In this document: positions 1-64,000 of the stretch, in pieces
Position numbering within the stretch: the first letter of the stretch is position 1
Layout: every line of letters starts with the position of its first letter
Assembly: GCA_030430575.1 (NCBI GenBank)
Contig: JAUIKF010000014.1
Location: 62,001 to 126,000 of the forward strand
From: Bacteroidia bacterium
GTDB taxonomy: Bacteria > Bacteroidota > Bacteroidia > J057
Reading direction: 5' to 3'
DNA: 64,000 bases
Notes under the pieces: model-generated
Database searches by the model: none
Seen by the model: the letters and a program-made list of their open reading frames with translations, nothing else
Told to the model about the DNA's origin: nothing
Translations under genes and position numbers: made by a program

Positions 1-1
1 T

Positions 2-1609
2 GGCCAGAAAACACATCTTGGCACAGGCCAGGCCAACCAGACAATTCAAGTTTCCATTGATCAAGCAAAACCAGGCAACCGCATTCCGCGCTCCAACCCC
101 AATAGCCTCTTTGCGGATGCCACACGTGCCTTGGGCATCAATCACCAGCACGAAGAGAACGACTACGACGATTTTATCAAAGAGATTCTGCTCCCTCATA
201 AGCAGTCTGCCCATGGCCCCTTCACGGCCGTGGCCGATGTGAATGGCGATGGCCATGAGGACTTCTTTGTGGGTGGTGCCGCCGGACATGCAGGCAGGCT
301 CTATCAGCAAATGGCTGATGGGCGATTTGCGGAGATGCCATCTCAGCCATGGCGCGCAGATCAGGCCTGTGAGGATCTGGGAGCCCACTTTTTTGATGCT
401 GATGGAGATGGGGACCAGGATTTATATGTAGTGAGTGGGGGAAATGAATTCGAAGAAAATGCGCCAGAATTGCAGGATCGTTTGTACCTCAATGACGGTA
501 GCGGTCGCTTCACCAAATCACTTGATGCCCTACCACAGATGTTGACCTCTGGTCAGCAAGTGGCGATCGGTGACATCGATGGAGATCAGGATCTCGACCT
601 CTTTGTGGGCGGACGCCTGATGCCAGGAAAGTATCCTTTCCCAGCCAAGTCTTATTTGCTTCAAAATAATGGGGGCAAATTCACAGATATAACAGCAAGT
701 GCTGCGGCGGATTTGGTGGCACCTGGCCTGGTCACAGACGCTGTTTTCAGCGATTATGATGGGGACAAGGACTTAGACCTTGTGGTGGTAGGCGAATGGC
801 TGCCTATTCGCGTTTTTCAAAATAATGGTGGAAAATTTGCCCCCATCGAAACGCCCAATCTGCCCGATACCCGTGGCTGGTGGTTTAGCATAGAAGCAGC
901 TGACCTGGATGGAGATGGAGATGATGACTATGTGGTGGGAAATATTGGGGAAAACAACAAATTCCACGCTTCTCAGAAGAAACCGCTTCACGTCTATTGC
1001 CATGATTTTGATCAAAATGGTACGTATGACATCGTCCTGGCCAAGGATGCCAAAAACATCCAACTGCCGGTTCGCGGCCGTCAGTGTTCTTCTGAGCAGA
1101 TGCCCTTTATCAAGGAAAAGTACCCTACGTTTGAAGCATTTGCCACCGCGACGCTCAGCGATATTTATTCACCTAAGGAGCTTGAATCAGCCCTTCATTA
1201 TGAAGCACGATACTTCAGCAGTGCCCTGCTTATGAACCAAGGCGGTGGTCAGTTTACCCTGAATCCATTGCCAACTCAAGCCCAAGCTTCGCCTATCAAT
1301 GGCATCCTGGCTACCGATCTCAACGAAGACGGTCGCCTCGACCTAGTCTTGGCGGGCAATATGTATGACTCGGAAGTAGAGACCGTGCGTTATGATGCGG
1401 GGATAGGCGTATGCCTCCTCGGCGATGGAAACGGCGGTTTTTCGCCTATGAGTGTGCTCGAAAGTGGCTTCTTTGCCCCAGGCAATGTCAAGAGCCTTTC
1501 CATACTCAAGACTGGGCCTGAAGGCCGTCTGACAGTGCTGGTCGGCAATAATGATGGAATGCTGCAAGCATTTCGGATGCGGAGCGGAAATCCGCTGACG
1601 AGGCAGTGA
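2..1609 (+). CDS. FG-GAP/VCBS repeat secreted protein, 3' part (partial)
   Basis: The frame is open to the left window edge, so this is the C-terminal part of a longer gene; a TTG at 131 is only an internal codon. The visible 535 or so residues contain repeated calcium-binding FG-GAP/VCBS blades with D-x-D-G-D type loops (DVNGDGHED, DADGDGDQD, DIDGDQDLD, DYDGDKDLD, DLDGDGDDD, DLNEDGRLD). These fold as beta-propeller blades. The stretch just before the first visible blade (ENDYDDF...LLPHKQS) is typical of Bacteroidota relatives of CRTAC1 that pair VCBS repeats with an ASPIC/UnbV domain. Such proteins are usually exported to the cell surface; the signal peptide would lie outside the window. No T9SS sorting domain is seen at the C-terminus. 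The substrate or ligand cannot be told. Confidence 0.85.
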   Translation, partial: GQKTHLGTGQANQTIQVSIDQAKPGNRIPRSNPNSLFADATRALGINHQHEENDYDDFIKEILLPHKQSAHGPFTAVADVNGDGHEDFFVGGAAGHAGRLYQQMADGRFAEMPSQPWRADQACEDLGAHFFDADGDGDQDLYVVSGGNEFEENAPELQDRLYLNDGSGRFTKSLDALPQMLTSGQQVAIGDIDGDQDLDLFVGGRLMPGKYPFPAKSYLLQNNGGKFTDITASAAADLVAPGLVTDAVFSDYDGDKDLDLVVVGEWLPIRVFQNNGGKFAPIETPNLPDTRGWWFSIEAADLDGDGDDDYVVGNIGENNKFHASQKKPLHVYCHDFDQNGTYDIVLAKDAKNIQLPVRGRQCSSEQMPFIKEKYPTFEAFATATLSDIYSPKELESALHYEARYFSSALLMNQGGGQFTLNPLPTQAQASPINGILATDLNEDGRLDLVLAGNMYDSEVETVRYDAGIGVCLLGDGNGGFSPMSVLESGFFAPGNVKSLSILKTGPEGRLTVLVGNNDGMLQAFRMRSGNPLTRQ

Positions 1610-1611
1610 GA

Positions 1612-1657
1612 CCATTTCCCGTAGGGTCACGATATATCGTGACCCTACGGGAAATGG
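1612..1657. repeat. Perfect 46-bp palindrome after the FG-GAP gene
   Basis: Each of 23 base pairs matches around the centre at 1634/1635. The core is GTAGGGTCACGATAT followed by its complement. It begins two bases after the stop codon and could act as a transcription terminator, although no T-tract follows. It resembles the palindromes at 9656 and 25818, which carry GTAGAGAC arms. Confidence 0.75.
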
Positions 1658-1765
1658 CGAGGCCGTCCGGGGCTACAGCCCCTCACTACGAAACAAAACG
1701 GCGTTTATTTTTGAACTTGAATTTTCTTAATTCTTCATTTTTAATTATCCATTCTTAATTCTCCT

Positions 1766-2800
1766 ATGGCCCGCATCATCCAAGGAATACTCGTCATCTG
1801 GGGGATCGTCACCCTCCTGTTCACGATATTCTATGTGATGGGCGATCCCGTGGAGGAACTGGTCGAAGAAGGCGCAGATGAAGCAACCAAAGCCGCGATT
1901 CGGGCTAAATACGGCTTGGACAAGCCTGTCTTTGTGCAGTACTTGGTATACCTACATGACTTATCTCCAATAGGTGTCTTGGATTCCGCTGGGCAAGCAG
2001 AGAATCCCCATATCGGCCTGTTTGGGGTAGGGGAGGGGAAAATGGCGATCAAAGCCCCTGGGTTTGGGCGGTCGTATCAGACGGATAGGCCTGTGCGGGA
2101 GATGATTTCGCAGAAGATAGAAGGCACCCTGATTTTGGCCACAGGCGCGATTCTCATCGCAGCTATACTGGGCATTTTGCTAGGGGTAATCGCAGCATTG
2201 CGCTATGGGACTTGGATAGACAATGCCATCCTCTCGGGGTCTGTGGTGGGCATTTCAGCCCCTTCGTTTTTTATGGGCGTGCTCATCGCCTGGCTGTTTG
2301 CCGTCAAATGGCAAGCCTTCACGGGGCTGAACGCGACAGGGTATATGTTTGAGGAAAACATCTTTGGGCCAGGGCGGACGCTGGTGCTAAAAAACCTGTT
2401 TTTGCCAGCCTTGGCATTGGGCATACGGCCCTTGGCCATCTTCATCCAGCTCACGCGCAGCAGCATGCTTGATGTCCTCAAAGCGGACTACGTCCGCACT
2501 GCTTGGGCTAAAGGACTGTCAGCTCCCAAAGTGATCGGGCAGCACGCCCTCCGCAATGCCCTCAACCCCGTCTTGACCTCCGTCACAGGGTGGCTCGCCT
2601 CCCTACTAGCAGGCGCATTTTTTATCGAATACATCTTCAACTGGCAAGGCATCGGCAAGCTCACCATCGACGCCCTCAATACCAAGGACTTTCCAGTGAT
2701 CCTAGGCTGTGCGATCTTCATCGGATTTATCTTTGTGGTCGTCAGTATTGTGACTGACATGCTCTATCGAGTGCTGGACCCGAGGATGAGGAAGAAATGA
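1766..2800 (+). CDS. ABC transporter permease, OppB/DppB type
   Basis: A 344-residue inner-membrane permease of the peptide/nickel (OppB) class of ABC importers. It starts with the typical N-terminal helix, then an extracytoplasmic segment with DKPVFVQY (the usual LG-L-D-P--QY region). Several transmembrane helices follow, with the EAA loop region around RSSMLDVLKADYVRTAWAKGL and ALRNALNPV, where the ATPase docks. The C-terminal LDPRMRKK is usual for the family. No OppC-type permease, ATPase or binding protein is next to it, so partners must be encoded elsewhere. Its stop codon overlaps the left arm of the intergenic repeat at 2794. Substrate (oligopeptide or other) is not determined. Confidence 0.9.
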   Translation: MARIIQGILVIWGIVTLLFTIFYVMGDPVEELVEEGADEATKAAIRAKYGLDKPVFVQYLVYLHDLSPIGVLDSAGQAENPHIGLFGVGEGKMAIKAPGFGRSYQTDRPVREMISQKIEGTLILATGAILIAAILGILLGVIAALRYGTWIDNAILSGSVVGISAPSFFMGVLIAWLFAVKWQAFTGLNATGYMFEENIFGPGRTLVLKNLFLPALALGIRPLAIFIQLTRSSMLDVLKADYVRTAWAKGLSAPKVIGQHALRNALNPVLTSVTGWLASLLAGAFFIEYIFNWQGIGKLTIDALNTKDFPVILGCAIFIGFIFVVVSIVTDMLYRVLDPRMRKK

Positions 2801-3020
2801 GTGAATGAATGTATGAGAGAATGATAGAATATGTGCTTGCCAGGTAATAAGACAAATTTTCTCGCAGACATTGGTAGTTCGTATCGTAAAAAGAGAATTT
2901 CATAATTCATTAATAATCAGCCATTTACACATCTAGGTATTCTCTCCCCATTCTATCATTCTATCATTCTATCATTCTATCATTCTATCATTCTATCATT
3001 CACTCCTTCTATCATTTTCC
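2794..3020. repeat. Inverted repeat element with (CATTCTAT)6 tandem array
   Basis: The left arm (2794-2830, GAAATGAGTGAATGA then GAGAATGATAGAAT) overlaps the stop of the permease gene. The right arm (2949-3020) is its approximate complement and contains six perfect copies of the 8-bp unit CATTCTAT (2949-2996), then the variants CATTCACT and CCTTCTAT. The right arm runs into the 5' end of the shikimate kinase gene. A related element lies at 22742-22953 and a related right arm at 24171-24235. An 8-bp array can gain or lose units by slippage, which would shift frame. Confidence 0.75.
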
Positions 3021-3490
3021 TCTTCCTCATCGGCTTCATGGCTTCTGGCAAAACGACTCTTGGGCGGCAAGCGGCGGCGGAGAAAGGATGGACGTTTATC
3101 GATTTGGATGAAAGGGTTGTGGAAAAATGGGGGCAATCGATCCCAGCGATTTTTGCGGAAGAAGGCGAAGCAGGGTTTCGGGCAAAAGAAGCAGAGGCGC
3201 TTCGCTCGTTGGCGGACTTGCCCAAGGGCAATTACGTCGTAGCCTGCGGTGGGGGCACGCCCTGTTTCCATGACAATATCGTTTGGATGAAAGCACAAGG
3301 CACCGTCATCTATTTGCGCGTGAGTCCTACCGAATTGGCAAATCGCCTAGGTAAAGAAAGATCGGACAGGCCGCTCCTCCTGGGCCTCTCTGACGACGAA
3401 CTCCTGCCTTGGATCGAGGCCAAACTCGCCGAAAGAGAGCCTTTCTACCTTCAAGCTGATCAGGTGATTGAGGGGGGATTGGAGGAATGA
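3014..3490 (+). CDS. aroK: Shikimate kinase, start codon unclear
   Basis: Shikimate kinase phosphorylates shikimate to shikimate-3-phosphate in the chorismate pathway in the cytosol. The P-loop reads GFMASGKTT, and further family signs are DLDERV, GQSIPAIFAEEGEAGFRAKEAEAL and the VACGGGTP loop that binds shikimate, then the lid region RP-LL. The first ATG is at 3038, but it falls inside the P-loop: the invariant first glycine (codon 3032) and strand beta-1 (IFLFLIGF) are encoded upstream of it. Reading upstream in frame, no ATG, GTG or TTG occurs before the stop at 2903. The start given here is the ATT at 3014, which gives a normal N-terminus; this is an inference. About 158 residues, slightly short for the family. 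If only the ATG is used, ATP binding should be lost. Confidence 0.8.
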   Translation: MFLFLIGFMASGKTTLGRQAAAEKGWTFIDLDERVVEKWGQSIPAIFAEEGEAGFRAKEAEALRSLADLPKGNYVVACGGGTPCFHDNIVWMKAQGTVIYLRVSPTELANRLGKERSDRPLLLGLSDDELLPWIEAKLAEREPFYLQADQVIEGGLEE

Positions 3491-3500
3491 TTGTTCTAGG

Positions 3501-3625
3501 GTCTAAACCCAGTCGCAATAGTAAAAAATGAGGGGCAAAGCACTATTGCGACTGGGCGTTCGACTGAGACTTCGGCGTGAGCTCAGTCGAACGCTCACGC
3601 CGAAGTCTTTAGTCCGTCGCAATGA
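3501..3625. repeat. Compound palindromic repeat with TCGCAATAG and TTCGACTGAG arms
   Basis: Contains perfect inverted pairs: CCCAGTCGCAATAGT (3508-3522) with 3542-3556, then nested GCGTTCGACTGAG / CTCAGTCGAACGC and GACTTCGGCGTGAG / CTCACGCCGAAGTC. A second copy with the same order of blocks is at 29467-29566. It sits between the convergent ends of aroK and the gene at 3635 and could end transcription from both sides. Confidence 0.7.
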
Positions 3626-3634
3626 GGAAAAAAG

Positions 3635-4336
3635 TCAATTTTGACTTTCTGGCGTCTTTTCACGCTTAACAAGCCGCCGCCAGTCCTGCTTTTGCATCAG
3701 CACCAGCAATACAAGGGCAAGCCCCAACAGCAAATTGAAGGTGGTGGAGAATAAGACACTGTGCCCCCACCCTAATACCTCCTTCGCTGCGCCTTCCCAT
3801 TGGTTTACTTCTAAATAGGACTTTTGCCCAAAGAAATACCAGACATCTAGTTTGATCCTTCCGACCAAATACAGATGAAATAATAGGGCAATTACGGGAA
3901 CGCTCCAGAGTTTTCGCTGCCAACTCGCAGGAAATCCCAAGGCAAGACTCAGGACAAATAAGGTAGGGAATAAGGCATAAGACCAAGGATCTATTGTGAC
4001 GGTGGCCTTATTGACAGCTACATTTTTTTGTCCAGCCTGACGCGCTTGGGCCCTTGCTGCTTCTATTTGTGTGTGATTGGTGAGGGTCAATTGGAGGAAA
4101 AAGTCTTCCTGCTGGTTTTTCATGACAGCATAGCCTACCTGGCCACTTTCCCCAAATCTTTCTGCGAACTGCTGGGCGAGTTTTGACGCATTCGCTGTAT
4201 AGATGCGATTGAAATCACTGGCTGTGACCAGAAGGAGCAACAACGCGTATATGCCTGTACTTCCCAGGAGAAAGCGGCTTGTCCACGTCCGATGGTTCCA
4301 CCATTGCTTCATTTTTCTATAAACCCGAGGCATCAT
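3635..4336 (-). CDS. Membrane protein of unknown function
   Basis: A 233-residue protein that I do not recognise. It has an N-terminal helix (FLLGSTGIYALLLLLV, about residues 22-40), a soluble segment of about 80 residues rich in Gln, Ala and Asn, then three or four hydrophobic segments (FPTLFVLSLALGF, VPVIALLFHLYLVG, LFSTTFNLLLGLALVLLVLM). The tail is short and basic. The fold suggests a periplasmic loop held by one N-terminal and several C-terminal helices. It starts three bases after the stop of the MscS channel gene on the same strand, so the two are probably co-transcribed. A role linked to the envelope or to osmotic stress would be a guess from context only. Confidence 0.7.
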   Translation of the reverse strand: MMPRVYRKMKQWWNHRTWTSRFLLGSTGIYALLLLLVTASDFNRIYTANASKLAQQFAERFGESGQVGYAVMKNQQEDFFLQLTLTNHTQIEAARAQARQAGQKNVAVNKATVTIDPWSYALFPTLFVLSLALGFPASWQRKLWSVPVIALLFHLYLVGRIKLDVWYFFGQKSYLEVNQWEGAAKEVLGWGHSVLFSTTFNLLLGLALVLLVLMQKQDWRRLVKREKTPESQN

Positions 4337-4339
4337 AGG

Positions 4340-5215
4340 CTACGAGAGAGCTTTGGGTACGTCTGGCATATCCCTCCCTTCCTTCGGATCCCATTTTCCA
4401 AACTCTCCAAACGTAGCGCCTTCTGGATAGACCACTTTGACATTGTTCTTGGCAAAAGTCTCGATGACTCGTTTTCTCACTTCATAATCGGTATCCCAAA
4501 ACCCCTCTTGCTTGGCAGGGAATCCAGCCGATACGTGCATATTATAGGGTTCAAAATCGAGAATCCAGATGAAGGGCTTGGCTTCTTTATCTACTTCAGG
4601 CACGCTGTAGGCGGCTTCTTTTACCAGTCGGATGACTTTGTCAAAATCTTCTCCAAAGGGAATTCTCATAACGATGGTGATGCTTCGGGTGGGGGTAGCT
4701 GAAAGATTGTCTATCGTTCCACTCATGATCATGCTATTGGGAATGATGGCCTCTGTCTCGTCGAAGTTTTCCAAGACGGTGTGGAAGATCTGGATCTTTT
4801 TTACATAGGCCCAGTAGCCTTGAATCTTTACTTCATCGCCGACCTTGAAAGGGCGGATAAGCAAAATCATAACGCCCGCCGCAAAATTGCTGAGGTTGCC
4901 CTGTAAGGCCAGGCCTACGGCGAATCCCATGGCGGCAATGATGCCCACAAAGGAGGTCGTTTCTATCCCCACAATCCCCGCCACACTGATCACGACAAGA
5001 ACTTTTAAGCCTATTCTCACAATGGAACTCAAGAAGCCTTGAAGCTCCTTGCTATTGTTGGTACTTGCCTTGTCTAGCCCCATTAGGATAATTTTGGTCA
5101 CCTTATTGGCTACCCAAAAACCGACAATCAATACAATGATGGCTAGCACTAGCCTTGGCGCATAAGCGATGGACAACTCTATCAGTTGCTCGAAGTAGGT
5201 ATCTATTTGTTCCAT
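4340..5215 (-). CDS. mscS: MscS-family mechanosensitive ion channel
   Basis: A 291-residue small-conductance mechanosensitive channel that would release solutes across the inner membrane on hypo-osmotic shock. Three transmembrane helices lie in the first 130 residues. The pore helix TM3 is clear, with Ala/Gly packing: AAMGFAVGLALQGNLSNFAAG then VMILLIRPFKVGDEV. The beta domain (VKIQGYWAYVKKIQIFHTVL, IPNSMI) and the alpha/beta C-terminal vestibule follow. The length is close to E. coli MscS. It is first in a two-gene operon with the membrane protein at 3635. A repeat element (5415-5575) lies upstream. Confidence 0.93.
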   Translation of the reverse strand: MEQIDTYFEQLIELSIAYAPRLVLAIIVLIVGFWVANKVTKIILMGLDKASTNNSKELQGFLSSIVRIGLKVLVVISVAGIVGIETTSFVGIIAAMGFAVGLALQGNLSNFAAGVMILLIRPFKVGDEVKIQGYWAYVKKIQIFHTVLENFDETEAIIPNSMIMSGTIDNLSATPTRSITIVMRIPFGEDFDKVIRLVKEAAYSVPEVDKEAKPFIWILDFEPYNMHVSAGFPAKQEGFWDTDYEVRKRVIETFAKNNVKVVYPEGATFGEFGKWDPKEGRDMPDVPKALS

Positions 5216-5414
5216 GAGTGTTTGAGTTAGTGGGGCCTTCTAAAGGACTATGATACAGATTTGCAATAGGCCTGCCAAAAATTAGGGATTTATTTTTTTG
5301 GCGAATAACATTTCTATTTCAGGATTCAGAGAAATCACCATCCGTTTTGGAACTGATGCGATAGGCTTGTCTGCCGTTCAGCTCCTACAAAAGCTTCATT
5401 GGCCATACAGATTG

Positions 5415-5575
5415 TATACTTTAGACTGGGTGAAATGTCCTGTGAATAAAACCATATAAGACATATAAGAACATTTAAGAAAACCGCTTTTGGACCTTAT
5501 ATGCCCTTAAATGCCTTATATGGTTCAAAAAGCGACCAAAAGTCAAAACGGACTTTCTATCAGGTCTAAAGTATA
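5415..5575. repeat. MITE-like palindromic element, copy 1
   Basis: A 161-bp imperfect palindrome bounded by the terminal inverted repeats TATACTTTAGAC and GTCTAAAGTATA. Inner arms contain AACCATATAAG / CTTATATGGTT and repeated CATTTAAG-like units. A close copy is at 59833-59984 and degenerate copies at 48361 and about 53531. It encodes no protein. It fills most of the 374-bp gap between the MscS gene and the permease gene at 5590; the remaining 5216-5414 shows no gene. Confidence 0.8.
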
Positions 5576-5589
5576 AATACTTACATACC

Positions 5590-6426
5590 TCACCCCCCCT
5601 TTACCTTTACATTCAAATACATTCCTGTCATAATCAATCCAATTCCTGCCAACCCAAGCAAAGAATAACTATCCCCAAACCACACAAAGCCAATGATAAT
5701 GGAATAGATCACCTCCAAAAACTTGACGGGGGCTACGCGGCTGGCAGGGGCGATCTGGAGGGCTTTGGTCATGAATAATTGGGCGAAGAAACCCAGTAAA
5801 CTCATGCTCCCGAGGATCGCCCACTCGATCCCATGAGGGACCTTCCAGGAGTAGAGGCAGAATGCTCCTCCTACCAGCGTGCTGGTAAACATGAAGTAAT
5901 TCACAATGACCAGCGGGTGGTCCTGGCGTCCGATACGGCGGATAATGACATAGACCAATCCGCCAAATACAGCTGCAATCAAGATGTAAACCAAGCCTAT
6001 GCCTGCTACGTCTAGGGTAAAGCCTTTGATCAGGCCGACACCGCCTATAGCCATTGCAAAAAACAGCACTTGGATAGGACGCACTTTTTCCTTTAGCAAT
6101 AAAACCGCAAAGATAGCCGCAAACACAGGTGACAAATAGCGCAAGGCCACTACCGGACCAAAGGGAAGGTGTTGAATGGCCAGGAAAAAGAAGGAAATCG
6201 CAATCGTTCCGACAACTGCGCGCAGCACCAGCCACTTCCGTTCATTGCCGAGAATGGGAATTCTATTTTTGAGCAGATAGGCAAAACACATGGCACTGGA
6301 ACCCAGCGAACGGAAAAACACCAATTCATGGGCTGGAAAACTGTCCAGGTACTTGACGATCGCATTGAGCATCGTGAAGGCCAGCGTGCTGATCACCATA
6401 TACCTGACGGCAGTCCATTTATTCAT
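5590..6426 (-). CDS. EamA/DMT-family transporter
   Basis: A 278-residue inner-membrane protein with about ten predicted hydrophobic helices in two EamA halves, as in drug/metabolite exporters. Family features are the N-terminal TMLNAIVKYL, ELVFFRSLGSSAMCFAYLLKNR, then ALRYLSPVFAAIFAVLLLKEKVRPIQ in half one and PASRVAPVKFLEVIYSIIIGFVWFGD in half two. These proteins export amino acids, metabolites or S-adenosylmethionine-like compounds; the substrate cannot be read from the sequence. It is divergent from the CotH gene at 6473, with only 46 bases between starts. Confidence 0.88.
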   Translation of the reverse strand: MNKWTAVRYMVISTLAFTMLNAIVKYLDSFPAHELVFFRSLGSSAMCFAYLLKNRIPILGNERKWLVLRAVVGTIAISFFFLAIQHLPFGPVVALRYLSPVFAAIFAVLLLKEKVRPIQVLFFAMAIGGVGLIKGFTLDVAGIGLVYILIAAVFGGLVYVIIRRIGRQDHPLVIVNYFMFTSTLVGGAFCLYSWKVPHGIEWAILGSMSLLGFFAQLFMTKALQIAPASRVAPVKFLEVIYSIIIGFVWFGDSYSLLGLAGIGLIMTGMYLNVKVKGG

Positions 6427-6433
6427 TAATCTT

Positions 6434-6441
6434 TATCTTTG
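6434..6441 (+). promoter_or_regulatory. Possible -7 promoter box of the CotH gene
   Basis: TATCTTTG matches the Bacteroidota -7 consensus TAnnTTTG and lies 31 bases before the chosen ATG at 6473. No good -33 TTTG box is seen at the expected distance, so the call is tentative. Confidence 0.35.
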
Positions 6442-6472
6442 TAGACAGTGTAAACTTGCAAAAAATATCTTG

Positions 6473-9400
6473 ATGCATATCCTCAAATTCTGCTTGCTTC
6501 CTTTTTTGTTTATTTGTTCTATTTCCTCCTCCCTATTCGCCACCTCTCTCTCTGATACCTGCTTTGTCCTAGAAATCAACCAATCCATCCGCACGAGTGC
6601 AGATGATGCTGAAGAACGGCCCAATGGCTATGTATCGCTAAACAGCAGCGACATAGAGCTGATCAATGATGCCAATGCGGGCAATCAGGTTGTAGGGCTA
6701 CGCTTCCCAGGGTTGGCGTTGGAACCAGGAGCAGAAATCATGGAGGCCTATATCCAATTCACCGCAGACGATGAACAGGGCCTACAGCCTTCGGACCTGA
6801 AGATTTTTGCAGAAGCGACAGGAGATGCCGCCCCCTTTCAGTCGATCAATTTTAGCATCAGTACCCGCACCCGCTCCACTGCCCAGGTCAGCTGGAAGCC
6901 CGACGAATGGAAAGTACCGAGAGAGGCAGGTACCCTCCAGCGTACGCCAGATCTCAAAAGCATAATCCAGGAGACTGTCGATCGTACGGACTGGCAGCTG
7001 GGCAATGCCATGGCCTTTATTGTCACAGGATTTGGGCGAAGGCTGGCTGTGGCCTATGACTTGGAGCCTGCCCAAGCAGCGCGGTTGGTGATCAAGGTTG
7101 GCTATCAGGCGCCGGATACCTTGGCACAAGGTGTCTACCTCAACGAAGTCATGCCTTCCAATAGCAAGATCGAGGATGAATATGGAGAGAAGGATGATTG
7201 GGTGGAAATATATAATGGCGGCGCTGATCCGGTGTTTTTAGGCGGTATGTATATGACGGATGATTTGGGGGAATTAACAAAATGGCAAATCACGACTTCG
7301 CCGCTCCTCTTACCAGGGCAGTTTGCCCTGATATGGGCGGATGGGCAGCCCGAGCAAGGCGGGCTACACGCCAGTTTCAAATTGAAAAAAGGGGGAGAAG
7401 AGCTGGCGCTTGTACAAGAAGTGAATGGCGTATTGCATATCCTCGATAGCTTGCGGTTTCCCGCCGTGCCCAGCGACATCTCCTATGGCCGCCTCAACGA
7501 TGGCAGTACGCCTTGGGTCTTTTTTGGGGAGGCGAGTCCCCATACCTCCAACAACGGCAAACCCCAATACCTAAACGATACCGTCAGGTTTTCTCAAACC
7601 AGTGGTCATTATTCAGAAAGCTTTATCCTCCAGATGCAAGTGGCTAATCCTTCCGTCCGAGTTCACTACACACGGGATGGGCGTATTCCTACTGAGCAGG
7701 ATTCGGTATACCTTCGGCCCATTTCCATTACCCAGACCCAACTGATTCAGGCAAAAGGCTTCAAGATGGGGTTTAACCATACGCCTACCACTTCGGAGAT
7801 TTTTGTACTTGATGAACCTTGCGATTTGCCTATACTAAATGTGCAATCCGATCCGGTGAATCTATGGGATGACCAGCAAGGGATGTATGTAGAGGGGACC
7901 AATGGCATCACTCGATATTGTAATAACGAACCCAAGAACTGGAATCAGGACTGGGAACGGCCCTGCCACCTTACCTATATTGCGGCCGATGGCTCCAAGG
8001 GATTTGCCATCGATGCGGGCATAAAAATCGGCGGTGCCTGCTCTCGCAATTTCAAAATGAAGAGCTTCAATTTCTTCCTGAGAAGCAATGAATATGGGGA
8101 GGAGTTGCTGGAATATCCCCTTTTCCCTACCTCCGATATCACCGAATATCGCCGGTTCAAAATCCGCAATAGCGGCAATGACTGGGAAGAGATGCTCTTT
8201 CGCGATGGGATAAATCAGGCGATATTGGAGAATACCGTGGACCTAGACCTGATGGCCTACCAGCCAGTCAGGGTGTATGTGAATGGTGCCTACTGGGGTG
8301 TTTATGGCATGCGCGAAAGCTTCACGAAGCATTATATCGCCAGCCATCACGGCGTAGATCCAGAGAATGTGGACATCCTCTCCAATCCCTATGGGCCAGG
8401 AGCCGAAGTCCGAGAAGGCGACTTCCAGACCTATGACCAACTGGTCAATTTTGTCACGCAAAATGACCTCAGGGAAACGGCCAACTACCAAACCGTTCAA
8501 TCCTACATCGACCTCCAGGAATACATCAATTACCACATTGTCCAGATCTATCTCGGCAACTATGACTGGCCCGCCAATAACGTCAGGATTTGGCGAGACA
8601 AAAATGGTGGCAAATTCCGCTGGATGCTCTTTGACACCGACATCACCACCAATTATAACCTGTGGGGGGAAGGACATTCGTACGACAATACCCTGGCCCA
8701 TGCCCTCAACAACAATCCCTTTTCCCCAGCCTGGCCCAATGGTCCCCAAAGCACCTTCCTTTTCCGACAAATGATGCGGAATGCCCAATTCAAGGCAGAA
8801 TTTGCCCAACGCATGTGCACCTTCCGTGCCTTGATCTTTGCCTCTAAACGGGTACATCCCATGGTCGATAGCATGGCCGACCTGTTTCGCCCAGAACTCC
8901 AGCGCTATATGGATCGATGGAAAGATGACTGGCACTTTGGACGGGGAATTCCTGCTGGCGGTACCTTCCCTCAGTGGATTACCCACCTCAACCGCTACAA
9001 AGCATTTTTTGATACCCGCCCAGCCCATATCATCCAGCATTTCGCCACCTCTTTGGGGTTAAGAGAGACCTTTATCCTGGCATTTAGGTATGATGATTCG
9101 ACCAAAGGCGACATCTTTATTCACAAAAATGAGATGGCCATTCCCTTTAATTATCAAGCCAGATATTTCAACCACCTTCCTATCACCCTCAAAGCCGTCC
9201 CACATCCAGGCTATGAGTTTTCACATTGGAAGGAAACGGGCGACACCTTGGCAGAGACGGAATTTGTGGGAACACATAATGGAACGCTCACGCCTATTTT
9301 TGTGAGGCCCATGGACCCTGATACGGTCGTCATTGATCCCGATACCATGACGGTGGATACCCTTCCTCCCATAGACACCCTAGCTGCGCCCTGGCAGGTA

Positions 9401-9646
9401 AGCTTCTACCCCAATCCTGTGGAGGACTTCCTGTGGGTCGACTACGCCCTACCTTCTGTTTCTTCAGCTGAATTGACATTGGTCAATTCCTTGGGCCAGC
9501 GGGTATTTACCCGTCGGTTGCCCTATGAGGGGCGAGGCGTATTGCGCGAAAAAATATCGCTGACACACTTAGCGGCAGGGGTATATTGGGTAAGGGTGAA
9601 GGATGCGTTGGATAGGGTGTATGTGCGGGGGTTGGTGGTGCGGTGA
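6473..9646 (+). CDS. Secreted CotH-kinase / lamin-tail protein with T9SS type A signal
   Basis: A 1057-residue exported protein. The ATG at 6473 was chosen because it begins a good signal peptide (MHILKFCLLPFLFICSISSS); an upstream in-frame start would overlap the divergent gene. Order of domains: a beta-sandwich-like N-terminal region, a lamin tail domain at about 220-340 (LNEVMPSNSKIEDEYGEKDDW), a chitobiase-like segment near 395 (VHYTRDGRIPT), a CotH kinase-like domain at about 515-860 (KIGGACSRNF, RNSGNDW, YWGVYGMRESF, RWMLFDTD), an InlB-type repeat-like segment and a T9SS type A sorting domain at about 975-1057 (FYPNPVEDF ... LAAGVYWVRV). CotH of Bacillus is a secreted protein kinase; in Bacteroidota the function of these large forms is mostly unknown. 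The protein is probably displayed on the cell surface. Confidence 0.9.
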   Translation: MHILKFCLLPFLFICSISSSLFATSLSDTCFVLEINQSIRTSADDAEERPNGYVSLNSSDIELINDANAGNQVVGLRFPGLALEPGAEIMEAYIQFTADDEQGLQPSDLKIFAEATGDAAPFQSINFSISTRTRSTAQVSWKPDEWKVPREAGTLQRTPDLKSIIQETVDRTDWQLGNAMAFIVTGFGRRLAVAYDLEPAQAARLVIKVGYQAPDTLAQGVYLNEVMPSNSKIEDEYGEKDDWVEIYNGGADPVFLGGMYMTDDLGELTKWQITTSPLLLPGQFALIWADGQPEQGGLHASFKLKKGGEELALVQEVNGVLHILDSLRFPAVPSDISYGRLNDGSTPWVFFGEASPHTSNNGKPQYLNDTVRFSQTSGHYSESFILQMQVANPSVRVHYTRDGRIPTEQDSVYLRPISITQTQLIQAKGFKMGFNHTPTTSEIFVLDEPCDLPILNVQSDPVNLWDDQQGMYVEGTNGITRYCNNEPKNWNQDWERPCHLTYIAADGSKGFAIDAGIKIGGACSRNFKMKSFNFFLRSNEYGEELLEYPLFPTSDITEYRRFKIRNSGNDWEEMLFRDGINQAILENTVDLDLMAYQPVRVYVNGAYWGVYGMRESFTKHYIASHHGVDPENVDILSNPYGPGAEVREGDFQTYDQLVNFVTQNDLRETANYQTVQSYIDLQEYINYHIVQIYLGNYDWPANNVRIWRDKNGGKFRWMLFDTDITTNYNLWGEGHSYDNTLAHALNNNPFSPAWPNGPQSTFLFRQMMRNAQFKAEFAQRMCTFRALIFASKRVHPMVDSMADLFRPELQRYMDRWKDDWHFGRGIPAGGTFPQWITHLNRYKAFFDTRPAHIIQHFATSLGLRETFILAFRYDDSTKGDIFIHKNEMAIPFNYQARYFNHLPITLKAVPHPGYEFSHWKETGDTLAETEFVGTHNGTLTPIFVRPMDPDTVVIDPDTMTVDTLPPIDTLAAPWQVSFYPNPVEDFLWVDYALPSVSSAELTLVNSLGQRVFTRRLPYEGRGVLREKISLTHLAAGVYWVRVKDALDRVYVRGLVVR

Positions 9647-9655
9647 ATTTCCAGC

Positions 9656-9684
9656 GTAGAGACGCGATAAATCGACGCCTCTAC
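9656..9684. repeat. GTAGAGACGCGAT palindrome
   Basis: GTAGAGACGCGAT faces ATCGACGCCTCTAC with a two-base centre and one unpaired base. Same family as the palindrome at 25818-25848. It follows the CotH gene stop by about ten bases and may act as a terminator hairpin. Confidence 0.65.
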
Positions 9685-9699
9685 TTTCGATGGCCCTAA

Positions 9700-9735
9700 A
9701 ATTCCTAACAGATTTTCCTCAATCTGTTAGGAATT
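9700..9735. repeat. CCTAACAGATT hairpin repeat
   Basis: Perfect 15-bp stem AATTCCTAACAGATT with 9721-9735 and a six-base loop. A shorter relative (CATCTAACAGG arms) lies at 32191-32222. Located between the convergent ends of the CotH gene and the Roco gene. Confidence 0.7.
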
Positions 9736-9851
9736 CAGCTCGTCACAATCGATCAAAATCGCAGCTTTCTTCGAAAAATAAGAATTGGTTTTTTCACCTT
9801 TTTGGGGCGGATTAAGATTGTGTCACAATCATTTTTCGTGACTCAAAACGC

Positions 9852-12710
9852 TTAAGCCCTATGTTTCAGCTTATTAATAGCAACCTCAATCCCTTTCGCT
9901 ATTTCAGTCCATATTTCATCATCCTCAATATCACGCATCCATCGATTTGCAGGCAGCCCTTGTAGTTTTGCAATATCCAAATTGTCCCAAAGTGCCTCCT
10001 TTATTCTGATCGGAATGACCGTTTGGGTTCCGTTATGATGTGCAGCTAAGGCCTGCTTAAGTTCTTGGGTATAACAAAAATCAGAAGCGATAAAATCGGC
10101 ACTGATCAGACATAAGACGATTTGAGCTTTTGCCAGATTATCAAATATCTCTTGCTCCCATTCTCCCCCCGCATCAATGGTGCCATCATGCCATAAGGTT
10201 GCCTTATTTAGCCGGACCAAGGGCATCAAATGCTTCAGCAACCGTTCCTTATGTTTCACATCCTCATGGGAATAAGAGATAAAAATATGGCAAGGCCCAT
10301 GATCTTTCCTTCTTTCAGGCTTCTCAATGCCATTTAACAAATCCACGACAGGATACGCTCTCCTTAATTTTCCTGATGTAAACATTTCTGTCCCCAACTC
10401 TTCTAATCCCAACAATTCTTCGTAATCCACTGGTAATTGCTCTCCTTTATGCAAATCGGGTAGGGGAACCAATTCTTTAGTTTCAATTCCTTGATAGCTA
10501 GCATTGATCTCCTTAATAGTTTCTCGGATAACCGTCAGAAAATCTCGATTTCGAGCCCCTTTAATTTCAATATTAATCTTTCTGCTTTCCTTATCAAGCA
10601 CAATATTAGCAATACTATTAAACAACAGTTTTTCCTCTAATACCATTCCTGTTTTCCATACTTGTTGATTGTAAATGTATTTATTCAGTTTGACCATTAG
10701 TCTGGGAATAATGGCTGTAGGAAGGAAGTCTTCATATTCAATGGTAAATTCAAGTGTGGAGTCAGTAGGACCAAACTCATAAATATCCTCTCCATCAGCT
10801 AGAAGTCCTGGAATAATATATTCAAATTCCTCGACCTCATACAGGATTTCAAATTGCTTCATCATTGACACAATAAACAAGAATTTAGCTTCTGGTACCT
10901 TTTGCATTTTTTGCTCGGGTTTCCAAAACTGAAAGATGTTTTTCCAATGATCAGGGTTTTCTTTATAATAGCGTTCATCATTGATAATAGCTTCCAAATG
11001 ATTAATCCGAAATCGTCCTTTAGCCTCTGCGACAATAGGAGAATTGATGATTCGATAAACTGAATTTGTAAGCCATAAAGGATTTAAGACTTGCGTATCA
11101 AGGAGTCTCAATTGTTCATAATTAAATATTACCCCTAAATCATTTAATAAGGCTAATAATACTTTCTGTGAAGTAGGGTTGTTTACATAATTTTTTTCGC
11201 AAATAGCCTGGTACTCACCATAACCAATATAATCTTCCTTCATGGATTCTAACTGCTGCTTGACTTTGGCCCATCCTTTAGGGTAAGGGGTATTTCTAAG
11301 CTCTAGATCCCACAAATAGTTCATAAGGTCATTATTAAGAGAATCAATCCCTTTACTTGTTTTACATGAAATTTTATGATAGCTCAGAATATTAGAATAT
11401 TTTTTATTGAGAAATTTTCGATTTACATCAAAAGAAGGGTTTTGATCATATTTGTTTAACACAATTACAACAGGAGCTTCCCCTCCAAAACTTTGAATAT
11501 AGTTAAGCCAGTATTCAGCCTTTTCATCTTTTCGGCTATCTAGCACCAATATGTACAAACATCTCTTCGTCAAAAAAAACTGGTGGGTAGCGTGCATGAT
11601 TTCTTGGCCGCCAAAATCCCAAAAATTGACTATAAAATTCTCTTCTTTATCAGAAAACCTTTGATTCAATATTTTTATACCATGGGTCTGAGGTTCTTTT
11701 CTGTCAAACTTTTTCCCTAAGAGTCGTTTGACTAAACTCGTTTTTCCAGAAGCCCCTTCCCCCACCAAAATTACTTTTACTTCATTCAAATGAGCTTTCT
11801 CCACAAATTCTTTGAGGAATGCAGTTATCGCATGTTTCCCTTTCGCCATAATTTCTGGAGGAGGTGGTGCTTCAATAGGATTATCTTTTAGATAAATACC
11901 ACTTAATAGATTATAGGATGGATATAAGTGAAAACCTGGAGTAAGATTACGAGTTAAGTTTCGGTCTAAGGCTTGGTCTAAAGCCCGAGCTTGGGCTAAA
12001 TCTCGGTCCAAGTTTAATTCCAAAATTTGGGCTAAAGCAATGGCACGATCTAAAGCATCAGCACGAGATTTGGTATCAGTGAGGGCTCGATTTAGAGCAT
12101 CGGCAAGAGTCAGGGCGAGTGCTATATCTCTCGCCAGTGCGCGAGCTAACTCCTGGTCTTGGACTAAAACTAAGTCTTGGGTTAAGGTACGACCTAGGAA
12201 ATCGACTTGAGGTAAAGAATTAACAAGAGCCTCAGCACAATCAATGGAAGTATTTATGATTAGTGGTAAATTTTGATCCAGTGAAAAATCGATTAGTAAA
12301 AAGCGATCTAGGGTTTTGGATAAAACTTGAGTATTAGCTAAGGCTTGATCATTAGCAAGGGTTTGGGTAAGGTGCTCAATTAATAGTTGAGTCAGTGTAA
12401 TACAAAGATGTATAAGTTGTACAGGTTGTGCGACTTCTTTATTCAAAAAGATTTGGACATCTAAACTCGGCAAAAAAATAGGAATCTCTTTTAGCTGATT
12501 GTTGTCCAAACTTAGCAATTCCAATTGGTTTAGCTCAACTAGTTCATCAATCGATTCTAGATTATTATGGTCCAAATACAAATGCGTAAGATGGGTAAGT
12601 TTAGAAATCCTTGGAGGAATTCCAGCTAGACCCAAATAAGACAAATTGAGCACTTTACTTCCACTTTCTTTGGCAGCTTTAATTCTGGCAAATGCGATTT
12701 CTAAGGACAT
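9852..12710 (-). CDS. LRR-ROC-COR-TIR protein (Roco GTPase with TIR effector)
   Basis: A 952-residue protein. Residues 1-95 hold leucine-rich repeats (LTHLTHLYLDHNNLESIDEL, LELLSLDNNQLKEIP). Residues about 105-255 are an unusual stretch rich in Leu, Ala, Asp, Arg and Gln with repeated ALxxALDR-like units. A further LRR-like remnant (SGIYLKDNPIEAPPPEI) precedes a ROC GTPase domain: P-loop GEGASGKT (317-324), DFGGQE (365-370) and NKYD (419-422). A COR-like region follows to about 790. The C-terminus (808-952) is a TIR-family domain (HIFISYSHED ... SDFCYTQELKQAL) whose glutamate near 883 sits where NAD-cleaving TIR domains have their catalytic Glu. The likely role is a GTP-gated sensor that switches on a TIR effector, perhaps in phage defence; this is inference. 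No signal peptide. The gene stands alone and appears AT-richer than its neighbours. Confidence 0.9.
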   Translation of the reverse strand: MSLEIAFARIKAAKESGSKVLNLSYLGLAGIPPRISKLTHLTHLYLDHNNLESIDELVELNQLELLSLDNNQLKEIPIFLPSLDVQIFLNKEVAQPVQLIHLCITLTQLLIEHLTQTLANDQALANTQVLSKTLDRFLLIDFSLDQNLPLIINTSIDCAEALVNSLPQVDFLGRTLTQDLVLVQDQELARALARDIALALTLADALNRALTDTKSRADALDRAIALAQILELNLDRDLAQARALDQALDRNLTRNLTPGFHLYPSYNLLSGIYLKDNPIEAPPPPEIMAKGKHAITAFLKEFVEKAHLNEVKVILVGEGASGKTSLVKRLLGKKFDRKEPQTHGIKILNQRFSDKEENFIVNFWDFGGQEIMHATHQFFLTKRCLYILVLDSRKDEKAEYWLNYIQSFGGEAPVVIVLNKYDQNPSFDVNRKFLNKKYSNILSYHKISCKTSKGIDSLNNDLMNYLWDLELRNTPYPKGWAKVKQQLESMKEDYIGYGEYQAICEKNYVNNPTSQKVLLALLNDLGVIFNYEQLRLLDTQVLNPLWLTNSVYRIINSPIVAEAKGRFRINHLEAIINDERYYKENPDHWKNIFQFWKPEQKMQKVPEAKFLFIVSMMKQFEILYEVEEFEYIIPGLLADGEDIYEFGPTDSTLEFTIEYEDFLPTAIIPRLMVKLNKYIYNQQVWKTGMVLEEKLLFNSIANIVLDKESRKINIEIKGARNRDFLTVIRETIKEINASYQGIETKELVPLPDLHKGEQLPVDYEELLGLEELGTEMFTSGKLRRAYPVVDLLNGIEKPERRKDHGPCHIFISYSHEDVKHKERLLKHLMPLVRLNKATLWHDGTIDAGGEWEQEIFDNLAKAQIVLCLISADFIASDFCYTQELKQALAAHHNGTQTVIPIRIKEALWDNLDIAKLQGLPANRWMRDIEDDEIWTEIAKGIEVAINKLKHRA

Positions 12711-12842
12711 GGATTATTAATTACTTTTACAAAAAAATCTGCTTCTATCCCATTTCTCATTTCTCTTCCTCAATCAAAGATAGCGAAATTGAGATTATCT
12801 GCAATTTGTTTTATTTGTAACTATCACGCACAACACCCCCCC

Positions 12843-12974
12843 ATGAGCAAACGCAAACAACGAATCGCCCAGGCGATCGAACAAATAGACCACCTCATCG
12901 AGGCCGTCAAAGGCGCTGAGGCGCTAGCGGAAGAAAGGGTGCAACAATTTCTGAACGGTTCTGAACGGTTCTGA
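12843..12974 (+). pseudogene. Truncated duplicate of the pyruvate kinase 5' end
   Basis: The first 38 or so codons match the start of the pyruvate kinase gene at 13144 with only about eight base differences over some 113 bp, mostly silent (AQAIEQ versus AHAIEQ, V versus L). The match breaks after the GCAACA codons, where the frame runs into a CTGAACGGTT repeat array and stops at 12974. It could make at most a 44-residue peptide. It looks like a partial tandem duplication whose remainder was lost. Confidence 0.75.
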
Positions 12975-12990
12975 ACCGTTCCGTACGGTT
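12951..12990. repeat. 10-bp tandem repeat CTGAACGGTT
   Basis: Two perfect units CTGAACGGTT (12951-12970), then CTGAACCGTT and CCGTACGGTT. The later units form a small inverted repeat with the first. The array marks the break point of the truncated pyruvate kinase duplicate. The rest of the spacer up to 13109 shows nothing recognisable. Confidence 0.65.
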
Positions 12991-13109
12991 AATCATATAA
13001 CCAATTGATTACCAGCTCTATATCCACGACCTCTTAAACATTTTTGCAAAAACATCTTCCTTCGTGCCTAAAAGTTCAGTGGCTGCTATGCCTCCCAAAC
13101 ATAGTTTCC

Positions 13110-13117
13110 TAAATTTG
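13110..13117 (+). promoter_or_regulatory. Possible -7 promoter box of pyruvate kinase gene
   Basis: TAAATTTG fits the TAnnTTTG consensus of Bacteroidota and lies 26 bases before the ATG at 13144. A -33 box is not evident, so this is tentative. Confidence 0.35.
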
Positions 13118-13143
13118 CCCTCCATTACCTATAACCCATTCCC

Positions 13144-14979
13144 ATGTCCAAACGCAAACAACGAATCGCTCACGCGATTGAACAAATAGACCACCTCATC
13201 GAGGCCGTCAAGGGCGCTGAGGCGCTAGCGGAAGAAAGGCTGCAGCAAGTACACCCCTCTTTCGAAGCCAGCGCGCGCAACCTGGTCCACTACCGCGAGC
13301 TGCGGCGACACGACCTGCGGAGCTTGCAGAAGCAGCTTGGCCATTTGGGCCTTTCACGCCTCGCCAAGGCCGAAGGCCATGTCCTCGCCAGCCTCTACAC
13401 GACCAAGGCCATTTTGCAGTCCTTCTTGGCCAATAAGCGCATCAAAATCCCCCGCGCCAATTTCTCCATCAAAGCCGGTCAGAAGCACGTCAACCGCAAT
13501 GCTAAAGCCTTGCTGGGCTATCGCTCCAAAGGGCGTCGGACCCGCATCATGGTCACTTTGCCCAGCGAAGCCGCCATCAAATACCAGATGGTCCACGACC
13601 TCGTAGGCGCAGGCATGAACAGCGCCCGCATCAATTGCGCCCACGACGGCCCCGAAGCCTGGAAGCAGATGATAGATCATGTCCGGAAGGCCAGCGAAAA
13701 GCACCAGCGCAACTGCAAGATATTCATGGACTTGGGAGGGCCCAAGATACGCACAGGGCCATTAGAAGATGGGCCAGCAGTGGTGAAGTTTCGTCCTGAG
13801 CGGGACGCCCTAGGCCGTCCTGTAAACCCTGCGCGGGTGTGGCTCTCTCCTAACCCCTCGGGCATCTACAAAATGCCTCATTTGCCTGTGACACAGGAGG
13901 TGGTAGATCAGTTAGCGGAGGGGGATCGGTTACGGTTGAAGGACACCCGAGCGAAGGAAAGAGAGCTGATCGTAACAGAAAAAACAGATAATGGCTGTTG
14001 GGTGACCTGTGACAATACCACTTATGTGACGACAGGTATCTCTGTCCAAAAAGTAGGGACAGACTTTTCATTTCCTATAGGGGAAATTCCCGCTGCACCG
14101 TTGCCGCTTACCCTCCGCATTGGAGATACGCTTTGGCTGCGAGGTGATGGTATCCCTGGGCGGAATGCCCAGTACGATGAAGCGGGAACCTTGCTTTCGG
14201 ATGCCTTTGTGTCCATTACACTCCCAGAGATTTTGGGCAAGGTAAAAGCGGGAGAACCTATCTTATTTGATGATGGCAAAATAGGAGGAATCATGCGAGA
14301 AGCTTCTGCCGATGAACTGAAGGTGGAAATCACCTATGCCCGTGCTACAGGAACTCGCTTACAAGCCGATAAGGGCATCAATTTCCCCGTCAGCGATTTA
14401 GGCATCAGCGGACTTACTGAGAAGGACCGTGAAGACCTGAAATTTGTCGCACAGCACGCCGATGGCGTCAATTTTTCTTTTGTCAATCGCCCGGAAGACG
14501 TTGAGGACCTCCTTAGCACCCTCAAAAAGATAGGTGCAAAAGACACCCTGGGCATTACCCTAAAGATCGAAACGCAAGCGGGATTTAACCAACTCACGGA
14601 CATCCTCCTGACTGCGATGCAGGTCCATCCAGTAGGTGTCATGATTGCCCGAGGGGACTTGGCCATCGAGGTGGGCTGGGAGCATATCGGCCGTGTCCAG
14701 GAAGAGATGTTAGCACTTTGTCGAGCCGCCCATATTCCCGATATTTGGGCGACGCAAGTCCTGGAACGCCTCGCCAAAAAGGGGTTGCCTTCTCGCGCCG
14801 AGATCACAGATGCTGTGATGGCCCAGCGTGCCGACTGCGTCATGCTCAACAAAGGTCCACATATCCTCCAGGCCATTTCGCTCTTAGATACCATTTTAAA
14901 AGATCGGTACCAATATCAAATAAAAAACGCCCCCTTTCTGCCGATTATGGAGCAGGCGTCGGAGGAGGTAATAAAGTAA
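13144..14979 (+). CDS. Pyruvate kinase-like protein, atypical
   Basis: A 611-residue protein of the pyruvate kinase family (phosphoenolpyruvate + ADP to pyruvate + ATP). The first 130 residues are a charged helical extension not found in standard enzymes. The barrel begins at RTRIMVTLPSEAA, with NSARINCAHDG (usually N-x-R-x-N-F-S-H-G), DLGGPKIRTG, LFDDGKIGG, ISGLTEKDREDL, KIETQAGFNQL, GVMIARGDLAIEVGWE and ATQVLERLAKKGLPSRAEITDA. The usual MLSGET is replaced by MLNKGP, and the C-terminal allosteric domain is absent. Residues for Mg and phosphate binding are thus partly altered (Cys-Ala for Phe-Ser in the N-S-A-R motif). It may be an alternative pyruvate kinase. The ATG at 13144 is supported by a match between both copies of the 5' end. 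Confidence 0.8.
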   Translation: MSKRKQRIAHAIEQIDHLIEAVKGAEALAEERLQQVHPSFEASARNLVHYRELRRHDLRSLQKQLGHLGLSRLAKAEGHVLASLYTTKAILQSFLANKRIKIPRANFSIKAGQKHVNRNAKALLGYRSKGRRTRIMVTLPSEAAIKYQMVHDLVGAGMNSARINCAHDGPEAWKQMIDHVRKASEKHQRNCKIFMDLGGPKIRTGPLEDGPAVVKFRPERDALGRPVNPARVWLSPNPSGIYKMPHLPVTQEVVDQLAEGDRLRLKDTRAKERELIVTEKTDNGCWVTCDNTTYVTTGISVQKVGTDFSFPIGEIPAAPLPLTLRIGDTLWLRGDGIPGRNAQYDEAGTLLSDAFVSITLPEILGKVKAGEPILFDDGKIGGIMREASADELKVEITYARATGTRLQADKGINFPVSDLGISGLTEKDREDLKFVAQHADGVNFSFVNRPEDVEDLLSTLKKIGAKDTLGITLKIETQAGFNQLTDILLTAMQVHPVGVMIARGDLAIEVGWEHIGRVQEEMLALCRAAHIPDIWATQVLERLAKKGLPSRAEITDAVMAQRADCVMLNKGPHILQAISLLDTILKDRYQYQIKNAPFLPIMEQASEEVIK

Positions 14980-14992
14980 GTGCGGCTGGGGT

Positions 14993-15078
14993 GAAGCGAG
15001 CGCGCGTGGATGGATAGAAGGGTTGGCTTTGGTTGGCTCGCTTCGATTTTTTGGTTACTTTTTTCTAAAAAAAGTAAC
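14993..15078. terminator. Two hairpins after the pyruvate kinase gene
   Basis: GAAGCGAGC (14993-15001) pairs with GCTCGCTTC (15036-15044), followed by ATTTTTT. A second perfect 11-bp stem, GTTACTTTTTT (15054-15064) with 15068-15078, follows at once. The first looks like a terminator; the GTTAC...GTAAC palindrome looks like a dispersed repeat. Confidence 0.5.
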
Positions 15079-15107
15079 ACCACAAAGGATATAAAAACGA
15101 TAAACAC

Positions 15108-16259
15108 ATGTCAAGAAAAATACGAATGGGAATGATCGGCGGAGGTCGCGGCGCCTTCATCGGCGCCGTCCACCGCATCGCCGCCGCGATGGACGGCGAA
15201 ATAGACCTGGTCTGTGGGGCTTTTAGCAGCGATTCCGAGCGATCGCGCCTTTCGGGCCAAGACCTCTACCTGCCGCCTGAACGCGTGTATGGCAGTTTTG
15301 AAGAGATGATTTTGCAAGAAAAAGCCCTGCCAGAAGACACCCGCATGGACTTTGTCGCCATCGTCACGCCCAATCATGTGCATTTCCCTCCTGCCAAATT
15401 GGCCCTTGAAAACGGCTTCCACGTCGTCTGTGATAAGCCTTTGGCCTTTAACTTGGAAGAAGCCAAGGCCTTAGCCAAGCTTGTGGAGGAAACGGGGTTG
15501 CTTTTTGCCCTGACACATAACTATACGGGCTATCCCATGGTGAAAGAAGCGCGGGAGATGGTGAGAAATGGAGCGATTGGAAAAATCAGGAAAGTGGTGG
15601 TGGAGTACCCCCAAGGCTGGCTTTCTACCTTGTTGGAAGCAAGTGGCCAGAAGCAAGCGGCCTGGCGCACCGACCCGAAGCGCTCTGGTGCCGCAGGCGC
15701 CATGGGAGACATCGGTACCCATGCCGAGAACCTGGCCGAGTATATCACGGGCCTGAAGATCACTGAGTTATGCGCAGACTTGTCTGCCATGGTAGAAGGA
15801 CGCTTGCTCGATGACGACGGCAATATCTTGCTACGCTTTGACAATGGCGCCAAGGGCATCTTGTTCGCATCTCAGATCGCCAACGGCGAAGAAAACGACC
15901 TCAACATCCGCATCTACGGCGAGACGGGCGGCCTGCAATGGCACCAGATGGAACCCAATACCTTGGTCCATAAAACCAATGAAGGAACCCGTCTACTCCG
16001 CACAGGCGTAGGTGAACAGTCCGAAGCAGCGAAGGCGCATATCCGCATCCCTGCAGGACATCCAGAAGGTTATTTGGAAGCTTTTGCGAATATCTATCGG
16101 AATTTTGCGCGGGCGGTGCGGGCACGACTGGAAGGCAAGGAGCCTGGGCCGTTTGACATGGACTTCCCGACGGTGCATGATGGTGTCCGTGGCATGGCCT
16201 TTATCGATGCCGTGGTGGCATCTAGTAAGAGTGACCAGAAATGGTGGCCTGTAGATTGA
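15108..16259 (+). CDS. Gfo/Idh/MocA-family oxidoreductase
   Basis: A 383-residue NAD(P)-dependent sugar or inositol oxidoreductase. The Rossmann motif is GMIGGGRGAFIG (about residues 8-19). The family motif CDKPLA (usually EKP) lies near residue 107 and VTPNHVHFPPAKLALENGFHV precedes it. The catalytic region GDIGTHAENLAEYITG carries the conserved histidine. This subgroup in Bacteroidota typically acts on sugar derivatives; the substrate is unknown. No signal peptide, so it acts in the cytosol. It stands alone between the pyruvate kinase gene and a convergent membrane protein gene. Confidence 0.9.
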   Translation: MSRKIRMGMIGGGRGAFIGAVHRIAAAMDGEIDLVCGAFSSDSERSRLSGQDLYLPPERVYGSFEEMILQEKALPEDTRMDFVAIVTPNHVHFPPAKLALENGFHVVCDKPLAFNLEEAKALAKLVEETGLLFALTHNYTGYPMVKEAREMVRNGAIGKIRKVVVEYPQGWLSTLLEASGQKQAAWRTDPKRSGAAGAMGDIGTHAENLAEYITGLKITELCADLSAMVEGRLLDDDGNILLRFDNGAKGILFASQIANGEENDLNIRIYGETGGLQWHQMEPNTLVHKTNEGTRLLRTGVGEQSEAAKAHIRIPAGHPEGYLEAFANIYRNFARAVRARLEGKEPGPFDMDFPTVHDGVRGMAFIDAVVASSKSDQKWWPVD

Positions 16260-16392
16260 CGAATATCGAACAAGGAATTAAGGTTGATGAAGTATTATGC
16301 TCTTTTTTACTTTCTAAATCCTTGTTCATCCCTTCGACACCCTTCTACAAGCTCAGGAGAAGCTCAGGACAGGCAATCATTAATCTGAAATC

Positions 16393-16773
16393 TTACCCCC
16401 ACACCTTGCCCACAATCAACAATATAATCTGAAGCACACTCGTCACCACCCCAAATCCCAGGTACCAAAGGGAGCAAATATTGAAGATCAGCAAGGCCTT
16501 CCAGGCCCAAGTCACTTCCATCGCAAAGGCGATCGCCAACCCCAGTCCAATAGCTCCCCAGATCACAAAGAGCGACTTCATAAAAGTCGATTCCGGGTCT
16601 ATCCCGATTTTCTGGACCACTTGGCTCCAGGGACCCAAATGGCCAGCGTACTGGCCAGATTGGGGACGGATGTAATCGCCCTTGATCAGGCCGAGACAGC
16701 CGTCAATCCCCATATATCCAAAGTGGATCACAGCCAGTACAACAATGACCCATTTCAATATCAGTTCCATCAT
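16393..16773 (-). CDS. Small membrane protein next to radical SAM enzyme
   Basis: A 126-residue protein with an N-terminal helix (LILKWVIVVLAVIHFGYMG), a polar loop (DYIRPQSGQYAGHLGPWSQVVQKIGIDPES) and two or three further helices (SLFVIWGAIGLGLAIAFAM, ALLIFNICSLWYLGFGVV, SVLQIILLIVG). I do not recognise the family. It is 29 bases downstream of the radical SAM gene on the same strand, so the two probably form an operon. A membrane role linked to that enzyme's product is a context inference. The gap between them carries short ATTCAAAATTCATT repeats. Confidence 0.7.
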   Translation of the reverse strand: MMELILKWVIVVLAVIHFGYMGIDGCLGLIKGDYIRPQSGQYAGHLGPWSQVVQKIGIDPESTFMKSLFVIWGAIGLGLAIAFAMEVTWAWKALLIFNICSLWYLGFGVVTSVLQIILLIVGKVWG

Positions 16774-16802
16774 TCAAAATTCATTCATTCAACATTCAAA
16801 AT

Positions 16803-18194
16803 TCATTCAACATTCTCCTTCGCCAATACCTTCTCAATCTCATTGTCCCGATACAACAGATTCATCGTCTCAAAAGGAATGATCCTGCCATCGTGGTTGA
16901 CGATGTGTACACAAGACTTTTTGATGGAGCGCACATCAAAATTGTAGGCATCCACAAACTGCATGATGATGATGCGGAAGAGGTTCTCATAAGTGAGATT
17001 CGGTGCTTGTACCTGAGGGAGGCAGCACAATAAGGAATGGAAATCCCCTTCCAGCGAATCCACTGAATTGGCCGTGCTGAAGAGCTTCAGCATGTGCGCC
17101 TTCAGTTCCTCATCTTGTTCATAGATGATGGTGTTTTTGGAATTATTGAGCAGGTCGTCGGGATTGATAAATCGGGTTAAAGGGACCACTTGACCTGCGA
17201 TTTTTAAGGCATAGCCCATGACCAATGCATCTGGATTGCAAGGGACTGGCAATAGGTCATCTGGCGTGAAGATCGGTGCCTGATCCAAGATCGCCTGGCG
17301 GACTTCTGTCAGCGGTAAGCGATCCGTTGCCGGATCGAAATTCTCCAATCGCCCCGCAATCTGCGTGGGCTGGAAGGTGACCCCTCGCACACAGCGTTGC
17401 TGGAGCGCAAAATCAATGATTTCTCCGATTTCACCATCGTTTAGGCCCTTTTGCAGCGTCACGACCAGGGTTGTTGAGAGGTTCAGCTCATTGAGCTTTT
17501 TGAGGGCCTTTTCCCGGACATCGCGCAGGTCTTTGCCACGCAACTGAATCAGTGGCTCCGCCTTCAGCGAATCAAATTGGAGATAGATCTCAAAGTCGGG
17601 CATATAGGTCGCTAGTCGCTCGGCAAAGCCAGGATCTTGAGCAATGCGAATGCCATTCGTATTGACCATCAGGTGTTTGATGGGCCGTGCTTTGGCAGCA
17701 TCTAGCACTTCAAAAAATTGTGGATGGATGGTGGGTTCGCCTCCACTGAGCTGAACCACATCGGGTTCGCCTTCATTGGCGACGATGACGTCGAGCATGC
17801 GCTCAATTTCTTCCAGCGTTCGGTGACGACCGTGGTGGGGAGAAGAGCTTGCGTAGCAAGTGGGGCAAGTGAGGTTGCACCGATCCGTCAGCTCGATGAG
17901 CGTCAGGCAAGAATGCTGCTCGTGGTCCGTGCACAGGCCACAGTCGTAAGGGCAACCATAATGAGTAGCTGTATTGAACTTCTGAGGCGTCTCAGAGGGT
18001 TTGTTGTAATTGCGAATGCGCTTATAGTATTCCACATCCGTGGCGATCAGGACGCGCTGACGGCCGTGGGTCGGGCACCTTTTTAGCATATAGACCTTGC
18101 CATTTTCAAAGACTATTTTTGCTTCTACTCGCTCCAAGCATTTGTGGCAAAGACTGAGGGTAAAATCGTAGTAGGTGTAATTTCGGACGGGCAT
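16803..18194 (-). CDS. Radical SAM protein of the MJ0619/tetraether synthase-like group
   Basis: A 463-residue radical SAM enzyme. The [4Fe-4S] motif is C106-N-L-T-C110-P-T-C113 (CxxxCxxC), preceded by IELTD, followed by SGGEPTIHPQF (SAM-binding GGEP) and the barrel. The N-terminus carries extra cysteines: LCHKC (16, 19), KRCPTHG (40) and GCPYDCGLC (81, 85, 88), an arrangement typical of the MJ0619 family, which includes archaeal tetraether synthase Tes, known to join lipid tails. Relatives also methylate pterin precursors. Further cysteines (CC around 386, C430) could hold additional clusters. Its partner is the small membrane protein at 16393. Activity on lipids is possible but not shown by sequence. 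Confidence 0.85.
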   Translation of the reverse strand: MPVRNYTYYDFTLSLCHKCLERVEAKIVFENGKVYMLKRCPTHGRQRVLIATDVEYYKRIRNYNKPSETPQKFNTATHYGCPYDCGLCTDHEQHSCLTLIELTDRCNLTCPTCYASSSPHHGRHRTLEEIERMLDVIVANEGEPDVVQLSGGEPTIHPQFFEVLDAAKARPIKHLMVNTNGIRIAQDPGFAERLATYMPDFEIYLQFDSLKAEPLIQLRGKDLRDVREKALKKLNELNLSTTLVVTLQKGLNDGEIGEIIDFALQQRCVRGVTFQPTQIAGRLENFDPATDRLPLTEVRQAILDQAPIFTPDDLLPVPCNPDALVMGYALKIAGQVVPLTRFINPDDLLNNSKNTIIYEQDEELKAHMLKLFSTANSVDSLEGDFHSLLCCLPQVQAPNLTYENLFRIIIMQFVDAYNFDVRSIKKSCVHIVNHDGRIIPFETMNLLYRDNEIEKVLAKENVE

Positions 18195-18382
18195 GACGAA
18201 GAAAGTTTTAAGTTCGAGGGTTCGATTGTTCGAGCGTTAATGGCAGACGTGTTTTTTATGGCAAGGTTTTGAAAGGGAATTGCATAAATTTCTAGTAATC
18301 AACATTTTAACCCAAAAAACACTGAATCAATAATCTATCAATCAATAATTAATAATTCCCCTAATATTAACTAATTTGCGCC

Positions 18383-19672
18383 ATGATAAAAAAGATCAAG
18401 CAATATGGAATTCACCTATTGCTATTTGTGCTCACGGTTTTTACGACATTGATTGTAGGGGCGGAACTCACGACGGGGAAGATATTTTTTGGGATGGGCG
18501 CTACGCCAGCTCAGTATATTTTGGAGTGGAATGAGATGGTCAAAGGAGCTTCCTATTCCTTTGCCTTTTTGCTGTTTTTGACAGTGCACGAATTTGGTCA
18601 CTATTTGACGGCGATGTATTATCGGGTCAAAGCGACTTTGCCCTTTTACATTCCTATCTATATTCCCTTTATGGTCAATATCGGTTCGCTTGGGGCCGTT
18701 ATTCGCCTGAAATCTACTCCTGACAGTACCCGCAAGTTTTTTGACATCGGTATAGCCGGCCCCTTGGCGGGGTTTGTCATTTCAGTAGGCCTATTGATTT
18801 ATGGATTCACCCATCTTCCTCAGCCTGATGACTATATTTTGGGCATCCATCCAGAATATGTGGACTATTTTGGGGGAGTCCCTACCACTGCTGAGCAGGA
18901 AGCTTTTATTTTAGGCAAGCAAGGTTTCGCCTTCCTCAGTGCAGAGGAGCGGATGAGCCTGCTCTCTGCTGAAGCTCAAATGGAAGCAGCTAATTGGAAT
19001 GCCGATGAACTGGCAGCCCGTCAGATGGCTGAGTATCACCCCTTTACCATCAAAATTGGCAATAGTTTGCTATATGAGGGCCTCAAACAGATTATCCCAT
19101 ATGATGCCAACAAATTGCCTGATCACTTTGAGATGATCCATTATCCATGGCTCTTTGTGGGGTATATTACCTTATTTTTCACCGCTTTAAACCTCTTGCC
19201 GATTGGGCAATTGGATGGGGGACATATCACGTATGGGATGTTTGGCAGACAGGTCGCGGGGAAAATTTCACGCTTGGTCGTGCTGGGACTGGTCCTGATT
19301 GGCGGCACAGGATTGATGGACATTTGGAACATCAAATCTGTGCTTGACCTTTGGCCGTATTTGCTATATTCTCTCTTCTTGGTCTATGTATATCACAAGC
19401 TTTTGTATAGAAAAAATAGACTCCACGTAGGTCTCTTGACGACTGGAACCCTTTTGCTCCAAACCCTTGTCCTTCAATTTGACCCTTCCATCCAGCCAAG
19501 CCTTGTTTGGCTGCTTTACTCACTCTTGGCCGTTCGCTTCATCGGCGTGGACCACCCCCCCGCTTGGCGTGAGCATCGCGTCAACCGCCCCCGCCAAGCC
19601 CTCGGCTGGGTGGCATTTGTGATCTTTGTGTTGTGCTTTACGCCTAATCCCGTGCTAGTCGTGGGAGGGTAG
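18383..19672 (+). CDS. Site-2 protease-like M50 zinc metalloprotease
   Basis: A 429-residue multi-pass membrane protease. The zinc motif HEFGH (69-73) lies in a transmembrane helix after SYSFAFLLFLTV, and the second motif NLLPIGQLDGGH (about 271-282) supplies the Asp ligand. IAGPLAGFVISV fits the S2P conserved helix. M50 proteases cut membrane-embedded substrates such as anti-sigma factors. There is no PDZ domain, and a 90-residue insert (about 160-250) separates the two motifs. Resembles the plant EGY / cyanobacterial S2P branch more than RseP. Single gene; no sigma factor nearby. Confidence 0.9.
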   Translation: MIKKIKQYGIHLLLFVLTVFTTLIVGAELTTGKIFFGMGATPAQYILEWNEMVKGASYSFAFLLFLTVHEFGHYLTAMYYRVKATLPFYIPIYIPFMVNIGSLGAVIRLKSTPDSTRKFFDIGIAGPLAGFVISVGLLIYGFTHLPQPDDYILGIHPEYVDYFGGVPTTAEQEAFILGKQGFAFLSAEERMSLLSAEAQMEAANWNADELAARQMAEYHPFTIKIGNSLLYEGLKQIIPYDANKLPDHFEMIHYPWLFVGYITLFFTALNLLPIGQLDGGHITYGMFGRQVAGKISRLVVLGLVLIGGTGLMDIWNIKSVLDLWPYLLYSLFLVYVYHKLLYRKNRLHVGLLTTGTLLLQTLVLQFDPSIQPSLVWLLYSLLAVRFIGVDHPPAWREHRVNRPRQALGWVAFVIFVLCFTPNPVLVVGG

Positions 19673-19732
19673 GAAGAGCCGTTCAGGGTTCAGGGTCCAA
19701 GAGTAGAATACACATTTTGAATGATTTTAATT

Positions 19733-19934
19733 AAATAACCGAATAAATCTCAAAAGCTATGCTTTGGCGGATTTCGGCTAGTGAATGGCTTGTAGCGTAA
19801 TCCGCCTAAAAGCAATAAGCGAAAGCTTTCAATGGAGGGCACGGACTACGCTACGGGCCTGCTCTGAGCCCGCCGAAAGGCCCATTCACAAGGCCGAAGT
19901 CCGCGCTAGCATCTCAATTTTTTTACGGTTATTT
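19733..19934. repeat. 200-bp palindromic element (AAATAACCG / CGGTTATTT ends)
   Basis: The ends AAATAACCG and CGGTTATTT form terminal inverted repeats. Inner arms match too: GCGGATTTCGGCTAGTGAATGG and its near complement that contains CCATTCACAAGGCCGAAGTC. It has no coding capacity and fills most of the 345-bp gap between the protease gene and the convergent lipoprotein gene at 20018. Nothing else is seen in this gap. Confidence 0.65.
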
Positions 19935-20017
19935 AGTGAAAACTAATAAACGCAGGCCGAAGGATCAAATTCAAAAAGAACCCCTTGAACTTGAGCTTGA
20001 ATTTGTGTTTGAACTTC

Positions 20018-20407
20018 CTAGTCCCTTCTGAACCTCAGCGTATTTCCTCGGTCAAGGTAGATCATCTCCAGGGATGTTTCATCTGCTTTGATGACATCAT
20101 AGCACATGGGGGTACCGTCGGGGAGGGAGGTCATCATAATATTCCCTTGTTTGGTTCCTTGGCAGCTATCTACCAATTGATAGCGCGCAGAAGGGTCCTG
20201 GACTCCTGCGTAGTCGGAGTAGTAGTACCCACCTTCAAAGTGGATATGGTACAGGCTATCATCCATACTCTCCCAACTGCCCATGAGGTAATCGTTGAGG
20301 GTTTTGGTCGGTTCGACATCAGGGGTTGTGGTAGCTGATTCCTGAGGGGTGGATTGGCAAGCTGTGAGAAAGAGGGCAGCAAGAATTGCCCAAAACAAGA
20401 ATTTCAT
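20018..20407 (-). CDS. Small lipoprotein of unknown function
   Basis: A 129-residue protein with a lipoprotein signal peptide (MKFLFWAILAALFLTAC, lipobox LTAC with the Cys at 17). After a Thr/Glu/Pro-rich linker comes a small domain (GSWESMDDSLYHIHFEGGYYYSDYAG ... SLEMIYLDRGNTLRFRRD) that looks like a lipocalin-like beta barrel of the kind that begins with GxW. The ligand is unknown. Probably anchored to the periplasmic or outer face of a membrane. Confidence 0.7.
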   Translation of the reverse strand: MKFLFWAILAALFLTACQSTPQESATTTPDVEPTKTLNDYLMGSWESMDDSLYHIHFEGGYYYSDYAGVQDPSARYQLVDSCQGTKQGNIMMTSLPDGTPMCYDVIKADETSLEMIYLDRGNTLRFRRD

Positions 20408-20594
20408 GATTATATTTATATAGTGTTATTTATATGGTGTTAGCTGGCATAAATGTAAGGAAGATGTGAAAATATTTTCCGTAATCTTTCGTAAAGTGTG
20501 ACGACTAACCGCAAAACAAGCAGGAGGATGGTCCGTTTTTTATCAAAACTTTCCGTTTAACATTTCATTCCTTATCAATTAACCAATAATCATT

Positions 20595-21368
20595 ATGAAA
20601 AAATTACTCATTATCACGGCCCTAGTAGCCTTCTATATGGGGAGCCTAATGGCTCAAAAGCAGTTTGAAGGAGATCTTGTCATGACCACTTCTGATGATG
20701 AAAAGAAAGTCCAATTTGTCATTAAAGGAGAAAAAGTCAAAATGATTCCTGAGATGGAGGAGGAAGATGGCGAATCTCCCGAAATTATCATTGATGGAAC
20801 TACAGGAGACATGATTGTAATGGGAGAAAAAAATGGGAAACCCTTTGCCATCAAGCTGAATCTTAATGAAGATTCTCCTATGGGCGCTGCCATGAAGTTA
20901 CAGATGAACCAGCATGCCGATGTGGAAGAAGACGTAGATCATGCCATAAATAGTCTTGAGAAAATTGGTACTGAAAGGCTACACGGGTATCTATGTGACA
21001 TCTTCCGCGGAAGAAATGACGATGGAGAAACCTTCAAAGTCTGGATGACAAAAGAGCTGAACCTCTCTATGGCTGATCTATTCCCTATTGGCGGTACCGC
21101 TACCAATCCCATCAAGGAAAAATTCGGTGCCATTGGCATGGAAGGAATTCCACTCAAGGTAGTAGTAGAAGGAGAAGAAGACGAAGCCTTTGAGATCACT
21201 CCCAAGCCACGATCCGTTAGTGATGACGAGCTTAACGTGCCCTCCAACCTTGAAGTCCTAGACATGAGCAATATCCTCATGGAACTCATGCAAGCCCAAG
21301 GTGACCCTGACAAGATGAAGGAAATTCAGGAGAAAATGAAGCTGTTTGAAGGCATGAATGAGCACTAG
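20595..21368 (+). CDS. Secreted DUF4412-like protein
   Basis: A 257-residue protein with signal peptide MKKLLIITALVAFYMGSLMA and then QKQFEGDLVM. The body (FVIKGEKVKMIPEM, DMIVMG, KIGTERLHGYLCDIFRGRNDDGETFKVWMTKEL) matches the pattern of DUF4412 proteins, beta-rich periplasmic or outer-membrane-associated proteins of unknown function, some of which resemble LolA-like folds. It is strongly acidic and Met-rich, with a helical acidic C-terminus. Transcription probably ends at the hairpin at 21493. Confidence 0.75.
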   Translation: MKKLLIITALVAFYMGSLMAQKQFEGDLVMTTSDDEKKVQFVIKGEKVKMIPEMEEEDGESPEIIIDGTTGDMIVMGEKNGKPFAIKLNLNEDSPMGAAMKLQMNQHADVEEDVDHAINSLEKIGTERLHGYLCDIFRGRNDDGETFKVWMTKELNLSMADLFPIGGTATNPIKEKFGAIGMEGIPLKVVVEGEEDEAFEITPKPRSVSDDELNVPSNLEVLDMSNILMELMQAQGDPDKMKEIQEKMKLFEGMNEH

Positions 21369-21492
21369 AAGAATTGTTTATTATTGATTGAATGATTATT
21401 AATTGATTGTGGGTTCTAATTAATTGGTTATCAACCCATATCTATTTTCTTCAATTAATAATCAATCAATATATTAATGAATAATCCTTAAG

Positions 21493-21530
21493 TTAGGGGT
21501 GGAATTTGATTCCACCCCTAATTTTATTTT
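21493..21530 (+). terminator. Rho-independent terminator before the NTR-like gene
   Basis: Perfect 11-bp stem TTAGGGGTGGA (21493-21503) with 21511-21521, seven-base loop, then TTTTATTTT. It lies between the DUF4412-like gene and the ATG at 21536, so it may also attenuate the next gene, whose start is only 15 bases past the stem. Confidence 0.7.
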
Positions 21531-21535
21531 ACGCT

Positions 21536-22039
21536 ATGCGTTTTTGCCTTTTTTTATTGCTTTTTATCGCCGCAATTCGGGGAGTAGCCTGTGATTGCAC
21601 ACCTACAGACACAATCCAGAAAGCCATCCTCAATGCTGACCTGATCTTTGAGGGCACTGTCCTCAAATCAGAACCCAATTGGATGTCGGGCGGGATGAAA
21701 TACACCTTTGAAGTAGCTAGAAGTTGGAAAGGTGTGTCAGACCGAATGGCCTTTGTAAAATCGGGCTGGGAGAATGAGTGTGGGTATATGTTCAAAGAAG
21801 GAGAATCCTATATCGTGTTTACCACGCGGACCCATACGTCCAAAAAGACGGACCGATGCAGTGGCAATATGGGGGTCGCGGAAGCAGGAGACCTGCTTGC
21901 TATACTCGGTCCAGGCGCTACACCTGAACAGCCAAAAGACATCGGAAAAATCATGTGGATCATGACTTTGGCGACTCTGGCTTCTATGATCTTTTTGGTG
22001 TTTGTGGTAGTTAGAAAAAAGATGTTCAAGAAAAATTAA
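21536..22039 (+). CDS. Secreted NTR/TIMP-like domain protein with C-terminal membrane anchor
   Basis: A 167-residue protein starting at the ATG at 21536, which begins a good signal peptide (MRFCLFLLLFIAAIRGVAC). The mature N-terminus CDCTP and the pattern ADLIFEGTVL...YTFEVARSWKG...ECGYMFKEGESYIVF match bacterial proteins with a tissue-inhibitor-of-metalloprotease/netrin (NTR) fold, where the N-terminal Cys residues form disulfides. One C-terminal helix (IMWIMTLATLASMIFLVFVVV) ends in KKMFKKN, giving a membrane anchor with a basic tail. Possible role in protease inhibition is only by analogy with TIMPs. Starts right after a terminator hairpin and ends ten bases before ung. Confidence 0.7.
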   Translation: MRFCLFLLLFIAAIRGVACDCTPTDTIQKAILNADLIFEGTVLKSEPNWMSGGMKYTFEVARSWKGVSDRMAFVKSGWENECGYMFKEGESYIVFTTRTHTSKKTDRCSGNMGVAEAGDLLAILGPGATPEQPKDIGKIMWIMTLATLASMIFLVFVVVRKKMFKKN

Positions 22040-22048
22040 CATTGATTT

Positions 22049-22735
22049 ATGAATCCTGAAAACGTGAAGCTAGAAGAAAGCTGGAAGCAGGTGCTGAAAG
22101 ATGAATTTGGCAAGCCCTATTTTGCGCAACTCAAGCAGTTTTTGGTACAGGAAAAAAGGAGTGGAATGAAGGTATTCCCTCCCGGGAAATTCATTTTCAA
22201 TGCTTTTGACACCACACCGTTTGACAACGTCAAAGTGGTCATGCTGGGCCAAGATCCTTATCATGGACCGGGGCAAGCCCATGGCTTGTGTTTCTCCGTC
22301 ATGCCTGGCGTCGCGATCCCCCCTTCCTTGCGCAATATCTACAAAGAGCTATCAGAAGATCCTTTGATCCAATTTACAATTCCCAACCACGGCTACTTAC
22401 AAAAATGGGCTGAACAGGGCGTATTGCTCCTGAATGCCACCCTTACTGTGCGTGCGCATCAGGCTGGTGCTCACCAGAACAAAGGCTGGGAGACCTTCAC
22501 CGACGCCGCGATCCGCGCCCTCAATGACCAAAAGACAGGCCTCGTCTTTATGCTCTGGGGTAGTTATGCCCAGCGCAAAGGAAACATCATCAACCGCAGT
22601 CGCCATCATGTGCTTACAGCACCACACCCTTCTCCCCTGTCCGCCCATCGGGGCTTCTTTGGCTGTCGCCATTTTTCGCAGTGTGATGACTTGCTGAGGC
22701 AACACGGCAAAGAGCCGATTCAGTGGCAAGTGTGA
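22049..22735 (+). CDS. ung: Uracil-DNA glycosylase, family 1
   Basis: A 228-residue enzyme that removes uracil from DNA as the first step of base excision repair in the cytosol. The water-activating loop GQDPYHG (67-73, Asp 69) is intact, as are the [11 protein letters not shown] segment, the [11 protein letters not shown] strand, LMLWGSYAQ and the minor-groove leucine loop [14 protein letters not shown] with the catalytic His. Length is normal. It starts nine bases after the NTR-like gene and may be co-transcribed with it. Confidence 0.97.
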
Positions 22736-22741
22736 GGAGGA

Positions 22742-22953
22742 GGAAATGAGTGAATGAGAGAAGGATAGAATGGAAGAGAAGTAAAAATAAATAACAAGAA
22801 ATAAAAAAGTACAAAGTGAAGATACTTATGTGAGATTTCTCAAACCCATTTTATCCCTTCGGTGAACTCAGGACAAACATCTATTCATCTACTCATTTTA
22901 TCATTCCCTCCCATTCTCTCATCCTATCATTCACTCCTTCTATCATTTCTTCC
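22742..22953. repeat. Inverted repeat element between ung and the aminotransferase gene
   Basis: Left arm GGAAATGAGTGAATGAGAG at 22742-22773; right arm at 22910-22953 ending TCATTCACTCCTTCTATC. It has the same arms and the same layout as the element at 2794-3020: it begins next to the stop codon of one gene and ends just before the next gene. Between the arms there is no gene. Confidence 0.65.
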
Positions 22954-22957
22954 CCCC

Positions 22958-24043
22958 ATGCTTCCTTTCCTTGACCTCAAATCCATTACCCTTCAACACA
23001 GAGAAGAGCTGCTAGCAGCCTTTGAAGAAGTGCTAGACTCGGGGTGGTATATTTTGGGCAAAAAGGTAGCGGCCTTTGAGGCGGCGTTTGCGGAGTATGT
23101 TGGGACGCCATACTGTGTGGGGGTGGGCAATGGGCTGGAAGCCATTCGCCTGATCCTGGAAGCCTACGGCTTCCCCCCTGGAAGCGAAGTGATCGTCCCT
23201 GCCAATACCTATATCGCGACGGTACTTGCCATCAGTCAGTGTGGGCTGAAGCCCGTTCTGGTGGAGCCAGACATTTCCACTTACAATATTGATCCACAAC
23301 TCATTGAACGTCACATTACCCCACGCACCAAAGCCATCCTTGTCGTCCATCTCTATGGCAAATGCTGTGAGATGCAGCCGATTCGCGCTTTGGCGGATGC
23401 CTATGGGCTGAAGGTCATTGAAGATTGTGCCCAGGCCCAAGGGGCTGTTTATCATGGAAAAAAGACGGGCAATCTCTCTGACGCTGGGGCCTTCAGTTTT
23501 TACCCTGCCAAGAACCTGGGAGCTTTGGGAGACGCGGGGGCGATCACTTGCCATGATGAGACGCTTTACCAGCGCCTTCGCGCCTTGCGCAATTACGGCT
23601 CCCACGAGAAGTACAAGAACTTGTACAAAGGATACAATTCCCGCCTAGACGAGTTACAGGCGGCATTTTTATTGGTCAAATTGAAATACCTCGACGAGGA
23701 AAATGAGGCGAGAAGGCGGATCGCTCAGTATTATTTGTCACATATCAAGGCGCCCAACCTTGTCCTTCCCACAGCCAGCAAAGATCCATTAAGTGATGTC
23801 TGGCATGTGTTTGTCGTTCGCACCGCCAACAGAGAATTGTTCCAACAACAGCTCAAAGCACAAGGGATACAGACTGTCATCCATTACCCTATTCCCATGC
23901 ATCATCAGCCTGCTTATCAAGAATGGGCCACAAAATCTTTCCCCATTACTGAAAAAATTCACCGAGAAGTCATTAGTTTGCCAATCAGTCCTGTGATGAC
24001 AGAAGCAGATGCAGCATTGGTGGTCAGGGGAATTGAAAATTGA
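22958..24043 (+). CDS. DegT/DnrJ/EryC1/StrS-family sugar aminotransferase
   Basis: A 361-residue PLP enzyme that transfers an amino group to a nucleotide-keto-sugar, or acts as a related dehydratase, in surface polysaccharide synthesis. The ATG at 22958 gives [10 protein letters not shown], the usual N-terminus; the longer upstream frame is only repeat sequence. Motifs: [42 protein letters not shown], and [18 protein letters not shown] with the PLP lysine in YPAKN, then [10 protein letters not shown] and [14 protein letters not shown]. FdtB/QdtB-type enzymes are closest in pattern. It is upstream of a glycosyltransferase. Confidence 0.92.
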
Positions 24044-24170
24044 CTCAGGGTTTTATAGGGTTCATTAAGTATATTCCATTCGCTTCGAGTAGACTGCTAG
24101 ACCAGAAAGAACAATCATTAAACTGCCTTCTATTATCATGTGTAAAGACTTTTTTCACACGATACTATTT

Positions 24171-24235
24171 TATCATTTACTCATTTAATCATTTCCCATT
24201 CTATCATTCGCTCATTCTATCATTCACTCATTCTC
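24171..24235. repeat. CATTCTATCATTCACT repeat at the 5' end of the glycosyltransferase gene
   Basis: Degenerate 8-bp units (ATTTACTC, CATTCTAT, CATTCGCT, CATTCTAT, CATTCACT) identical in type to the right arms at 2949 and 22910. The array runs straight into the hydrophobic N-terminus of the downstream reading frame. Confidence 0.65.
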
Positions 24236-25822
24236 CTCCTCGCGCTGGCCTTCGCCGCATTTGTCCGCTGGCAATTGCTGGAGATTCCTTTTGAGCGGGA
24301 TGAAGGGCTGTATTTCTATTTTGGGCAATTGATTTTGGAAGGGCAGGTGCCTTATGTGGACTTCTATGAAATGAAGCCGCCAGGGTTGTATTATGCCTAT
24401 GCCTTGATTCAGGCCATTACAAGGGGAAGTCTTGCGGGGGCACATTTTGTGTTTTTACTCATCAACCTCCTTACCACCTGGCTCATCTATCGCTTCTCGA
24501 TGCGCTTGTGGGGGGAAATGACAGGGGTTGTCGCAGGGGTAAGTTTTGCCATTTTGTCCCTGATTCCTCATGTTTCGGGCTTCACCACTCAGTCTGAGCA
24601 CCTGGTAATTTTGTTTGTAGCACTAGGCATGGATCGATGGGCAAAAGGGGTCTTATCGGAAAAATGGCAAGCCTTTTTCTGGGCAGGTGTATGGCTGGGC
24701 ATGGCCATGATGATCCGCCAGAGTGGGCTGTTTTACGGCTTATTATTAGGCTTGGGAACAGTCGGATATTGGGCGTTAAAAAAGCCATTTAGGGTAAAGG
24801 AAATACTTCGTTATGGCAGTATCTATACAGGGGGTATCTTGGCAGCGATAGGCTTTTGGCTGATCGTCATGGCACTCCAAGGCGCCTTGGATGAGATGTG
24901 GTACTGGGGAGTGACCTATCCAGCGAGTTATTCGACTGGCAATAGCTTCAGCCGCAGCATGCGAACCTTCTGGTTCTATATCGATAAGTTGAGTACCAAC
25001 TACCTCCTGCTCTGGCTCCTTGCGGGATTGGGGCTATTGGGGCAATTTTTTCTCCGAATCCCCCCCCATCTCAAAATATTTGCCCCACTCATAGCCTTAC
25101 TAGCGTTTGCGACGGTATGGCCAGGGCTCCGATTCTACAACCATTATTGGTTGCAAGTCCTGCCAGGCGCAGCGGTGTTGTGTGGGTTAGGGATGAAGGT
25201 AATTGAACGTTTAGGGCAAAAAGTATTTACAAAAAAAGACTCTCCCTCATTCATTCAAAATTACCTCCCCATCAGCTTTTTTTGTCTAATCCTTTTACCC
25301 ACGTTTATTCAAGAACGCGCCTATTATGTTGACCCTGACACCACTTCCCTCCTCAAAGACGTCTACGGAACCAATCCCTTCCCGGAAGCAAAAGTCATCG
25401 GCGATTTCCTAGCCCAAGAAGCCAGCCCAGATGACCAACTAGCCCTCATCGGTTCAGAACCTGAACTCTATTTTTACACGGGCATGAAAAGCCCTTCACG
25501 CCACGCCTATTTCTCCTACCTCGTCAACCATAAACCTGGCTGGGAGGATCGGCAGGCGGAATTCATTCGGGCTATCGAGACACACCAGCCACGCTATATC
25601 GTGCAGTTTAAGCACCCCATTTCCTTGCTCATTTATGGCCCTACGGCCAAGCCATTCTTCGAATGGTTTGATCCCTACGTAGCTGCGTATTATGAGCAGA
25701 TTGGCCTGGCGGATATGTTGCCCGATGAGACCATCTATCGATGGGGAAAGGAAATGGCAGATTATGCCATAAAGGGAGAATACCAAGTGATGGTATATCG
25801 GTTAGATGGTGGTGGATCGTAG
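24230..25822 (+). CDS. GT39/ArnT-like membrane glycosyltransferase, start codon unclear
   Basis: About 530 residues, with ten or more membrane helices, of the dolichyl-phosphate-mannose/ArnT type that uses a lipid-linked sugar donor on the periplasmic side. The first periplasmic loop carries PFERDEGLYFYFGQLILEGQVPYVDFYEMKPPG, where the DE pair is the catalytic/metal site of the family. The first helix (ILLLALAFAAFVRW) lies upstream of the first usable TTG (24275), and no ATG, GTG or TTG occurs upstream before the stop at 24143. The ATT at 24230 is given as start by inference; a CTG at 24245 is an alternative. Residues 380-515 form a soluble C-terminal part (GDFLAQEASPDDQLALIGSEPELYFYTG). The stop codon TAG lies in the palindrome at 25818. 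Confidence 0.8.
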   Translation: MLLLALAFAAFVRWQLLEIPFERDEGLYFYFGQLILEGQVPYVDFYEMKPPGLYYAYALIQAITRGSLAGAHFVFLLINLLTTWLIYRFSMRLWGEMTGVVAGVSFAILSLIPHVSGFTTQSEHLVILFVALGMDRWAKGVLSEKWQAFFWAGVWLGMAMMIRQSGLFYGLLLGLGTVGYWALKKPFRVKEILRYGSIYTGGILAAIGFWLIVMALQGALDEMWYWGVTYPASYSTGNSFSRSMRTFWFYIDKLSTNYLLLWLLAGLGLLGQFFLRIPPHLKIFAPLIALLAFATVWPGLRFYNHYWLQVLPGAAVLCGLGMKVIERLGQKVFTKKDSPSFIQNYLPISFFCLILLPTFIQERAYYVDPDTTSLLKDVYGTNPFPEAKVIGDFLAQEASPDDQLALIGSEPELYFYTGMKSPSRHAYFSYLVNHKPGWEDRQAEFIRAIETHQPRYIVQFKHPISLLIYGPTAKPFFEWFDPYVAAYYEQIGLADMLPDETIYRWGKEMADYAIKGEYQVMVYRLDGGGS

Positions 25823-25848
25823 AGACATTGCACTGCAACGTCTCTACG
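25818..25848. repeat. Palindrome that holds the stop codons of two convergent genes
   Basis: CGTAGAGAC (25818-25826) faces GTCTCTACG (25840-25848). The TAG at 25820-25822 ends the glycosyltransferase and the TAG on the other strand at 25846-25844 ends the acetyltransferase. It belongs to the GTAGAGAC family (9656) and can also act as a two-way terminator. Confidence 0.8.
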
Positions 25849-26425
25849 ACCCATCACCGTCCGATACCAATCGACAGTAAATCAAACTGTCGGTAAATTT
25901 CCCGTCAAAGAAATAATTTTCCCGAAAATGGGCCTCTTTACGAAAATGGAGCCTTTCCAACAAGCGCTGGGAAGGAAGGTTATCAGGATTGATATTGGCC
26001 TCAATGCTGTGAAGATTCAACCGCTCAAAGCCATAGGCAATCACTGCTTCTACAGCCTCTGTCATCAGTCCTTTGCCCCAAAATGCTGGCAATAACGCAT
26101 ATCCTAGCTCTGCTCGGAAGTGTGCAGGGATCATCCGCCAATAATTCACATAGCCGATCATGTCGGTTTCTCCTGCTAGGCTGATCGCCCAGTTGATGCC
26201 TGACTTTGACTGGAAATCATCATGAATCTGCTGAATGAAGCGAGTCGCTGCATCGAGGTCTTTCAATGGAGACGTATCCATAAACTCCATGACGGAAACG
26301 TCTGTCCGAAGGCGCAGCATAGCGGCGGCATCTGTAAGCTGAAACGCCCGCAGGATCAGGCGGTCGGTAGTAAGGGTGGGGAAGGTCAAGTGGTTCAAAT
26401 CGTTTAAGTGGTTCAAATCGTTCAA
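25844..26425 (-). CDS. GNAT N-acetyltransferase, RimJ/RimL-like
   Basis: A 193-residue cytosolic acetyltransferase. It has the N-terminal TDRLILRAFQLTDAAAMLRLRTD of the Acetyltransf_3 (RimJ/RimL) group, then IGYVNYWRMIPAHFRAELGYALLPAFWGKGLMTEAVEAVIAYGFERLNLHSIEANINPDNLPSQRLLERLHFRKE. The acetyl-CoA pyrophosphate loop is FWGKGLMTEA (Q/RxxGxG/A type) and the N-PS--LL motif is conserved. Substrate could be a ribosomal protein N-terminus or a small amine. The N-terminal NDLNHLNDLNHL repeat suggests slippage; a start a few codons later is possible. Convergent with the glycosyltransferase. Confidence 0.9.
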   Translation of the reverse strand: MNDLNHLNDLNHLTFPTLTTDRLILRAFQLTDAAAMLRLRTDVSVMEFMDTSPLKDLDAATRFIQQIHDDFQSKSGINWAISLAGETDMIGYVNYWRMIPAHFRAELGYALLPAFWGKGLMTEAVEAVIAYGFERLNLHSIEANINPDNLPSQRLLERLHFRKEAHFRENYFFDGKFTDSLIYCRLVSDGDGS

Positions 26426-26488
26426 CGGGAAGCTAGAAAAGAGGTTCTTTGAGCCTTAGAGGAAGGGATCCTTTAACCCTGAAATTGT

Positions 26489-26542
26489 CCACGGATTGCA
26501 CAGATTCCACGGATTAAAGAAGAAAATTCGTGAAAATCTATG
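26489..26542. repeat. CCACGGATT...CACAGATT repeat, degenerate copy
   Basis: Starts CCACGGATTGCACAGATTCC, then ACGGATTAAAGAAGAAAATTCGTG. A fuller copy lies at 52077-52141. It is a common dispersed palindromic type in Bacteroidota; it encodes nothing. The rest of the spacer to 26704 shows no gene. Confidence 0.6.
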
Positions 26543-26704
26543 TTTTTTTTCTTCCCTCTCCTAAAATCCTCATTGATCCAAAAAAGATTAATCAAGTTAA
26601 CAAACCGAACTCTGAACCCTGAACTCCGAACTCCGAACGTAGTCCCCTTTATTCCCTGATAATCGTTATTTTGTAAATTGTTGCTTACAAATTGACTCGC
26701 AATT

Positions 26705-28564
26705 ATGATTTATTCATTGACCTCCCGCTTTCTTTTGGTGCTTTTAACCCTACCCATGTTTCTCCATGCCCAGGGACTCTACGACATCCCCACGGTCAGG
26801 AGCATATACATTGACTTCGAAAACCCCAATTACGATGCGATCCTCAAGGCTGGGTGGCTGCAGGAGTCAGGCCATAGGGAGCTGGCAACGCTGACGATGG
26901 ATGGCACGACCTATGACAGCGTCGCGATTCGCTATAAGGGCAATTCTACCTTCGCTGTCCCACGCGACCAAAATAATCCCAAAATCCCCCTCAACATCGA
27001 TATGGACGACTATATCGATCAGCAAGATTTGTTAGGGTTTGATAAAATAAAACTGGCAAATGGCTTTTTTGACCCAACCATGGTGCGAGAAGTATTGGCC
27101 TACACCATCTACAGACGCTATATGCCCGCTTCTCTTGCCAACCATATGAAGGTCTATGTCGAGGGCAATTACTTGGGAATGTATGTGAATACAGAGTCTG
27201 TCAATAAGGATTTCCTGAAAAAACATTTTGACTACAAAAAGGGCGTATTGTTCAAATGTGATCCTCAGGCTCAGTTTGGCTCAAACGACCCTTGGTTGGA
27301 TCCTGACCTCAAATGGTATGGCCCAGACAGCACGGCCTATTACGGACGCTATGACCTCAAAACGGACAATGGATGGACCGAACTCCTCCACCTGATCGAT
27401 GTCCTCAATCACGATCCAGACTCCTTGCCAACCGTTCTCAACATAGACCGCGCCATGTGGTACCTGGCGGTATCTACCGTCATCGCCAATTATGATACCT
27501 ATAATGGGATTTACATCCATAATTACTACCTCTACAAACACAAAAATGGTTTATTCCAAATGATCCCCTGGGACCTTAGCGAATCTTTTATTGGCGCCAT
27601 CAGTGGAGCAAGTGGTCTCAACAATCAACAACTCTACCGCTGGGATCCTTTTGTAGCATCGAAGGGATTGCCCTTGATGAATGTGATTAAGAGTAATTCA
27701 GTCTACAACAAGCAATACATGGCTCATATCCGCACAATCTTAAACGAAATTATGGATAAGGACTCCCTTTCCACTGTTATAGGCGATCTGCAAAATAAGA
27801 TCGCTTTTGATATGGCTGCGGATAATAATGCCTTCATGGGATTTGGAAACACCTATTTTTATTCTAATGTCAATCAGGACCTAAACGCTCCCTTTCTCCG
27901 TGTTGCAGGCATTCTGCCTACGGTTCAAGGCAGAAGCGCTTATCTGCTTTCCCATCCTGAAGTGAGCAAGATACCTCCTGCGATCCCTTCTGTCAGCAGG
28001 TCTTCGCTTTTCCCAGGGACAGGTGAAGACATCACCGTCCGCGCGACCGTTTCCAACGCGCAATTCGTGGAGCTGATGGTCACCAAAAGCGAATACGCTT
28101 CCCATTTTCAGTCGATCCACATGCGAGATGACGGCATGCATGACGACGGCGCAGCAGGCGATGGGGTGTACGGCGCAAAAGTGCCGTTTAAGGCAATGGG
28201 GGATGAAGTGAAATACTATGTCCGTGCACAGAATCAGGATGCCATGCAGCTCAATCCCCAGCGAGCTGAGTACGTCTTCTATGAATACACTGTGGGGGCA
28301 CCGCAAACCATTACCTCTCCCCCCGCACTTCAACTGACCATTAGTCCCAATCCTTCAGGGGGGATATTTAAAGTAAGTTGGGAAAGACTACCTTTTTGGC
28401 AGGTAGAAGAAGCGGCAGTATACGACCTCCAGGGAAAAAGGCTATTGACCTTTTCGATACCCGCGCCTCAACATCAACTAGCGATAGACCTGACCTCTTT
28501 CCCGCAAGGAGTTTATCTATTGCAAATGGGAAATGTTGTAGAGAAATTGGTGACTAGGGAATAA
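26705..28564 (+). CDS. Secreted CotH-kinase protein with T9SS type A signal
   Basis: A 619-residue exported protein. Signal peptide MIYSLTSRFLLVLLTLPMFLHA, then QGLYDIPTVRSIYIDFENPNYDAILK, the start of the CotH domain. Key segments are VAIRYKGNSTF, PLNIDMDDYIDQQDLLGFDKIKLANGFFDPTMVREVLAY, VYVEGNYLGMYVNTESV, KNGLFQMIPWDLSESF (about 60-370). A beta-sandwich domain follows (residues about 430-530, DGMHDDGAAGDGVYGAKVPF) and a type A sorting domain ends the protein (SPNPSGGIFKVSW ... FPQGVYLLQM). Related in domain plan to the larger protein at 6473 but without lamin tail. Likely surface-bound; the phosphorylated target, if any, is unknown. Confidence 0.9.
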   Translation: MIYSLTSRFLLVLLTLPMFLHAQGLYDIPTVRSIYIDFENPNYDAILKAGWLQESGHRELATLTMDGTTYDSVAIRYKGNSTFAVPRDQNNPKIPLNIDMDDYIDQQDLLGFDKIKLANGFFDPTMVREVLAYTIYRRYMPASLANHMKVYVEGNYLGMYVNTESVNKDFLKKHFDYKKGVLFKCDPQAQFGSNDPWLDPDLKWYGPDSTAYYGRYDLKTDNGWTELLHLIDVLNHDPDSLPTVLNIDRAMWYLAVSTVIANYDTYNGIYIHNYYLYKHKNGLFQMIPWDLSESFIGAISGASGLNNQQLYRWDPFVASKGLPLMNVIKSNSVYNKQYMAHIRTILNEIMDKDSLSTVIGDLQNKIAFDMAADNNAFMGFGNTYFYSNVNQDLNAPFLRVAGILPTVQGRSAYLLSHPEVSKIPPAIPSVSRSSLFPGTGEDITVRATVSNAQFVELMVTKSEYASHFQSIHMRDDGMHDDGAAGDGVYGAKVPFKAMGDEVKYYVRAQNQDAMQLNPQRAEYVFYEYTVGAPQTITSPPALQLTISPNPSGGIFKVSWERLPFWQVEEAAVYDLQGKRLLTFSIPAPQHQLAIDLTSFPQGVYLLQMGNVVEKLVTRE

Positions 28565-29614
28565 AAGACATGACATCTGGGTAAAACATTGAGGAGAATC
28601 CTCCATTCTCCTTTACCATTCTGGCGTTTTTTTTCTCTATTTGACAAAATTATGAACTTTTTTGGTGTATACATTTTCAATGTTTCAACATTGTAAAAAA
28701 AAAATCCATTGTTACATGTTCATTCATTTCAATTTGAAATTATTTATTTTTTACAAGATTTGCTGTTCGCAGAACAAAGAATAGGTAAAAATCAAAACAG
28801 ACATTACATAGCCTATAAAGAAGCATGATTTTTATCTGTATCGATTTAGTGAATTTATGTGCAGTATGTAGATATTTTCATAAAAAATTGAATATCAGTG
28901 TTTTATAAATACTAAATCGATTTTGGTCAAAAATTAACAAAAATAATAGAATTTATATTAATAGTATTTTTCAAATATTAACTACAGAAAATCAACAACT
29001 ATTATGGACTAACTAACTTACCCCAGTTTCAAGTCATTATAAATGGCTAAAAGGAGATGCTGAAACACTCCTTGTTCTGTATCATCGGCATATCCCACCA
29101 AACGTGCAAAACAAACCTTGTATAGTCTAACCTAGGCTATATGATCAACTGTGCCTTAATCTAGCCTTGCCAGATTACCTGTGCCAACGTACCCACCTAA
29201 CCAGCGAACTGAGGATGACCCTTCCGTTTGCCGCCCACCCCTTCGGCAAGCGTTCGACTGAGCTCACGCCGAAGTCTCAGGGCAGGTCTCGGAGAAAGGG
29301 GCTAACGGTATGAGGAAAAAACCAGAGGTTTTTTCTGCCAATCGTTAGCCTTCCCACTTGAGGGAGGGCGTCGAAACGAAAGGGTGGGTTAAAAACGCTA
29401 TCGATGGCATCCATCGAACCTGATCAAAGAGGCAAAAGCTTTCTAAAAAGATCTGGGTAATCATTAGGGCTAAAGCCCGGTCGCAATAGTATCAATGGGC
29501 GAAAAAGCTATTGCGACGCGACGCTCGACTGAGCCATGCCGAAGTCTTCAGTCTGTCGCAATAAAGCAAACTCAACAATCGAACGCTCGAACCCTCGAAC
29601 AATCGAACATTCTT
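28565..29614. other. 1.05-kb intergenic region without a gene
   Basis: 28620-29000 is very AT-rich with poly-A and poly-T runs and no frame of note. 29020-29200 has no coding look. 29215-29400 contains blocks such as GCGTTCGACTGAGCTCACGCCGAAGTC also seen in the repeat at 3501, plus a CTAACGGTATGAGG / CCAATCGTTAG inverted pair. 29467-29566 is a second copy of the 3501 repeat. No tRNA or clear small RNA is seen. Confidence 0.6.
29467..29566. repeat. Second copy of the TCGCAATAG compound palindrome
   Basis: Same block order as 3501-3625: GGTCGCAATAG, its complement CTATTGCGAC, CGCTCGACTGAG, GCCGAAGTCTTCAGTC, TGTCGCAAT. It lies downstream of the FtsX-type permease gene at 29615 as the copy at 3501 lies downstream of aroK, so a terminator role is possible. 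Confidence 0.65.
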
Positions 29615-32101
29615 TTACTCATCCCTCAGCGCCTCGATCGGATTGATCCGCGTCGCTTGCCAAGCATGAAAGCCCATGGTTATAGCTGCTACCACAAAGG
29701 CCATTACGCCCGCCAAGATAAAGGCTTGAGGGCCAATAGTGATGCGGTAGGCAAAAGTGGTGAGCCATCCATCAATCACCCAAATTGCTACAGGGCTGGC
29801 AAGCACAAAAGCGATCAGGAGCCATTTCACCACCGACCTAGACAAAAGCGATACGATCTGCAAAGCACTGGCACCCAACACTTTGCGAATCCCAATCTCT
29901 TGGGTACGCTGCTCGACGGAATAGGCCGTCAGACCCAGCAGCCCCAGACAAGCGATGAAGATCGCGAGGAAGGTGAATACGCCCAGGACCTTGCCGAGTT
30001 GCTGCTCGGCTTGGAAGCTGGCGTAGAAGTCCTGATCTACAAAGGTGTAGGTAAACGGAAGGCCAGGCTTCAGCTCTTCCCAGACGCCCTGGATCGCTGC
30101 GATGGCAGCCGTCAAGTCATCTCCAGAGTGAATTTGTTCACTGAGGCGAATGCTGAGGTAGCTGCGCCCGCCATCATAGATAGGCGCATCTCTGGTAAAC
30201 ATGGCCAGAGGCTCAATGGGGTAGTGAAGCGACCAGAAGTTGAAGTCTTCGAAGACGCCAATCACTTCAAAGGGATCAATATTGCCCCCGAGGTACTGAA
30301 GGCGCTTGCCGATTGGGGGGACATAAGCGCTGTCCGCTGGACTGCCCCAGCCAAAAACGCGCACAGCCGTTTCATTTAGGATGACATGGGACGCCTCAGC
30401 CGGTTGGTCTGAGCGGAAAGCCCTCCCATGGGCCATTTCCACCCCCAAAAGCGGCAAATAATCTTCATCTATTTCCATGATCGACATGGGCAATTCCTGG
30501 TCTGGCGCGCCGTCTAGCGCTTTGAAGTATTCTTGATTGTAGATGCGAGGTGGGGTTAAATTTGACAGCGCGCCTTGTTGCACCACTGCCAACTGTTGGA
30601 CTGCCTCCTTCAGCACTTTTTCCTGCCCTTCCATTTTCTCTACCCCTTCGATTACCATCAGATTGTCTGGTTCAAATCCAAGGTCTTTATCACGGGTAAA
30701 TTGCAGTTGCTCATATACCAATAAGGTACAGATAATCAATCCGATGGAAATCGCGAATTGAAATGTCACCAGCACATTGCGGAGCAAGCCACTCTTCATC
30801 CCCGAGGCTAGCTGGCCTTTGAGTACATGGACGGGCTGAAAAGCCGTCAGGTAAAAAGCGGGATAGCTCCCCGCCAACAGGCCCATCATTACACTCATGC
30901 CCAGAATAAACGGAATCAACCAAGGGTGACTTATGGGATTGATAATCAACTCTTTATTCGCCAAGGTATTAAATGCATCGATGGACAATTCTGCCAAGGC
31001 CACTCCAAGGATTGTTGCTACAAAACTGAACACCAATGACTCTAGCAGGAATTGCCTGATCAAAGCACCTTTGCCCGCGCCAAGGACCTTCTTGACGCCG
31101 ATCTCGCGCGCACGACGACTGGCGCGCGCCGTAGCGAGGTTCATGAAATTGATACATGAAAGAATCAATATAAGCAAAGCCACAATCCCCAACATCGACA
31201 CTTGTTGAATGTCGCCCACAGGCCCCAGGCGGTTGTTGGTTTGACCTGAATATAATCTAATATCTGTCAGCGGCATCAAATACAAATCCCAGGATTTTCC
31301 TTGTTTGATGAAGTCATCAAAGGTCACGTTCATGATGTTTTTGACCGTGGCTTCCGCATGTTTGGGAGGAATAGCGGGGAGGCGGGCTTCCACCGTGCTG
31401 ATGTCTGTCCCTTCCTTGACGAGCATGTAAGTGACAAAGGTCGTCCATATCCACGTCCACCCTTCCTGGCGCTTGACACGAGGGATGGAATTCATCGATA
31501 ATAAGCCGTCAAAGTGGAAATGGGAAGCGTCAGGTAAATCTCTCAAAACGCCTGTGACCGTGCAGTTTTTGAGTTGACTGCCTTGTTCGATCTGAATTTG
31601 CTTACCTAGAGCTGATGCCGTTCCAAAATAGCGCTTGGCTGCCGTTTCTGTCACCACAATGGTATTGGGCAATCGCAAGGACGTGGCAGGGTTCCCTTCC
31701 AGCAATTCGAAGCTGAAGACTTCGAAGAAGTTGCTGTCCGCAGCAAGGATATCTTCCTCGCCAAAGGTATGTTCCTGACCCGCGGGGTCCTCAGCAGAGA
31801 GCCACAGGTTGCCTGGCGTATGCAGTCGGGTGATGGCTTCCGCCTCGGGAATCTCTGCCCGCAGGGCATGCGCCACCGCAGGTCCTGTCGACCCAAAGGG
31901 CACGCCCGTATCTGCCCAGATATTGGTCTGGTCCACACGGTAGATGCGATCCGCTTTCTCATGGAAGCGGTCGTAGCTGTATTCATCCACCAAATACAAC
32001 AGCATCAGCAGGCAACTGGCCATTCCCACAGCAAGGCCCAATAAATTCAGCCCCGCATAGAAGCGCTGGCGAAGCATATGACGAAAAGCGATTTTCCACA
32101 T
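29615..32101 (-). CDS. FtsX/MacB-type ABC transporter permease
   Basis: An 828-residue inner-membrane permease. The N-terminus WKIAFRHMLRQRFYAGLNLLGLAVGMASCLLMLLYL is followed by a large MacB_PCD periplasmic domain (about 45-270). Three helices with the FtsX core (VALLILILSCINFMNLATARASRRAREIGVKKVLGAGKGALIRQFLLESL) follow, then a second periplasmic domain and a second FtsX core at the C-terminus (SVEQRTQEIGIRKVLGASALQIVSLLSRSVVKWL). This double-unit form without its own ATPase is common in Bacteroidota and probably pairs with a LolD/MacB-type ATPase coded elsewhere. Likely role: export or extraction at the envelope, by mechanotransmission. Substrate unknown. Confidence 0.92.
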   Translation of the reverse strand: MWKIAFRHMLRQRFYAGLNLLGLAVGMASCLLMLLYLVDEYSYDRFHEKADRIYRVDQTNIWADTGVPFGSTGPAVAHALRAEIPEAEAITRLHTPGNLWLSAEDPAGQEHTFGEEDILAADSNFFEVFSFELLEGNPATSLRLPNTIVVTETAAKRYFGTASALGKQIQIEQGSQLKNCTVTGVLRDLPDASHFHFDGLLSMNSIPRVKRQEGWTWIWTTFVTYMLVKEGTDISTVEARLPAIPPKHAEATVKNIMNVTFDDFIKQGKSWDLYLMPLTDIRLYSGQTNNRLGPVGDIQQVSMLGIVALLILILSCINFMNLATARASRRAREIGVKKVLGAGKGALIRQFLLESLVFSFVATILGVALAELSIDAFNTLANKELIINPISHPWLIPFILGMSVMMGLLAGSYPAFYLTAFQPVHVLKGQLASGMKSGLLRNVLVTFQFAISIGLIICTLLVYEQLQFTRDKDLGFEPDNLMVIEGVEKMEGQEKVLKEAVQQLAVVQQGALSNLTPPRIYNQEYFKALDGAPDQELPMSIMEIDEDYLPLLGVEMAHGRAFRSDQPAEASHVILNETAVRVFGWGSPADSAYVPPIGKRLQYLGGNIDPFEVIGVFEDFNFWSLHYPIEPLAMFTRDAPIYDGGRSYLSIRLSEQIHSGDDLTAAIAAIQGVWEELKPGLPFTYTFVDQDFYASFQAEQQLGKVLGVFTFLAIFIACLGLLGLTAYSVEQRTQEIGIRKVLGASALQIVSLLSRSVVKWLLIAFVLASPVAIWVIDGWLTTFAYRITIGPQAFILAGVMAFVVAAITMGFHAWQATRINPIEALRDE

Positions 32102-32190
32102 AGGAGAAGAAGTTTAGCGTTTTTGGTTTTGAGTTTTGGGTTCGATGGGTGCTTTGTTGGGGTCGCATAGCTGGTGGCTGTGGCCATCGG

Positions 32191-32222
32191 CATCTAACAG
32201 GTTTTCTTCATCCTGTTAGATG
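32191..32222. repeat. CATCTAACAGG hairpin
   Basis: Perfect 11-bp arms CATCTAACAGG (32191-32201) and 32212-32222 with a ten-base loop. Related to the hairpin at 9700. It lies upstream of the FtsX-type gene, in the 523-bp divergent gap 32102-32624. The rest of that gap has an AT-rich stretch with a 90-codon GTG frame that I do not accept as a gene. Confidence 0.55.
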
Positions 32223-32559
32223 TCCAAGCTACGTGGCCTACTCCACAATCACTACATCTCTTAATCAAAAGCAGTGCCTCTTGATAACTTATTGATTTTC
32301 AATATTTTATTGTTTTTGGGGAAATTTCAGGAAAAAAAAGGTATTCATTTCCGAACAGGGAAGTGGTTCAAAGTGGAACAGGGGGCAATAGACTCACCTA
32401 CAACGTCATTCCGGAATTTTGTGAGGCTTTGGGAGCAAAATATCCTGACTCCCCATGTCAAGAAGGCTATTATTGAAATCTTCAAAAGCTATCAAGTCTT
32501 AATTAGCATATTGTGTAATCTCTTTTTTAAAATTTATAATATATGAGTATTTTTACAAT

Positions 32560-32598
32560 ACCTCAACCTCAAATATTTCAAGGTGGTTGAGGTTTTTT
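32560..32598 (+). terminator. Hairpin with T-tract just upstream of the SIR2 gene
   Basis: ACCTCAACC (32560-32568) pairs with GGTTGAGGT (32585-32593), followed by TTTTTATTT. It ends 27 bases before the ATG at 32625. It could end a transcript from upstream or act as a 5' leader attenuator for the SIR2 gene. Confidence 0.6.
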
Positions 32599-32624
32599 AT
32601 TTAGCCATTTATCAAACGTCAATT

Positions 32625-35600
32625 ATGAGCCACTTAGGGATAGGAATTATTCGGAAGAAAGAAGAGGGGAAAGACCTTTTTTTGGTAATGAGGGAGGAAG
32701 AAGAAAAAGGGTGGAAGTTTTTTGAGCATCGGTTCAATGCCATAAATGCGTCATTTAAATTTAGTGAATTTGTTCAAAAACTTGAGAAAACCTTTGGATT
32801 GTTAAATACGGCGAAGGAATGCGATTTCGAATTTCTGGATGAAACGGATTGGGAAAGTAAAGAAAAGCCAGGGGCAACCATTTATCGGATAGATTTACCT
32901 AAAACACAAGTTGATAGAATTGAAGAGCAGAATGAAAAGAAGAACTTCAAATGGATTAATGGGAATGAACTAAAGGATATAGATTTAAAGAAAGAACATG
33001 TCAATTTTTTAGACTTAGCATTTTATAATTCTTCTCAATTATTATTTGACAGAGATTTCCTCACAAATGTAGAAAAACTTCAAGATGCTTTGAAGAATAA
33101 CAAGCTTGTGATATTTGTAGGGTCTGGAGTATCAATGAATTCGGGAATTCCTTCTTGGAATGGGTTGATCGATGAACTTAAAAGTGACATAGAGATTGAG
33201 GGTAATGAGGAAGACCCGCTAATCTTAGCCCAACTCCATTTTAACAGTCGGCTTAGAAAAGAATATCATGAAAGGGTACAAGATATCCTTAAACATAAAA
33301 AAGTTCGCCCTAACCCATTACATCGAATAATATTAGAGCTAAATCCAGAACACATAATAACGACAAATTATGACAACCTTTTTGAACAAGAAATAGAATC
33401 ACTCGCCCTTCCCTATTCTATAGTGAGAAAGGATTCAGACTTAACTTACACTCAAACATCAAAATTCCTTGTTAAAATGCATGGTGATTTTGATGAACGG
33501 AACATTGTATTAAAAGAAGATGACTATTTAGATTATCAAAAAAATTTCCCGCTTATTGAGAGTTTTATTAGAGGAGTCTTTTCTTCAAAAATTGTGTTGT
33601 TTATAGGTTTCTCCTTTACTGATATTAATCTCAAATTTATTATACAACGAGTTAGAAATATCTTGAAGGAAGATTTTCAGCCTGCTTATCTATTTTCCTT
33701 AGAAACTCTTGAAAACCAGAGAGTTGAATATCTAAAAAATAGAGGGGTTCGAGTTTTAACATATGATGAAGACATAAAAAAATATTCAGAAAGCAAAGAA
33801 ACTCCAAAAGAAAATTTGGTTGAACAACTAGGGTATGGAATGCGTGCTTATCATTTCCTGAAATTTCTTACTTATTACGATCGATTTGGTGAAAGGAACA
33901 AAATGTTCCATATAATTGATAAAATGTATCAATCTCTCAAAGTGTTTGAAGAATTGCCGTTCATTCCAACGCCAACACTTTTATCGCTTTATCCTTTTTC
34001 AATCAATAATAAGTTTCCGGCCAAATATGCCTCAGGATTTCACATTAAAACTCGAAATGAAGAAATTTTAGAGCTTTTCAAACAGATTAGCGTCCCAGAT
34101 GGTAAGATCCAAGCTTTGGGAGATGGTGCCGTATATGAAAATTTTAAAGACAAGTTGAGTTCTATTTTTACCCATCTAAATTCAAGTGGAATATTTTGCA
34201 TTCAACGATTTTCTGATAATAATCATAATAGAATATATTTGACCTCTAAGGGAGGTGAATGTAACTGTAAAAGGTGTTTAGATGATCGGTTAGATTATGC
34301 CGAATTATTACTTAACATCAATAGCGAATCTCCCAAGGCTATTTATGGGGACCGAAATACAAATTCATTACTACTAGATGCCTATGGTTATTTTAAGATA
34401 GGCAATTTCATCGAATCATATTATTTGTTAAAAGAATTGGCAAAAGAAAGTTGGCACAAAGGCAATTTTATAACATATTTTCTGTGTAAATATAATAGTC
34501 TTCAGTTGAAGAGATTAATAAAATATGGATCAAATGAGCTTTATATAAAAAAAGAAGAAATCAAGGAAGTAGTTAAGGAAATCGAAAAAATTAACATTGA
34601 TGAAGTAATTCAAAAACTTCCTATTGACTATCGAATAAAAGAAACACTAAGAGATATAAGGCTAAGAACATTTCCTCACACAATTGAAAGAATAATTGAA
34701 GAAAAAGTAGACGATATTCGTTCTGAATTCCAGTTTTATGAGTCACCATACAACTCGTCTACAGGGGGAGAAAATTACGTGCACACCTTATATGAAAACT
34801 TCCTCAGGCTGAGTTATTACTATAGCCATAACCTCATTTTTGAAAATGAATCTTTTTTATTTCGTCAATTGGCAGAATTTTTTTGGGAAGGGCTAATTGT
34901 TAGCTATTTCACAAATGACCGAAATGAAAATAAGATAAAGGAATTCCACATTTCTCATATTCAATCTTCTATTGCGTATTTATCTCCTTCAAAGTTATTA
35001 AAAATTTGCCAGGATTATCATTCTCAAGATTTAATTATCGAAAATGAAACGCAGAATATTTTTTTGGCAAATGCATTGAATTTTTTCAAATCAAATCATA
35101 GTGAATTAACGTTATTCGGAACCTCAGTTCAAAAAAATGAAACTTATTTTTACCAAAAAGAAAAAAGCCGTTTCTTTTCAAGAAAATGTCATATTATTTT
35201 CAATAATTTAGCCCTAATCTTAGCCTATGGAAATCTTGAAGGAGTCGATGGCAAAAAATTGGATGAATTAATTATTTCTCTTCTTCGCCATCTAAGATTG
35301 GATGAGAAATTAAAAAATGACCTTACTTATTTCAGAGAATTTGTCGAAAAGAAAATAGCCTTATTTACTGACGAGGCAATATCCTTATTGATTGACCTTA
35401 CACTTGATGATAATATATGGAGTAACAGATTAATTGAGACTGTTGTAGAAGCCGTAGAAAGCACCAACTATAGGTCTGGGAAGAGAGATATTGTAGAGAG
35501 AATTTTCAGAAGAACTTCCAAAAGACGATCTTGGAGTATAAATGAACAAGATATTCTGCCCTTGTATCAAATATTGGATGAAGCAAATAGGGTTACGTTT

Positions 35601-36110
35601 AGGCAAAAAGTGTTTGAGCAGTTGAATAATCAAGGCATAGAATCAGTGCACGAAGTTGCCTATTATACAGATGCAATTCGCTTCGAAATAATTAGCGTTG
35701 AAGAGGAGGAACTCTTCCAAAAATATTGCGCTTTCGTTAAGACTCAGCTTTCTTCAGCCAAAAATATCAGTTTTTCACACGATGGGATTGATATTTCTCA
35801 TGATTATAGAGGGTGGAATACTGTTGTAATGTTTGCCTTTATTATTCATAGATTCAATGTAAAATTGAGTAAGATAGGCACCATACGCAGGTCTGAAGAT
35901 TTGCCTGAATACCTAAAATGGATTTTAAATCCTGTAAAATACAACTATGACCATTTTGAGGCTAACTGGGTATTGGCATTTAGCCATGATCCTATCTTCA
36001 TCGAAAAATACAAATCCATCGCCCCCCTCCGCCAAAAAGTCAAAGAGTCATTAGCAAAAGACTATAATGAGAAATTGGCAAAACTATACTTTGAACATCT
36101 TGTAGATTAA
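32625..36110 (+). CDS. SIR2-domain protein, candidate defence effector
   Basis: A 1161-residue protein. ATG 32625 was chosen over the upstream GTG at 32583, which lies in the hairpin. Residues 1-130 form a small domain (HLGIGIIRKKEEGKDLFLVMREEEEKGWKFFEHRFN ... KNFKWINGNELKDIDL) reminiscent of a Nudix fold but without a Nudix box. A SIR2 domain of the SIR2_2 type follows: VIFVGSGVSMNSGIPSW (about 158-174), ITTNYDNLFE (245-253), KMHGDFDE with the presumed catalytic His (about 284-291) and VLFIGFSFTDINLKF (about 324-338). The remaining 750 residues are mainly helical with a CNCKRC cluster near 545. The plan matches bacterial SIR2 NADase effectors that act in abortive phage defence; family-level inference. 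No signal peptide, AT-rich, stands alone. Confidence 0.88.
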   Translation: MSHLGIGIIRKKEEGKDLFLVMREEEEKGWKFFEHRFNAINASFKFSEFVQKLEKTFGLLNTAKECDFEFLDETDWESKEKPGATIYRIDLPKTQVDRIEEQNEKKNFKWINGNELKDIDLKKEHVNFLDLAFYNSSQLLFDRDFLTNVEKLQDALKNNKLVIFVGSGVSMNSGIPSWNGLIDELKSDIEIEGNEEDPLILAQLHFNSRLRKEYHERVQDILKHKKVRPNPLHRIILELNPEHIITTNYDNLFEQEIESLALPYSIVRKDSDLTYTQTSKFLVKMHGDFDERNIVLKEDDYLDYQKNFPLIESFIRGVFSSKIVLFIGFSFTDINLKFIIQRVRNILKEDFQPAYLFSLETLENQRVEYLKNRGVRVLTYDEDIKKYSESKETPKENLVEQLGYGMRAYHFLKFLTYYDRFGERNKMFHIIDKMYQSLKVFEELPFIPTPTLLSLYPFSINNKFPAKYASGFHIKTRNEEILELFKQISVPDGKIQALGDGAVYENFKDKLSSIFTHLNSSGIFCIQRFSDNNHNRIYLTSKGGECNCKRCLDDRLDYAELLLNINSESPKAIYGDRNTNSLLLDAYGYFKIGNFIESYYLLKELAKESWHKGNFITYFLCKYNSLQLKRLIKYGSNELYIKKEEIKEVVKEIEKINIDEVIQKLPIDYRIKETLRDIRLRTFPHTIERIIEEKVDDIRSEFQFYESPYNSSTGGENYVHTLYENFLRLSYYYSHNLIFENESFLFRQLAEFFWEGLIVSYFTNDRNENKIKEFHISHIQSSIAYLSPSKLLKICQDYHSQDLIIENETQNIFLANALNFFKSNHSELTLFGTSVQKNETYFYQKEKSRFFSRKCHIIFNNLALILAYGNLEGVDGKKLDELIISLLRHLRLDEKLKNDLTYFREFVEKKIALFTDEAISLLIDLTLDDNIWSNRLIETVVEAVESTNYRSGKRDIVERIFRRTSKRRSWSINEQDILPLYQILDEANRVTFRQKVFEQLNNQGIESVHEVAYYTDAIRFEIISVEEEELFQKYCAFVKTQLSSAKNISFSHDGIDISHDYRGWNTVVMFAFIIHRFNVKLSKIGTIRRSEDLPEYLKWILNPVKYNYDHFEANWVLAFSHDPIFIEKYKSIAPLRQKVKESLAKDYNEKLAKLYFEHLVD

Positions 36111-36125
36111 ATCCCCTCCATTGAC

Positions 36126-36160
36126 AAAAAGCCTTGGCAAGTTCCCTCGCCAAGGCTTTT
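36126..36160. terminator. Two-way terminator AAAAGCCTTGGC
   Basis: Perfect 12-bp stem AAAAGCCTTGGC with GCCAAGGCTTTT and a ten-base loop, T-rich on both sides. It lies 15 bases after the SIR2 gene and ahead of the convergent lipoprotein gene end at 36200. Confidence 0.85.
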
Positions 36161-36199
36161 CTTCAATCAATGATCTATCAATTACTAATCACTCATTCA

Positions 36200-36556
36200 T
36201 CACGGCAGCGGCTCCTTATGTGCCAGATGGAACATCGTATCTACCAAGGCCTTGGCCTTGGGGAGGGGCAGCTTCGTCGCGCTATGAACTTCGCGGATGG
36301 CAGAAGTCTTTTGACGCTGAGCCACCAAATCCTTGATTTGCTGATCGCTGGGCGATTGTATCTTATACTTTTTGAGGTAGCTTTCTAGGTCGCCATTGGT
36401 TACAATGGTCTGGGAGTCTGAAGGGGTTGCCAAGCCACGCGTAGCCGCTTGTTGGGTATCGACAGCAGAGGCTGTTGCTTGATTAGCGTTGTCTTCGACC
36501 CAGCTACAAGCCACGATCGAGAGCGCAAATGTGAGGATCAAAAGGAAGTTTTTCAT
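36200..36556 (-). CDS. Small lipoprotein of unknown function
   Basis: A 118-residue protein with a lipoprotein signal (MKNFLLILTFALSIVAC, Cys at 17). An Ala/Thr/Gln-rich linker leads to a helical part (DLESYLKKYKIQSPSDQQIKDLVAQRQKTSAIREVHSATKLPLPKAKALVDTMFHL) with a His-rich end. I do not recognise a family. It has a strong terminator downstream and probably forms its own unit. Confidence 0.65.
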   Translation of the reverse strand: MKNFLLILTFALSIVACSWVEDNANQATASAVDTQQAATRGLATPSDSQTIVTNGDLESYLKKYKIQSPSDQQIKDLVAQRQKTSAIREVHSATKLPLPKAKALVDTMFHLAHKEPLP

Positions 36557-36813
36557 GTCGGTTGTTGGTTAAGGAATAATTTTGAATGAATGAATGAATG
36601 TTGAATTTTGAATACTTGTCCTGAGTATGTCGAAGGAAAAAGGGGGTGAACAAGCACTTAAACATTCAAATGATTCCATGCTACAGCTTATTAGACGTAA
36701 GTTAAGGGAAAAAGTCATTTTCTAGGAAACGTCTGTGCGGCTGAATGTCCGAAAGTCTGATCGAAAAGTTATACTTTCAGACACTCAGACTATCAAACGT
36801 TCAGACATGGTTT

Positions 36814-38184
36814 CTACTTCTGCGCTTCTATATTCTGCTCCCAGACTTTCTTGCCACTGTAATCATAGAGCATGAGTTTGAGTTTGCGGTTGCCTTCCGC
36901 ACCAATTACTTCGACCATACCGAAGGCACGAGCACCAAAGCCTGTGTTGGCAATGCGATTGCTATTGGTTTCGCGGTTGGGGTCATAGGCAAGGGCGGTG
37001 AGGGGAGAGACCGTGAAGTCGTAGATGCGAATGCCGTTTTTGGAAAAGGTGGATAGTTCCGAATGGTGGCGGTCACCAGTGAGGAATATCACATTTTTGA
37101 TGCGATTGCCTACGATGGCGTTGAGCAGGTAGTCGCGCTCTTCTGGCGCGATGTTTATATAGTTTTCAAACAACTCGGCTGTGCTGAGCACTTGTCCACC
37201 AATGCAGACAAATTTAAACGTCGCTTTGGACGTCGCCAGGGCTTCAATCAACCAATCTAATTGCTCCTTGCCCAAGATGGTGGGCTTTTCCCCACGGGCG
37301 CCGCTGTGTGAACTGAAGTAACGATTGTCCAGCATAAAAAACTGACAATCATCTCGCTCAAAAGTTGTGGTAGTACCTGGCCCACCAGCAATCCCATAGG
37401 TGGGGTTTCCCCAGAAAAGTTTAAATGTTTCCAAAGTAACATTCTTATCGCGGAAGCTGCCGTTGCTGTCATTGGGACCATAATCATGGTCATCCCAGAT
37501 GGCATAATTGGGCATGCCGCCGAGCAGCGGCTGCACCTGTGCAAGAGAACGTGTATGGGTATATCGATAATGGATGCCCGTCCGACTGTACCAATCCCCT
37601 TCGCGTAAGTAGGTATTATCGCCCAGCCAGAGCATTAGATCAGGCTCCATTTTTACGATATTCTCAAAGATTTCATAATTCCCCCCATAAGGCTTCCCTA
37701 CGCGGTCATATTGAGGGTCATTCACAAAGTTGCAAGAGCCCAGAGCAAAGCGCAACATGGGCGGCGTGGTACGATAACGCCAGTTGACAGGTGTCTTGAA
37801 TTGCAATTTGTAAGGTCGACGTATTTCCCGGCCATCGATATACAGGCGATAGCCGTAGGTCTTGCCTGGCTGTACCTCATCAGCGATCAATCGGGCCGTA
37901 TAGGCTTCATGCTGATTGGTAATATATTCACTTGTACGGTAGATTTTGGCAGGATTTTGTATCTCAAAATAATCAAAACGCACGGTCGCCTGGCGGGTCG
38001 TCTGCGCCCAAAGCAATGCTTCGCGCATCTCTACATAGCCCACCATGGGGCCCGATTGTAGCAGGCCTGCCTGGGTATTGGCCGTGCCTACAGGGCGTGC
38101 TTGAGTTCTAAAAGGGGCGCCCGTTTGGGCTATTGTCTGGCTCCAGCCGATCAGGAGCATCAGGGCGAAGGAAATATAACGCAT
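36814..38184 (-). CDS. PhoD-like metallophosphoesterase (alkaline phosphatase D family)
   Basis: A 456-residue exported enzyme with signal peptide MRYISFALMLLIGWSQTIA. An N-terminal fibronectin-like PhoD_N domain (about 50-130, VGYVEMREALLWAQT ... YGYRLYIDG) precedes the phosphoesterase domain: FALGSCNF, DLMLWLGDNTYLREGDW, YAIWDDHDYGPNDSNG (metal-binding DDHD), FFMLDNRYFSS, GKEQLDWLIEAL, and FLTGDRHHSELS with metal-binding His. The last part (LMLYDYSGKKVWEQNI) is a small beta extension. PhoD enzymes hydrolyse phosphomono- and diesters such as teichoic acids or phospholipids in the periplasm. It may serve phosphate supply; no Pho box was identified. Confidence 0.92.
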   Translation of the reverse strand: MRYISFALMLLIGWSQTIAQTGAPFRTQARPVGTANTQAGLLQSGPMVGYVEMREALLWAQTTRQATVRFDYFEIQNPAKIYRTSEYITNQHEAYTARLIADEVQPGKTYGYRLYIDGREIRRPYKLQFKTPVNWRYRTTPPMLRFALGSCNFVNDPQYDRVGKPYGGNYEIFENIVKMEPDLMLWLGDNTYLREGDWYSRTGIHYRYTHTRSLAQVQPLLGGMPNYAIWDDHDYGPNDSNGSFRDKNVTLETFKLFWGNPTYGIAGGPGTTTTFERDDCQFFMLDNRYFSSHSGARGEKPTILGKEQLDWLIEALATSKATFKFVCIGGQVLSTAELFENYINIAPEERDYLLNAIVGNRIKNVIFLTGDRHHSELSTFSKNGIRIYDFTVSPLTALAYDPNRETNSNRIANTGFGARAFGMVEVIGAEGNRKLKLMLYDYSGKKVWEQNIEAQK

Positions 38185-38443
38185 GTCTGGTATAATTTTT
38201 TGAATGCTAAGGAGGTCTAAAAAGTGAATCGATTAATTTCTGATTACAAATTACGAAACTAGGGAAATTTATCAAGAATTATCCTAATTGAGTGAAGAGG
38301 CCATAATATGCATCAATTGGCTCTATTAGCCTTTATTTAGATAAATAACCGATGAGCATTAGTTTTCGCATAAAAGGGTCAAAATTCTGACGATTCGCCT
38401 TTCACCCCATCATTCAAGGCATACGGTTCGGTATATTGAGTAG

Positions 38444-41400
38444 ATGAAAACCACTTTTTTCTATTTGTCCTTAAGCTCCCTTTTCTCCTTTCTCCTGACT
38501 ATCCAGCCCTTACTCGCCCAGTTTCCCACCTGCGGCGCTGATTCAATGAATGCTCGCATTCAGCGCGCCAATCCGCACATAAAGCAGCTCAGGCAGCAAT
38601 TTGAACGGCGCTGGCGCCAGCAGCAAGTGCAAGGTCATACGGCTGCCCGACAGGTTTACACCATTCCAGTCGTCGTCCATTTAGTCCATAACAATGGCCC
38701 TGCAAACCTAACTGACCCGCAGGTCATCCAAGCCATAGACGCCCTCAACGAAGGCCTGCGCAACCGAGGCGTTTTTAATCCCCAAACAGGCGTAGACACC
38801 GAAATTGAGTTCTGTCTGGCCATTCGCGATCCGAATGGCATGGCGACAACAGGGATCACCCGCACAGTATCCCCGCTCAGTCAATTGACGATGGAGACCG
38901 AAGACCTCATGCTCAAAAACCTCATCCGTTGGGACCCTACTCAATACCTCAATATATGGGTGGTCAATAGCATCACTTCCCTTGCTTCTGGGCCTGGTGT
39001 GGCGGGATATGCCTATTTCCCTGCCTCCCATGGCCAGCCAGAGGATGGCATTGTGGGCGAAGCCACTTACCTCACCAGCCAACAACAAGATATTTCTGTT
39101 TTTGTCCATGAGGCAGGACACTACCTGGGCTTGCACCATACATTCGCAGGAGGATGTCAAAATAATAATTGTCTGCTAGACGGGGATCGTGTGTGTGATA
39201 CGCCGCCGGATGGGTCGACTGCGTTTGTATCTTGTGCTACCTCCCCCAATTCCTGCCAAACGGATACAGATGATATTAGCCTCAACAACCCTTTTCGCTC
39301 GACAGCTTTAGGAGGTCTTGGAGACCAGCCTGACATGATCCATAATTATATGGATTATGGAGATCCTTTTTGCACCACAGCTTTTACCGCAGGACAAAAA
39401 GCCCGCATGGTCCTGGCCATAACTACTGACCGAGCGAGTCTCTTACAATCAAAAGGCTGTATCTCTCCATGTAATCAGCCTGTGACAGCCAATTTTAGCA
39501 TCACCAACCTTCCTTCTGCTGTCGGCAATACAATCCAGCTCCAACACACAGGCAGTGGCCCTATAACGGGCTATGACTGGACTGTTAATGGCCAACCTTT
39601 GGCACAAACCGCCAGTACTTCTTTCACTTTTCCGCAGGCAGGGACTTATATTTTTAGCCTACGGGTAGATGGCCTTACCCCTAATTGTTGGGAGGTGTAC
39701 CACGATACAGTCACTGTATTTTGTGAACCGCGCGCTGCTTTTACAGGCTGGAAGCCTTATATCCTTCCGGGAGACATCCTTCCATTAAATGCTGTGGGAC
39801 CTGGCACCGCCACCTATACCTGGTTGGTCAATGGGGTGATTTCGGGAACGGGAAGTGTCTTCAATTATTCGTCTTCCCAAGCTACTTCTGTGCTGATACA
39901 GCTTATTGCAGATCATGGGATTTGTAAGGATACGAGCGAAGCAAGGGTGGTAAAAGTTGGAGACTGTGGGGTAGATGACAAGGCCATCATGACACACTGG
40001 GCCTTGGATGACAGCCTGCTGATGGACTTTACGCATTCTCCGCCTACTATCCAGAAAGGGAGCAGCATGCTCGGGCGAATACTTACAGGTTCTAATAACA
40101 CCTCCTACACCGAACATAGCGTCACCATCAGTGATGACAATGGAGATTTGCTTTTTTATTCGAATGGAGAGGTCATTTGGGATAGAAATCATCAGGTCAT
40201 GCCCAATGGCGCTGGGATCATGGGACACCATTCAACCATGGAGGGCAGTATCGCATTCCCCGATCCAGCCGATCCAGATATATACTATCTATTCACGTTG
40301 GATGCAGGGGAAAATAATTTTCAGCATGGCTTGCGGTACAACAAAATTGATATGCGGCTTCGTAATGGATTGGGAGACGTAGTCCCTACCGCAAAGAATG
40401 TCCTTGTCATGCAAACTATGCTGGAAGTCATGCATGCGGTATATCATGCCAATGGCCAGGATGTCTGGGTCGTCGTAGGAAGTAGGTCAGGATTCACGAA
40501 TTGGAATAGCGATATCACCTCCATCTTAGTTACCGCTCAGGGGGTTCAACCTACGCCTGTATCTACTCCCATCATAGTCAATGGTGCCCCACATATAGCC
40601 GGTTTATTGAAGTTCTCTCATGATGGGCAATGGTTAACCTCAGGGCATTTGTTGTTCCATTTTGATAGACAAACAGGCATAGCTCAGTTCTTTATGAGCT
40701 TTGCTACACATACAACCGGTGTTGGGGGAACTGAATTTTCCCCAGATAATTCCAAGCTTTATTTTGGCGGAAATTCTCCCCCCGTTTTAAGGTCGCAAAT
40801 CCATCAATATGACCTATCCTCAGGAGTGCCTTCAACGATTTTAAGTAGTAAAACCATCCTCCTAACCGCCTCTTCATCGACCTTTTTCAATAGGAGTAAG
40901 CTAGAGATAGGCAAGGATGATAAAATCTATGGAGTCAATTACTTTACGCCTAGCTTTGTGGTCATCCATGCCCCCAATCTCCCAGGCACCACAGCAAACC
41001 TCCAACTAAATGGCTTCAATTTCTCTCACCTTCAAGGCGGGAAAAGCATCAATCTGCCGACCTACGTTCGTGGCAGAATTGGGAACCTCCCCTTTTCCCT
41101 CGTGACCGATAATCTCACGCCTTGTCCGGGAGAAACAGTCAAAGCCTGGGCAATAGGCGCAGGAGGGGTTTACGACCTTTCCTTCGACTGGCTAGGCGAT
41201 GCAGATGCCCACCAACAGGGTGACACCCTAATCCTCGTTCCAACGAAGACGGGAACCATCCGCATAGCGGCAGAAATGCGCAATGCCTGTGGCATTCAAC
41301 ACGACACCGTTTGGTTACAAGTGCAGCAAGGACCTCTGGTCGATTTAGGAGGTGATCAAGTGCTTTGTCAGCCCCCCATATTACTGTCGGCTGATTTCTT

Positions 41401-42676
41401 TCCAGATGTTCATTATCTCTGGTCTGATGGGAGCAGCAGCCCATCTCTCAACATCTCCCAGCCAGGCAGGTATTGGTTGACTGCCACAGACACAGTGAGC
41501 GGTTGTACCCACAGCGATACTATTTTGGTCGCAGCTCCCCCTCCTGCTATCCCTCCAGACTTAGGACCCGACCAATTGCTTTGTGCAGACGCTGTATTGC
41601 CCCTTTCTGTTGGTGCTTATCCAAGCATTCGCTGGTGGGATGGAAGGAGTGGGCAAACGCATACGGTCTTCGAATCGGGGACGTATTGGGTGGATGTGGT
41701 AGATGTCTGTGGGAATATACTAAGTGATACCATCCAGGTCACCTTGCGCCCCGTGCCGATAAGAGATGTCCCCGATTCAGTGCACTTATGTCCAGGGACA
41801 TCTATGACAGTAGATATGCGCAGTCCAGGATTCCTGAATTATAGCTGGCAAGATGGTCAGACAAACCCCGTTCGCTTATTCGATGAAGCAGGGGTATTTT
41901 ACCTGCAAAGTGAAGACGCTGACGGCTGCTTTACATATGATACCTTGACAGTCATGCAACTCCCCGGACATCCTGCGATTGATCTTCCTATTGACCCTGT
42001 GATATGTGAAGGGGATAGTATGAGGGTAAATGTCTCGACCCCTGGATGGGTACAATATGAATGGCTCCACGGTCCTACAGGCCCTGCTCAGACCTTTTCG
42101 AAAAGCGGCATCTATACTGTGATGGCTGCTGATGTCTATGGATGTACCACCACCGCCTCTTTTCACCTTTCTACCCAGGCGCCGATTCCATTACCTATAA
42201 ATCAGCATATAGAATTGTGCCTTGGAGACACAGTATGGATAAATGCTACCACTCAAGGCTTCTCCTCCTATCTCTGGCAAGACAGTTTGACGGTTCCTCA
42301 GCGGAGGGTGTGGGATAATGGAAGCTATACCGTTCAAGCCCTCGACCCCGCAGGGTGCCTTACTTCAGCCGAAGTTCTTGTCACCATCAAGCCCTGCGAC
42401 TATGCCGTCTACATGCCCAATGCATTTTCCCCCAATGACGATGGGCATAATGATTGGTTTGGGATCCAGCCACGCAGTGAGATAGCCAGTTATCATTTGG
42501 TGGTATTTAGCCGATGGGGGGTAAAAGTGTACGATAGTTCCTCTCCCACTCCTGGATGGGATGGGACATATAAGGGGAGTGATAGCCCCGAAGGGGTGTA
42601 TGTGTGGGTGTTGGCGTATTCAGGACATGATGGGCGAAGCTATCAACTCAAGGGAAGTGTGACGCTGATTCGGTAG
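38444..42676 (+). CDS. M43 pappalysin-type protease with PKD-like repeats and T9SS type B signal
   Basis: A 1410-residue exported protein with signal peptide ending LLAQF. The protease domain (about 60-345) carries HEAGHYLGLHH (about 223-233, HExxHxxGxxH) and the downstream Met-turn in HNYMDYGD, with DGDRVCDTPPDG between, as in cytophagalysins. A PKD domain (about 350-430) and another PKD-like domain come next, then a long part (510-880) with NGDLLFYSNG and TSVQ-type propeller-like strands. Several Ig-like repeats with the pattern DTLxV/PxGxYWxTATD... fill 880-1310. The C-terminus (YMPNAFSPNDDGHNDWFGI ... YKGSDSPEGVYVWVLAY) is a gliding-motility type (type B) sorting domain. Likely a surface or secreted protease or adhesin. 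Confidence 0.92.
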   Translation: MKTTFFYLSLSSLFSFLLTIQPLLAQFPTCGADSMNARIQRANPHIKQLRQQFERRWRQQQVQGHTAARQVYTIPVVVHLVHNNGPANLTDPQVIQAIDALNEGLRNRGVFNPQTGVDTEIEFCLAIRDPNGMATTGITRTVSPLSQLTMETEDLMLKNLIRWDPTQYLNIWVVNSITSLASGPGVAGYAYFPASHGQPEDGIVGEATYLTSQQQDISVFVHEAGHYLGLHHTFAGGCQNNNCLLDGDRVCDTPPDGSTAFVSCATSPNSCQTDTDDISLNNPFRSTALGGLGDQPDMIHNYMDYGDPFCTTAFTAGQKARMVLAITTDRASLLQSKGCISPCNQPVTANFSITNLPSAVGNTIQLQHTGSGPITGYDWTVNGQPLAQTASTSFTFPQAGTYIFSLRVDGLTPNCWEVYHDTVTVFCEPRAAFTGWKPYILPGDILPLNAVGPGTATYTWLVNGVISGTGSVFNYSSSQATSVLIQLIADHGICKDTSEARVVKVGDCGVDDKAIMTHWALDDSLLMDFTHSPPTIQKGSSMLGRILTGSNNTSYTEHSVTISDDNGDLLFYSNGEVIWDRNHQVMPNGAGIMGHHSTMEGSIAFPDPADPDIYYLFTLDAGENNFQHGLRYNKIDMRLRNGLGDVVPTAKNVLVMQTMLEVMHAVYHANGQDVWVVVGSRSGFTNWNSDITSILVTAQGVQPTPVSTPIIVNGAPHIAGLLKFSHDGQWLTSGHLLFHFDRQTGIAQFFMSFATHTTGVGGTEFSPDNSKLYFGGNSPPVLRSQIHQYDLSSGVPSTILSSKTILLTASSSTFFNRSKLEIGKDDKIYGVNYFTPSFVVIHAPNLPGTTANLQLNGFNFSHLQGGKSINLPTYVRGRIGNLPFSLVTDNLTPCPGETVKAWAIGAGGVYDLSFDWLGDADAHQQGDTLILVPTKTGTIRIAAEMRNACGIQHDTVWLQVQQGPLVDLGGDQVLCQPPILLSADFFPDVHYLWSDGSSSPSLNISQPGRYWLTATDTVSGCTHSDTILVAAPPPAIPPDLGPDQLLCADAVLPLSVGAYPSIRWWDGRSGQTHTVFESGTYWVDVVDVCGNILSDTIQVTLRPVPIRDVPDSVHLCPGTSMTVDMRSPGFLNYSWQDGQTNPVRLFDEAGVFYLQSEDADGCFTYDTLTVMQLPGHPAIDLPIDPVICEGDSMRVNVSTPGWVQYEWLHGPTGPAQTFSKSGIYTVMAADVYGCTTTASFHLSTQAPIPLPINQHIELCLGDTVWINATTQGFSSYLWQDSLTVPQRRVWDNGSYTVQALDPAGCLTSAEVLVTIKPCDYAVYMPNAFSPNDDGHNDWFGIQPRSEIASYHLVVFSRWGVKVYDSSSPTPGWDGTYKGSDSPEGVYVWVLAYSGHDGRSYQLKGSVTLIR

Positions 42677-42701
42677 GTAGGAGAGGGGGAAGGCGATGAA
42701 T

Positions 42702-43394
42702 TTATTTTTGACTGATAAAACCAGCCTGTTCATTTCGGAAGGATAACAGGTCAAACGGATTACCCTGGTAGTCTTTAAGTCCACAGACCAAATCAGTGAT
42801 GTGTGCGTAGCGCTGCTGGGCGGATATGGCTGCTTGCTTGGGAGCATTCAGGTCGATTTCGGCAGTTTCGACGATTTGAAGAGCTTGTGAAGCATCGTCA
42901 TTTTCTACCCAAAACGGCCCTCCGCCCGTATTGGTTTCTGTCTTGATAATCCCACAGACACGCAGGGGACGATTGAGCGTTTGGTGGACAAAGGTCATGC
43001 GAAGGGCTGGTTCCCAGGAAGGAAAATTAGGCGGAAAACCGATACACAGGTTGGTCTGTAGAAAGCTTAATAGTGTTTTTTCAATCCTCATAAAAGTGTC
43101 TAGCCCTCCCGAATCCAGCGCATGGAGCCAGGCATATATGTTTTGCTGATTATGAAGCAGGATTCCGCCAATCAGTTTTTTCCAATAAATGGTCAAATCC
43201 CGCTTATGATCAGGAAGTACATTGTCCACATTTTTGATAAACACCACATCCGCATCGATCTCATGGAGGTTTTGCAACAGGGCACCATGACCTCCTGGAC
43301 GAAAGACAAGATCGCCGTTTTGATCGCGAAAGGGGCTATTCTCCAAGTCTACTGCCAGCGTATCTGTTTCTGGATGTTGAATAGAAGTGGTCAC
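42702..43394 (-). pseudogene. DUF4301 gene, C-terminal fragment
   Basis: A 230-codon frame that holds the C-terminal half of a DUF4301 protein: TDTLAVDLENSPFRDQNGDLVFRPGGHGALLQNLHEIDADVVFIKNVDNVLPDHK is the hallmark. The GTG at 43394 is not a true start; matching sequence (PTFEQASGYELEV) continues upstream in frame to about 43430, where it overlaps the end of the N-terminal fragment in another frame. Together the two fragments make about 415 residues, whereas the family is usually near 500. So part of the middle is missing and the frame is broken. DUF4301 function is unknown. Confidence 0.7.
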
Positions 43395-43419
43395 TTCAAG
43401 CTCATAGCCCGATGCTTGT

Positions 43420-43932
43420 TCAAATGTCGGAAGGGAATGTTGTAAATGTGTGATTCAACCCTTTTTCTGTGAGTAAATAAGTCAAGATAAGGTCGAACTG
43501 TCGGGATGTAAGCAAAGATTCAATCTGTAAATTGTCCTGGCCCAAAACTCCTTTGAGGGCATCAAAAAAGGCAAATTGGGGTAGGTGTTGAAAGAATTCT
43601 TTGACGGTTTCTGTTAAGTCTTCAGGGTTCGTCATAAATGCATATAGCATGTGAAACATCCTGCTTGCTGCCCCAGAGGCTGGAACAAATTTGCATACCT
43701 TCACCTGCGCAGACCGTTCTTCATATACCTGAATATATGTTTGTCTTTCTTCCAAATCTCCTATTTCCATAACGCCATCGCCTCGGCTTACAGGTCGAAT
43801 GAGTGTGGGAGGAGGAAATCCGTTCTTAAACCGAGCGAGTTGCTCAAGAACTTGGGGGAGTGACCTGCCTGATGTTTGAATGTATTGAAGGTCATCAGGG
43901 CTAAAGACGTTGAGATCTTCCTGATTTTTCAT
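43420..43932 (-). pseudogene. DUF4301 gene, N-terminal fragment
   Basis: A 170-codon frame starting at the ATG at 43932 (MKNQEDL). It carries the N-terminal half of DUF4301: FSPDDLQYIQTSGRSLPQVLEQLARFKNGFPP, KFVPASGAASRMFHMLYAF, VKEFFQHLPQFAFFDALKG and ILTYLLTEKGLNHTF. In intact relatives GLN- continues to an LPKxLLxFHxY..xRTPxEEHL segment and an HFTVSPEH segment; both are absent here. The frame ends in TGA at 43420 right after TTFPSDI. It starts ten bases after galK on the same strand. Confidence 0.7.
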
Positions 43933-43942
43933 ATGTGAATAT

Positions 43943-45091
43943 TTAAAGGAATTTAGCTTGTGCGCCATCCCCTAACGCAACAGCATATGCCTTCAGGTTG
44001 ATGCCCGTTTGCTGAAAATAGGCTGCAGATACCGCAGAAATAAAAGCTTCTTTTTCACTGGATTTAATCAAATTAAGCGTACATCCTCCAAATCCCCCGC
44101 CCATCATTCTTGCGCCTAGCACTTCTTCTTTATTTCGGGTAAAATCCACCAGAAAATCCAGTTCTTGACAACTTACTTCATACAGTTGCGAAAGGCTATC
44201 ATGAGACTGATAGAGCAATCCTCCCAGTTTCTGCATATCTCTCACCTTCATGGCATCACAAGCTTGTAGGACTCGCACATTTTCCTGAACGACATGCAGG
44301 CAGCGCTGATAGATTAAGGCTGGCATTTCATCCTGAAATAGGGTTAACCTGGTGAGGGATACATCTCGCAAATTATGGATCTCAGGAACATGTTTTTTGA
44401 GCAATTCCACCCCCTCCTCGCACTGAGTCCGACGGTCATTATATTCCGTCCCCGCCAGGGAATGCTCCACACAGGTGTCAAGCAAAACGAGTTCATAATC
44501 CCCTAGCTCAAGGGGAAAGTATTCGTATTCCAGGCTCCTACAATCTAGGCGAAAAACATGCCCTTGTTTGCCCATCACACTGGCAAACTGGTCCATGATG
44601 CCACAGGCGACGCCAGCATAATGATGCTCCGCCATTTGCGCGATTTTGGCAAGCTGAGTCTGAGAGAATCTCAGTGAAAACAACTCGTTTAAGCCAGTGG
44701 CCAAGGCACATTCTAGCGCAGCGGAAGAGGATACGCCTGCTCCTAAAGGCACATTGCCATAAAATATCGCCTCAAAAGCACCTAAAGAAGCCCCTGCATT
44801 CTGAAGCTCTGCCACCACGCCTATGATATAGTTTTTCCACCCACCCCCTTCCATCGGATGGAGGCGCTTGAGTGAAAACTCCATTGTCTCCTCCATATCC
44901 ACGGAGTATACCTTACATAGGTCAGTTGCGGAGGTGGAGGCTAAATGAAAAGTGATCTTTTTGTCAATCGCTCCAGGCATGACAAATCCATCATTATAAT
45001 CGGTGTGCTCGCCGATCAGATTTATCCTTCCAGGCGCGCTACTAGAGAGCGTTGGAGGATGATGAAATATGTGAGAAAAATGGTGATTCAT
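43943..45091 (-). CDS. galK: Galactokinase
   Basis: A 382-residue GHMP-family kinase that makes galactose-1-phosphate from galactose and ATP in the Leloir pathway. All key motifs are present: SAPGRINLIGEHTDYNDGFVMP (substrate-binding, about 18-39), VPLGAGVSSSAALE (ATP loop, about 115-130), CGIMDQFASVMG with the catalytic Asp, and GARMMGGGFGGCTL near the end. Length is normal. galT and galM are not seen nearby. The DUF4301 remnant follows directly downstream, in what was probably one operon. Divergent from the hybrid regulator at 45249. Confidence 0.96.
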   Translation of the reverse strand: MNHHFSHIFHHPPTLSSSAPGRINLIGEHTDYNDGFVMPGAIDKKITFHLASTSATDLCKVYSVDMEETMEFSLKRLHPMEGGGWKNYIIGVVAELQNAGASLGAFEAIFYGNVPLGAGVSSSAALECALATGLNELFSLRFSQTQLAKIAQMAEHHYAGVACGIMDQFASVMGKQGHVFRLDCRSLEYEYFPLELGDYELVLLDTCVEHSLAGTEYNDRRTQCEEGVELLKKHVPEIHNLRDVSLTRLTLFQDEMPALIYQRCLHVVQENVRVLQACDAMKVRDMQKLGGLLYQSHDSLSQLYEVSCQELDFLVDFTRNKEEVLGARMMGGGFGGCTLNLIKSSEKEAFISAVSAAYFQQTGINLKAYAVALGDGAQAKFL

Positions 45092-45248
45092 TTAGGGCAT
45101 GAAATTCTAAAACAAGACATCTATTGTCAATTGATTATCTATCTTTTTCCCGTTAAGAACCGCTTGTATTTCCTCAATACTTAGGTTTTGCTAATTTGGC
45201 CCGTGGTTTCCTTTTGTTTCGCCAATTGAAAAGGATGAAAAAGCTACG

Positions 45249-48200
45249 ATGAGGGTTCGATTATTAAGAAATATGAAGCTGGGCCTTAGCCTAATAAGCC
45301 TATGGCATATCTCCTTGATGTGGGCGCAGAACCCGACGGCCTTTCGACATATCAATAAGCAAAATGGGCTTTCCCAAAACTCTGTTTTTGCCATTGCTCA
45401 GGATGGATATGGGTTTATGTGGTTTGGGACAAGAGATGGGTTGAATAAATATGATGGCTATCGAATGATCGTATTCAGGCATCAGGCAGACAATCCACAA
45501 AGCATTATTTCTGATGATATTCGGGCTTTATATTATGATAAAGTAGACAGTGTATTGTGGATTTGTACACCGGAAGGACTGAGTAAATACCTGGCGCAGC
45601 GGGAAGAGTTTGTCAATTACCCCAACCCTGATGGTCCTTTTTTCCCTAAAATGGGCGCCATGCGATGTGTATACAGAGATTCAAAAAATCGCTTATGGGC
45701 AGGTTCTGATTTAACCCGGGTGCTCTTCAAAGATGCCGCCGGTCAAATTTGGCTTGGAACAGATGCTGGATTGGAAAAAATCCAACGAGACGCTACCGGG
45801 AAACTTCGTTTTACCCATTTTCTGCCCGAGATCAAGGTATTCTCATTAAAAGGATCTGGAAAGGGGACTTTATTGGTGGGGAGTTATTCTAATGGCCTTT
45901 TTGAATTAGATAAAGAAGGAAATCTTTTGGGGCACTATACAGAATCGGATGGCCTGCCAGGGCATACGATCTTTGGAATTTTGGAAGATAATAGTGGGAA
46001 GATTTGGTTGAGTACAAATAATGGGTTGGCAAGGTTTGAGCGAACTGGGCGAAGCTTCAGTACTTATAATTATTCGGATGGCTTAAGTAATCTGGAGTTT
46101 AATTTTAATGCTTACGCCAAGACCCGTAAAGGGGAATTCCTGTTTGGTGGGACCAATGGATTTACGCTCTTCGATCCAGAAGAAATTAAAATCAATACGT
46201 TTGTGCCCCCTGTAGTTTTTACTGAGCTAAAATCCTTTAACCAGCCTGTCCAGGTCAATGATAAAAAGGAATTACTAACCAAAGCCATCAACCTAACCCA
46301 AAACCTGACTTTCAGGTATAATCAGGCCAATTTCACCCTTAGTTTTGCAGCCCTTGATTATTTCAACCCCGCCAATAACAGATATGCCTATATCTTGGAG
46401 GGTCTGGACAAAGATTGGAAATATACCCAGGGGAAAACGGAGGTGAGTTATACCATTCAGCGTCCGGGTAAATACACTTTTCGACTAAAAGGAGCCAATA
46501 GTGATGGCATCTGGAATAGTCAAGAGCGACAGCTGCTAATATGTGTTTTGCCGCCTCCGTGGCTGAGCTGGTGGGCCTATATGCTATATGGGCTTTTTGC
46601 TATTTTGGTGTATCTGGGGGTTGTTCGTTTTGTAAAGCTTAGGCATCGCTTCCAACTGGAAAAGGTGGAGAAGGAAAAGCAGAAAGAATTGCATCAATCC
46701 AAGCTTCGCTTTTTTACCAATATTGCGCATGAATTTCGCACACCCCTGACCTTAATTATTGGTCCACTCGAAGAGCTTACCCGAAGGCAAGAAAGTTCAG
46801 GCCGCGTGCAGCGGCAGCTTCTCTCCATCGAGGCCAATGCACATCGCCTACTCAGGCTGGTGAATCAGTTGTTGAACTTTAGGAAACTGGAAGCTGAGCA
46901 TGAGGTTATGCAGGTGGCAGAAGGGAATTTTGTCAAATTTGTGAAGGAGATTTTTCTTTCTTTTCAGGAAAATGCCCGTTTAAGGCAAATTGAGTATACT
47001 TTCTCAACAGTGGCAAATGAGATGAATCTGTGGTATGATCGGGATAAAATGGAGAAGGTTTGCTTCAATTTGTTGTCCAACGCATTTAAATTCACGCCGG
47101 ATTGTGGGAAAGTTGCTGTATCAATCACTCAGGAAGAAGGAGCCATTTGCCTGGAAGTAAACGATAATGGTAAAGGCATCTCTTCACTGATGCAAGAACA
47201 AATATTCAAACGATTCTTTGAGCAGGAAACTCCCTTTGAGCACAACTTTAAAAATTCTGGAATTGGTCTGGCAGTTTCTCGTCAATTAGTGGAAATGCAT
47301 CATGGAAGTATCCATGTACAAAGCGAAGAAGGCAAAGGTGCTTGTTTTCAAGTGCGAATCCCTAAGGGCAAAAATCATTTTAAAAAGAATGAAATCATCC
47401 TGGGCTTCAAGGATAGCGAAGATATTTCAAATTATACAGCCCATGCCCCAACTGAAATCACTCCTCAGACTCCTCCCATTCAGCCGCTTGAAGATGTAGC
47501 TAATACTTCCAGAGAGGATCAAAAACGTCTTTTAATTGTGGAGGATAATCAGGAAGTACAAAATTATATCAAACAGATTTTTGCCAGTGAATATCAACTT
47601 ATTTCAGCTTCTAATGGGGAAGAAGGCTTTAAAAAAGCCAAAGAAAGCAGTCCGGATTTGATTTTGAGCGATGTCATGATGCCCAGAATGGATGGCATCA
47701 GTTTTTGTAGCAAAATCAAAACAAGTGTGGAGACCAGCCATATTCCTGTTATTTTGTTGACAGCGCGGACGGCTTTTATCTATAAGCTGGAGGGGTTGGA
47801 AACAGGTGCTGATGATTATATCACGAAACCCTTCAGCCCAGAAGAGCTCAAACTTCGCGTGCGAAATATCCTTCAGGCCCGTACACGCATGCGTGAGAAA
47901 TTTACCAAGACCTTGAAGCTTGAACCCAAAGAAGTGACGCCCACTTCCGTAGACGAAATATTCCTGGAGAAAGCCATTCAATTGATAGAAAACAATATGG
48001 ATAATGTGGACTTCTCTGTAGAAGATTTTGCCTATGAAATGGCTGTTAGTCGGGCATTGTTGTTTACCAAAATAAAATCTGTCACCGACCTTACCCCTAA
48101 CAACTTCATCAAAACCCTGCGGATGAAGCGTGCTGCCCAATTATTGAAACATCAAAAATTGGGCGTAGCTGAAGTTGCCTATCAGGTAGGCTTCAGGGAT

Positions 48201-48269
48201 AGTCGCTATTTCAGCAAGACTTTCCGCAAGCAGTTTGGGAAGACGCCTACGGAATACATGGCAGAATAG
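45249..48269 (+). CDS. Hybrid two-component system regulator (HTCS), shortened sensor
   Basis: A 1006-residue inner-membrane sensor and DNA-binding protein in one chain. Order: signal/anchor (MKLGLSLISLWHISLMWA, the inner ATG at 45279 may be the real start), beta-propeller blades from about 35 to 320 (WFGTRDGLNKYDGY, WLGTDAGL, WLSTNNGLARFE), Y_Y_Y domain (about 361-425), one transmembrane helix (about 440-462), HisKA with FFTNIAHEFRTPL (His about 494), HATPase (NLLSNAFKFTP, NDNGKGI, SGIGLAVS), receiver (VEDN, phospho-Asp in LSDVMMPRMDG) and a C-terminal AraC-type helix-turn-helix (VAEVAYQVGFRDSRYFSKTFRKQFGKTPTEY). HTCS proteins bind a glycan fragment in the periplasm and switch on utilisation genes. 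Full-length ones have about 14 blades and 1300-1400 residues; here about six. It probably controls the genes that follow. Confidence 0.93.
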   Translation: MRVRLLRNMKLGLSLISLWHISLMWAQNPTAFRHINKQNGLSQNSVFAIAQDGYGFMWFGTRDGLNKYDGYRMIVFRHQADNPQSIISDDIRALYYDKVDSVLWICTPEGLSKYLAQREEFVNYPNPDGPFFPKMGAMRCVYRDSKNRLWAGSDLTRVLFKDAAGQIWLGTDAGLEKIQRDATGKLRFTHFLPEIKVFSLKGSGKGTLLVGSYSNGLFELDKEGNLLGHYTESDGLPGHTIFGILEDNSGKIWLSTNNGLARFERTGRSFSTYNYSDGLSNLEFNFNAYAKTRKGEFLFGGTNGFTLFDPEEIKINTFVPPVVFTELKSFNQPVQVNDKKELLTKAINLTQNLTFRYNQANFTLSFAALDYFNPANNRYAYILEGLDKDWKYTQGKTEVSYTIQRPGKYTFRLKGANSDGIWNSQERQLLICVLPPPWLSWWAYMLYGLFAILVYLGVVRFVKLRHRFQLEKVEKEKQKELHQSKLRFFTNIAHEFRTPLTLIIGPLEELTRRQESSGRVQRQLLSIEANAHRLLRLVNQLLNFRKLEAEHEVMQVAEGNFVKFVKEIFLSFQENARLRQIEYTFSTVANEMNLWYDRDKMEKVCFNLLSNAFKFTPDCGKVAVSITQEEGAICLEVNDNGKGISSLMQEQIFKRFFEQETPFEHNFKNSGIGLAVSRQLVEMHHGSIHVQSEEGKGACFQVRIPKGKNHFKKNEIILGFKDSEDISNYTAHAPTEITPQTPPIQPLEDVANTSREDQKRLLIVEDNQEVQNYIKQIFASEYQLISASNGEEGFKKAKESSPDLILSDVMMPRMDGISFCSKIKTSVETSHIPVILLTARTAFIYKLEGLETGADDYITKPFSPEELKLRVRNILQARTRMREKFTKTLKLEPKEVTPTSVDEIFLEKAIQLIENNMDNVDFSVEDFAYEMAVSRALLFTKIKSVTDLTPNNFIKTLRMKRAAQLLKHQKLGVAEVAYQVGFRDSRYFSKTFRKQFGKTPTEYMAE

Positions 48270-48307
48270 ATATATCCTTCTGAAATCATTCGATTTAGAC
48301 TTTTGGT

Positions 48308-48356
48308 CCCCTAGAATTAGATTTTTGAGGAGACGTTTCCTGCTACCTTTACCCCA
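48308..48356 (+). promoter_or_regulatory. 49-bp motif shared with the GH88 upstream region
   Basis: CCCCTAGAATTAGATTTTTG is identical at 48308-48327 and 63019-63038; the next 29 bases match at 21 positions with no gap and end in TACCTTTACCCCA here. The TAnnTTTA inside looks like a -7 promoter box (consensus TAnnTTTG). Likely a regulator binding site plus promoter. It is 400 bases before the ATG at 48761, with a MITE-like element in between. Confidence 0.6.
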
Positions 48357-48360
48357 AAGC

Positions 48361-48575
48361 TATACTATAGTCTGTGAAAAAAGCCGTTTGGATTAAACCA
48401 TATAAGACATTTAAGGGCATTTAAGTATGAATTAGGAAATAAGAAAATAGTAATACTCTTTCACTCTTATTCCTTCATAATTTCTTGCTTCTATGGTCTT
48501 ATATATCTTTTTTGGTTCAAAATATGGCCCTAAATGTAACCAGGTAATCTATCAGGATTAAGGTCTAATTTTTAC
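48361..48575. repeat. MITE-like palindromic element, degenerate copy 3
   Basis: Begins TATACTATAGTCTGTG and ends ATCAGGATTAAGGTCTAA, with inner AAACCATATAAGACATTTAAG and its partner CTTATATATCTTTTTTGGTT. Ends and inner arms are related to the copies at 5415 and 59833. Its insertion would explain the long leader before the gene at 48761. The 491-bp gap 48270-48760 holds this, the shared motif and one palindrome, but no gene. Confidence 0.6.
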
Positions 48576-48678
48576 AAATGAAACCTTTTTTCACCATATC
48601 CAAAGGGGTTTATTTAGTGCGTGTGAAACAGGGCCCAAAGCAGGTTACGCGTAGGGTTTTAGTAGAATGACTTAAACG

Positions 48679-48707
48679 GTTGTTCCGACTTTCAAAGTCG
48701 GAACAAC
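48679..48707. repeat. GTTGTTCCGACTTT palindrome
   Basis: Perfect 14-bp arms GTTGTTCCGACTTT and AAAGTCGGAACAAC around a single C. It lies 54 bases before the ATG at 48761. It looks like a dispersed repeat; an operator role is possible. Confidence 0.6.
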
Positions 48708-48760
48708 GATCCAATTGGCAAGCATTTTTACCTAATATTGACAGAAGACTTTAGCTACAG

Positions 48761-49585
48761 ATGAACAATTGGACTACAATTCGGATTTCAGCATTTACCC
48801 TGATATTGTTATTATGCTTTACGGGTTGTAGTGACGCTAACAAAAAACAAACGGAACCCCCAAAACCCTACATCATCTTAAAGCTGGATGACCTGAAGTT
48901 TGAAGATGGCCTGGTTCACCCTGGATGGGATCAGGTAGTATCCTATCTGAATGAAAAAGCAGTAATAGGGACTATCGGTCTTATAGGGGAATCTTTGGAA
49001 GAAGGTGATTCCACCTATTTCGATTGGATCAAAGCGCGTGACCAAGAGGGGTATGAGATCTGGCATCATGGATATTGCCACTGTAAACGTATGCGCGATG
49101 AAAAAGAAGTCAGAGAATATAAGGGAGAGCCTTTTGGTGCCCAGCAAACAAGTCTTTTGAGGACGCATCATTTGGCCAAAGAAAAGTTAGGCATTACCCT
49201 TCGCTCTTTTGGGGCACCCTACAATTCAACAGACGAGTGTACGCCTCCAGCATTAGAAAAAATATCCGACATCAAGGTCTGGATGTACAAAGAGACAACT
49301 GCCCCAACGGATAAGTTTGAGCTTAATAGGATCAAAGCGGTAAATATTGAGTACCCTGTTCATGTGCCGGATTTCGAACAATTTAAAGCTGGGTATGATG
49401 CCTTTCGGACTGAACCAGTCCTAGTCATTCAAGGGCATCCCAGGAGCTGGGTGGAAGATTTAAACCGGTGGGAGGAGTTCAAAAAAATCATAGATTTTTT
49501 ACTACAAAAGCAAGTCACGTTTATCACTCCTTATGAGTATTATTTGATGGAAATGGGAAAGACTTCCATTAAAAACGTCCCTTAA
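48761..49585 (+). CDS. Polysaccharide deacetylase-like lipoprotein
   Basis: A 274-residue lipoprotein (signal MNNWTTIRISAFTLILLLCFTGC, lipobox FTGC, Cys 23). The rest resembles NodB-homology/DUF2334 proteins: IILKLDDLKF in place of the TFDD metal motif, YEIWHHGYCHCKR with an HxxxH-type metal pair, FGAPYNSTDE and VLVIQGHPRSW. This suggests a metal-dependent deacetylase or esterase acting on a sugar chain outside the cytosol. First gene after the HTCS regulator and before the rhamnose genes, so it may deacetylate oligosaccharide imported or trimmed by the same system; context inference. Confidence 0.8.
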   Translation: MNNWTTIRISAFTLILLLCFTGCSDANKKQTEPPKPYIILKLDDLKFEDGLVHPGWDQVVSYLNEKAVIGTIGLIGESLEEGDSTYFDWIKARDQEGYEIWHHGYCHCKRMRDEKEVREYKGEPFGAQQTSLLRTHHLAKEKLGITLRSFGAPYNSTDECTPPALEKISDIKVWMYKETTAPTDKFELNRIKAVNIEYPVHVPDFEQFKAGYDAFRTEPVLVIQGHPRSWVEDLNRWEEFKKIIDFLLQKQVTFITPYEYYLMEMGKTSIKNVP

Positions 49586-49902
49586 TTTCTTCGCAATTCT
49601 AGGTCATGTTGAAAATGACCAATCTCTTTTCTTAATTCAGAAGGATTTAATCCTGTTTTCTTTTTTTGAGGAACCAGGGCCTTCCTGCTTAACCAAGTCA
49701 ATAATTTTGTAATAGATAGATTTTCGTTTGGGCCTGTAATAATGTCTATCCCTAGGCCATAGAATCATCAAAGTTCTAGGTTTGATCTGGTATTTACTTG
49801 TATCAGTTTCAAAAGCGCAAACGAATGCTCAAATTATGCATTGATCTACCTCTGTTTAAAGGCTACATTTGTTAAAATTCGCCTAATAATAACACAAAAA
49901 AC
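49586..49902. other. 317-bp leader region before the rhamnose genes
   Basis: No accepted gene. On the minus strand two frames stay open for about 60 codons (for example the one ending NPSELRKEIGHFQHDLELRRN at 49585) but neither has a proper start or a recognisable product; they may be remnants. The right end holds the promoter at 49840-49871. Confidence 0.5.
49840..49871 (+). promoter_or_regulatory. Promoter of the rhamnose operon
   Basis: The -7 box TACATTTG (49864-49871) matches TAnnTTTG fully. ATTG (49840-49843) lies 20 bases upstream and fits the -33 TTTG box with one mismatch. The ATG of the aldolase/dehydrogenase gene is at 49903. Spacing is as known for the Bacteroidota primary sigma factor. 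Confidence 0.6.
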
Positions 49903-52002
49903 ATGCAGTCTAACTCATTCGATCATGTCAATTACCTCTGGGATGAATCCGAGGCCTCAGAATTAGCCGGAGACGAGGTAGCCTTATTCTTATATCGCTC
50001 TAACCAATTAGGGGCAGACCTCCGGATCACGAATTATGGAGGGGGAAATACCTCTTGTAAGACCATTGAGAAGGATCCGCTGACAGGAGAAGAAGTAGAA
50101 GTCATGTGGGTGAAAGGTTCAGGAGGAGATATCGGTACCTTGACCAGACAAGGCATTGCAGGTTTGTATGTAGACAAGCTTAGAGCTTTGAAAAACGTGT
50201 ACCGTGGGCTTGAATTCGAGGATGAAATCGTTCCCCTGTACTATCATTGTTTGTATGATTTGGATAGCCGTACCCCTTCCATAGATACAGCTCTGCACGG
50301 CCTTTTACCTTTTAAACATATAGACCATTTGCATCCTGATGCGTTGATCTCCATCGCTGCAGCCAAAGACAGCCAGCGGATCACCCAGGAGATTTGGGGA
50401 GATACGATGGGATGGATTCCGTGGCAACGTCCTGGTTTTGATTTGGGATTACAGTTAGAAAAGTGTCTAAATGAAAATCCAGGCATTCGCGGGATTGTGC
50501 TGGGCGGGCATGGCCTGTTTACCTGGGGAGACACTTCCTATGCGTGCTATATCAATAGCCTGGAAGTCATTGAAACAGCCTCTGCTTATATAGCAGAAAG
50601 AGAAGGGAAAGAACGCCCCGTTTTTGGTGGGCAAAAAGTAGAAAGTTTACCCGCAAACGATCGCAAGCAGCAAGCCGCCCAAATAGCGCCTTTATTAAGA
50701 GGCCTTTGCTCCAGCCACAAAAGAATGATCGGGCATTTTACAGATGATGAAAGGGTGCTTCAATTCATCAACAGCCATGATCTGGCCAAATTAGCCCCTT
50801 TAGGAACTTCCTGCCCAGACCACTTTCTCAGAACCAAAATTCAGCCTTTGGTCCTAAATCTTCCCGCTAGTGCAGATCTCAGCGATCCCCCAAAAATCAA
50901 AGCGCAAATTGAGCCTGATTTTGATGGGTATAGGCAAGAATATGAGGCCTATTATGACACATGCAAGCACGACAATAGTCCGGCTATGCGTGATCCCAAC
51001 CCCGTAGTCATTTTGTATCCGGGCGTAGGGATGTTCACCTTTGCCAAGAATAAACAGACTGCCCGAGTAGCCGCAGAGTTTTACCTCAATGCGATCAATG
51101 TCATGAGAGGGGCAGAAGCCATCTCCGAATATACCGCACTTCCCCGCCAGGAAGCATTTGACATTGAGTACTGGCTCCTGGAAGAAGCTAAATTGCAGCG
51201 TCAACCTGCCGAGAAACCGCTTTCTCGTAAAGTTGCCCTCATCACAGGTGCTGGAGGAGGAATCGGTAAAGCAATCGCCACCAAATTGGTCGCTGAGGGC
51301 GCCAATGTGGTATTGACGGACATATCAGAGGATTCTTTGATTGAGGTAAATAATACCTTTAAACGAGATACGTCGACCTATGTGGTTTGTAATGTAAACA
51401 GTACAGAGGATATTGCTGAAGCATTTGCTGCAGCCTGCCTGGAATTTGGAGGGGTAGACATCATAGTGCATGCAGCAGGGCTGGCTATTTCCAAGCCGTT
51501 GGCTGAGCATAGCATTCAGGATTGGGATATCTTACAAAACGTCTTGGTCAAAGGGCAGTTTTTAATGGCGCAGGAAGGCGTATCTATTTTGCGCAAACAG
51601 GCCTTGGGAGGTGACATTATTCACATTGCTTCGAAAAATGGCCTAGTAGCAGGGCCTAATAATGTGGGCTATGGCACTGCCAAAGCCGCCCAACAACACA
51701 TGACACGCTTACTGGCTGCTGAGTTGGGAGGCGAAAAGATTCGGGTAAATACGGTAAACCCTGATGGGGTGATCGTGGGCAGTAAAATATGGGAAGGAGA
51801 ATGGGCAGAAGGAAGGGCTAAAGCGCACGGAATATCTGTTGAAGAGCTGCCTGCTCATTATGCTAAGCGGAACCTGATGAATGAGATTATCCTTCCCGAT
51901 GATATAGCCGATGCGGTATTTGCATTGGTAGGGATTTTAGGAAAAAGCACTGGAAATACCCTGAATGTGGATGGTGGAATGGCTTCCGCTTTTGTTAGAT
52001 AG
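49903..52002 (+). CDS. rhaD: Bifunctional rhamnulose-1-phosphate aldolase / short-chain dehydrogenase
   Basis: A 699-residue two-domain cytosolic enzyme. Residues 1-430 form a class II aldolase domain (LRITNYGGGNTSCK, VKGSGGDIGTLTRQGIAGLYVDKL, HLHPDALISIAAAKD, GIVLGGHGLFTWGD), which splits rhamnulose-1-phosphate into DHAP and L-lactaldehyde. Residues 440-699 are a short-chain dehydrogenase (VALITGAGGGIGKAIA, GxxxGxG cofactor loop; catalytic YGTAKAA; substrate VNTVNPDGVI), which should oxidise or reduce lactaldehyde. This fusion is typical of rhamnose pathways in Bacteroidota and Bacillus (TIGR02632 type). First gene of the rhamnose block, with a promoter directly upstream. Confidence 0.94.
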   Translation: MQSNSFDHVNYLWDESEASELAGDEVALFLYRSNQLGADLRITNYGGGNTSCKTIEKDPLTGEEVEVMWVKGSGGDIGTLTRQGIAGLYVDKLRALKNVYRGLEFEDEIVPLYYHCLYDLDSRTPSIDTALHGLLPFKHIDHLHPDALISIAAAKDSQRITQEIWGDTMGWIPWQRPGFDLGLQLEKCLNENPGIRGIVLGGHGLFTWGDTSYACYINSLEVIETASAYIAEREGKERPVFGGQKVESLPANDRKQQAAQIAPLLRGLCSSHKRMIGHFTDDERVLQFINSHDLAKLAPLGTSCPDHFLRTKIQPLVLNLPASADLSDPPKIKAQIEPDFDGYRQEYEAYYDTCKHDNSPAMRDPNPVVILYPGVGMFTFAKNKQTARVAAEFYLNAINVMRGAEAISEYTALPRQEAFDIEYWLLEEAKLQRQPAEKPLSRKVALITGAGGGIGKAIATKLVAEGANVVLTDISEDSLIEVNNTFKRDTSTYVVCNVNSTEDIAEAFAAACLEFGGVDIIVHAAGLAISKPLAEHSIQDWDILQNVLVKGQFLMAQEGVSILRKQALGGDIIHIASKNGLVAGPNNVGYGTAKAAQQHMTRLLAAELGGEKIRVNTVNPDGVIVGSKIWEGEWAEGRAKAHGISVEELPAHYAKRNLMNEIILPDDIADAVFALVGILGKSTGNTLNVDGGMASAFVR

Positions 52003-52076
52003 TTCATGTTTTCCTAATAGAATTTTTTGGTTAATTGAGACATTTAGTGGAATGATCACTTTACCCCTAACATTCA

Positions 52077-52141
52077 CCACGGATTACACAGATTTACACG
52101 GATTAAAGAAAGAAATCTGTGGGAATCTGGGTAATCTGTGG
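52077..52141. repeat. CCACGGATTACACAGATTT palindromic repeat
   Basis: Starts CCACGGATTACACAGATTT, then AAAGAAAGAAATCTGTG and ends GGGTAATCTGTGG, so the outer arms pair. Degenerate copy at 26489. It sits in the 201-bp gap between the aldolase and isomerase genes of one operon. Confidence 0.7.
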
Positions 52142-52203
52142 TTTTTTCTTTATTCCTCCACCCAAACCTGCACCCTAAATTTTCTCCCTTCAATTCCTTG
52201 ATT

Positions 52204-53487
52204 ATGCAAATTTCAACAGATCAAATCAGGCTATTTAATACCTATCATGAAGCGCATCACAAACGTCAGTTTGAATATTTAGCCAGTGAACTCGCTGAAA
52301 ATGGACTGGATGTAGAATCCCTGCTGGAAAAAATCAGCCATTTTCAAGTGGCTATTCCCAGTTGGGCCCTTGGAACGGGAGGCACACGTTTTGGTCGCTT
52401 TTCGATGAGTGGAGAGCCTGGCAATCTCACAGAAAAAATCAAGGATATTGGGATTCTCCACCAATTAACGCGATCTGCAGGAGCGGTATCCCTCCATATT
52501 CCCTGGGATATTCCGGAGTACCCGGAAGAGATTAAAGAACTTGCAGATGCTTATGGAATTGTGTTCGACGCGGTCAATTCTAATACCTTTCAGGATCAGC
52601 CTGGACAAGCTTCGAGTTATAAATATGGATCCCTATGCGCAACTGAGCCTACGGTTCGCTCTCAGGCAATTGAGCATAACAAATCAGTCATTGATCATGG
52701 CATTGCGTTAGGCTCAAAAAGCCTGACCGTATGGCTCTCTGATGGTTCTAATTTTCCGGGTCAGCTAAACTTCAGAAAGGCGCTCCAGCGTACACAGCAG
52801 AGCTTACAGGAAATATATGCCTATATGCCTTCCGATTGGAAAATGTATATAGAGTACAAACCCTATGAGCCCAATTTTTACAGCACCGTAATTCAGGATT
52901 GGGGAACCTCTCATTTACTAGCTCAGGCCTGTGGAGATAGAGCGTACTGCCTGGTGGACCTGGGGCACCATCTCCCCAATACTAATATTGAGCAAATCGT
53001 GGCAACGCTACTGTGGAAAGGAAAGCTTGGCGGTTTTCATTTTAACGACAGTAAATATGGAGACGATGACCTTACGGTTGGCTCTATTAAGCCTTACCAG
53101 CTCTTTTTGATTTTCAATGAATTGGTATTTGGAATGGAAAATAATGAGGGGCATAATCCCCCGCTGGCCTGGATGATTGATGCCAGTCATAATATCAAAG
53201 ATCCATTGGAAGACTTGATGCAAAGTTTAGAAGCCATAAGGCTTGCATATGCACAGGCGCTGATCGTGAATCATGAACGGTTGGAGCATGCGCGTGATAT
53301 CAATGATGTGACCTTATGTCAGGAGATCATGCAAGCTGCTTACCGGACTGATTTACGGCCCTTATTGCAAGAGGCGAGGCTAAGAACTGGAGGAGCAATT
53401 GAGCCAATATCTTTTTATCGTGAGGCAAATATTCGCGAACAATTGACCGCTAAAAGAGGCATAACATCTGTAGCAACGGGCCTTTAA
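52204..53487 (+). CDS. rhaI: L-rhamnose isomerase (TIM-barrel, RhaI type)
   Basis: A 427-residue xylose-isomerase-like TIM-barrel enzyme that turns L-rhamnose into L-rhamnulose. ATG 52204 (MQISTDQI) was chosen; the upstream extension would code for repeat-derived sequence. Features: SWALGTGGTRFGRF near the N-terminus as in the Pseudomonas stutzeri type (TIGR02629), SLHIPWDIP, VWLSDGSNFPGQ, MYIEYKPYEPNFYSTVIQDWG with metal-binding Glu, VDLGHHLPNTNIE with metal-binding Asp/His, FHFNDSKYGDDDL and WMIDASHN. Distinct from the RhaA family of E. coli. Cytosolic; middle gene of the rhamnose block. Confidence 0.93.
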   Translation: MQISTDQIRLFNTYHEAHHKRQFEYLASELAENGLDVESLLEKISHFQVAIPSWALGTGGTRFGRFSMSGEPGNLTEKIKDIGILHQLTRSAGAVSLHIPWDIPEYPEEIKELADAYGIVFDAVNSNTFQDQPGQASSYKYGSLCATEPTVRSQAIEHNKSVIDHGIALGSKSLTVWLSDGSNFPGQLNFRKALQRTQQSLQEIYAYMPSDWKMYIEYKPYEPNFYSTVIQDWGTSHLLAQACGDRAYCLVDLGHHLPNTNIEQIVATLLWKGKLGGFHFNDSKYGDDDLTVGSIKPYQLFLIFNELVFGMENNEGHNPPLAWMIDASHNIKDPLEDLMQSLEAIRLAYAQALIVNHERLEHARDINDVTLCQEIMQAAYRTDLRPLLQEARLRTGGAIEPISFYREANIREQLTAKRGITSVATGL

Positions 53488-53630
53488 TGGATAAAGAAAA
53501 AATTAATATAATCAGCCATTCCCCATTTAAACCAAATAAGACATAGAAGTGCATATAAGTAGCCAGTTATTTCCTTCTTCTATGTTCTTATTTTGATTTT
53601 AACTTTCATTTTTATTTTTATTCATCGCTA

Positions 53631-54998
53631 ATGAAAGTGAATGCCATATTCGATATTGGAAAAACAAACAAAAAGTTTTTCCTTTTTGATTCCTCCTACC
53701 AGGAAGTATTCAAATCATACACCTCTTTTGAGGAGGTCAGAGATGAAGATGGCTTTCCCTGCGATGACCTTCAGGCGATAGAATCTTGGGCCATAGATAG
53801 CCTGAATCGTATATCTCAAGAAGGTAAATTTGAGGTAAGGACCCTTAATTTTTCTACTTATGGAGCGAGCTGGGTCCATATTGATAAAAATGGTCAGCCG
53901 CTCACCCCTTTATACAATTATCTTAAGCCTATCCCAGAGGAAATCTTAGCGTCTTTTTATGCTAAATATGGGGATGAATTAACCATTGCAAAAGAGACTT
54001 CCTCTGCTCCTTTAGGCATGCTCAATTCTGGATTGCAGCTGTATTGGCTTAAATATGCACGTCCAGAGATATTTGCTCAGATTCGCTGGTCGCTGCATTT
54101 TCCTCAATATTTGAGTTACCTATTTACTTCCATTCCGCTCAGTGAATTTACAAGTATAGGGTGCCATACATTTTTGTGGGATTATGCTAAAAATGATTAC
54201 CATTCCTGGGTGTATGCCGAAGAGCTGGACCGAATCCTCCCGCCAGTTGTCAATACACAAACCAGTATTAATGTAACAGATGGAGGGAAAAAATATAAGA
54301 TAGGCGTTGGAATTCACGATAGCTCAGCAGCCTTATTGCCCTATCTTCAAGCGCAGCGTAAACCTTTTTTACTGGTTTCTACAGGAACCTGGAGTATTTC
54401 CATTAACCCTTTTAACCAAGAGCCCTTATCTGATGAGGATTTGAGGCAGGATTGTTTAAGCTTTCTGAGTATGGAGGGGAAAGGCATTAAAGTCTCCCGG
54501 TTGTTTTTGGGCTATGAGTATAGCTTACAAGTCAAAAAGCTTTGCGAATATTTTGCGAAGGAATCAGGATATCATAAGTATGTGAAATTTACGCCTGATA
54601 TATATGCAAAATTAAATCAGGCCTACGCCCATCACTTTCACTTTGAATCCATAAAAATAAATAGGGAACAGCCTTCAGCAACCTCCTTAGCACCCTTCCA
54701 AACCTTTGAAGAAGCCTATCATCAACTGATGATGGAATTGGTCGAATTGCAAATTCAATCATGCGAAAGGGCTATTGGAAATACCCATATATCCAAGCTA
54801 TTTATTGATGGAGGATTTGCCGACAATGAGATATATGTCCGATTATTAACCAATCATTTTCAAGACCTTAAAATCAGGACAACCAAGTCCCCGCTAGGCT
54901 CTGCTTTAGGCGCAGCCATGGCTATTTCAATCAAGGAGCCTGATAAGCATTTTTTGCGACAGAATTATCAGCTCAAAAAACATAAATATCGTGTGTAA
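53631..54998 (+). CDS. rhaB: FGGY-family sugar kinase, probable rhamnulokinase
   Basis: A 455-residue FGGY carbohydrate kinase. N-terminal phosphate loop FDIGKTNKKFFLFD, STYGASWVHID, the substrate region LGMLNSGLQLYWLKYARPE, and FPQYLSYLFTS. The C-terminal half has GVGIHDSSAALLPYL, LLVSTGTWSISINPF (ATP-binding), FIDGGFADNEIYVRLLTN and SPLGSALGAAM. Between the isomerase and lactate-type dehydrogenase genes, it should phosphorylate L-rhamnulose at O1. Similar to fuculokinases; the call as rhamnulokinase rests on context. A 143-bp gap before it holds a degenerate AACCAAATAAGACAT palindrome of the MITE-like family. Confidence 0.85.
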   Translation: MKVNAIFDIGKTNKKFFLFDSSYQEVFKSYTSFEEVRDEDGFPCDDLQAIESWAIDSLNRISQEGKFEVRTLNFSTYGASWVHIDKNGQPLTPLYNYLKPIPEEILASFYAKYGDELTIAKETSSAPLGMLNSGLQLYWLKYARPEIFAQIRWSLHFPQYLSYLFTSIPLSEFTSIGCHTFLWDYAKNDYHSWVYAEELDRILPPVVNTQTSINVTDGGKKYKIGVGIHDSSAALLPYLQAQRKPFLLVSTGTWSISINPFNQEPLSDEDLRQDCLSFLSMEGKGIKVSRLFLGYEYSLQVKKLCEYFAKESGYHKYVKFTPDIYAKLNQAYAHHFHFESIKINREQPSATSLAPFQTFEEAYHQLMMELVELQIQSCERAIGNTHISKLFIDGGFADNEIYVRLLTNHFQDLKIRTTKSPLGSALGAAMAISIKEPDKHFLRQNYQLKKHKYRV

Positions 54999-55021
54999 AA
55001 AGCTTATATCTATTCCTCAAC

Positions 55022-55159
55022 AACAAGGTTGTCATTTCGACCAACGGGAGAAATCTAACACGCCCTTTCGAGTGGTTATTTCTAGGCTTCTGGGCCACAT
55101 TGCTAGATTTCTCCTCCCTTCACAAAGCCTCAGATCGTCGAAATGACAACAGAGTTGTT
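55022..55159. repeat. TTGTCATTTCGAC-type palindromic repeat
   Basis: The ends AACAAGGTTGTCATTTCGA and the complement TCGAAATGACAACAGAGTTGTT form terminal inverted repeats; GAGAAATCTA and TAGATTTCTC pair inside. Known type of dispersed element in Bacteroidota genomes. It splits the rhamnose block between the kinase and the FMN enzyme. Confidence 0.7.
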
Positions 55160-55213
55160 ATGTAATAAAACTTTTTTCACCTAATAATAAATCGTCCACT
55201 ATTCTAATTTAAT

Positions 55214-56365
55214 ATGCAGCGCGGATTCAACCCAAATTATCCATCCATCATGGATCTCAGGAAAAAAGCAAAGAAGAAAATCCCTCGATTTGCATTTGAA
55301 TACCTGGATGGGGGCTGCAACTCTGAAGTTAATCTGAGGCGAAATACAGAGGAAATTAGGGAGGTTCAACTGAAGCCTTATTACCTGAGGGATCACAAAA
55401 CGCCCTCATTAAAGACTGAGCTGTTTGGGCAAGCATATGATGCTCCTTTTGGCATATCTCCTATTGGCCTACAAGGCTTGATGTGGCCCCGAGCCTCTGA
55501 AATATTGGCGAAAGCGGCCTTTGACCATAATATCCCTTTTATCTTAAGCACAGTAGCAACAGCTAGCCTGGAAAGCATTGCAGAAATCACAGAAGGCAAG
55601 GCATGGTTTCAATTGTATCACCCCAAAGAGGAAGAATTGACAGATGACCTCTTGAAACGGGCGGAAGCGGCCGGCTATAAAGTGCTTGTGATCCTGTCGG
55701 ATGTGCCTAGTTTTGGGTATCGCTCAAAAGAGATTAAGAATGGCTTAGCCATTCCGCCCAGGATGACGGTAAGCAATATATTGCAGATCATGAGCAGACC
55801 CAACTGGGCGCTTCAGACCCTTATCGCTGGTCAACCTACCTTTAAAAGCCTTACGCCCTATATCCCCGAAGGGATGAATTTGAGACACCTGGGATTGTTT
55901 ATGAACAACACTTTTACTGGAAAGCTCAATGAGGAAAAGGTTAAAGCATTGCGGGAAAAATGGAAAGGGAAATTGGTCATTAAAGGGATTGCCAGTGAAG
56001 AAGACACCGAAAAGGCCATCAAGTGGGGCCTCGATGGGATCATCGTTTCTAACCATGGCGGAAGGCAATTAGATGGGGGACAATCCACTATCAAAGCCCT
56101 TGTACCCATCGTGGAGAAATTCCAAAACCAGATAAAAATCTTAATCGATAGCGGCATTAGAACAGGGCCAGATATTGCGAGTGTATTGGCCAGCGGAGCA
56201 GAATTCGCCTTCCTGGGAAGGTCTTGCATGTATGGGGTAGCCGCCTTAGGTAAACATGGAGGGAATCATACCCTCTCCATGCTGAAAACGCAGTTAACAC
56301 AAGTCATGGATCAGCTTTGCTGTGAAAAAGTCACCGACCTCCCAAATCATTTGATACGATCATAA
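55214..56365 (+). CDS. lldD: FMN-dependent alpha-hydroxy acid dehydrogenase, probable L-lactate dehydrogenase
   Basis: A 383-residue FMN enzyme of the LldD/glycolate oxidase family. Motifs: PRFAFEYLDGGCNSEVNLRRN, PFGISPIGLQGLMWPRASEILAKAA, STVATASLESIAE, WFQLYHPKEEELTDDLLKRAEAAGYKVLVILSDVP, KGKLVIKGIASEEDTEKA, and the active-site SNHGGRQLDGG with catalytic His, then IDSGIRTGPDIASVLASGAEFAFLGRSCMYG. It oxidises L-lactate to pyruvate. Placed after the rhamnose enzymes it would finish the conversion of the C3 fragment (lactaldehyde to lactate to pyruvate). Substrate choice among 2-hydroxy acids is inferred. Confidence 0.9.
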   Translation: MQRGFNPNYPSIMDLRKKAKKKIPRFAFEYLDGGCNSEVNLRRNTEEIREVQLKPYYLRDHKTPSLKTELFGQAYDAPFGISPIGLQGLMWPRASEILAKAAFDHNIPFILSTVATASLESIAEITEGKAWFQLYHPKEEELTDDLLKRAEAAGYKVLVILSDVPSFGYRSKEIKNGLAIPPRMTVSNILQIMSRPNWALQTLIAGQPTFKSLTPYIPEGMNLRHLGLFMNNTFTGKLNEEKVKALREKWKGKLVIKGIASEEDTEKAIKWGLDGIIVSNHGGRQLDGGQSTIKALVPIVEKFQNQIKILIDSGIRTGPDIASVLASGAEFAFLGRSCMYGVAALGKHGGNHTLSMLKTQLTQVMDQLCCEKVTDLPNHLIRS

Positions 56366-56375
56366 TCCTATAGGA

Positions 56376-57767
56376 ATGGAAACCGAAAAACTCGTTCAAT
56401 CAGAAGAATTTGAACAACAACCCGTACCCTCCACTTACCTGAAATCCTGGAAAAGTTTCCTGGGCATGTATGCTGGAGAACATGCAGCTGGTACGGAGTT
56501 TATGATAGGCCCACTCTTTCTTGCAGCTGGTGTAAGTGCCTTTGATTTAATTATTGGCTTGTTGATCGGAAATTTACTGGCCGTGTTAAGTTGGCGATTT
56601 TTAACCGCTGAAATAGCCGTCAAAAACCGATTAACCTTATACTATCAACTGGAAAAGATCAGCGGCAAAAAGCTTGTCACCTTCTATAATTTGGCCAATG
56701 GGGTCTTGTTCTGTTTTCTGGCAGGCGCCATGGTGACGGTCTCTGCGACAGCTGTAGGCATTCCTTTTGACATGGAAATGCCGACATTGGAGGATACCCT
56801 GCCGACAGGATTGACGTGGATAATTATTGTCCTGGCGGTTGGAGCCGTTATTTCTATTGTTGCGGCTAAAGGTTATGATACGGTCTCTAAAGCTGCCAAC
56901 TGGATGGCCCCCCTTATCATTATTGCCTTCATTGCCTGCGGAGTAGTTGCTTTGGGACAGTTGGGGGTCAAAAGCTTTGCGGATTTCTGGAATGTATGGG
57001 GGGAAGGAAGAGAACCTATGGGAGATCAGATTAAGTATACTTTCTGGCATGTGGTTATGTGGTCATGGTTTTGTAATGTAGCTATGCACCTTGGGATGTC
57101 TGATCTCTCGGTATTCAGGTATGCAAAAAAACCTTCGGCAGGATGGACTACCGCAGCGGGTATGTATGTGGGTCATTATATGGCCTGGATCGTAGCAGCT
57201 TTACTGTATGCTGCATACATTGAATTACCAGATCAAGCAGCTTTACTTGAAGCGGGGAAGGCTCCTACAGTAGCACCAGGACCTTTAGCTTATAATGCGA
57301 TTGGCATCTTTGGTATTCTCGCCGTAATCATTGCAGGATGGACTACCGCCAATCCAACCATCTATAGAGCTGGGCTTGCCTTTCAGGCGATTTTCCCCAA
57401 GGCTTCTACTTTCTGGATGACCATTTTGGCGGGTACTTTGGCAACTATAGCGGGACTTTTTCCCGCCTTTGCCATGCAATTACTGGGGTTTGTAGCCTTA
57501 TATGGCTTTATCCTGGCACCTGTAGGGGCTATTATCGTGTTTGAACATTTCTTCGGCGAAAAAGCAGGCATTGTCAAAAACTACGCAGAGAAAGCAAATA
57601 TCTCTTTTAACCTGGCAGTATTCCTAGCGTGGGGAATGAGTTTTGGGATTTTCTACTACCTCTCCGTTTCACAAGAGATATTTTTATCCTTTTTGACCCT
57701 TCCAGCCTGGTTGGCGGCAGGTATCTTGTTTTTGATTATTAGTAAATATTATCAAACAGAAAACTGA
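56376..57767 (+). CDS. NCS1/purine-cytosine permease-like transporter
   Basis: A 463-residue protein with about 12 membrane helices. Features are LGMYAGEHAAGTEFMIGPLFLAAGVSAFDLIIGLLIGNLLAVLSWRFLTAE near the N-terminus and later GWTTANPTIYRAGLAFQAIFP and LLGFVALYGFILAPVGAIIVFEHFF. These fit the NCS1 (nucleobase:cation symporter-1) group. It follows the lactate-type dehydrogenase by ten bases, so it belongs to the rhamnose operon. Its usual substrates are purines, cytosine or related rings, but in this place it may bring in rhamnose or lactate; this is inference. No other transporter is in the rhamnose block. Confidence 0.85.
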   Translation: METEKLVQSEEFEQQPVPSTYLKSWKSFLGMYAGEHAAGTEFMIGPLFLAAGVSAFDLIIGLLIGNLLAVLSWRFLTAEIAVKNRLTLYYQLEKISGKKLVTFYNLANGVLFCFLAGAMVTVSATAVGIPFDMEMPTLEDTLPTGLTWIIIVLAVGAVISIVAAKGYDTVSKAANWMAPLIIIAFIACGVVALGQLGVKSFADFWNVWGEGREPMGDQIKYTFWHVVMWSWFCNVAMHLGMSDLSVFRYAKKPSAGWTTAAGMYVGHYMAWIVAALLYAAYIELPDQAALLEAGKAPTVAPGPLAYNAIGIFGILAVIIAGWTTANPTIYRAGLAFQAIFPKASTFWMTILAGTLATIAGLFPAFAMQLLGFVALYGFILAPVGAIIVFEHFFGEKAGIVKNYAEKANISFNLAVFLAWGMSFGIFYYLSVSQEIFLSFLTLPAWLAAGILFLIISKYYQTEN

Positions 57768-58163
57768 GGAATGAAAATGGCGGTGAAGAACTGTATGACC
57801 ACAATGATGACCCTCATGAATGGCAAAACCAGGCAAAAATGAATAAATTCCACTCCAACCCAATCGTCTTCGCGGAAAATTTGGAGGCTTTGCGAACAAA
57901 TTTATCTGCGATCTCCCGCCAAAAAACGTTAAAAACGATTTGTAGCGGGAGTCCCCGGATATTTTTCTCCCAAAGCCTCGAAAAATTCCGGGGTGACGTT
58001 TTCTTTTTTATTTTTCATCTAAAAAAGGGGCATAGTTTTTACTTCGGAAAATGAGTGAACACCCCTAATAAGTAGTTGACAATTAAAATTGGCAACAAAC
58101 TGTCAACTACATTTGACAGATATGAAGGATGCTGGATAGCACTATCAAAAGTACAATCTGCGA
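57768..58163. other. 396-bp gap between convergent genes, with repeats
   Basis: No gene. It holds hairpin-forming segments: CTCCCGC (57913) with GCGGGAG (57945), CCCCGGA (57953) with TCCGGGG (57988) and the stem at 58072-58110. A 71-codon frame at 57839 lies over these repeats and is not a gene. Confidence 0.55.
58072..58110. terminator. GTAGTTGACA hairpin between convergent genes
   Basis: Perfect 10-bp stem GTAGTTGACA (58072-58081) with TGTCAACTAC (58101-58110) and a 19-base loop. Between the transporter gene at 56376 and the convergent symporter gene at 58164; probably a terminator or repeat. Confidence 0.5.
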
Positions 58164-59786
58164 TTATCCTGTAAAATAAATCAGGATACCTATGATGACG
58201 ATGATAATAAAGGCAGAGGCCAAGATATCCGCCCAGTTATAGTTTTTTCGACTTTCAGCCTTGTGTTCAGGAGTCAGTGTACCGAAGGTGAGTCCGGAAA
58301 GCTTGCTTTCCATAGGTTTTTCAGTCATCAGGCTGACACCGACCAACACAATTACACAAACCACAAAGATGAGTATCGCAAAATGAGAGAATGGAATGGC
58401 GGATATGCTTCCGAGGATTCCCGTAAATTCTGTTCCCTCATTAAATGTTTTTATGGTATCGAGTGTCAGGCGAAACAGGCCAATGACCAATCCCACATAC
58501 AAGGTAGCCATAGCGCCTTTTGCATTGAGCCTTTTGTAAAAAATCCCCAGCAAAAAGATCACAGTGATCGGTGGGGCAATATAGGATTGTACAGATTGTA
58601 GATAGTCGTATAGGGTGCCAGGCGCATTCTTCATGACTGGAATCCAGGCAAAGCCCAAAACTACAATGATGGCGGTAGCGATCCTGCCGGTGGAAACCAG
58701 CTTTTTTTCAGAAGCCAGCGGGCGCAGTTTTTTGTAAATATCAATGGTGAAAAGGGTGGAACAAGAGTTAAAGACCGAGGCCAGAGAGCTCATTAAGGCT
58801 GCAAGCAAGCCTGCGGCGACCAGTCCTCTGATGCCATCTGGCAACAAGGTCTTTACCATGACAGGAAGCACCGCATTTGGCGTATCATACGTCAAAACGC
58901 CTTGCTTGCTCAAGGCAAAGGCTACCATGCCTGGTACCAGGAAAAGGAATACGGGCAGGATCTTTAGAAATCCGCCCCAAATCGCCCCTCTTCGGCCTTC
59001 CTTGAGATTTTTGGCTGTCAGGACACGCTGGACGATGTATTGGTCGGTGCACCAATACCAGATCCCAACGATAGCTCCCCCAAAGACCATTCCCGTCCAA
59101 GGATACTGGGGGTGATCCATAGGCTTCCACATATTGAAGTGTTCACTTCCAACGATCTCTTTTAAACCTGCCCATCCACCGATCGCTTCGTGGTTGAGCC
59201 CGATCAGGGTGACCGCCAAGGCTCCGCCGATCAGGATTAATGTCTGAAGCGCTTCCGTGTAAATGACGGCACGCATGCCTCCGATCACGGTGTATAATCC
59301 CGTGATCAATAAGGTTGCCACCGCTCCCGTCCAAAAATCAATGCCCAATAAAGCTTCAAAAACAATCCCGCCGGCATAGATGGAAACCGACACTTTTGTC
59401 AAAATATATCCAACAAGCGAAATGACAGACAAGAATCGTCGGGCACGCTCGTTATAGCGCTTTTCAAGGAATTCAGGCATGGTGAAAACCCCCGCCCGGG
59501 AATAAAAGGGAAGAAAGACCCAACCCAATAGTAGCACGATCCATGCATGCAATTCATAATGGGCCATAGGCATGCCACTTTCTGCACCTGCTCCCGCCAG
59601 TCCTACCAGGTGTTCTGACCCAATATTTGAAGCAAATATGGAAGCCCCCACGATAAACCAGCCTACATTCCTCCCTGCCAAAAAGTAATCCTCGGAATCC
59701 TTTTGCTTTTTTGAGATCACCCAAATGGCGATCGCCCCTAGGATAGCGAAATAAAGGCCAATAACAACCCAGTCTAAGCCTGTCAT
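58164..59786 (-). CDS. Sodium/solute symporter (SSS family), probable xylose/sugar symporter
   Basis: A 540-residue protein with about 14 membrane helices of the SSS/SGLT family. Features: DYFLAGRNVGWFIVGASIFASNIGSEHLVGLAGAG (helix 1 with Na+ site), GVFTMPEFLEKRYN, IYTEALQTLILIGGAL, YWCTDQYIVQRVLTAKNLKEGRRG and SLASVFNSCSTLFTIDIYKKLRP (Na2 site). The pattern is close to vSGLT-type sugar transporters. It lies downstream of xylA on the same strand, so it is likely the sugar importer of a xyl operon. Between it and xylA stands the repeat at 59833. Confidence 0.92.
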   Translation of the reverse strand: MTGLDWVVIGLYFAILGAIAIWVISKKQKDSEDYFLAGRNVGWFIVGASIFASNIGSEHLVGLAGAGAESGMPMAHYELHAWIVLLLGWVFLPFYSRAGVFTMPEFLEKRYNERARRFLSVISLVGYILTKVSVSIYAGGIVFEALLGIDFWTGAVATLLITGLYTVIGGMRAVIYTEALQTLILIGGALAVTLIGLNHEAIGGWAGLKEIVGSEHFNMWKPMDHPQYPWTGMVFGGAIVGIWYWCTDQYIVQRVLTAKNLKEGRRGAIWGGFLKILPVFLFLVPGMVAFALSKQGVLTYDTPNAVLPVMVKTLLPDGIRGLVAAGLLAALMSSLASVFNSCSTLFTIDIYKKLRPLASEKKLVSTGRIATAIIVVLGFAWIPVMKNAPGTLYDYLQSVQSYIAPPITVIFLLGIFYKRLNAKGAMATLYVGLVIGLFRLTLDTIKTFNEGTEFTGILGSISAIPFSHFAILIFVVCVIVLVGVSLMTEKPMESKLSGLTFGTLTPEHKAESRKNYNWADILASAFIIIVIIGILIYFTG

Positions 59787-59832
59787 AATGAATGATAGTT
59801 TATAGTTTGTGGTTTGTCTATTGCTCTTAACT

Positions 59833-59984
59833 TATACTTTAGACTGGGTGAAATGTCCTGTGAATAAAACCATATAAGAACATTTAAGAAAACTGCTTTT
59901 TGACCTTATATGCCCTTAAATGCCTTATATGGTTCAAAAATCGACCAAAAGTCAAAACGGACTTTCTATCAGGTCTAAAGTATA
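59833..59984. repeat. MITE-like palindromic element, copy 2
   Basis: A 152-bp element nearly identical to 5415-5575, with the same ends TATACTTTAGAC and GTCTAAAGTATA. It lacks a nine-base ACATATAAG unit found in copy 1. It lies between xylA and the symporter gene, inside what should be one operon, and may form a hairpin in the transcript. Confidence 0.8.
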
Positions 59985-60022
59985 GAACCTAAAACATAGA
60001 ACGTAAAACCTAAAACTTATTT

Positions 60023-61390
60023 TCATATATAATTATTGATAATATTCTCGAATAGCTCCTGCTTCCCGCTTCGCTGCTGCGGTTCTCCATGCGTAGATGC
60101 ATAGCTGGCAAGGTCCTCCATCGTCATTTTTCCGTCCTCAAATTCTTTGCCTGCCCCTGTATCAAAAGAGCTGTAACGCTCTTTTCGGAGGGAAAGATAA
60201 GCAGATTGGTCCATGATATCCTGGGCTGCGAGCAATGCCCGTGCAAAGGTGTCCATGCCCCCAATATGGGCATAGAAGATATCATCAAGATCGGTGGAAT
60301 TGCGTCGTGTCTTTGCGTCAAAATTGATCCCTCCTCCCTGAAGACCTCCACTTTGCAATAAAACGAGCATTGCTTCAGTCAACTCATTGACATTATTGGG
60401 GAACTGGTCTGTATCCCAGCCGTTTTGATAATCACCGCGATTGGCATCCATGCTGCCGAGTACCCGTGCATCGGCTGCTACCTGTAGCTCATGCTGGAAA
60501 GTATGTTGCGCCAGGGTGGCGTGATTCACTTCAATATTCAGCTTGAAATCGTCCATCAGGTCATAAGCCCTGAGGAAGTTGAGGCAGGTGGCTGCGTCGA
60601 AATCGTACTGGTGCTTGCTGGGTTCCATCGGCTTTGGCTCGATGAAGAAATTGCCTGTGAAGCCGTTTTGGCGTGCATAGTCGCGCGCCATGTGGAGGAA
60701 GCGCGCCATGTGGTCTAGCTCGCGCTGCATTTCGGTATTCAGCAAAGACATATACCCTTCGCGCCCGCCCCAGAAAACATAATTTTCACCCCCTAGCTTG
60801 ATGGTGGCATCCAGGGCATTTTGTACCTGTCCCCCGGCATAAGCCACTACCTCGAAATCGGGATTGGTCATTGCGCCATTCATATAGCGGGGATGAGAAA
60901 ACAGGTTGGCTGTGCCCCAAAGCAGGCGGACGCCTGATGCGTTTTGCTTGGCGGCGGCATAATCTGTCACTTCCTCCAGTCGCTTTTTGCTTTCGGTCAA
61001 ATTTGCCCCTTCTGCTACCAGGTCATAGTCATGGAAGCAATAATAGGGAATCCCCAGTTTGGTGATGAATTCGAAGCCCGCATCCAGTTTGTCCTTGGCC
61101 TGCTGGATAGGGTCATCGGAGACCAACCAGGGGAAGGTCTTAGTTCCATTGCCGAAGGGGTCGCCCCCCGTACCACAGAGCGTATGCCACCAGGCAACGG
61201 CGAACCTGAAATGTTCCTTCATGGTCTTATTGCCTACCATTCGGTCCTCGTCATACCACCGGAAGGCGAGTGGATTGTCGGTCCCTTTTCCTTCAAATGG
61301 AATTTTACCGATACCAGAGAAGAATTCTTTTTCTCCTGTTGTTAAGGTTATTTCTTCAGGTGTGGAAGTTGTATGGTTATGTGTATCCAT
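60023..61390 (-). CDS. xylA: Xylose isomerase
   Basis: A 455-residue class II xylose isomerase that converts D-xylose to D-xylulose with two divalent metals. Conserved: [34 protein letters not shown] with the catalytic His, [44 protein letters not shown] with metal-binding Glu, [34 protein letters not shown] and [15 protein letters not shown]. Length is typical for class II. It is between xylulokinase and the symporter on the minus strand, with a 64-bp gap from xylB. Confidence 0.97.
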
Positions 61391-61454
61391 CTTTTGTTCT
61401 TTGTTAGATAGTAATCCTAATGTTTTCTTGTTGACAAATAGTAAAATCGGCTAG

Positions 61455-62948
61455 TTATTGATGGCCTGATCCTAAAAAATCTAGGTCCTTTCTCCAACGC
61501 TCGTAAGCGTGGCTATAGACGTCATTCATTTTTTCTGGCTCTATTGTTTTGATCATGTGATTGTTCTGCACCGCCTCTCGCACGGAGGCATATATGCCAT
61601 TGGCAACGCCTGCGGCTTTGGCTGCACCTATGGCGCCCGTGGTCTCGATGAGTTCAATCCTGCTGCCCATCAGGTTGGAAATGGTACTGGAAAAGATAGA
61701 AGATTGAAAAAGATTATCATTGCCCACACGAATTACCTGCACATCGAGGCCCATTTCTTTGAGGATATTCATCCCATAGACAAAAGAAAAAGCAATGCCT
61801 TCGAGCGCCGCTCTGAAGAAGTGCGCTTTATGGTGACGGTTGAATTGCAAATTGTTGATCTGGGCGCCTGGGGCCTGGTTGCCAAGCATACGTTCAGCTC
61901 CATTGCCGAAAGGCAAGATCCGCAGGCCATCCGCGCCCACAGGCACCGATGCGGCAAGCAGTTCCATGTCGTGATAGGACATATTGGCTTCTGCCATTTG
62001 CTGCTTGATCCAACTGTACTGGATGCCCGCACCATTGATACAGAGCAGGATACCGATGCGGTTTTGTGCAGGGGTGTGATTCACGTGAGCAAAGCCATTG
62101 ACCCGTGATTGAGAATCGTAGATGGGTTGATCTACGACCCCATAGACAACGCCGGAAGTCCCTCCTGTTGCTGAGATTTCTCCTGGTTCCAGCACATTGA
62201 GCGAGAGGGCATTATTGGGCTGATCACCTGCGCGGTAATTAATGGGGATACCCGCGACCAGGCCTGTAGCACGAGCCGCTGAAGGACTTACTTTCCCCTG
62301 CAATGAAAAAGTGGACAAGATTTCTGGTAAAAGGCCAGCATCAAATCCAAAATGATCCATCAGGAGCTCAGATGGCCTTTCCTCCAAAAAATCCCAAAGA
62401 ATGCCTTCTGATAAACCGCTGATCGTGGTCACGATGTCACCACTCAACCGCATGGCAAGGTAATCTCCAGGCAGCATGATTTTATCAATCCGTTCAAATA
62501 CTTCAGGCTCATGCTCCTTTACCCATTTGAGTTTGGATGCGGTGAAGTTGCCAGGTGAATTGAGTAGATGAGAATAACATTTTTCCTTCCCTATACTGGC
62601 AAGGGCCTGTTCTCCGATCTCAACTGCGCGGCTATCACACCAGATGATTGCTGGACGCAGTACTTGTTGATTGTTATCCACCAGCACCAAGCCATGCATC
62701 TGGTAAGCAATGCCAATCCCTTTGATGGAGGATGGATCAACTGAGGTTTGCAGCAAAAGATTTTTTGTTGCCAGGCACAGGTGATTCCACCAGGTTTCGG
62801 GGTGTTGTTCTGCCCAACCTTCCTGCGCAGCGAGCATCTCCATCTCCGTTTCCGGAGATTGGACTACTGCAAGGGGTTTGCCACTTGCAGCATCTACTAG
62901 TGCAGCTTTGATGGAAGAAGAGCCTATATCGTAGCCAAGTAAATACAT
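61455..62948 (-). CDS. xylB: Xylulokinase
   Basis: A 497-residue FGGY kinase. The ATG at 62948 (MYLLGYDIGSSSIK) was preferred over a TTG five codons upstream. Motifs: GYDIGSSSIKAALVD, WAEQHPETWW, IGIAYQMHGLVLVD with the conserved MH pair, IIWCDSRA, KLKWVKEHEPEVF, PGDYLAMRLSG, AGDQPNNALSLNVLEPGEISATGGTSGVVY (ATP loop, the catalytic Asp in GDQ). It forms xylulose-5-phosphate, feeding the pentose phosphate pathway. First gene of the xylB-xylA-symporter unit. Confidence 0.95.
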   Translation of the reverse strand: MYLLGYDIGSSSIKAALVDAASGKPLAVVQSPETEMEMLAAQEGWAEQHPETWWNHLCLATKNLLLQTSVDPSSIKGIGIAYQMHGLVLVDNNQQVLRPAIIWCDSRAVEIGEQALASIGKEKCYSHLLNSPGNFTASKLKWVKEHEPEVFERIDKIMLPGDYLAMRLSGDIVTTISGLSEGILWDFLEERPSELLMDHFGFDAGLLPEILSTFSLQGKVSPSAARATGLVAGIPINYRAGDQPNNALSLNVLEPGEISATGGTSGVVYGVVDQPIYDSQSRVNGFAHVNHTPAQNRIGILLCINGAGIQYSWIKQQMAEANMSYHDMELLAASVPVGADGLRILPFGNGAERMLGNQAPGAQINNLQFNRHHKAHFFRAALEGIAFSFVYGMNILKEMGLDVQVIRVGNDNLFQSSIFSSTISNLMGSRIELIETTGAIGAAKAAGVANGIYASVREAVQNNHMIKTIEPEKMNDVYSHAYERWRKDLDFLGSGHQ

Positions 62949-63018
62949 GATTTTGATGCTCAATTTACGACTAAATAATCCCCATTCCCACCAAAAATGG
63001 CCATTCTGGACAATTGCC

Positions 63019-63067
63019 CCCCTAGAATTAGATTTTTGGAGAGGCCTTTTCAGCTACATTTACCTCA
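63019..63067 (+). promoter_or_regulatory. 49-bp motif shared with the region before the rhamnose block
   Basis: Second copy of the motif at 48308. The first 20 bases (CCCCTAGAATTAGATTTTTG) are identical. The TACATTTA at 63054-63061 would serve as -7 box and lies 60 bases before the ATG of the GH88 gene. It also lies between the divergent xylB and GH88 genes. Confidence 0.6.
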
Positions 63068-63121
63068 GATAATTTTAGCAGCCCTCAGAGAGATTCCAAT
63101 AGACAACAAAAACATGTTATT

Positions 63122-64000
63122 ATGAAAATAAGTACGCTGGGCTTTGCCTGTATATTCAGCCTGTGCCTCTTGTCATGCACGCAGGAAAAACCGTCTGATG
63201 CCCTGGAAGACCCTTTTTATGACCAGCAATTGCAATCCATGGTGGATAAAGCAGTGGGTTATTTGGGCAAAATAGCTATTGACTCTACTGCTATTCCGCG
63301 CTCCTTACAAAAGGACGGTAGCCTTTATGGAACTGGATCCAGAGACTGGACCAGTGGTTTCTATCCCGGACAGCTATGGCAATTGTATGAATACAGCCAG
63401 AAGGAAGAACTGATGCAAGCAGTCGCTCAATGGACCGCTTTTATTGAAAAAGAAAAATATGATACCCATACCCATGATTTGGGTTTCAAAGTGTTTTGCA
63501 GCTTTGGACAAGGCTATAGATTGACCCAGAATGAAGCCTATAAAGAGGTGATCTTGCAGACTGCTGCCACCTTGATCAAACGCTATCATGAGAAAGTCGG
63601 CTGTATCCGTTCTTGGGACTTCAATCGTGAGGTTTGGCAATTCCCTGTCATCATAGACAATATGATGAACCTCGAAATGCTCTTTGCCGCGACACGTATG
63701 TCTGGTGATTCTACCTATTACAATATTGCCTATCAACATGCGCTTACAACGCTCAAAAATCATATCCGTGAAGATCACAGTTCCTATCACGTGATCGACT
63801 ATGATACCCTGAGTGGGGAAATCAGACTTCGTCAGACCCATCAGGGATTCTCTGATGCCTCAAGTTGGGCCAGAGGCCAGGCCTGGAACCTCTATGGGTT
63901 TAGTATGGCATATCGCGAGACAGGCGACGAACGCTTTTTGGAACATGCCAAAGGCCTTGCCCAATTCTTTTACACACACCCTCGATTGCCTGAAGACCTG
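63122..64000 (+). CDS. Unsaturated glucuronyl hydrolase (GH88), lipoprotein, 3' end cut off
   Basis: The ATG at 63122 opens a frame that runs past the window end (293 codons seen, about 100 missing). Lipoprotein signal MKISTLGFACIFSLCLLSC with Cys 19. GH88 motifs are in place: DWTSGFYPGQLWQLYEY, THDLGF with Asp 119, REVWQFPVIIDNMMNLEMLF with Asp 179, HQGFSDASSWARGQAWNLYGF. In the GH88 family the two Asp residues start hydration of the unsaturated uronic acid left by polysaccharide lyases, which releases it from an oligosaccharide. The lipid anchor points to the periplasm or surface. Divergent from xylB; shares an upstream motif with the rhamnose block. Confidence 0.93.
   Translation, partial: MKISTLGFACIFSLCLLSCTQEKPSDALEDPFYDQQLQSMVDKAVGYLGKIAIDSTAIPRSLQKDGSLYGTGSRDWTSGFYPGQLWQLYEYSQKEELMQAVAQWTAFIEKEKYDTHTHDLGFKVFCSFGQGYRLTQNEAYKEVILQTAATLIKRYHEKVGCIRSWDFNREVWQFPVIIDNMMNLEMLFAATRMSGDSTYYNIAYQHALTTLKNHIREDHSSYHVIDYDTLSGEIRLRQTHQGFSDASSWARGQAWNLYGFSMAYRETGDERFLEHAKGLAQFFYTHPRLPEDL

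Follow-up and report, generated by a model that had tools for sequence, protein, structure and literature searches.

A predicted HTCS operator-promoter occurs in two copies upstream of rhamnose and GH88 gene blocks in a Bacteroidia genome

HTCSs are a major class of regulators for glycan use in Bacteroidetes. The window analyzed here, a 64,000-nucleotide stretch of one contig of a Bacteroidia bacterium, encodes one such regulator together with two copies of a short motif (Table 1). Copy 1 follows the HTCS gene immediately on its 3' side; the gene ends at 48269, and the left half-site begins 24 bp past the stop codon. Measured from the ends of a 49-bp match between the copies, copy 1 is 404 bp ahead of the DUF2334 gene (start 48761) and copy 2 is 54 bp ahead of the GH88 gene (start 63122). 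A first-pass annotation had placed both copies on the plus strand upstream of the deacetylase/rhamnose and GH88 genes, and these distances bear it out.

Table 1. Features of the two motif copies and their surroundings, in window coordinates.
Feature	Position	Strand	Remarks
HTCS regulator, predicted binder	45249..48269	+	Pfam: propeller, Y_Y_Y, HisKA, HATPase, receiver, AraC
Copy 1 left half-site TTTAGACTTTTG	48294..48305	+	direct repeat 22 bp from right half; same in L005
Copy 1 right half-site ATTAGATTTTTG	48316..48327	+	at -33 position
Copy 1 -7 box TACCTTTA	48344..48351	+	16 bp past right half-site
MITE-like dispersed repeat separating copy 1 from its gene	about 48358-48568	+	
DUF2334 (polysaccharide-deacetylase-like) gene, first gene past copy 1	48761..49585	+	Pfam
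RhaD-dehydrogenase, rhamnose isomerase, rhamnulokinase-like kinase, FMN-dependent dehydrogenase	49903..56365	+	
Copy 2 left half-site TCTGGACAATTG, degenerate	63005..63016	+	
Copy 2 right half-site ATTAGATTTTTG	63027..63038	+	
Copy 2 -7 box TACATTTA	63055..63062	+	
GH88-family gene, extends beyond window end	63122..64000	+	

Past the FMN-dependent dehydrogenase gene come a 463-aa gene and then, on the other strand, genes for a sodium symporter, XylA and XylB. The XylB start (ATG by eye at 62948; 62946-63005) is close to copy 2 and divergent from it, and the XylB promoter may also be sensitive to bound HTCS. Beyond the window, GH88 is followed by GH2 with DUF4861, TRAP genes on the other strand, KduD- and KduI-like genes, UxuA, UxaC and an integrase. 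In this genome dctP, dctQ and dctM are separate frames; on contig C209 of genome G060 (reversed 15447-16286) the TRAP genes are down to a DctP-DctM remnant. Taken with GH88, the rhamnose, xylose and uronate genes suggest what we assume to be a rhamnose- and uronate-bearing glycan, for example ulvan or rhamnogalacturonan. On the other side of the HTCS gene, a DUF4301 gene (42702-43968) is read in two frames, 42702-43394 and 43420-43968, and is probably either broken or affected by a sequencing frameshift.

The segments 48308-48356 and 63019-63067 are identical at 41 of 49 positions, ungapped and on the same strand, and they begin with an identical 20-mer, CCCCTAGAATTAGATTTTTG (48308-48327 and 63019-63038). 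A recount gave exactly the figures first reported, and the TAnnTTTA box noted at that stage is present in both copies. The 49-bp match stood as described, but it missed the left half-site, and the true unit is longer. The full unit is 58 bp and starts 14 bp to the left of the match (at 48294 and 63005); it consists of two direct-repeat half-sites 22 bp apart, then exactly 16 bp, then TAnnTTTA. The half-sites are separated by 10 bp containing CCCC in copy 1 and CCCCCC in copy 2. Copy 1 and the closest relative have the same left half-site, TTTAGACTTTTG, from which that of copy 2 differs at 4 of 12 bases. Both copies carry TTTTG 16 bp upstream of the box, and the exact string TTTG-N16-20-TAnnTTTG is absent at both.

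Within the window, the 18-base core of the shared 20-mer has 2 matches at up to 3 mismatches (0.09 expected), and TTTTG-N16-TAnnTTTR occurs only at copies 1 and 2 (0.27 expected; two or more in 3 of 100 shuffles). However, the plus strand of the window has 114 different recurring 20-mers, of which 113 belong to other repeats; a shared 20-mer is therefore not rare at this scale, and the case for rarity rests on the genome search. As a separate observation, window positions 5415 and 59833 have long identical stretches in common, one among several other window repeats. Across the genome (8.16 Mb, 127 contigs) CCCCTAGAATTAGATTTTTG has 2 sites at up to 3 mismatches and its reversed-pattern control has none. 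Both sites lie at glycan-use genes, those of the DUF2334/rhamnose and GH88 blocks. The many copies at unrelated genes that would mark a mere repeat did not appear in this search. Further copies had also been expected at SusCD genes; the own genome has none at the mismatch limits used. Among 60 genomes, the own one included, that one alone matched the 20-mer at up to 2 mismatches. A search for the pattern of both half-sites, allowing up to 3 mismatches, likewise finds only copies 1 and 2 in the own genome (reversed control 0), and 0 to 3 matches in each of five other genomes, with 2 in the reversed control for G007. A looser pattern of half-site and -7 box, at up to 1 mismatch, gives 3 matches in the own genome against 2 in reversed controls; two are exact and are the copies themselves, and the third (C35:486) has 1 mismatch. 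More diverged sites may exist elsewhere in the genome. The viral contigs searched yielded neither an HTCS relative nor an exact match, and in a tblastn search of plasmids with the HTCS all of the best 5000 records listed were below 60% identity.

The HTCS had been named as the candidate binder, and the layout was sought 3' of related HTCS genes with a matrix trained on copies 1 and 2 and the site of the closest relative, L005. In 400 bp 3' of held-out HTCS genes, scored against 300 dinucleotide shuffles, three relatives reached 21.4 (G007), 16.0 (G010) and 26.9 bits (G218) with 0 of 300 shuffles as high in each case. A fourth, G003, reached 9.7 bits (1 of 300 shuffles), with a poor left half and a higher score, 16.8, on the opposite strand. 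All four thus stood at or below 1/300. In contrast, the layout was found 3' of none of nine paralogous HTCSs (23 to 296 of 300 shuffles as high), the nine being those with a located DNA-binding domain that reaches the protein's end; L009, L011-L015 and L024 were left unscored.

A second test drew on relatives from the family of G218 and covered 510 bp 3' of each gene (277 bp for L099) with 200 shuffles. Thirty-nine places gave 29 new loci (L086-L114), with 8 of the 39 unscored and G218 and the C312 HTCS scored separately; removal of L114, which has no DNA-binding domain, and of L086, a training locus with the same DNA as L005, left 27 held-out loci. Seventeen of these were at or below 1/200 shuffles and 22 at or below 5/200, where L110-L113, from one genus, share one identical site and are equal to one event. 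The five relatives without a site are L089, L098, L099, L105 and L107: L099 ends near a contig edge, the next 80-aa open frame at L089 is 1067 bp off, and L105 has no site although it is upstream of a receptor-like gene. Pooled over both sets, which differ in threshold, region length and number of shuffles, the same layout lies 3' of 26 of 31 held-out HTCS relatives. In the second set, with L086 counted in, 28 loci were scored for both strands, and at 26 of them the HTCS strand had the higher score. There is also a preference for the spacing itself: the 22/16 combination reached at least 15 bits at 13 of 27 loci and the 98 other spacing pairs did so at 0 to 6 loci. The 22-bp repeat distance is common to the own copies and the relatives, with the left half weak in copy 2, and 22 sites (own copies and L086 included) give the consensus.tTagAC.tTT. 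/ t.CCcC.... / t.TAGAtTTTT. / 16 bp / TA..TTT.

In contrast with the own genome, the gene following the site in relatives is often receptor-like. Judged by eye from first residues, it is TonB-receptor-like at 18 of 28 loci and GH88-like at 2 (L086 and L096); the two next genes tested by Pfam, in G218 and G060 (L085), are both TonB receptors, and in G218 two Alginate_lyase-family genes follow. The receptor that accompanies the HTCS in G218 is absent from the own genome at E<=1e-100. Additionally, a second HTCS of G060 (contig C312) is separated from a TonB receptor gene by the same layout, at 28.6 bits with the next best in that locus at -7.5, in a scan with a seven-site matrix that had the first site of G060 among its training sites.

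The DNA-binding domain of the HTCS, HTH_18/HTH_AraC by Pfam, varies together with the site. Seven carriers of the layout are 46-88% identical over this domain, and all seven have a first helix of the form A(V/I)SR(A/P)L(L/I)FTK(I/L)K. Eight paralogues are 37-48% identical to the own domain, FTK occurs in none of them, and the paralogue helix nearest to that of the carriers is AVSRPILFKKIK (G003c). Together with the layout found 3' of relatives and not of paralogues, this helix supports the proposed binder. The sensor side has changed: compared with the 1340-aa HTCS of L005, some 360 aa of propeller sequence are missing from the own protein, in frame with a junction near 45712, and its Reg_prop score is 68 bits compared with 161. 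Because so much of the sensor is lost, its signalling state is unsure.

Copy 1 is followed at once by a MITE-like repeat that pushes it some 400 bases from its gene, as first described. Counting itself, the segment 48357-48760 has at least 75 matches in the own genome, with 40 out of 134 candidates scored. Among 19 loci aligned to the repeat, where a single place is sometimes counted twice, 14 have alignments that begin at 48356-48361, and the two ends of the repeat (48358-48425 and 48488-48568) are found paired elsewhere in the genome. The leader past copy 1 folds better than shuffled sequence (z -4.2, 0 of 100). It contains a perfect 14-bp hairpin with a 1-nt loop at 48679-48707; no T run follows, and the core is unique in the window at up to 3 mismatches. 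A terminator scan of 48200-50000 found no intrinsic terminator ahead of the DUF2334 gene; the two plus-strand candidates, compared with a shuffle mean of 1.6, are both past the gene's start.

The locus is rearranged in comparison with L005, the closest relative found, from a Bacteroidia MAG (G060 and G457 are the same DNA). In L005 the HTCS gene is followed by one operator, starting 25 bp past the stop, and then by GH88 and GH2; the rhamnose genes lie 13 bp past uxaC on the same strand, and RhaD is 92% identical. In L005 a single motif has the left-hand flanking sequence of copy 1 before it and the right-hand flanking sequence of copy 2 after it. The window has the rhamnose block in between the HTCS and GH88 genes, with one copy to each block. 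About 130 bp past its FMN-dehydrogenase gene, L005 has the 3' remnant of another HTCS gene, most similar to the HTCS studied here: identity is 82% to the intact HTCS of L005, 80% to that of the window and 74% to the other HTCS of G060, on C312. One frame of 1343 aa on the same contig as L005 (reversed 41905-45936) was considered as a second HTCS and is not an HTCS. The fragment and the split layout suit a past tandem duplication with reciprocal losses, for which they are only suggestive.

The own genome belongs to a different family and order from G060. In a tree of 36 rows its HTCS is nevertheless placed with the one from G060 (100/100) and alongside G523 and G694 (98/97), while the other three from its own family form a clade (100/100). 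A tree of 11 rows retains the pair with G060 (97/96), but a topology uniting the four own-family HTCSs is not rejected there (p-AU 0.17). A phage-type integrase lies directly past uxaC at the edge of the locus (own contig C17, L004:14227-15453; window-equivalent 77226-78452). Horizontal acquisition of the HTCS locus is plausible because of this grouping and the integrase, and a binning error may also be behind the grouping.

The kind of site proposed is already known, namely the HTCS direct-repeat operator. For Bacteroides, Ravcheev et al. 2013 (PMC3878776) predicted 16 motifs of HTCSs. Every one is a direct repeat, the distance averages 21 bp, and the authors interpret the pair of sites as bound by two monomers on the same side of the helix. 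Like the B. thetaiotaomicron operators there (HTCS_Rgu-1, HTCS_Rgu-2, HTCS_Hep and others), the present site is a direct repeat about two helical turns apart, lies upstream of glycan-use operons with several operons per regulon, and is predicted by the same footprinting logic. In contrast, the distance here is 22 bp rather than a mean of 21, the genera are others, and a fixed 16-bp gap to the -7 box was tested for the present site. As regards the promoter, the Bacteroides -7/-33 consensus is TAnnTTTG/TTTG (PMC7366714). Both copies resemble this sigma-ABfr promoter in the TAnnTTT core and in a TTTG at a fitting distance, but the last -7 base is A rather than G in both and, unlike in the published promoter, the -33 TTTG falls within a regulator half-site. 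The present operator was not found in the literature searched, published logos and supplements aside, and we do not claim a first description.

Based on these results, we propose, with a probability of roughly 0.86, that each copy is a predicted operator-promoter of the HTCS encoded just ahead of copy 1, and that one sensor probably switches on two neighbouring sugar-breakdown gene sets. On meeting its saccharide, the sensor would have its receiver domain phosphorylated, and two AraC-type domains would then bind the half-sites, 22 bp or two helical turns apart, on the same DNA face. The right half-site, which ends in TTTTG, would occupy the place of the -33 element 16 bp upstream of the TAnnTTTA box, where the bound HTCS could contact RNA polymerase and substitute for or boost -33 recognition. 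We infer in this way an activator that replaces -33 recognition, with phosphorylation-dependent binding, starts of transcription downstream of the boxes and co-regulation of the two blocks. Copy 1 would drive the DUF2334/rhamnose genes, whose control by the HTCS is predicted, through a leader of about 400 nt that carries the dispersed repeat; copy 2 would drive GH88-GH2 and perhaps the uronate genes beyond. The distance of copy 1 from its gene and the foldable leader between them count against this proposal, as do the weak left half of copy 2, the higher opposite-strand score and poor left half in G003, the five relatives lacking a site, the control matches to the half-site/-7 pattern and the loss of part of the sensor.

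Under another reading, which we consider unlikely, the rearrangement that brought the rhamnose/xylose block in between the HTCS and GH88 genes left the two copies behind as scars. The operator would have been duplicated, only the GH88 copy would be functional, and copy 1 would be a relic capped by the repeat. The serial arrangement of flanks and motif in L005, the position of its rhamnose genes past uxaC and the start of the repeat right past copy 1 all agree with such a history. However, copy 1 retains the left half-site found in L005, the exact 22/16 spacing and the TAnnTTTA box, and a duplicated operator is compatible with a functional one.

It is improbable that the motif has nothing to do with the HTCS and is a plain core promoter for the housekeeping sigma factor or serves some other regulator. 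The TAnnTTTA box and a TTTTG at -33 are general Bacteroidetes promoter elements (PMC7366714), but the two spaced half-sites and a C-rich linker are conserved with the HTCS group and absent 3' of nine paralogues, and an identical stretch of 20 bases is longer than a core promoter requires. It is highly improbable that the motif belongs to a dispersed mobile repeat such as the MITE-like element, with its many matches, that abuts copy 1. The other copies of that element align from 48356 or later, past the -7 box (19 loci), and the dispersed repeat was rejected as the identity of the motif on its two genome copies at up to 3 mismatches.

Returning to the operator-promoter proposal, the observation made in the window extends to an operator 3' of most held-out relatives, with a rigid -7 distance that predicts contact at -33. 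The recognition helix goes along with the operator, which makes the two a testable regulator-operator pair, and the locus is a candidate case of an operon split through operator duplication. We tentatively entertain, as a rather doubtful further step, that an HTCS locus, possibly acquired horizontally, was rewired by tandem duplication of the series from HTCS, operator and GH88 through to the rhamnose genes. Reciprocal loss would then have divided this one long operator-driven series into two operons, each with an operator, with a sensor short of about one propeller and a cognate outer-membrane receptor either lost or never gained. If true, a glycan sensor would have been left running only oligosaccharide and monosaccharide catabolism.
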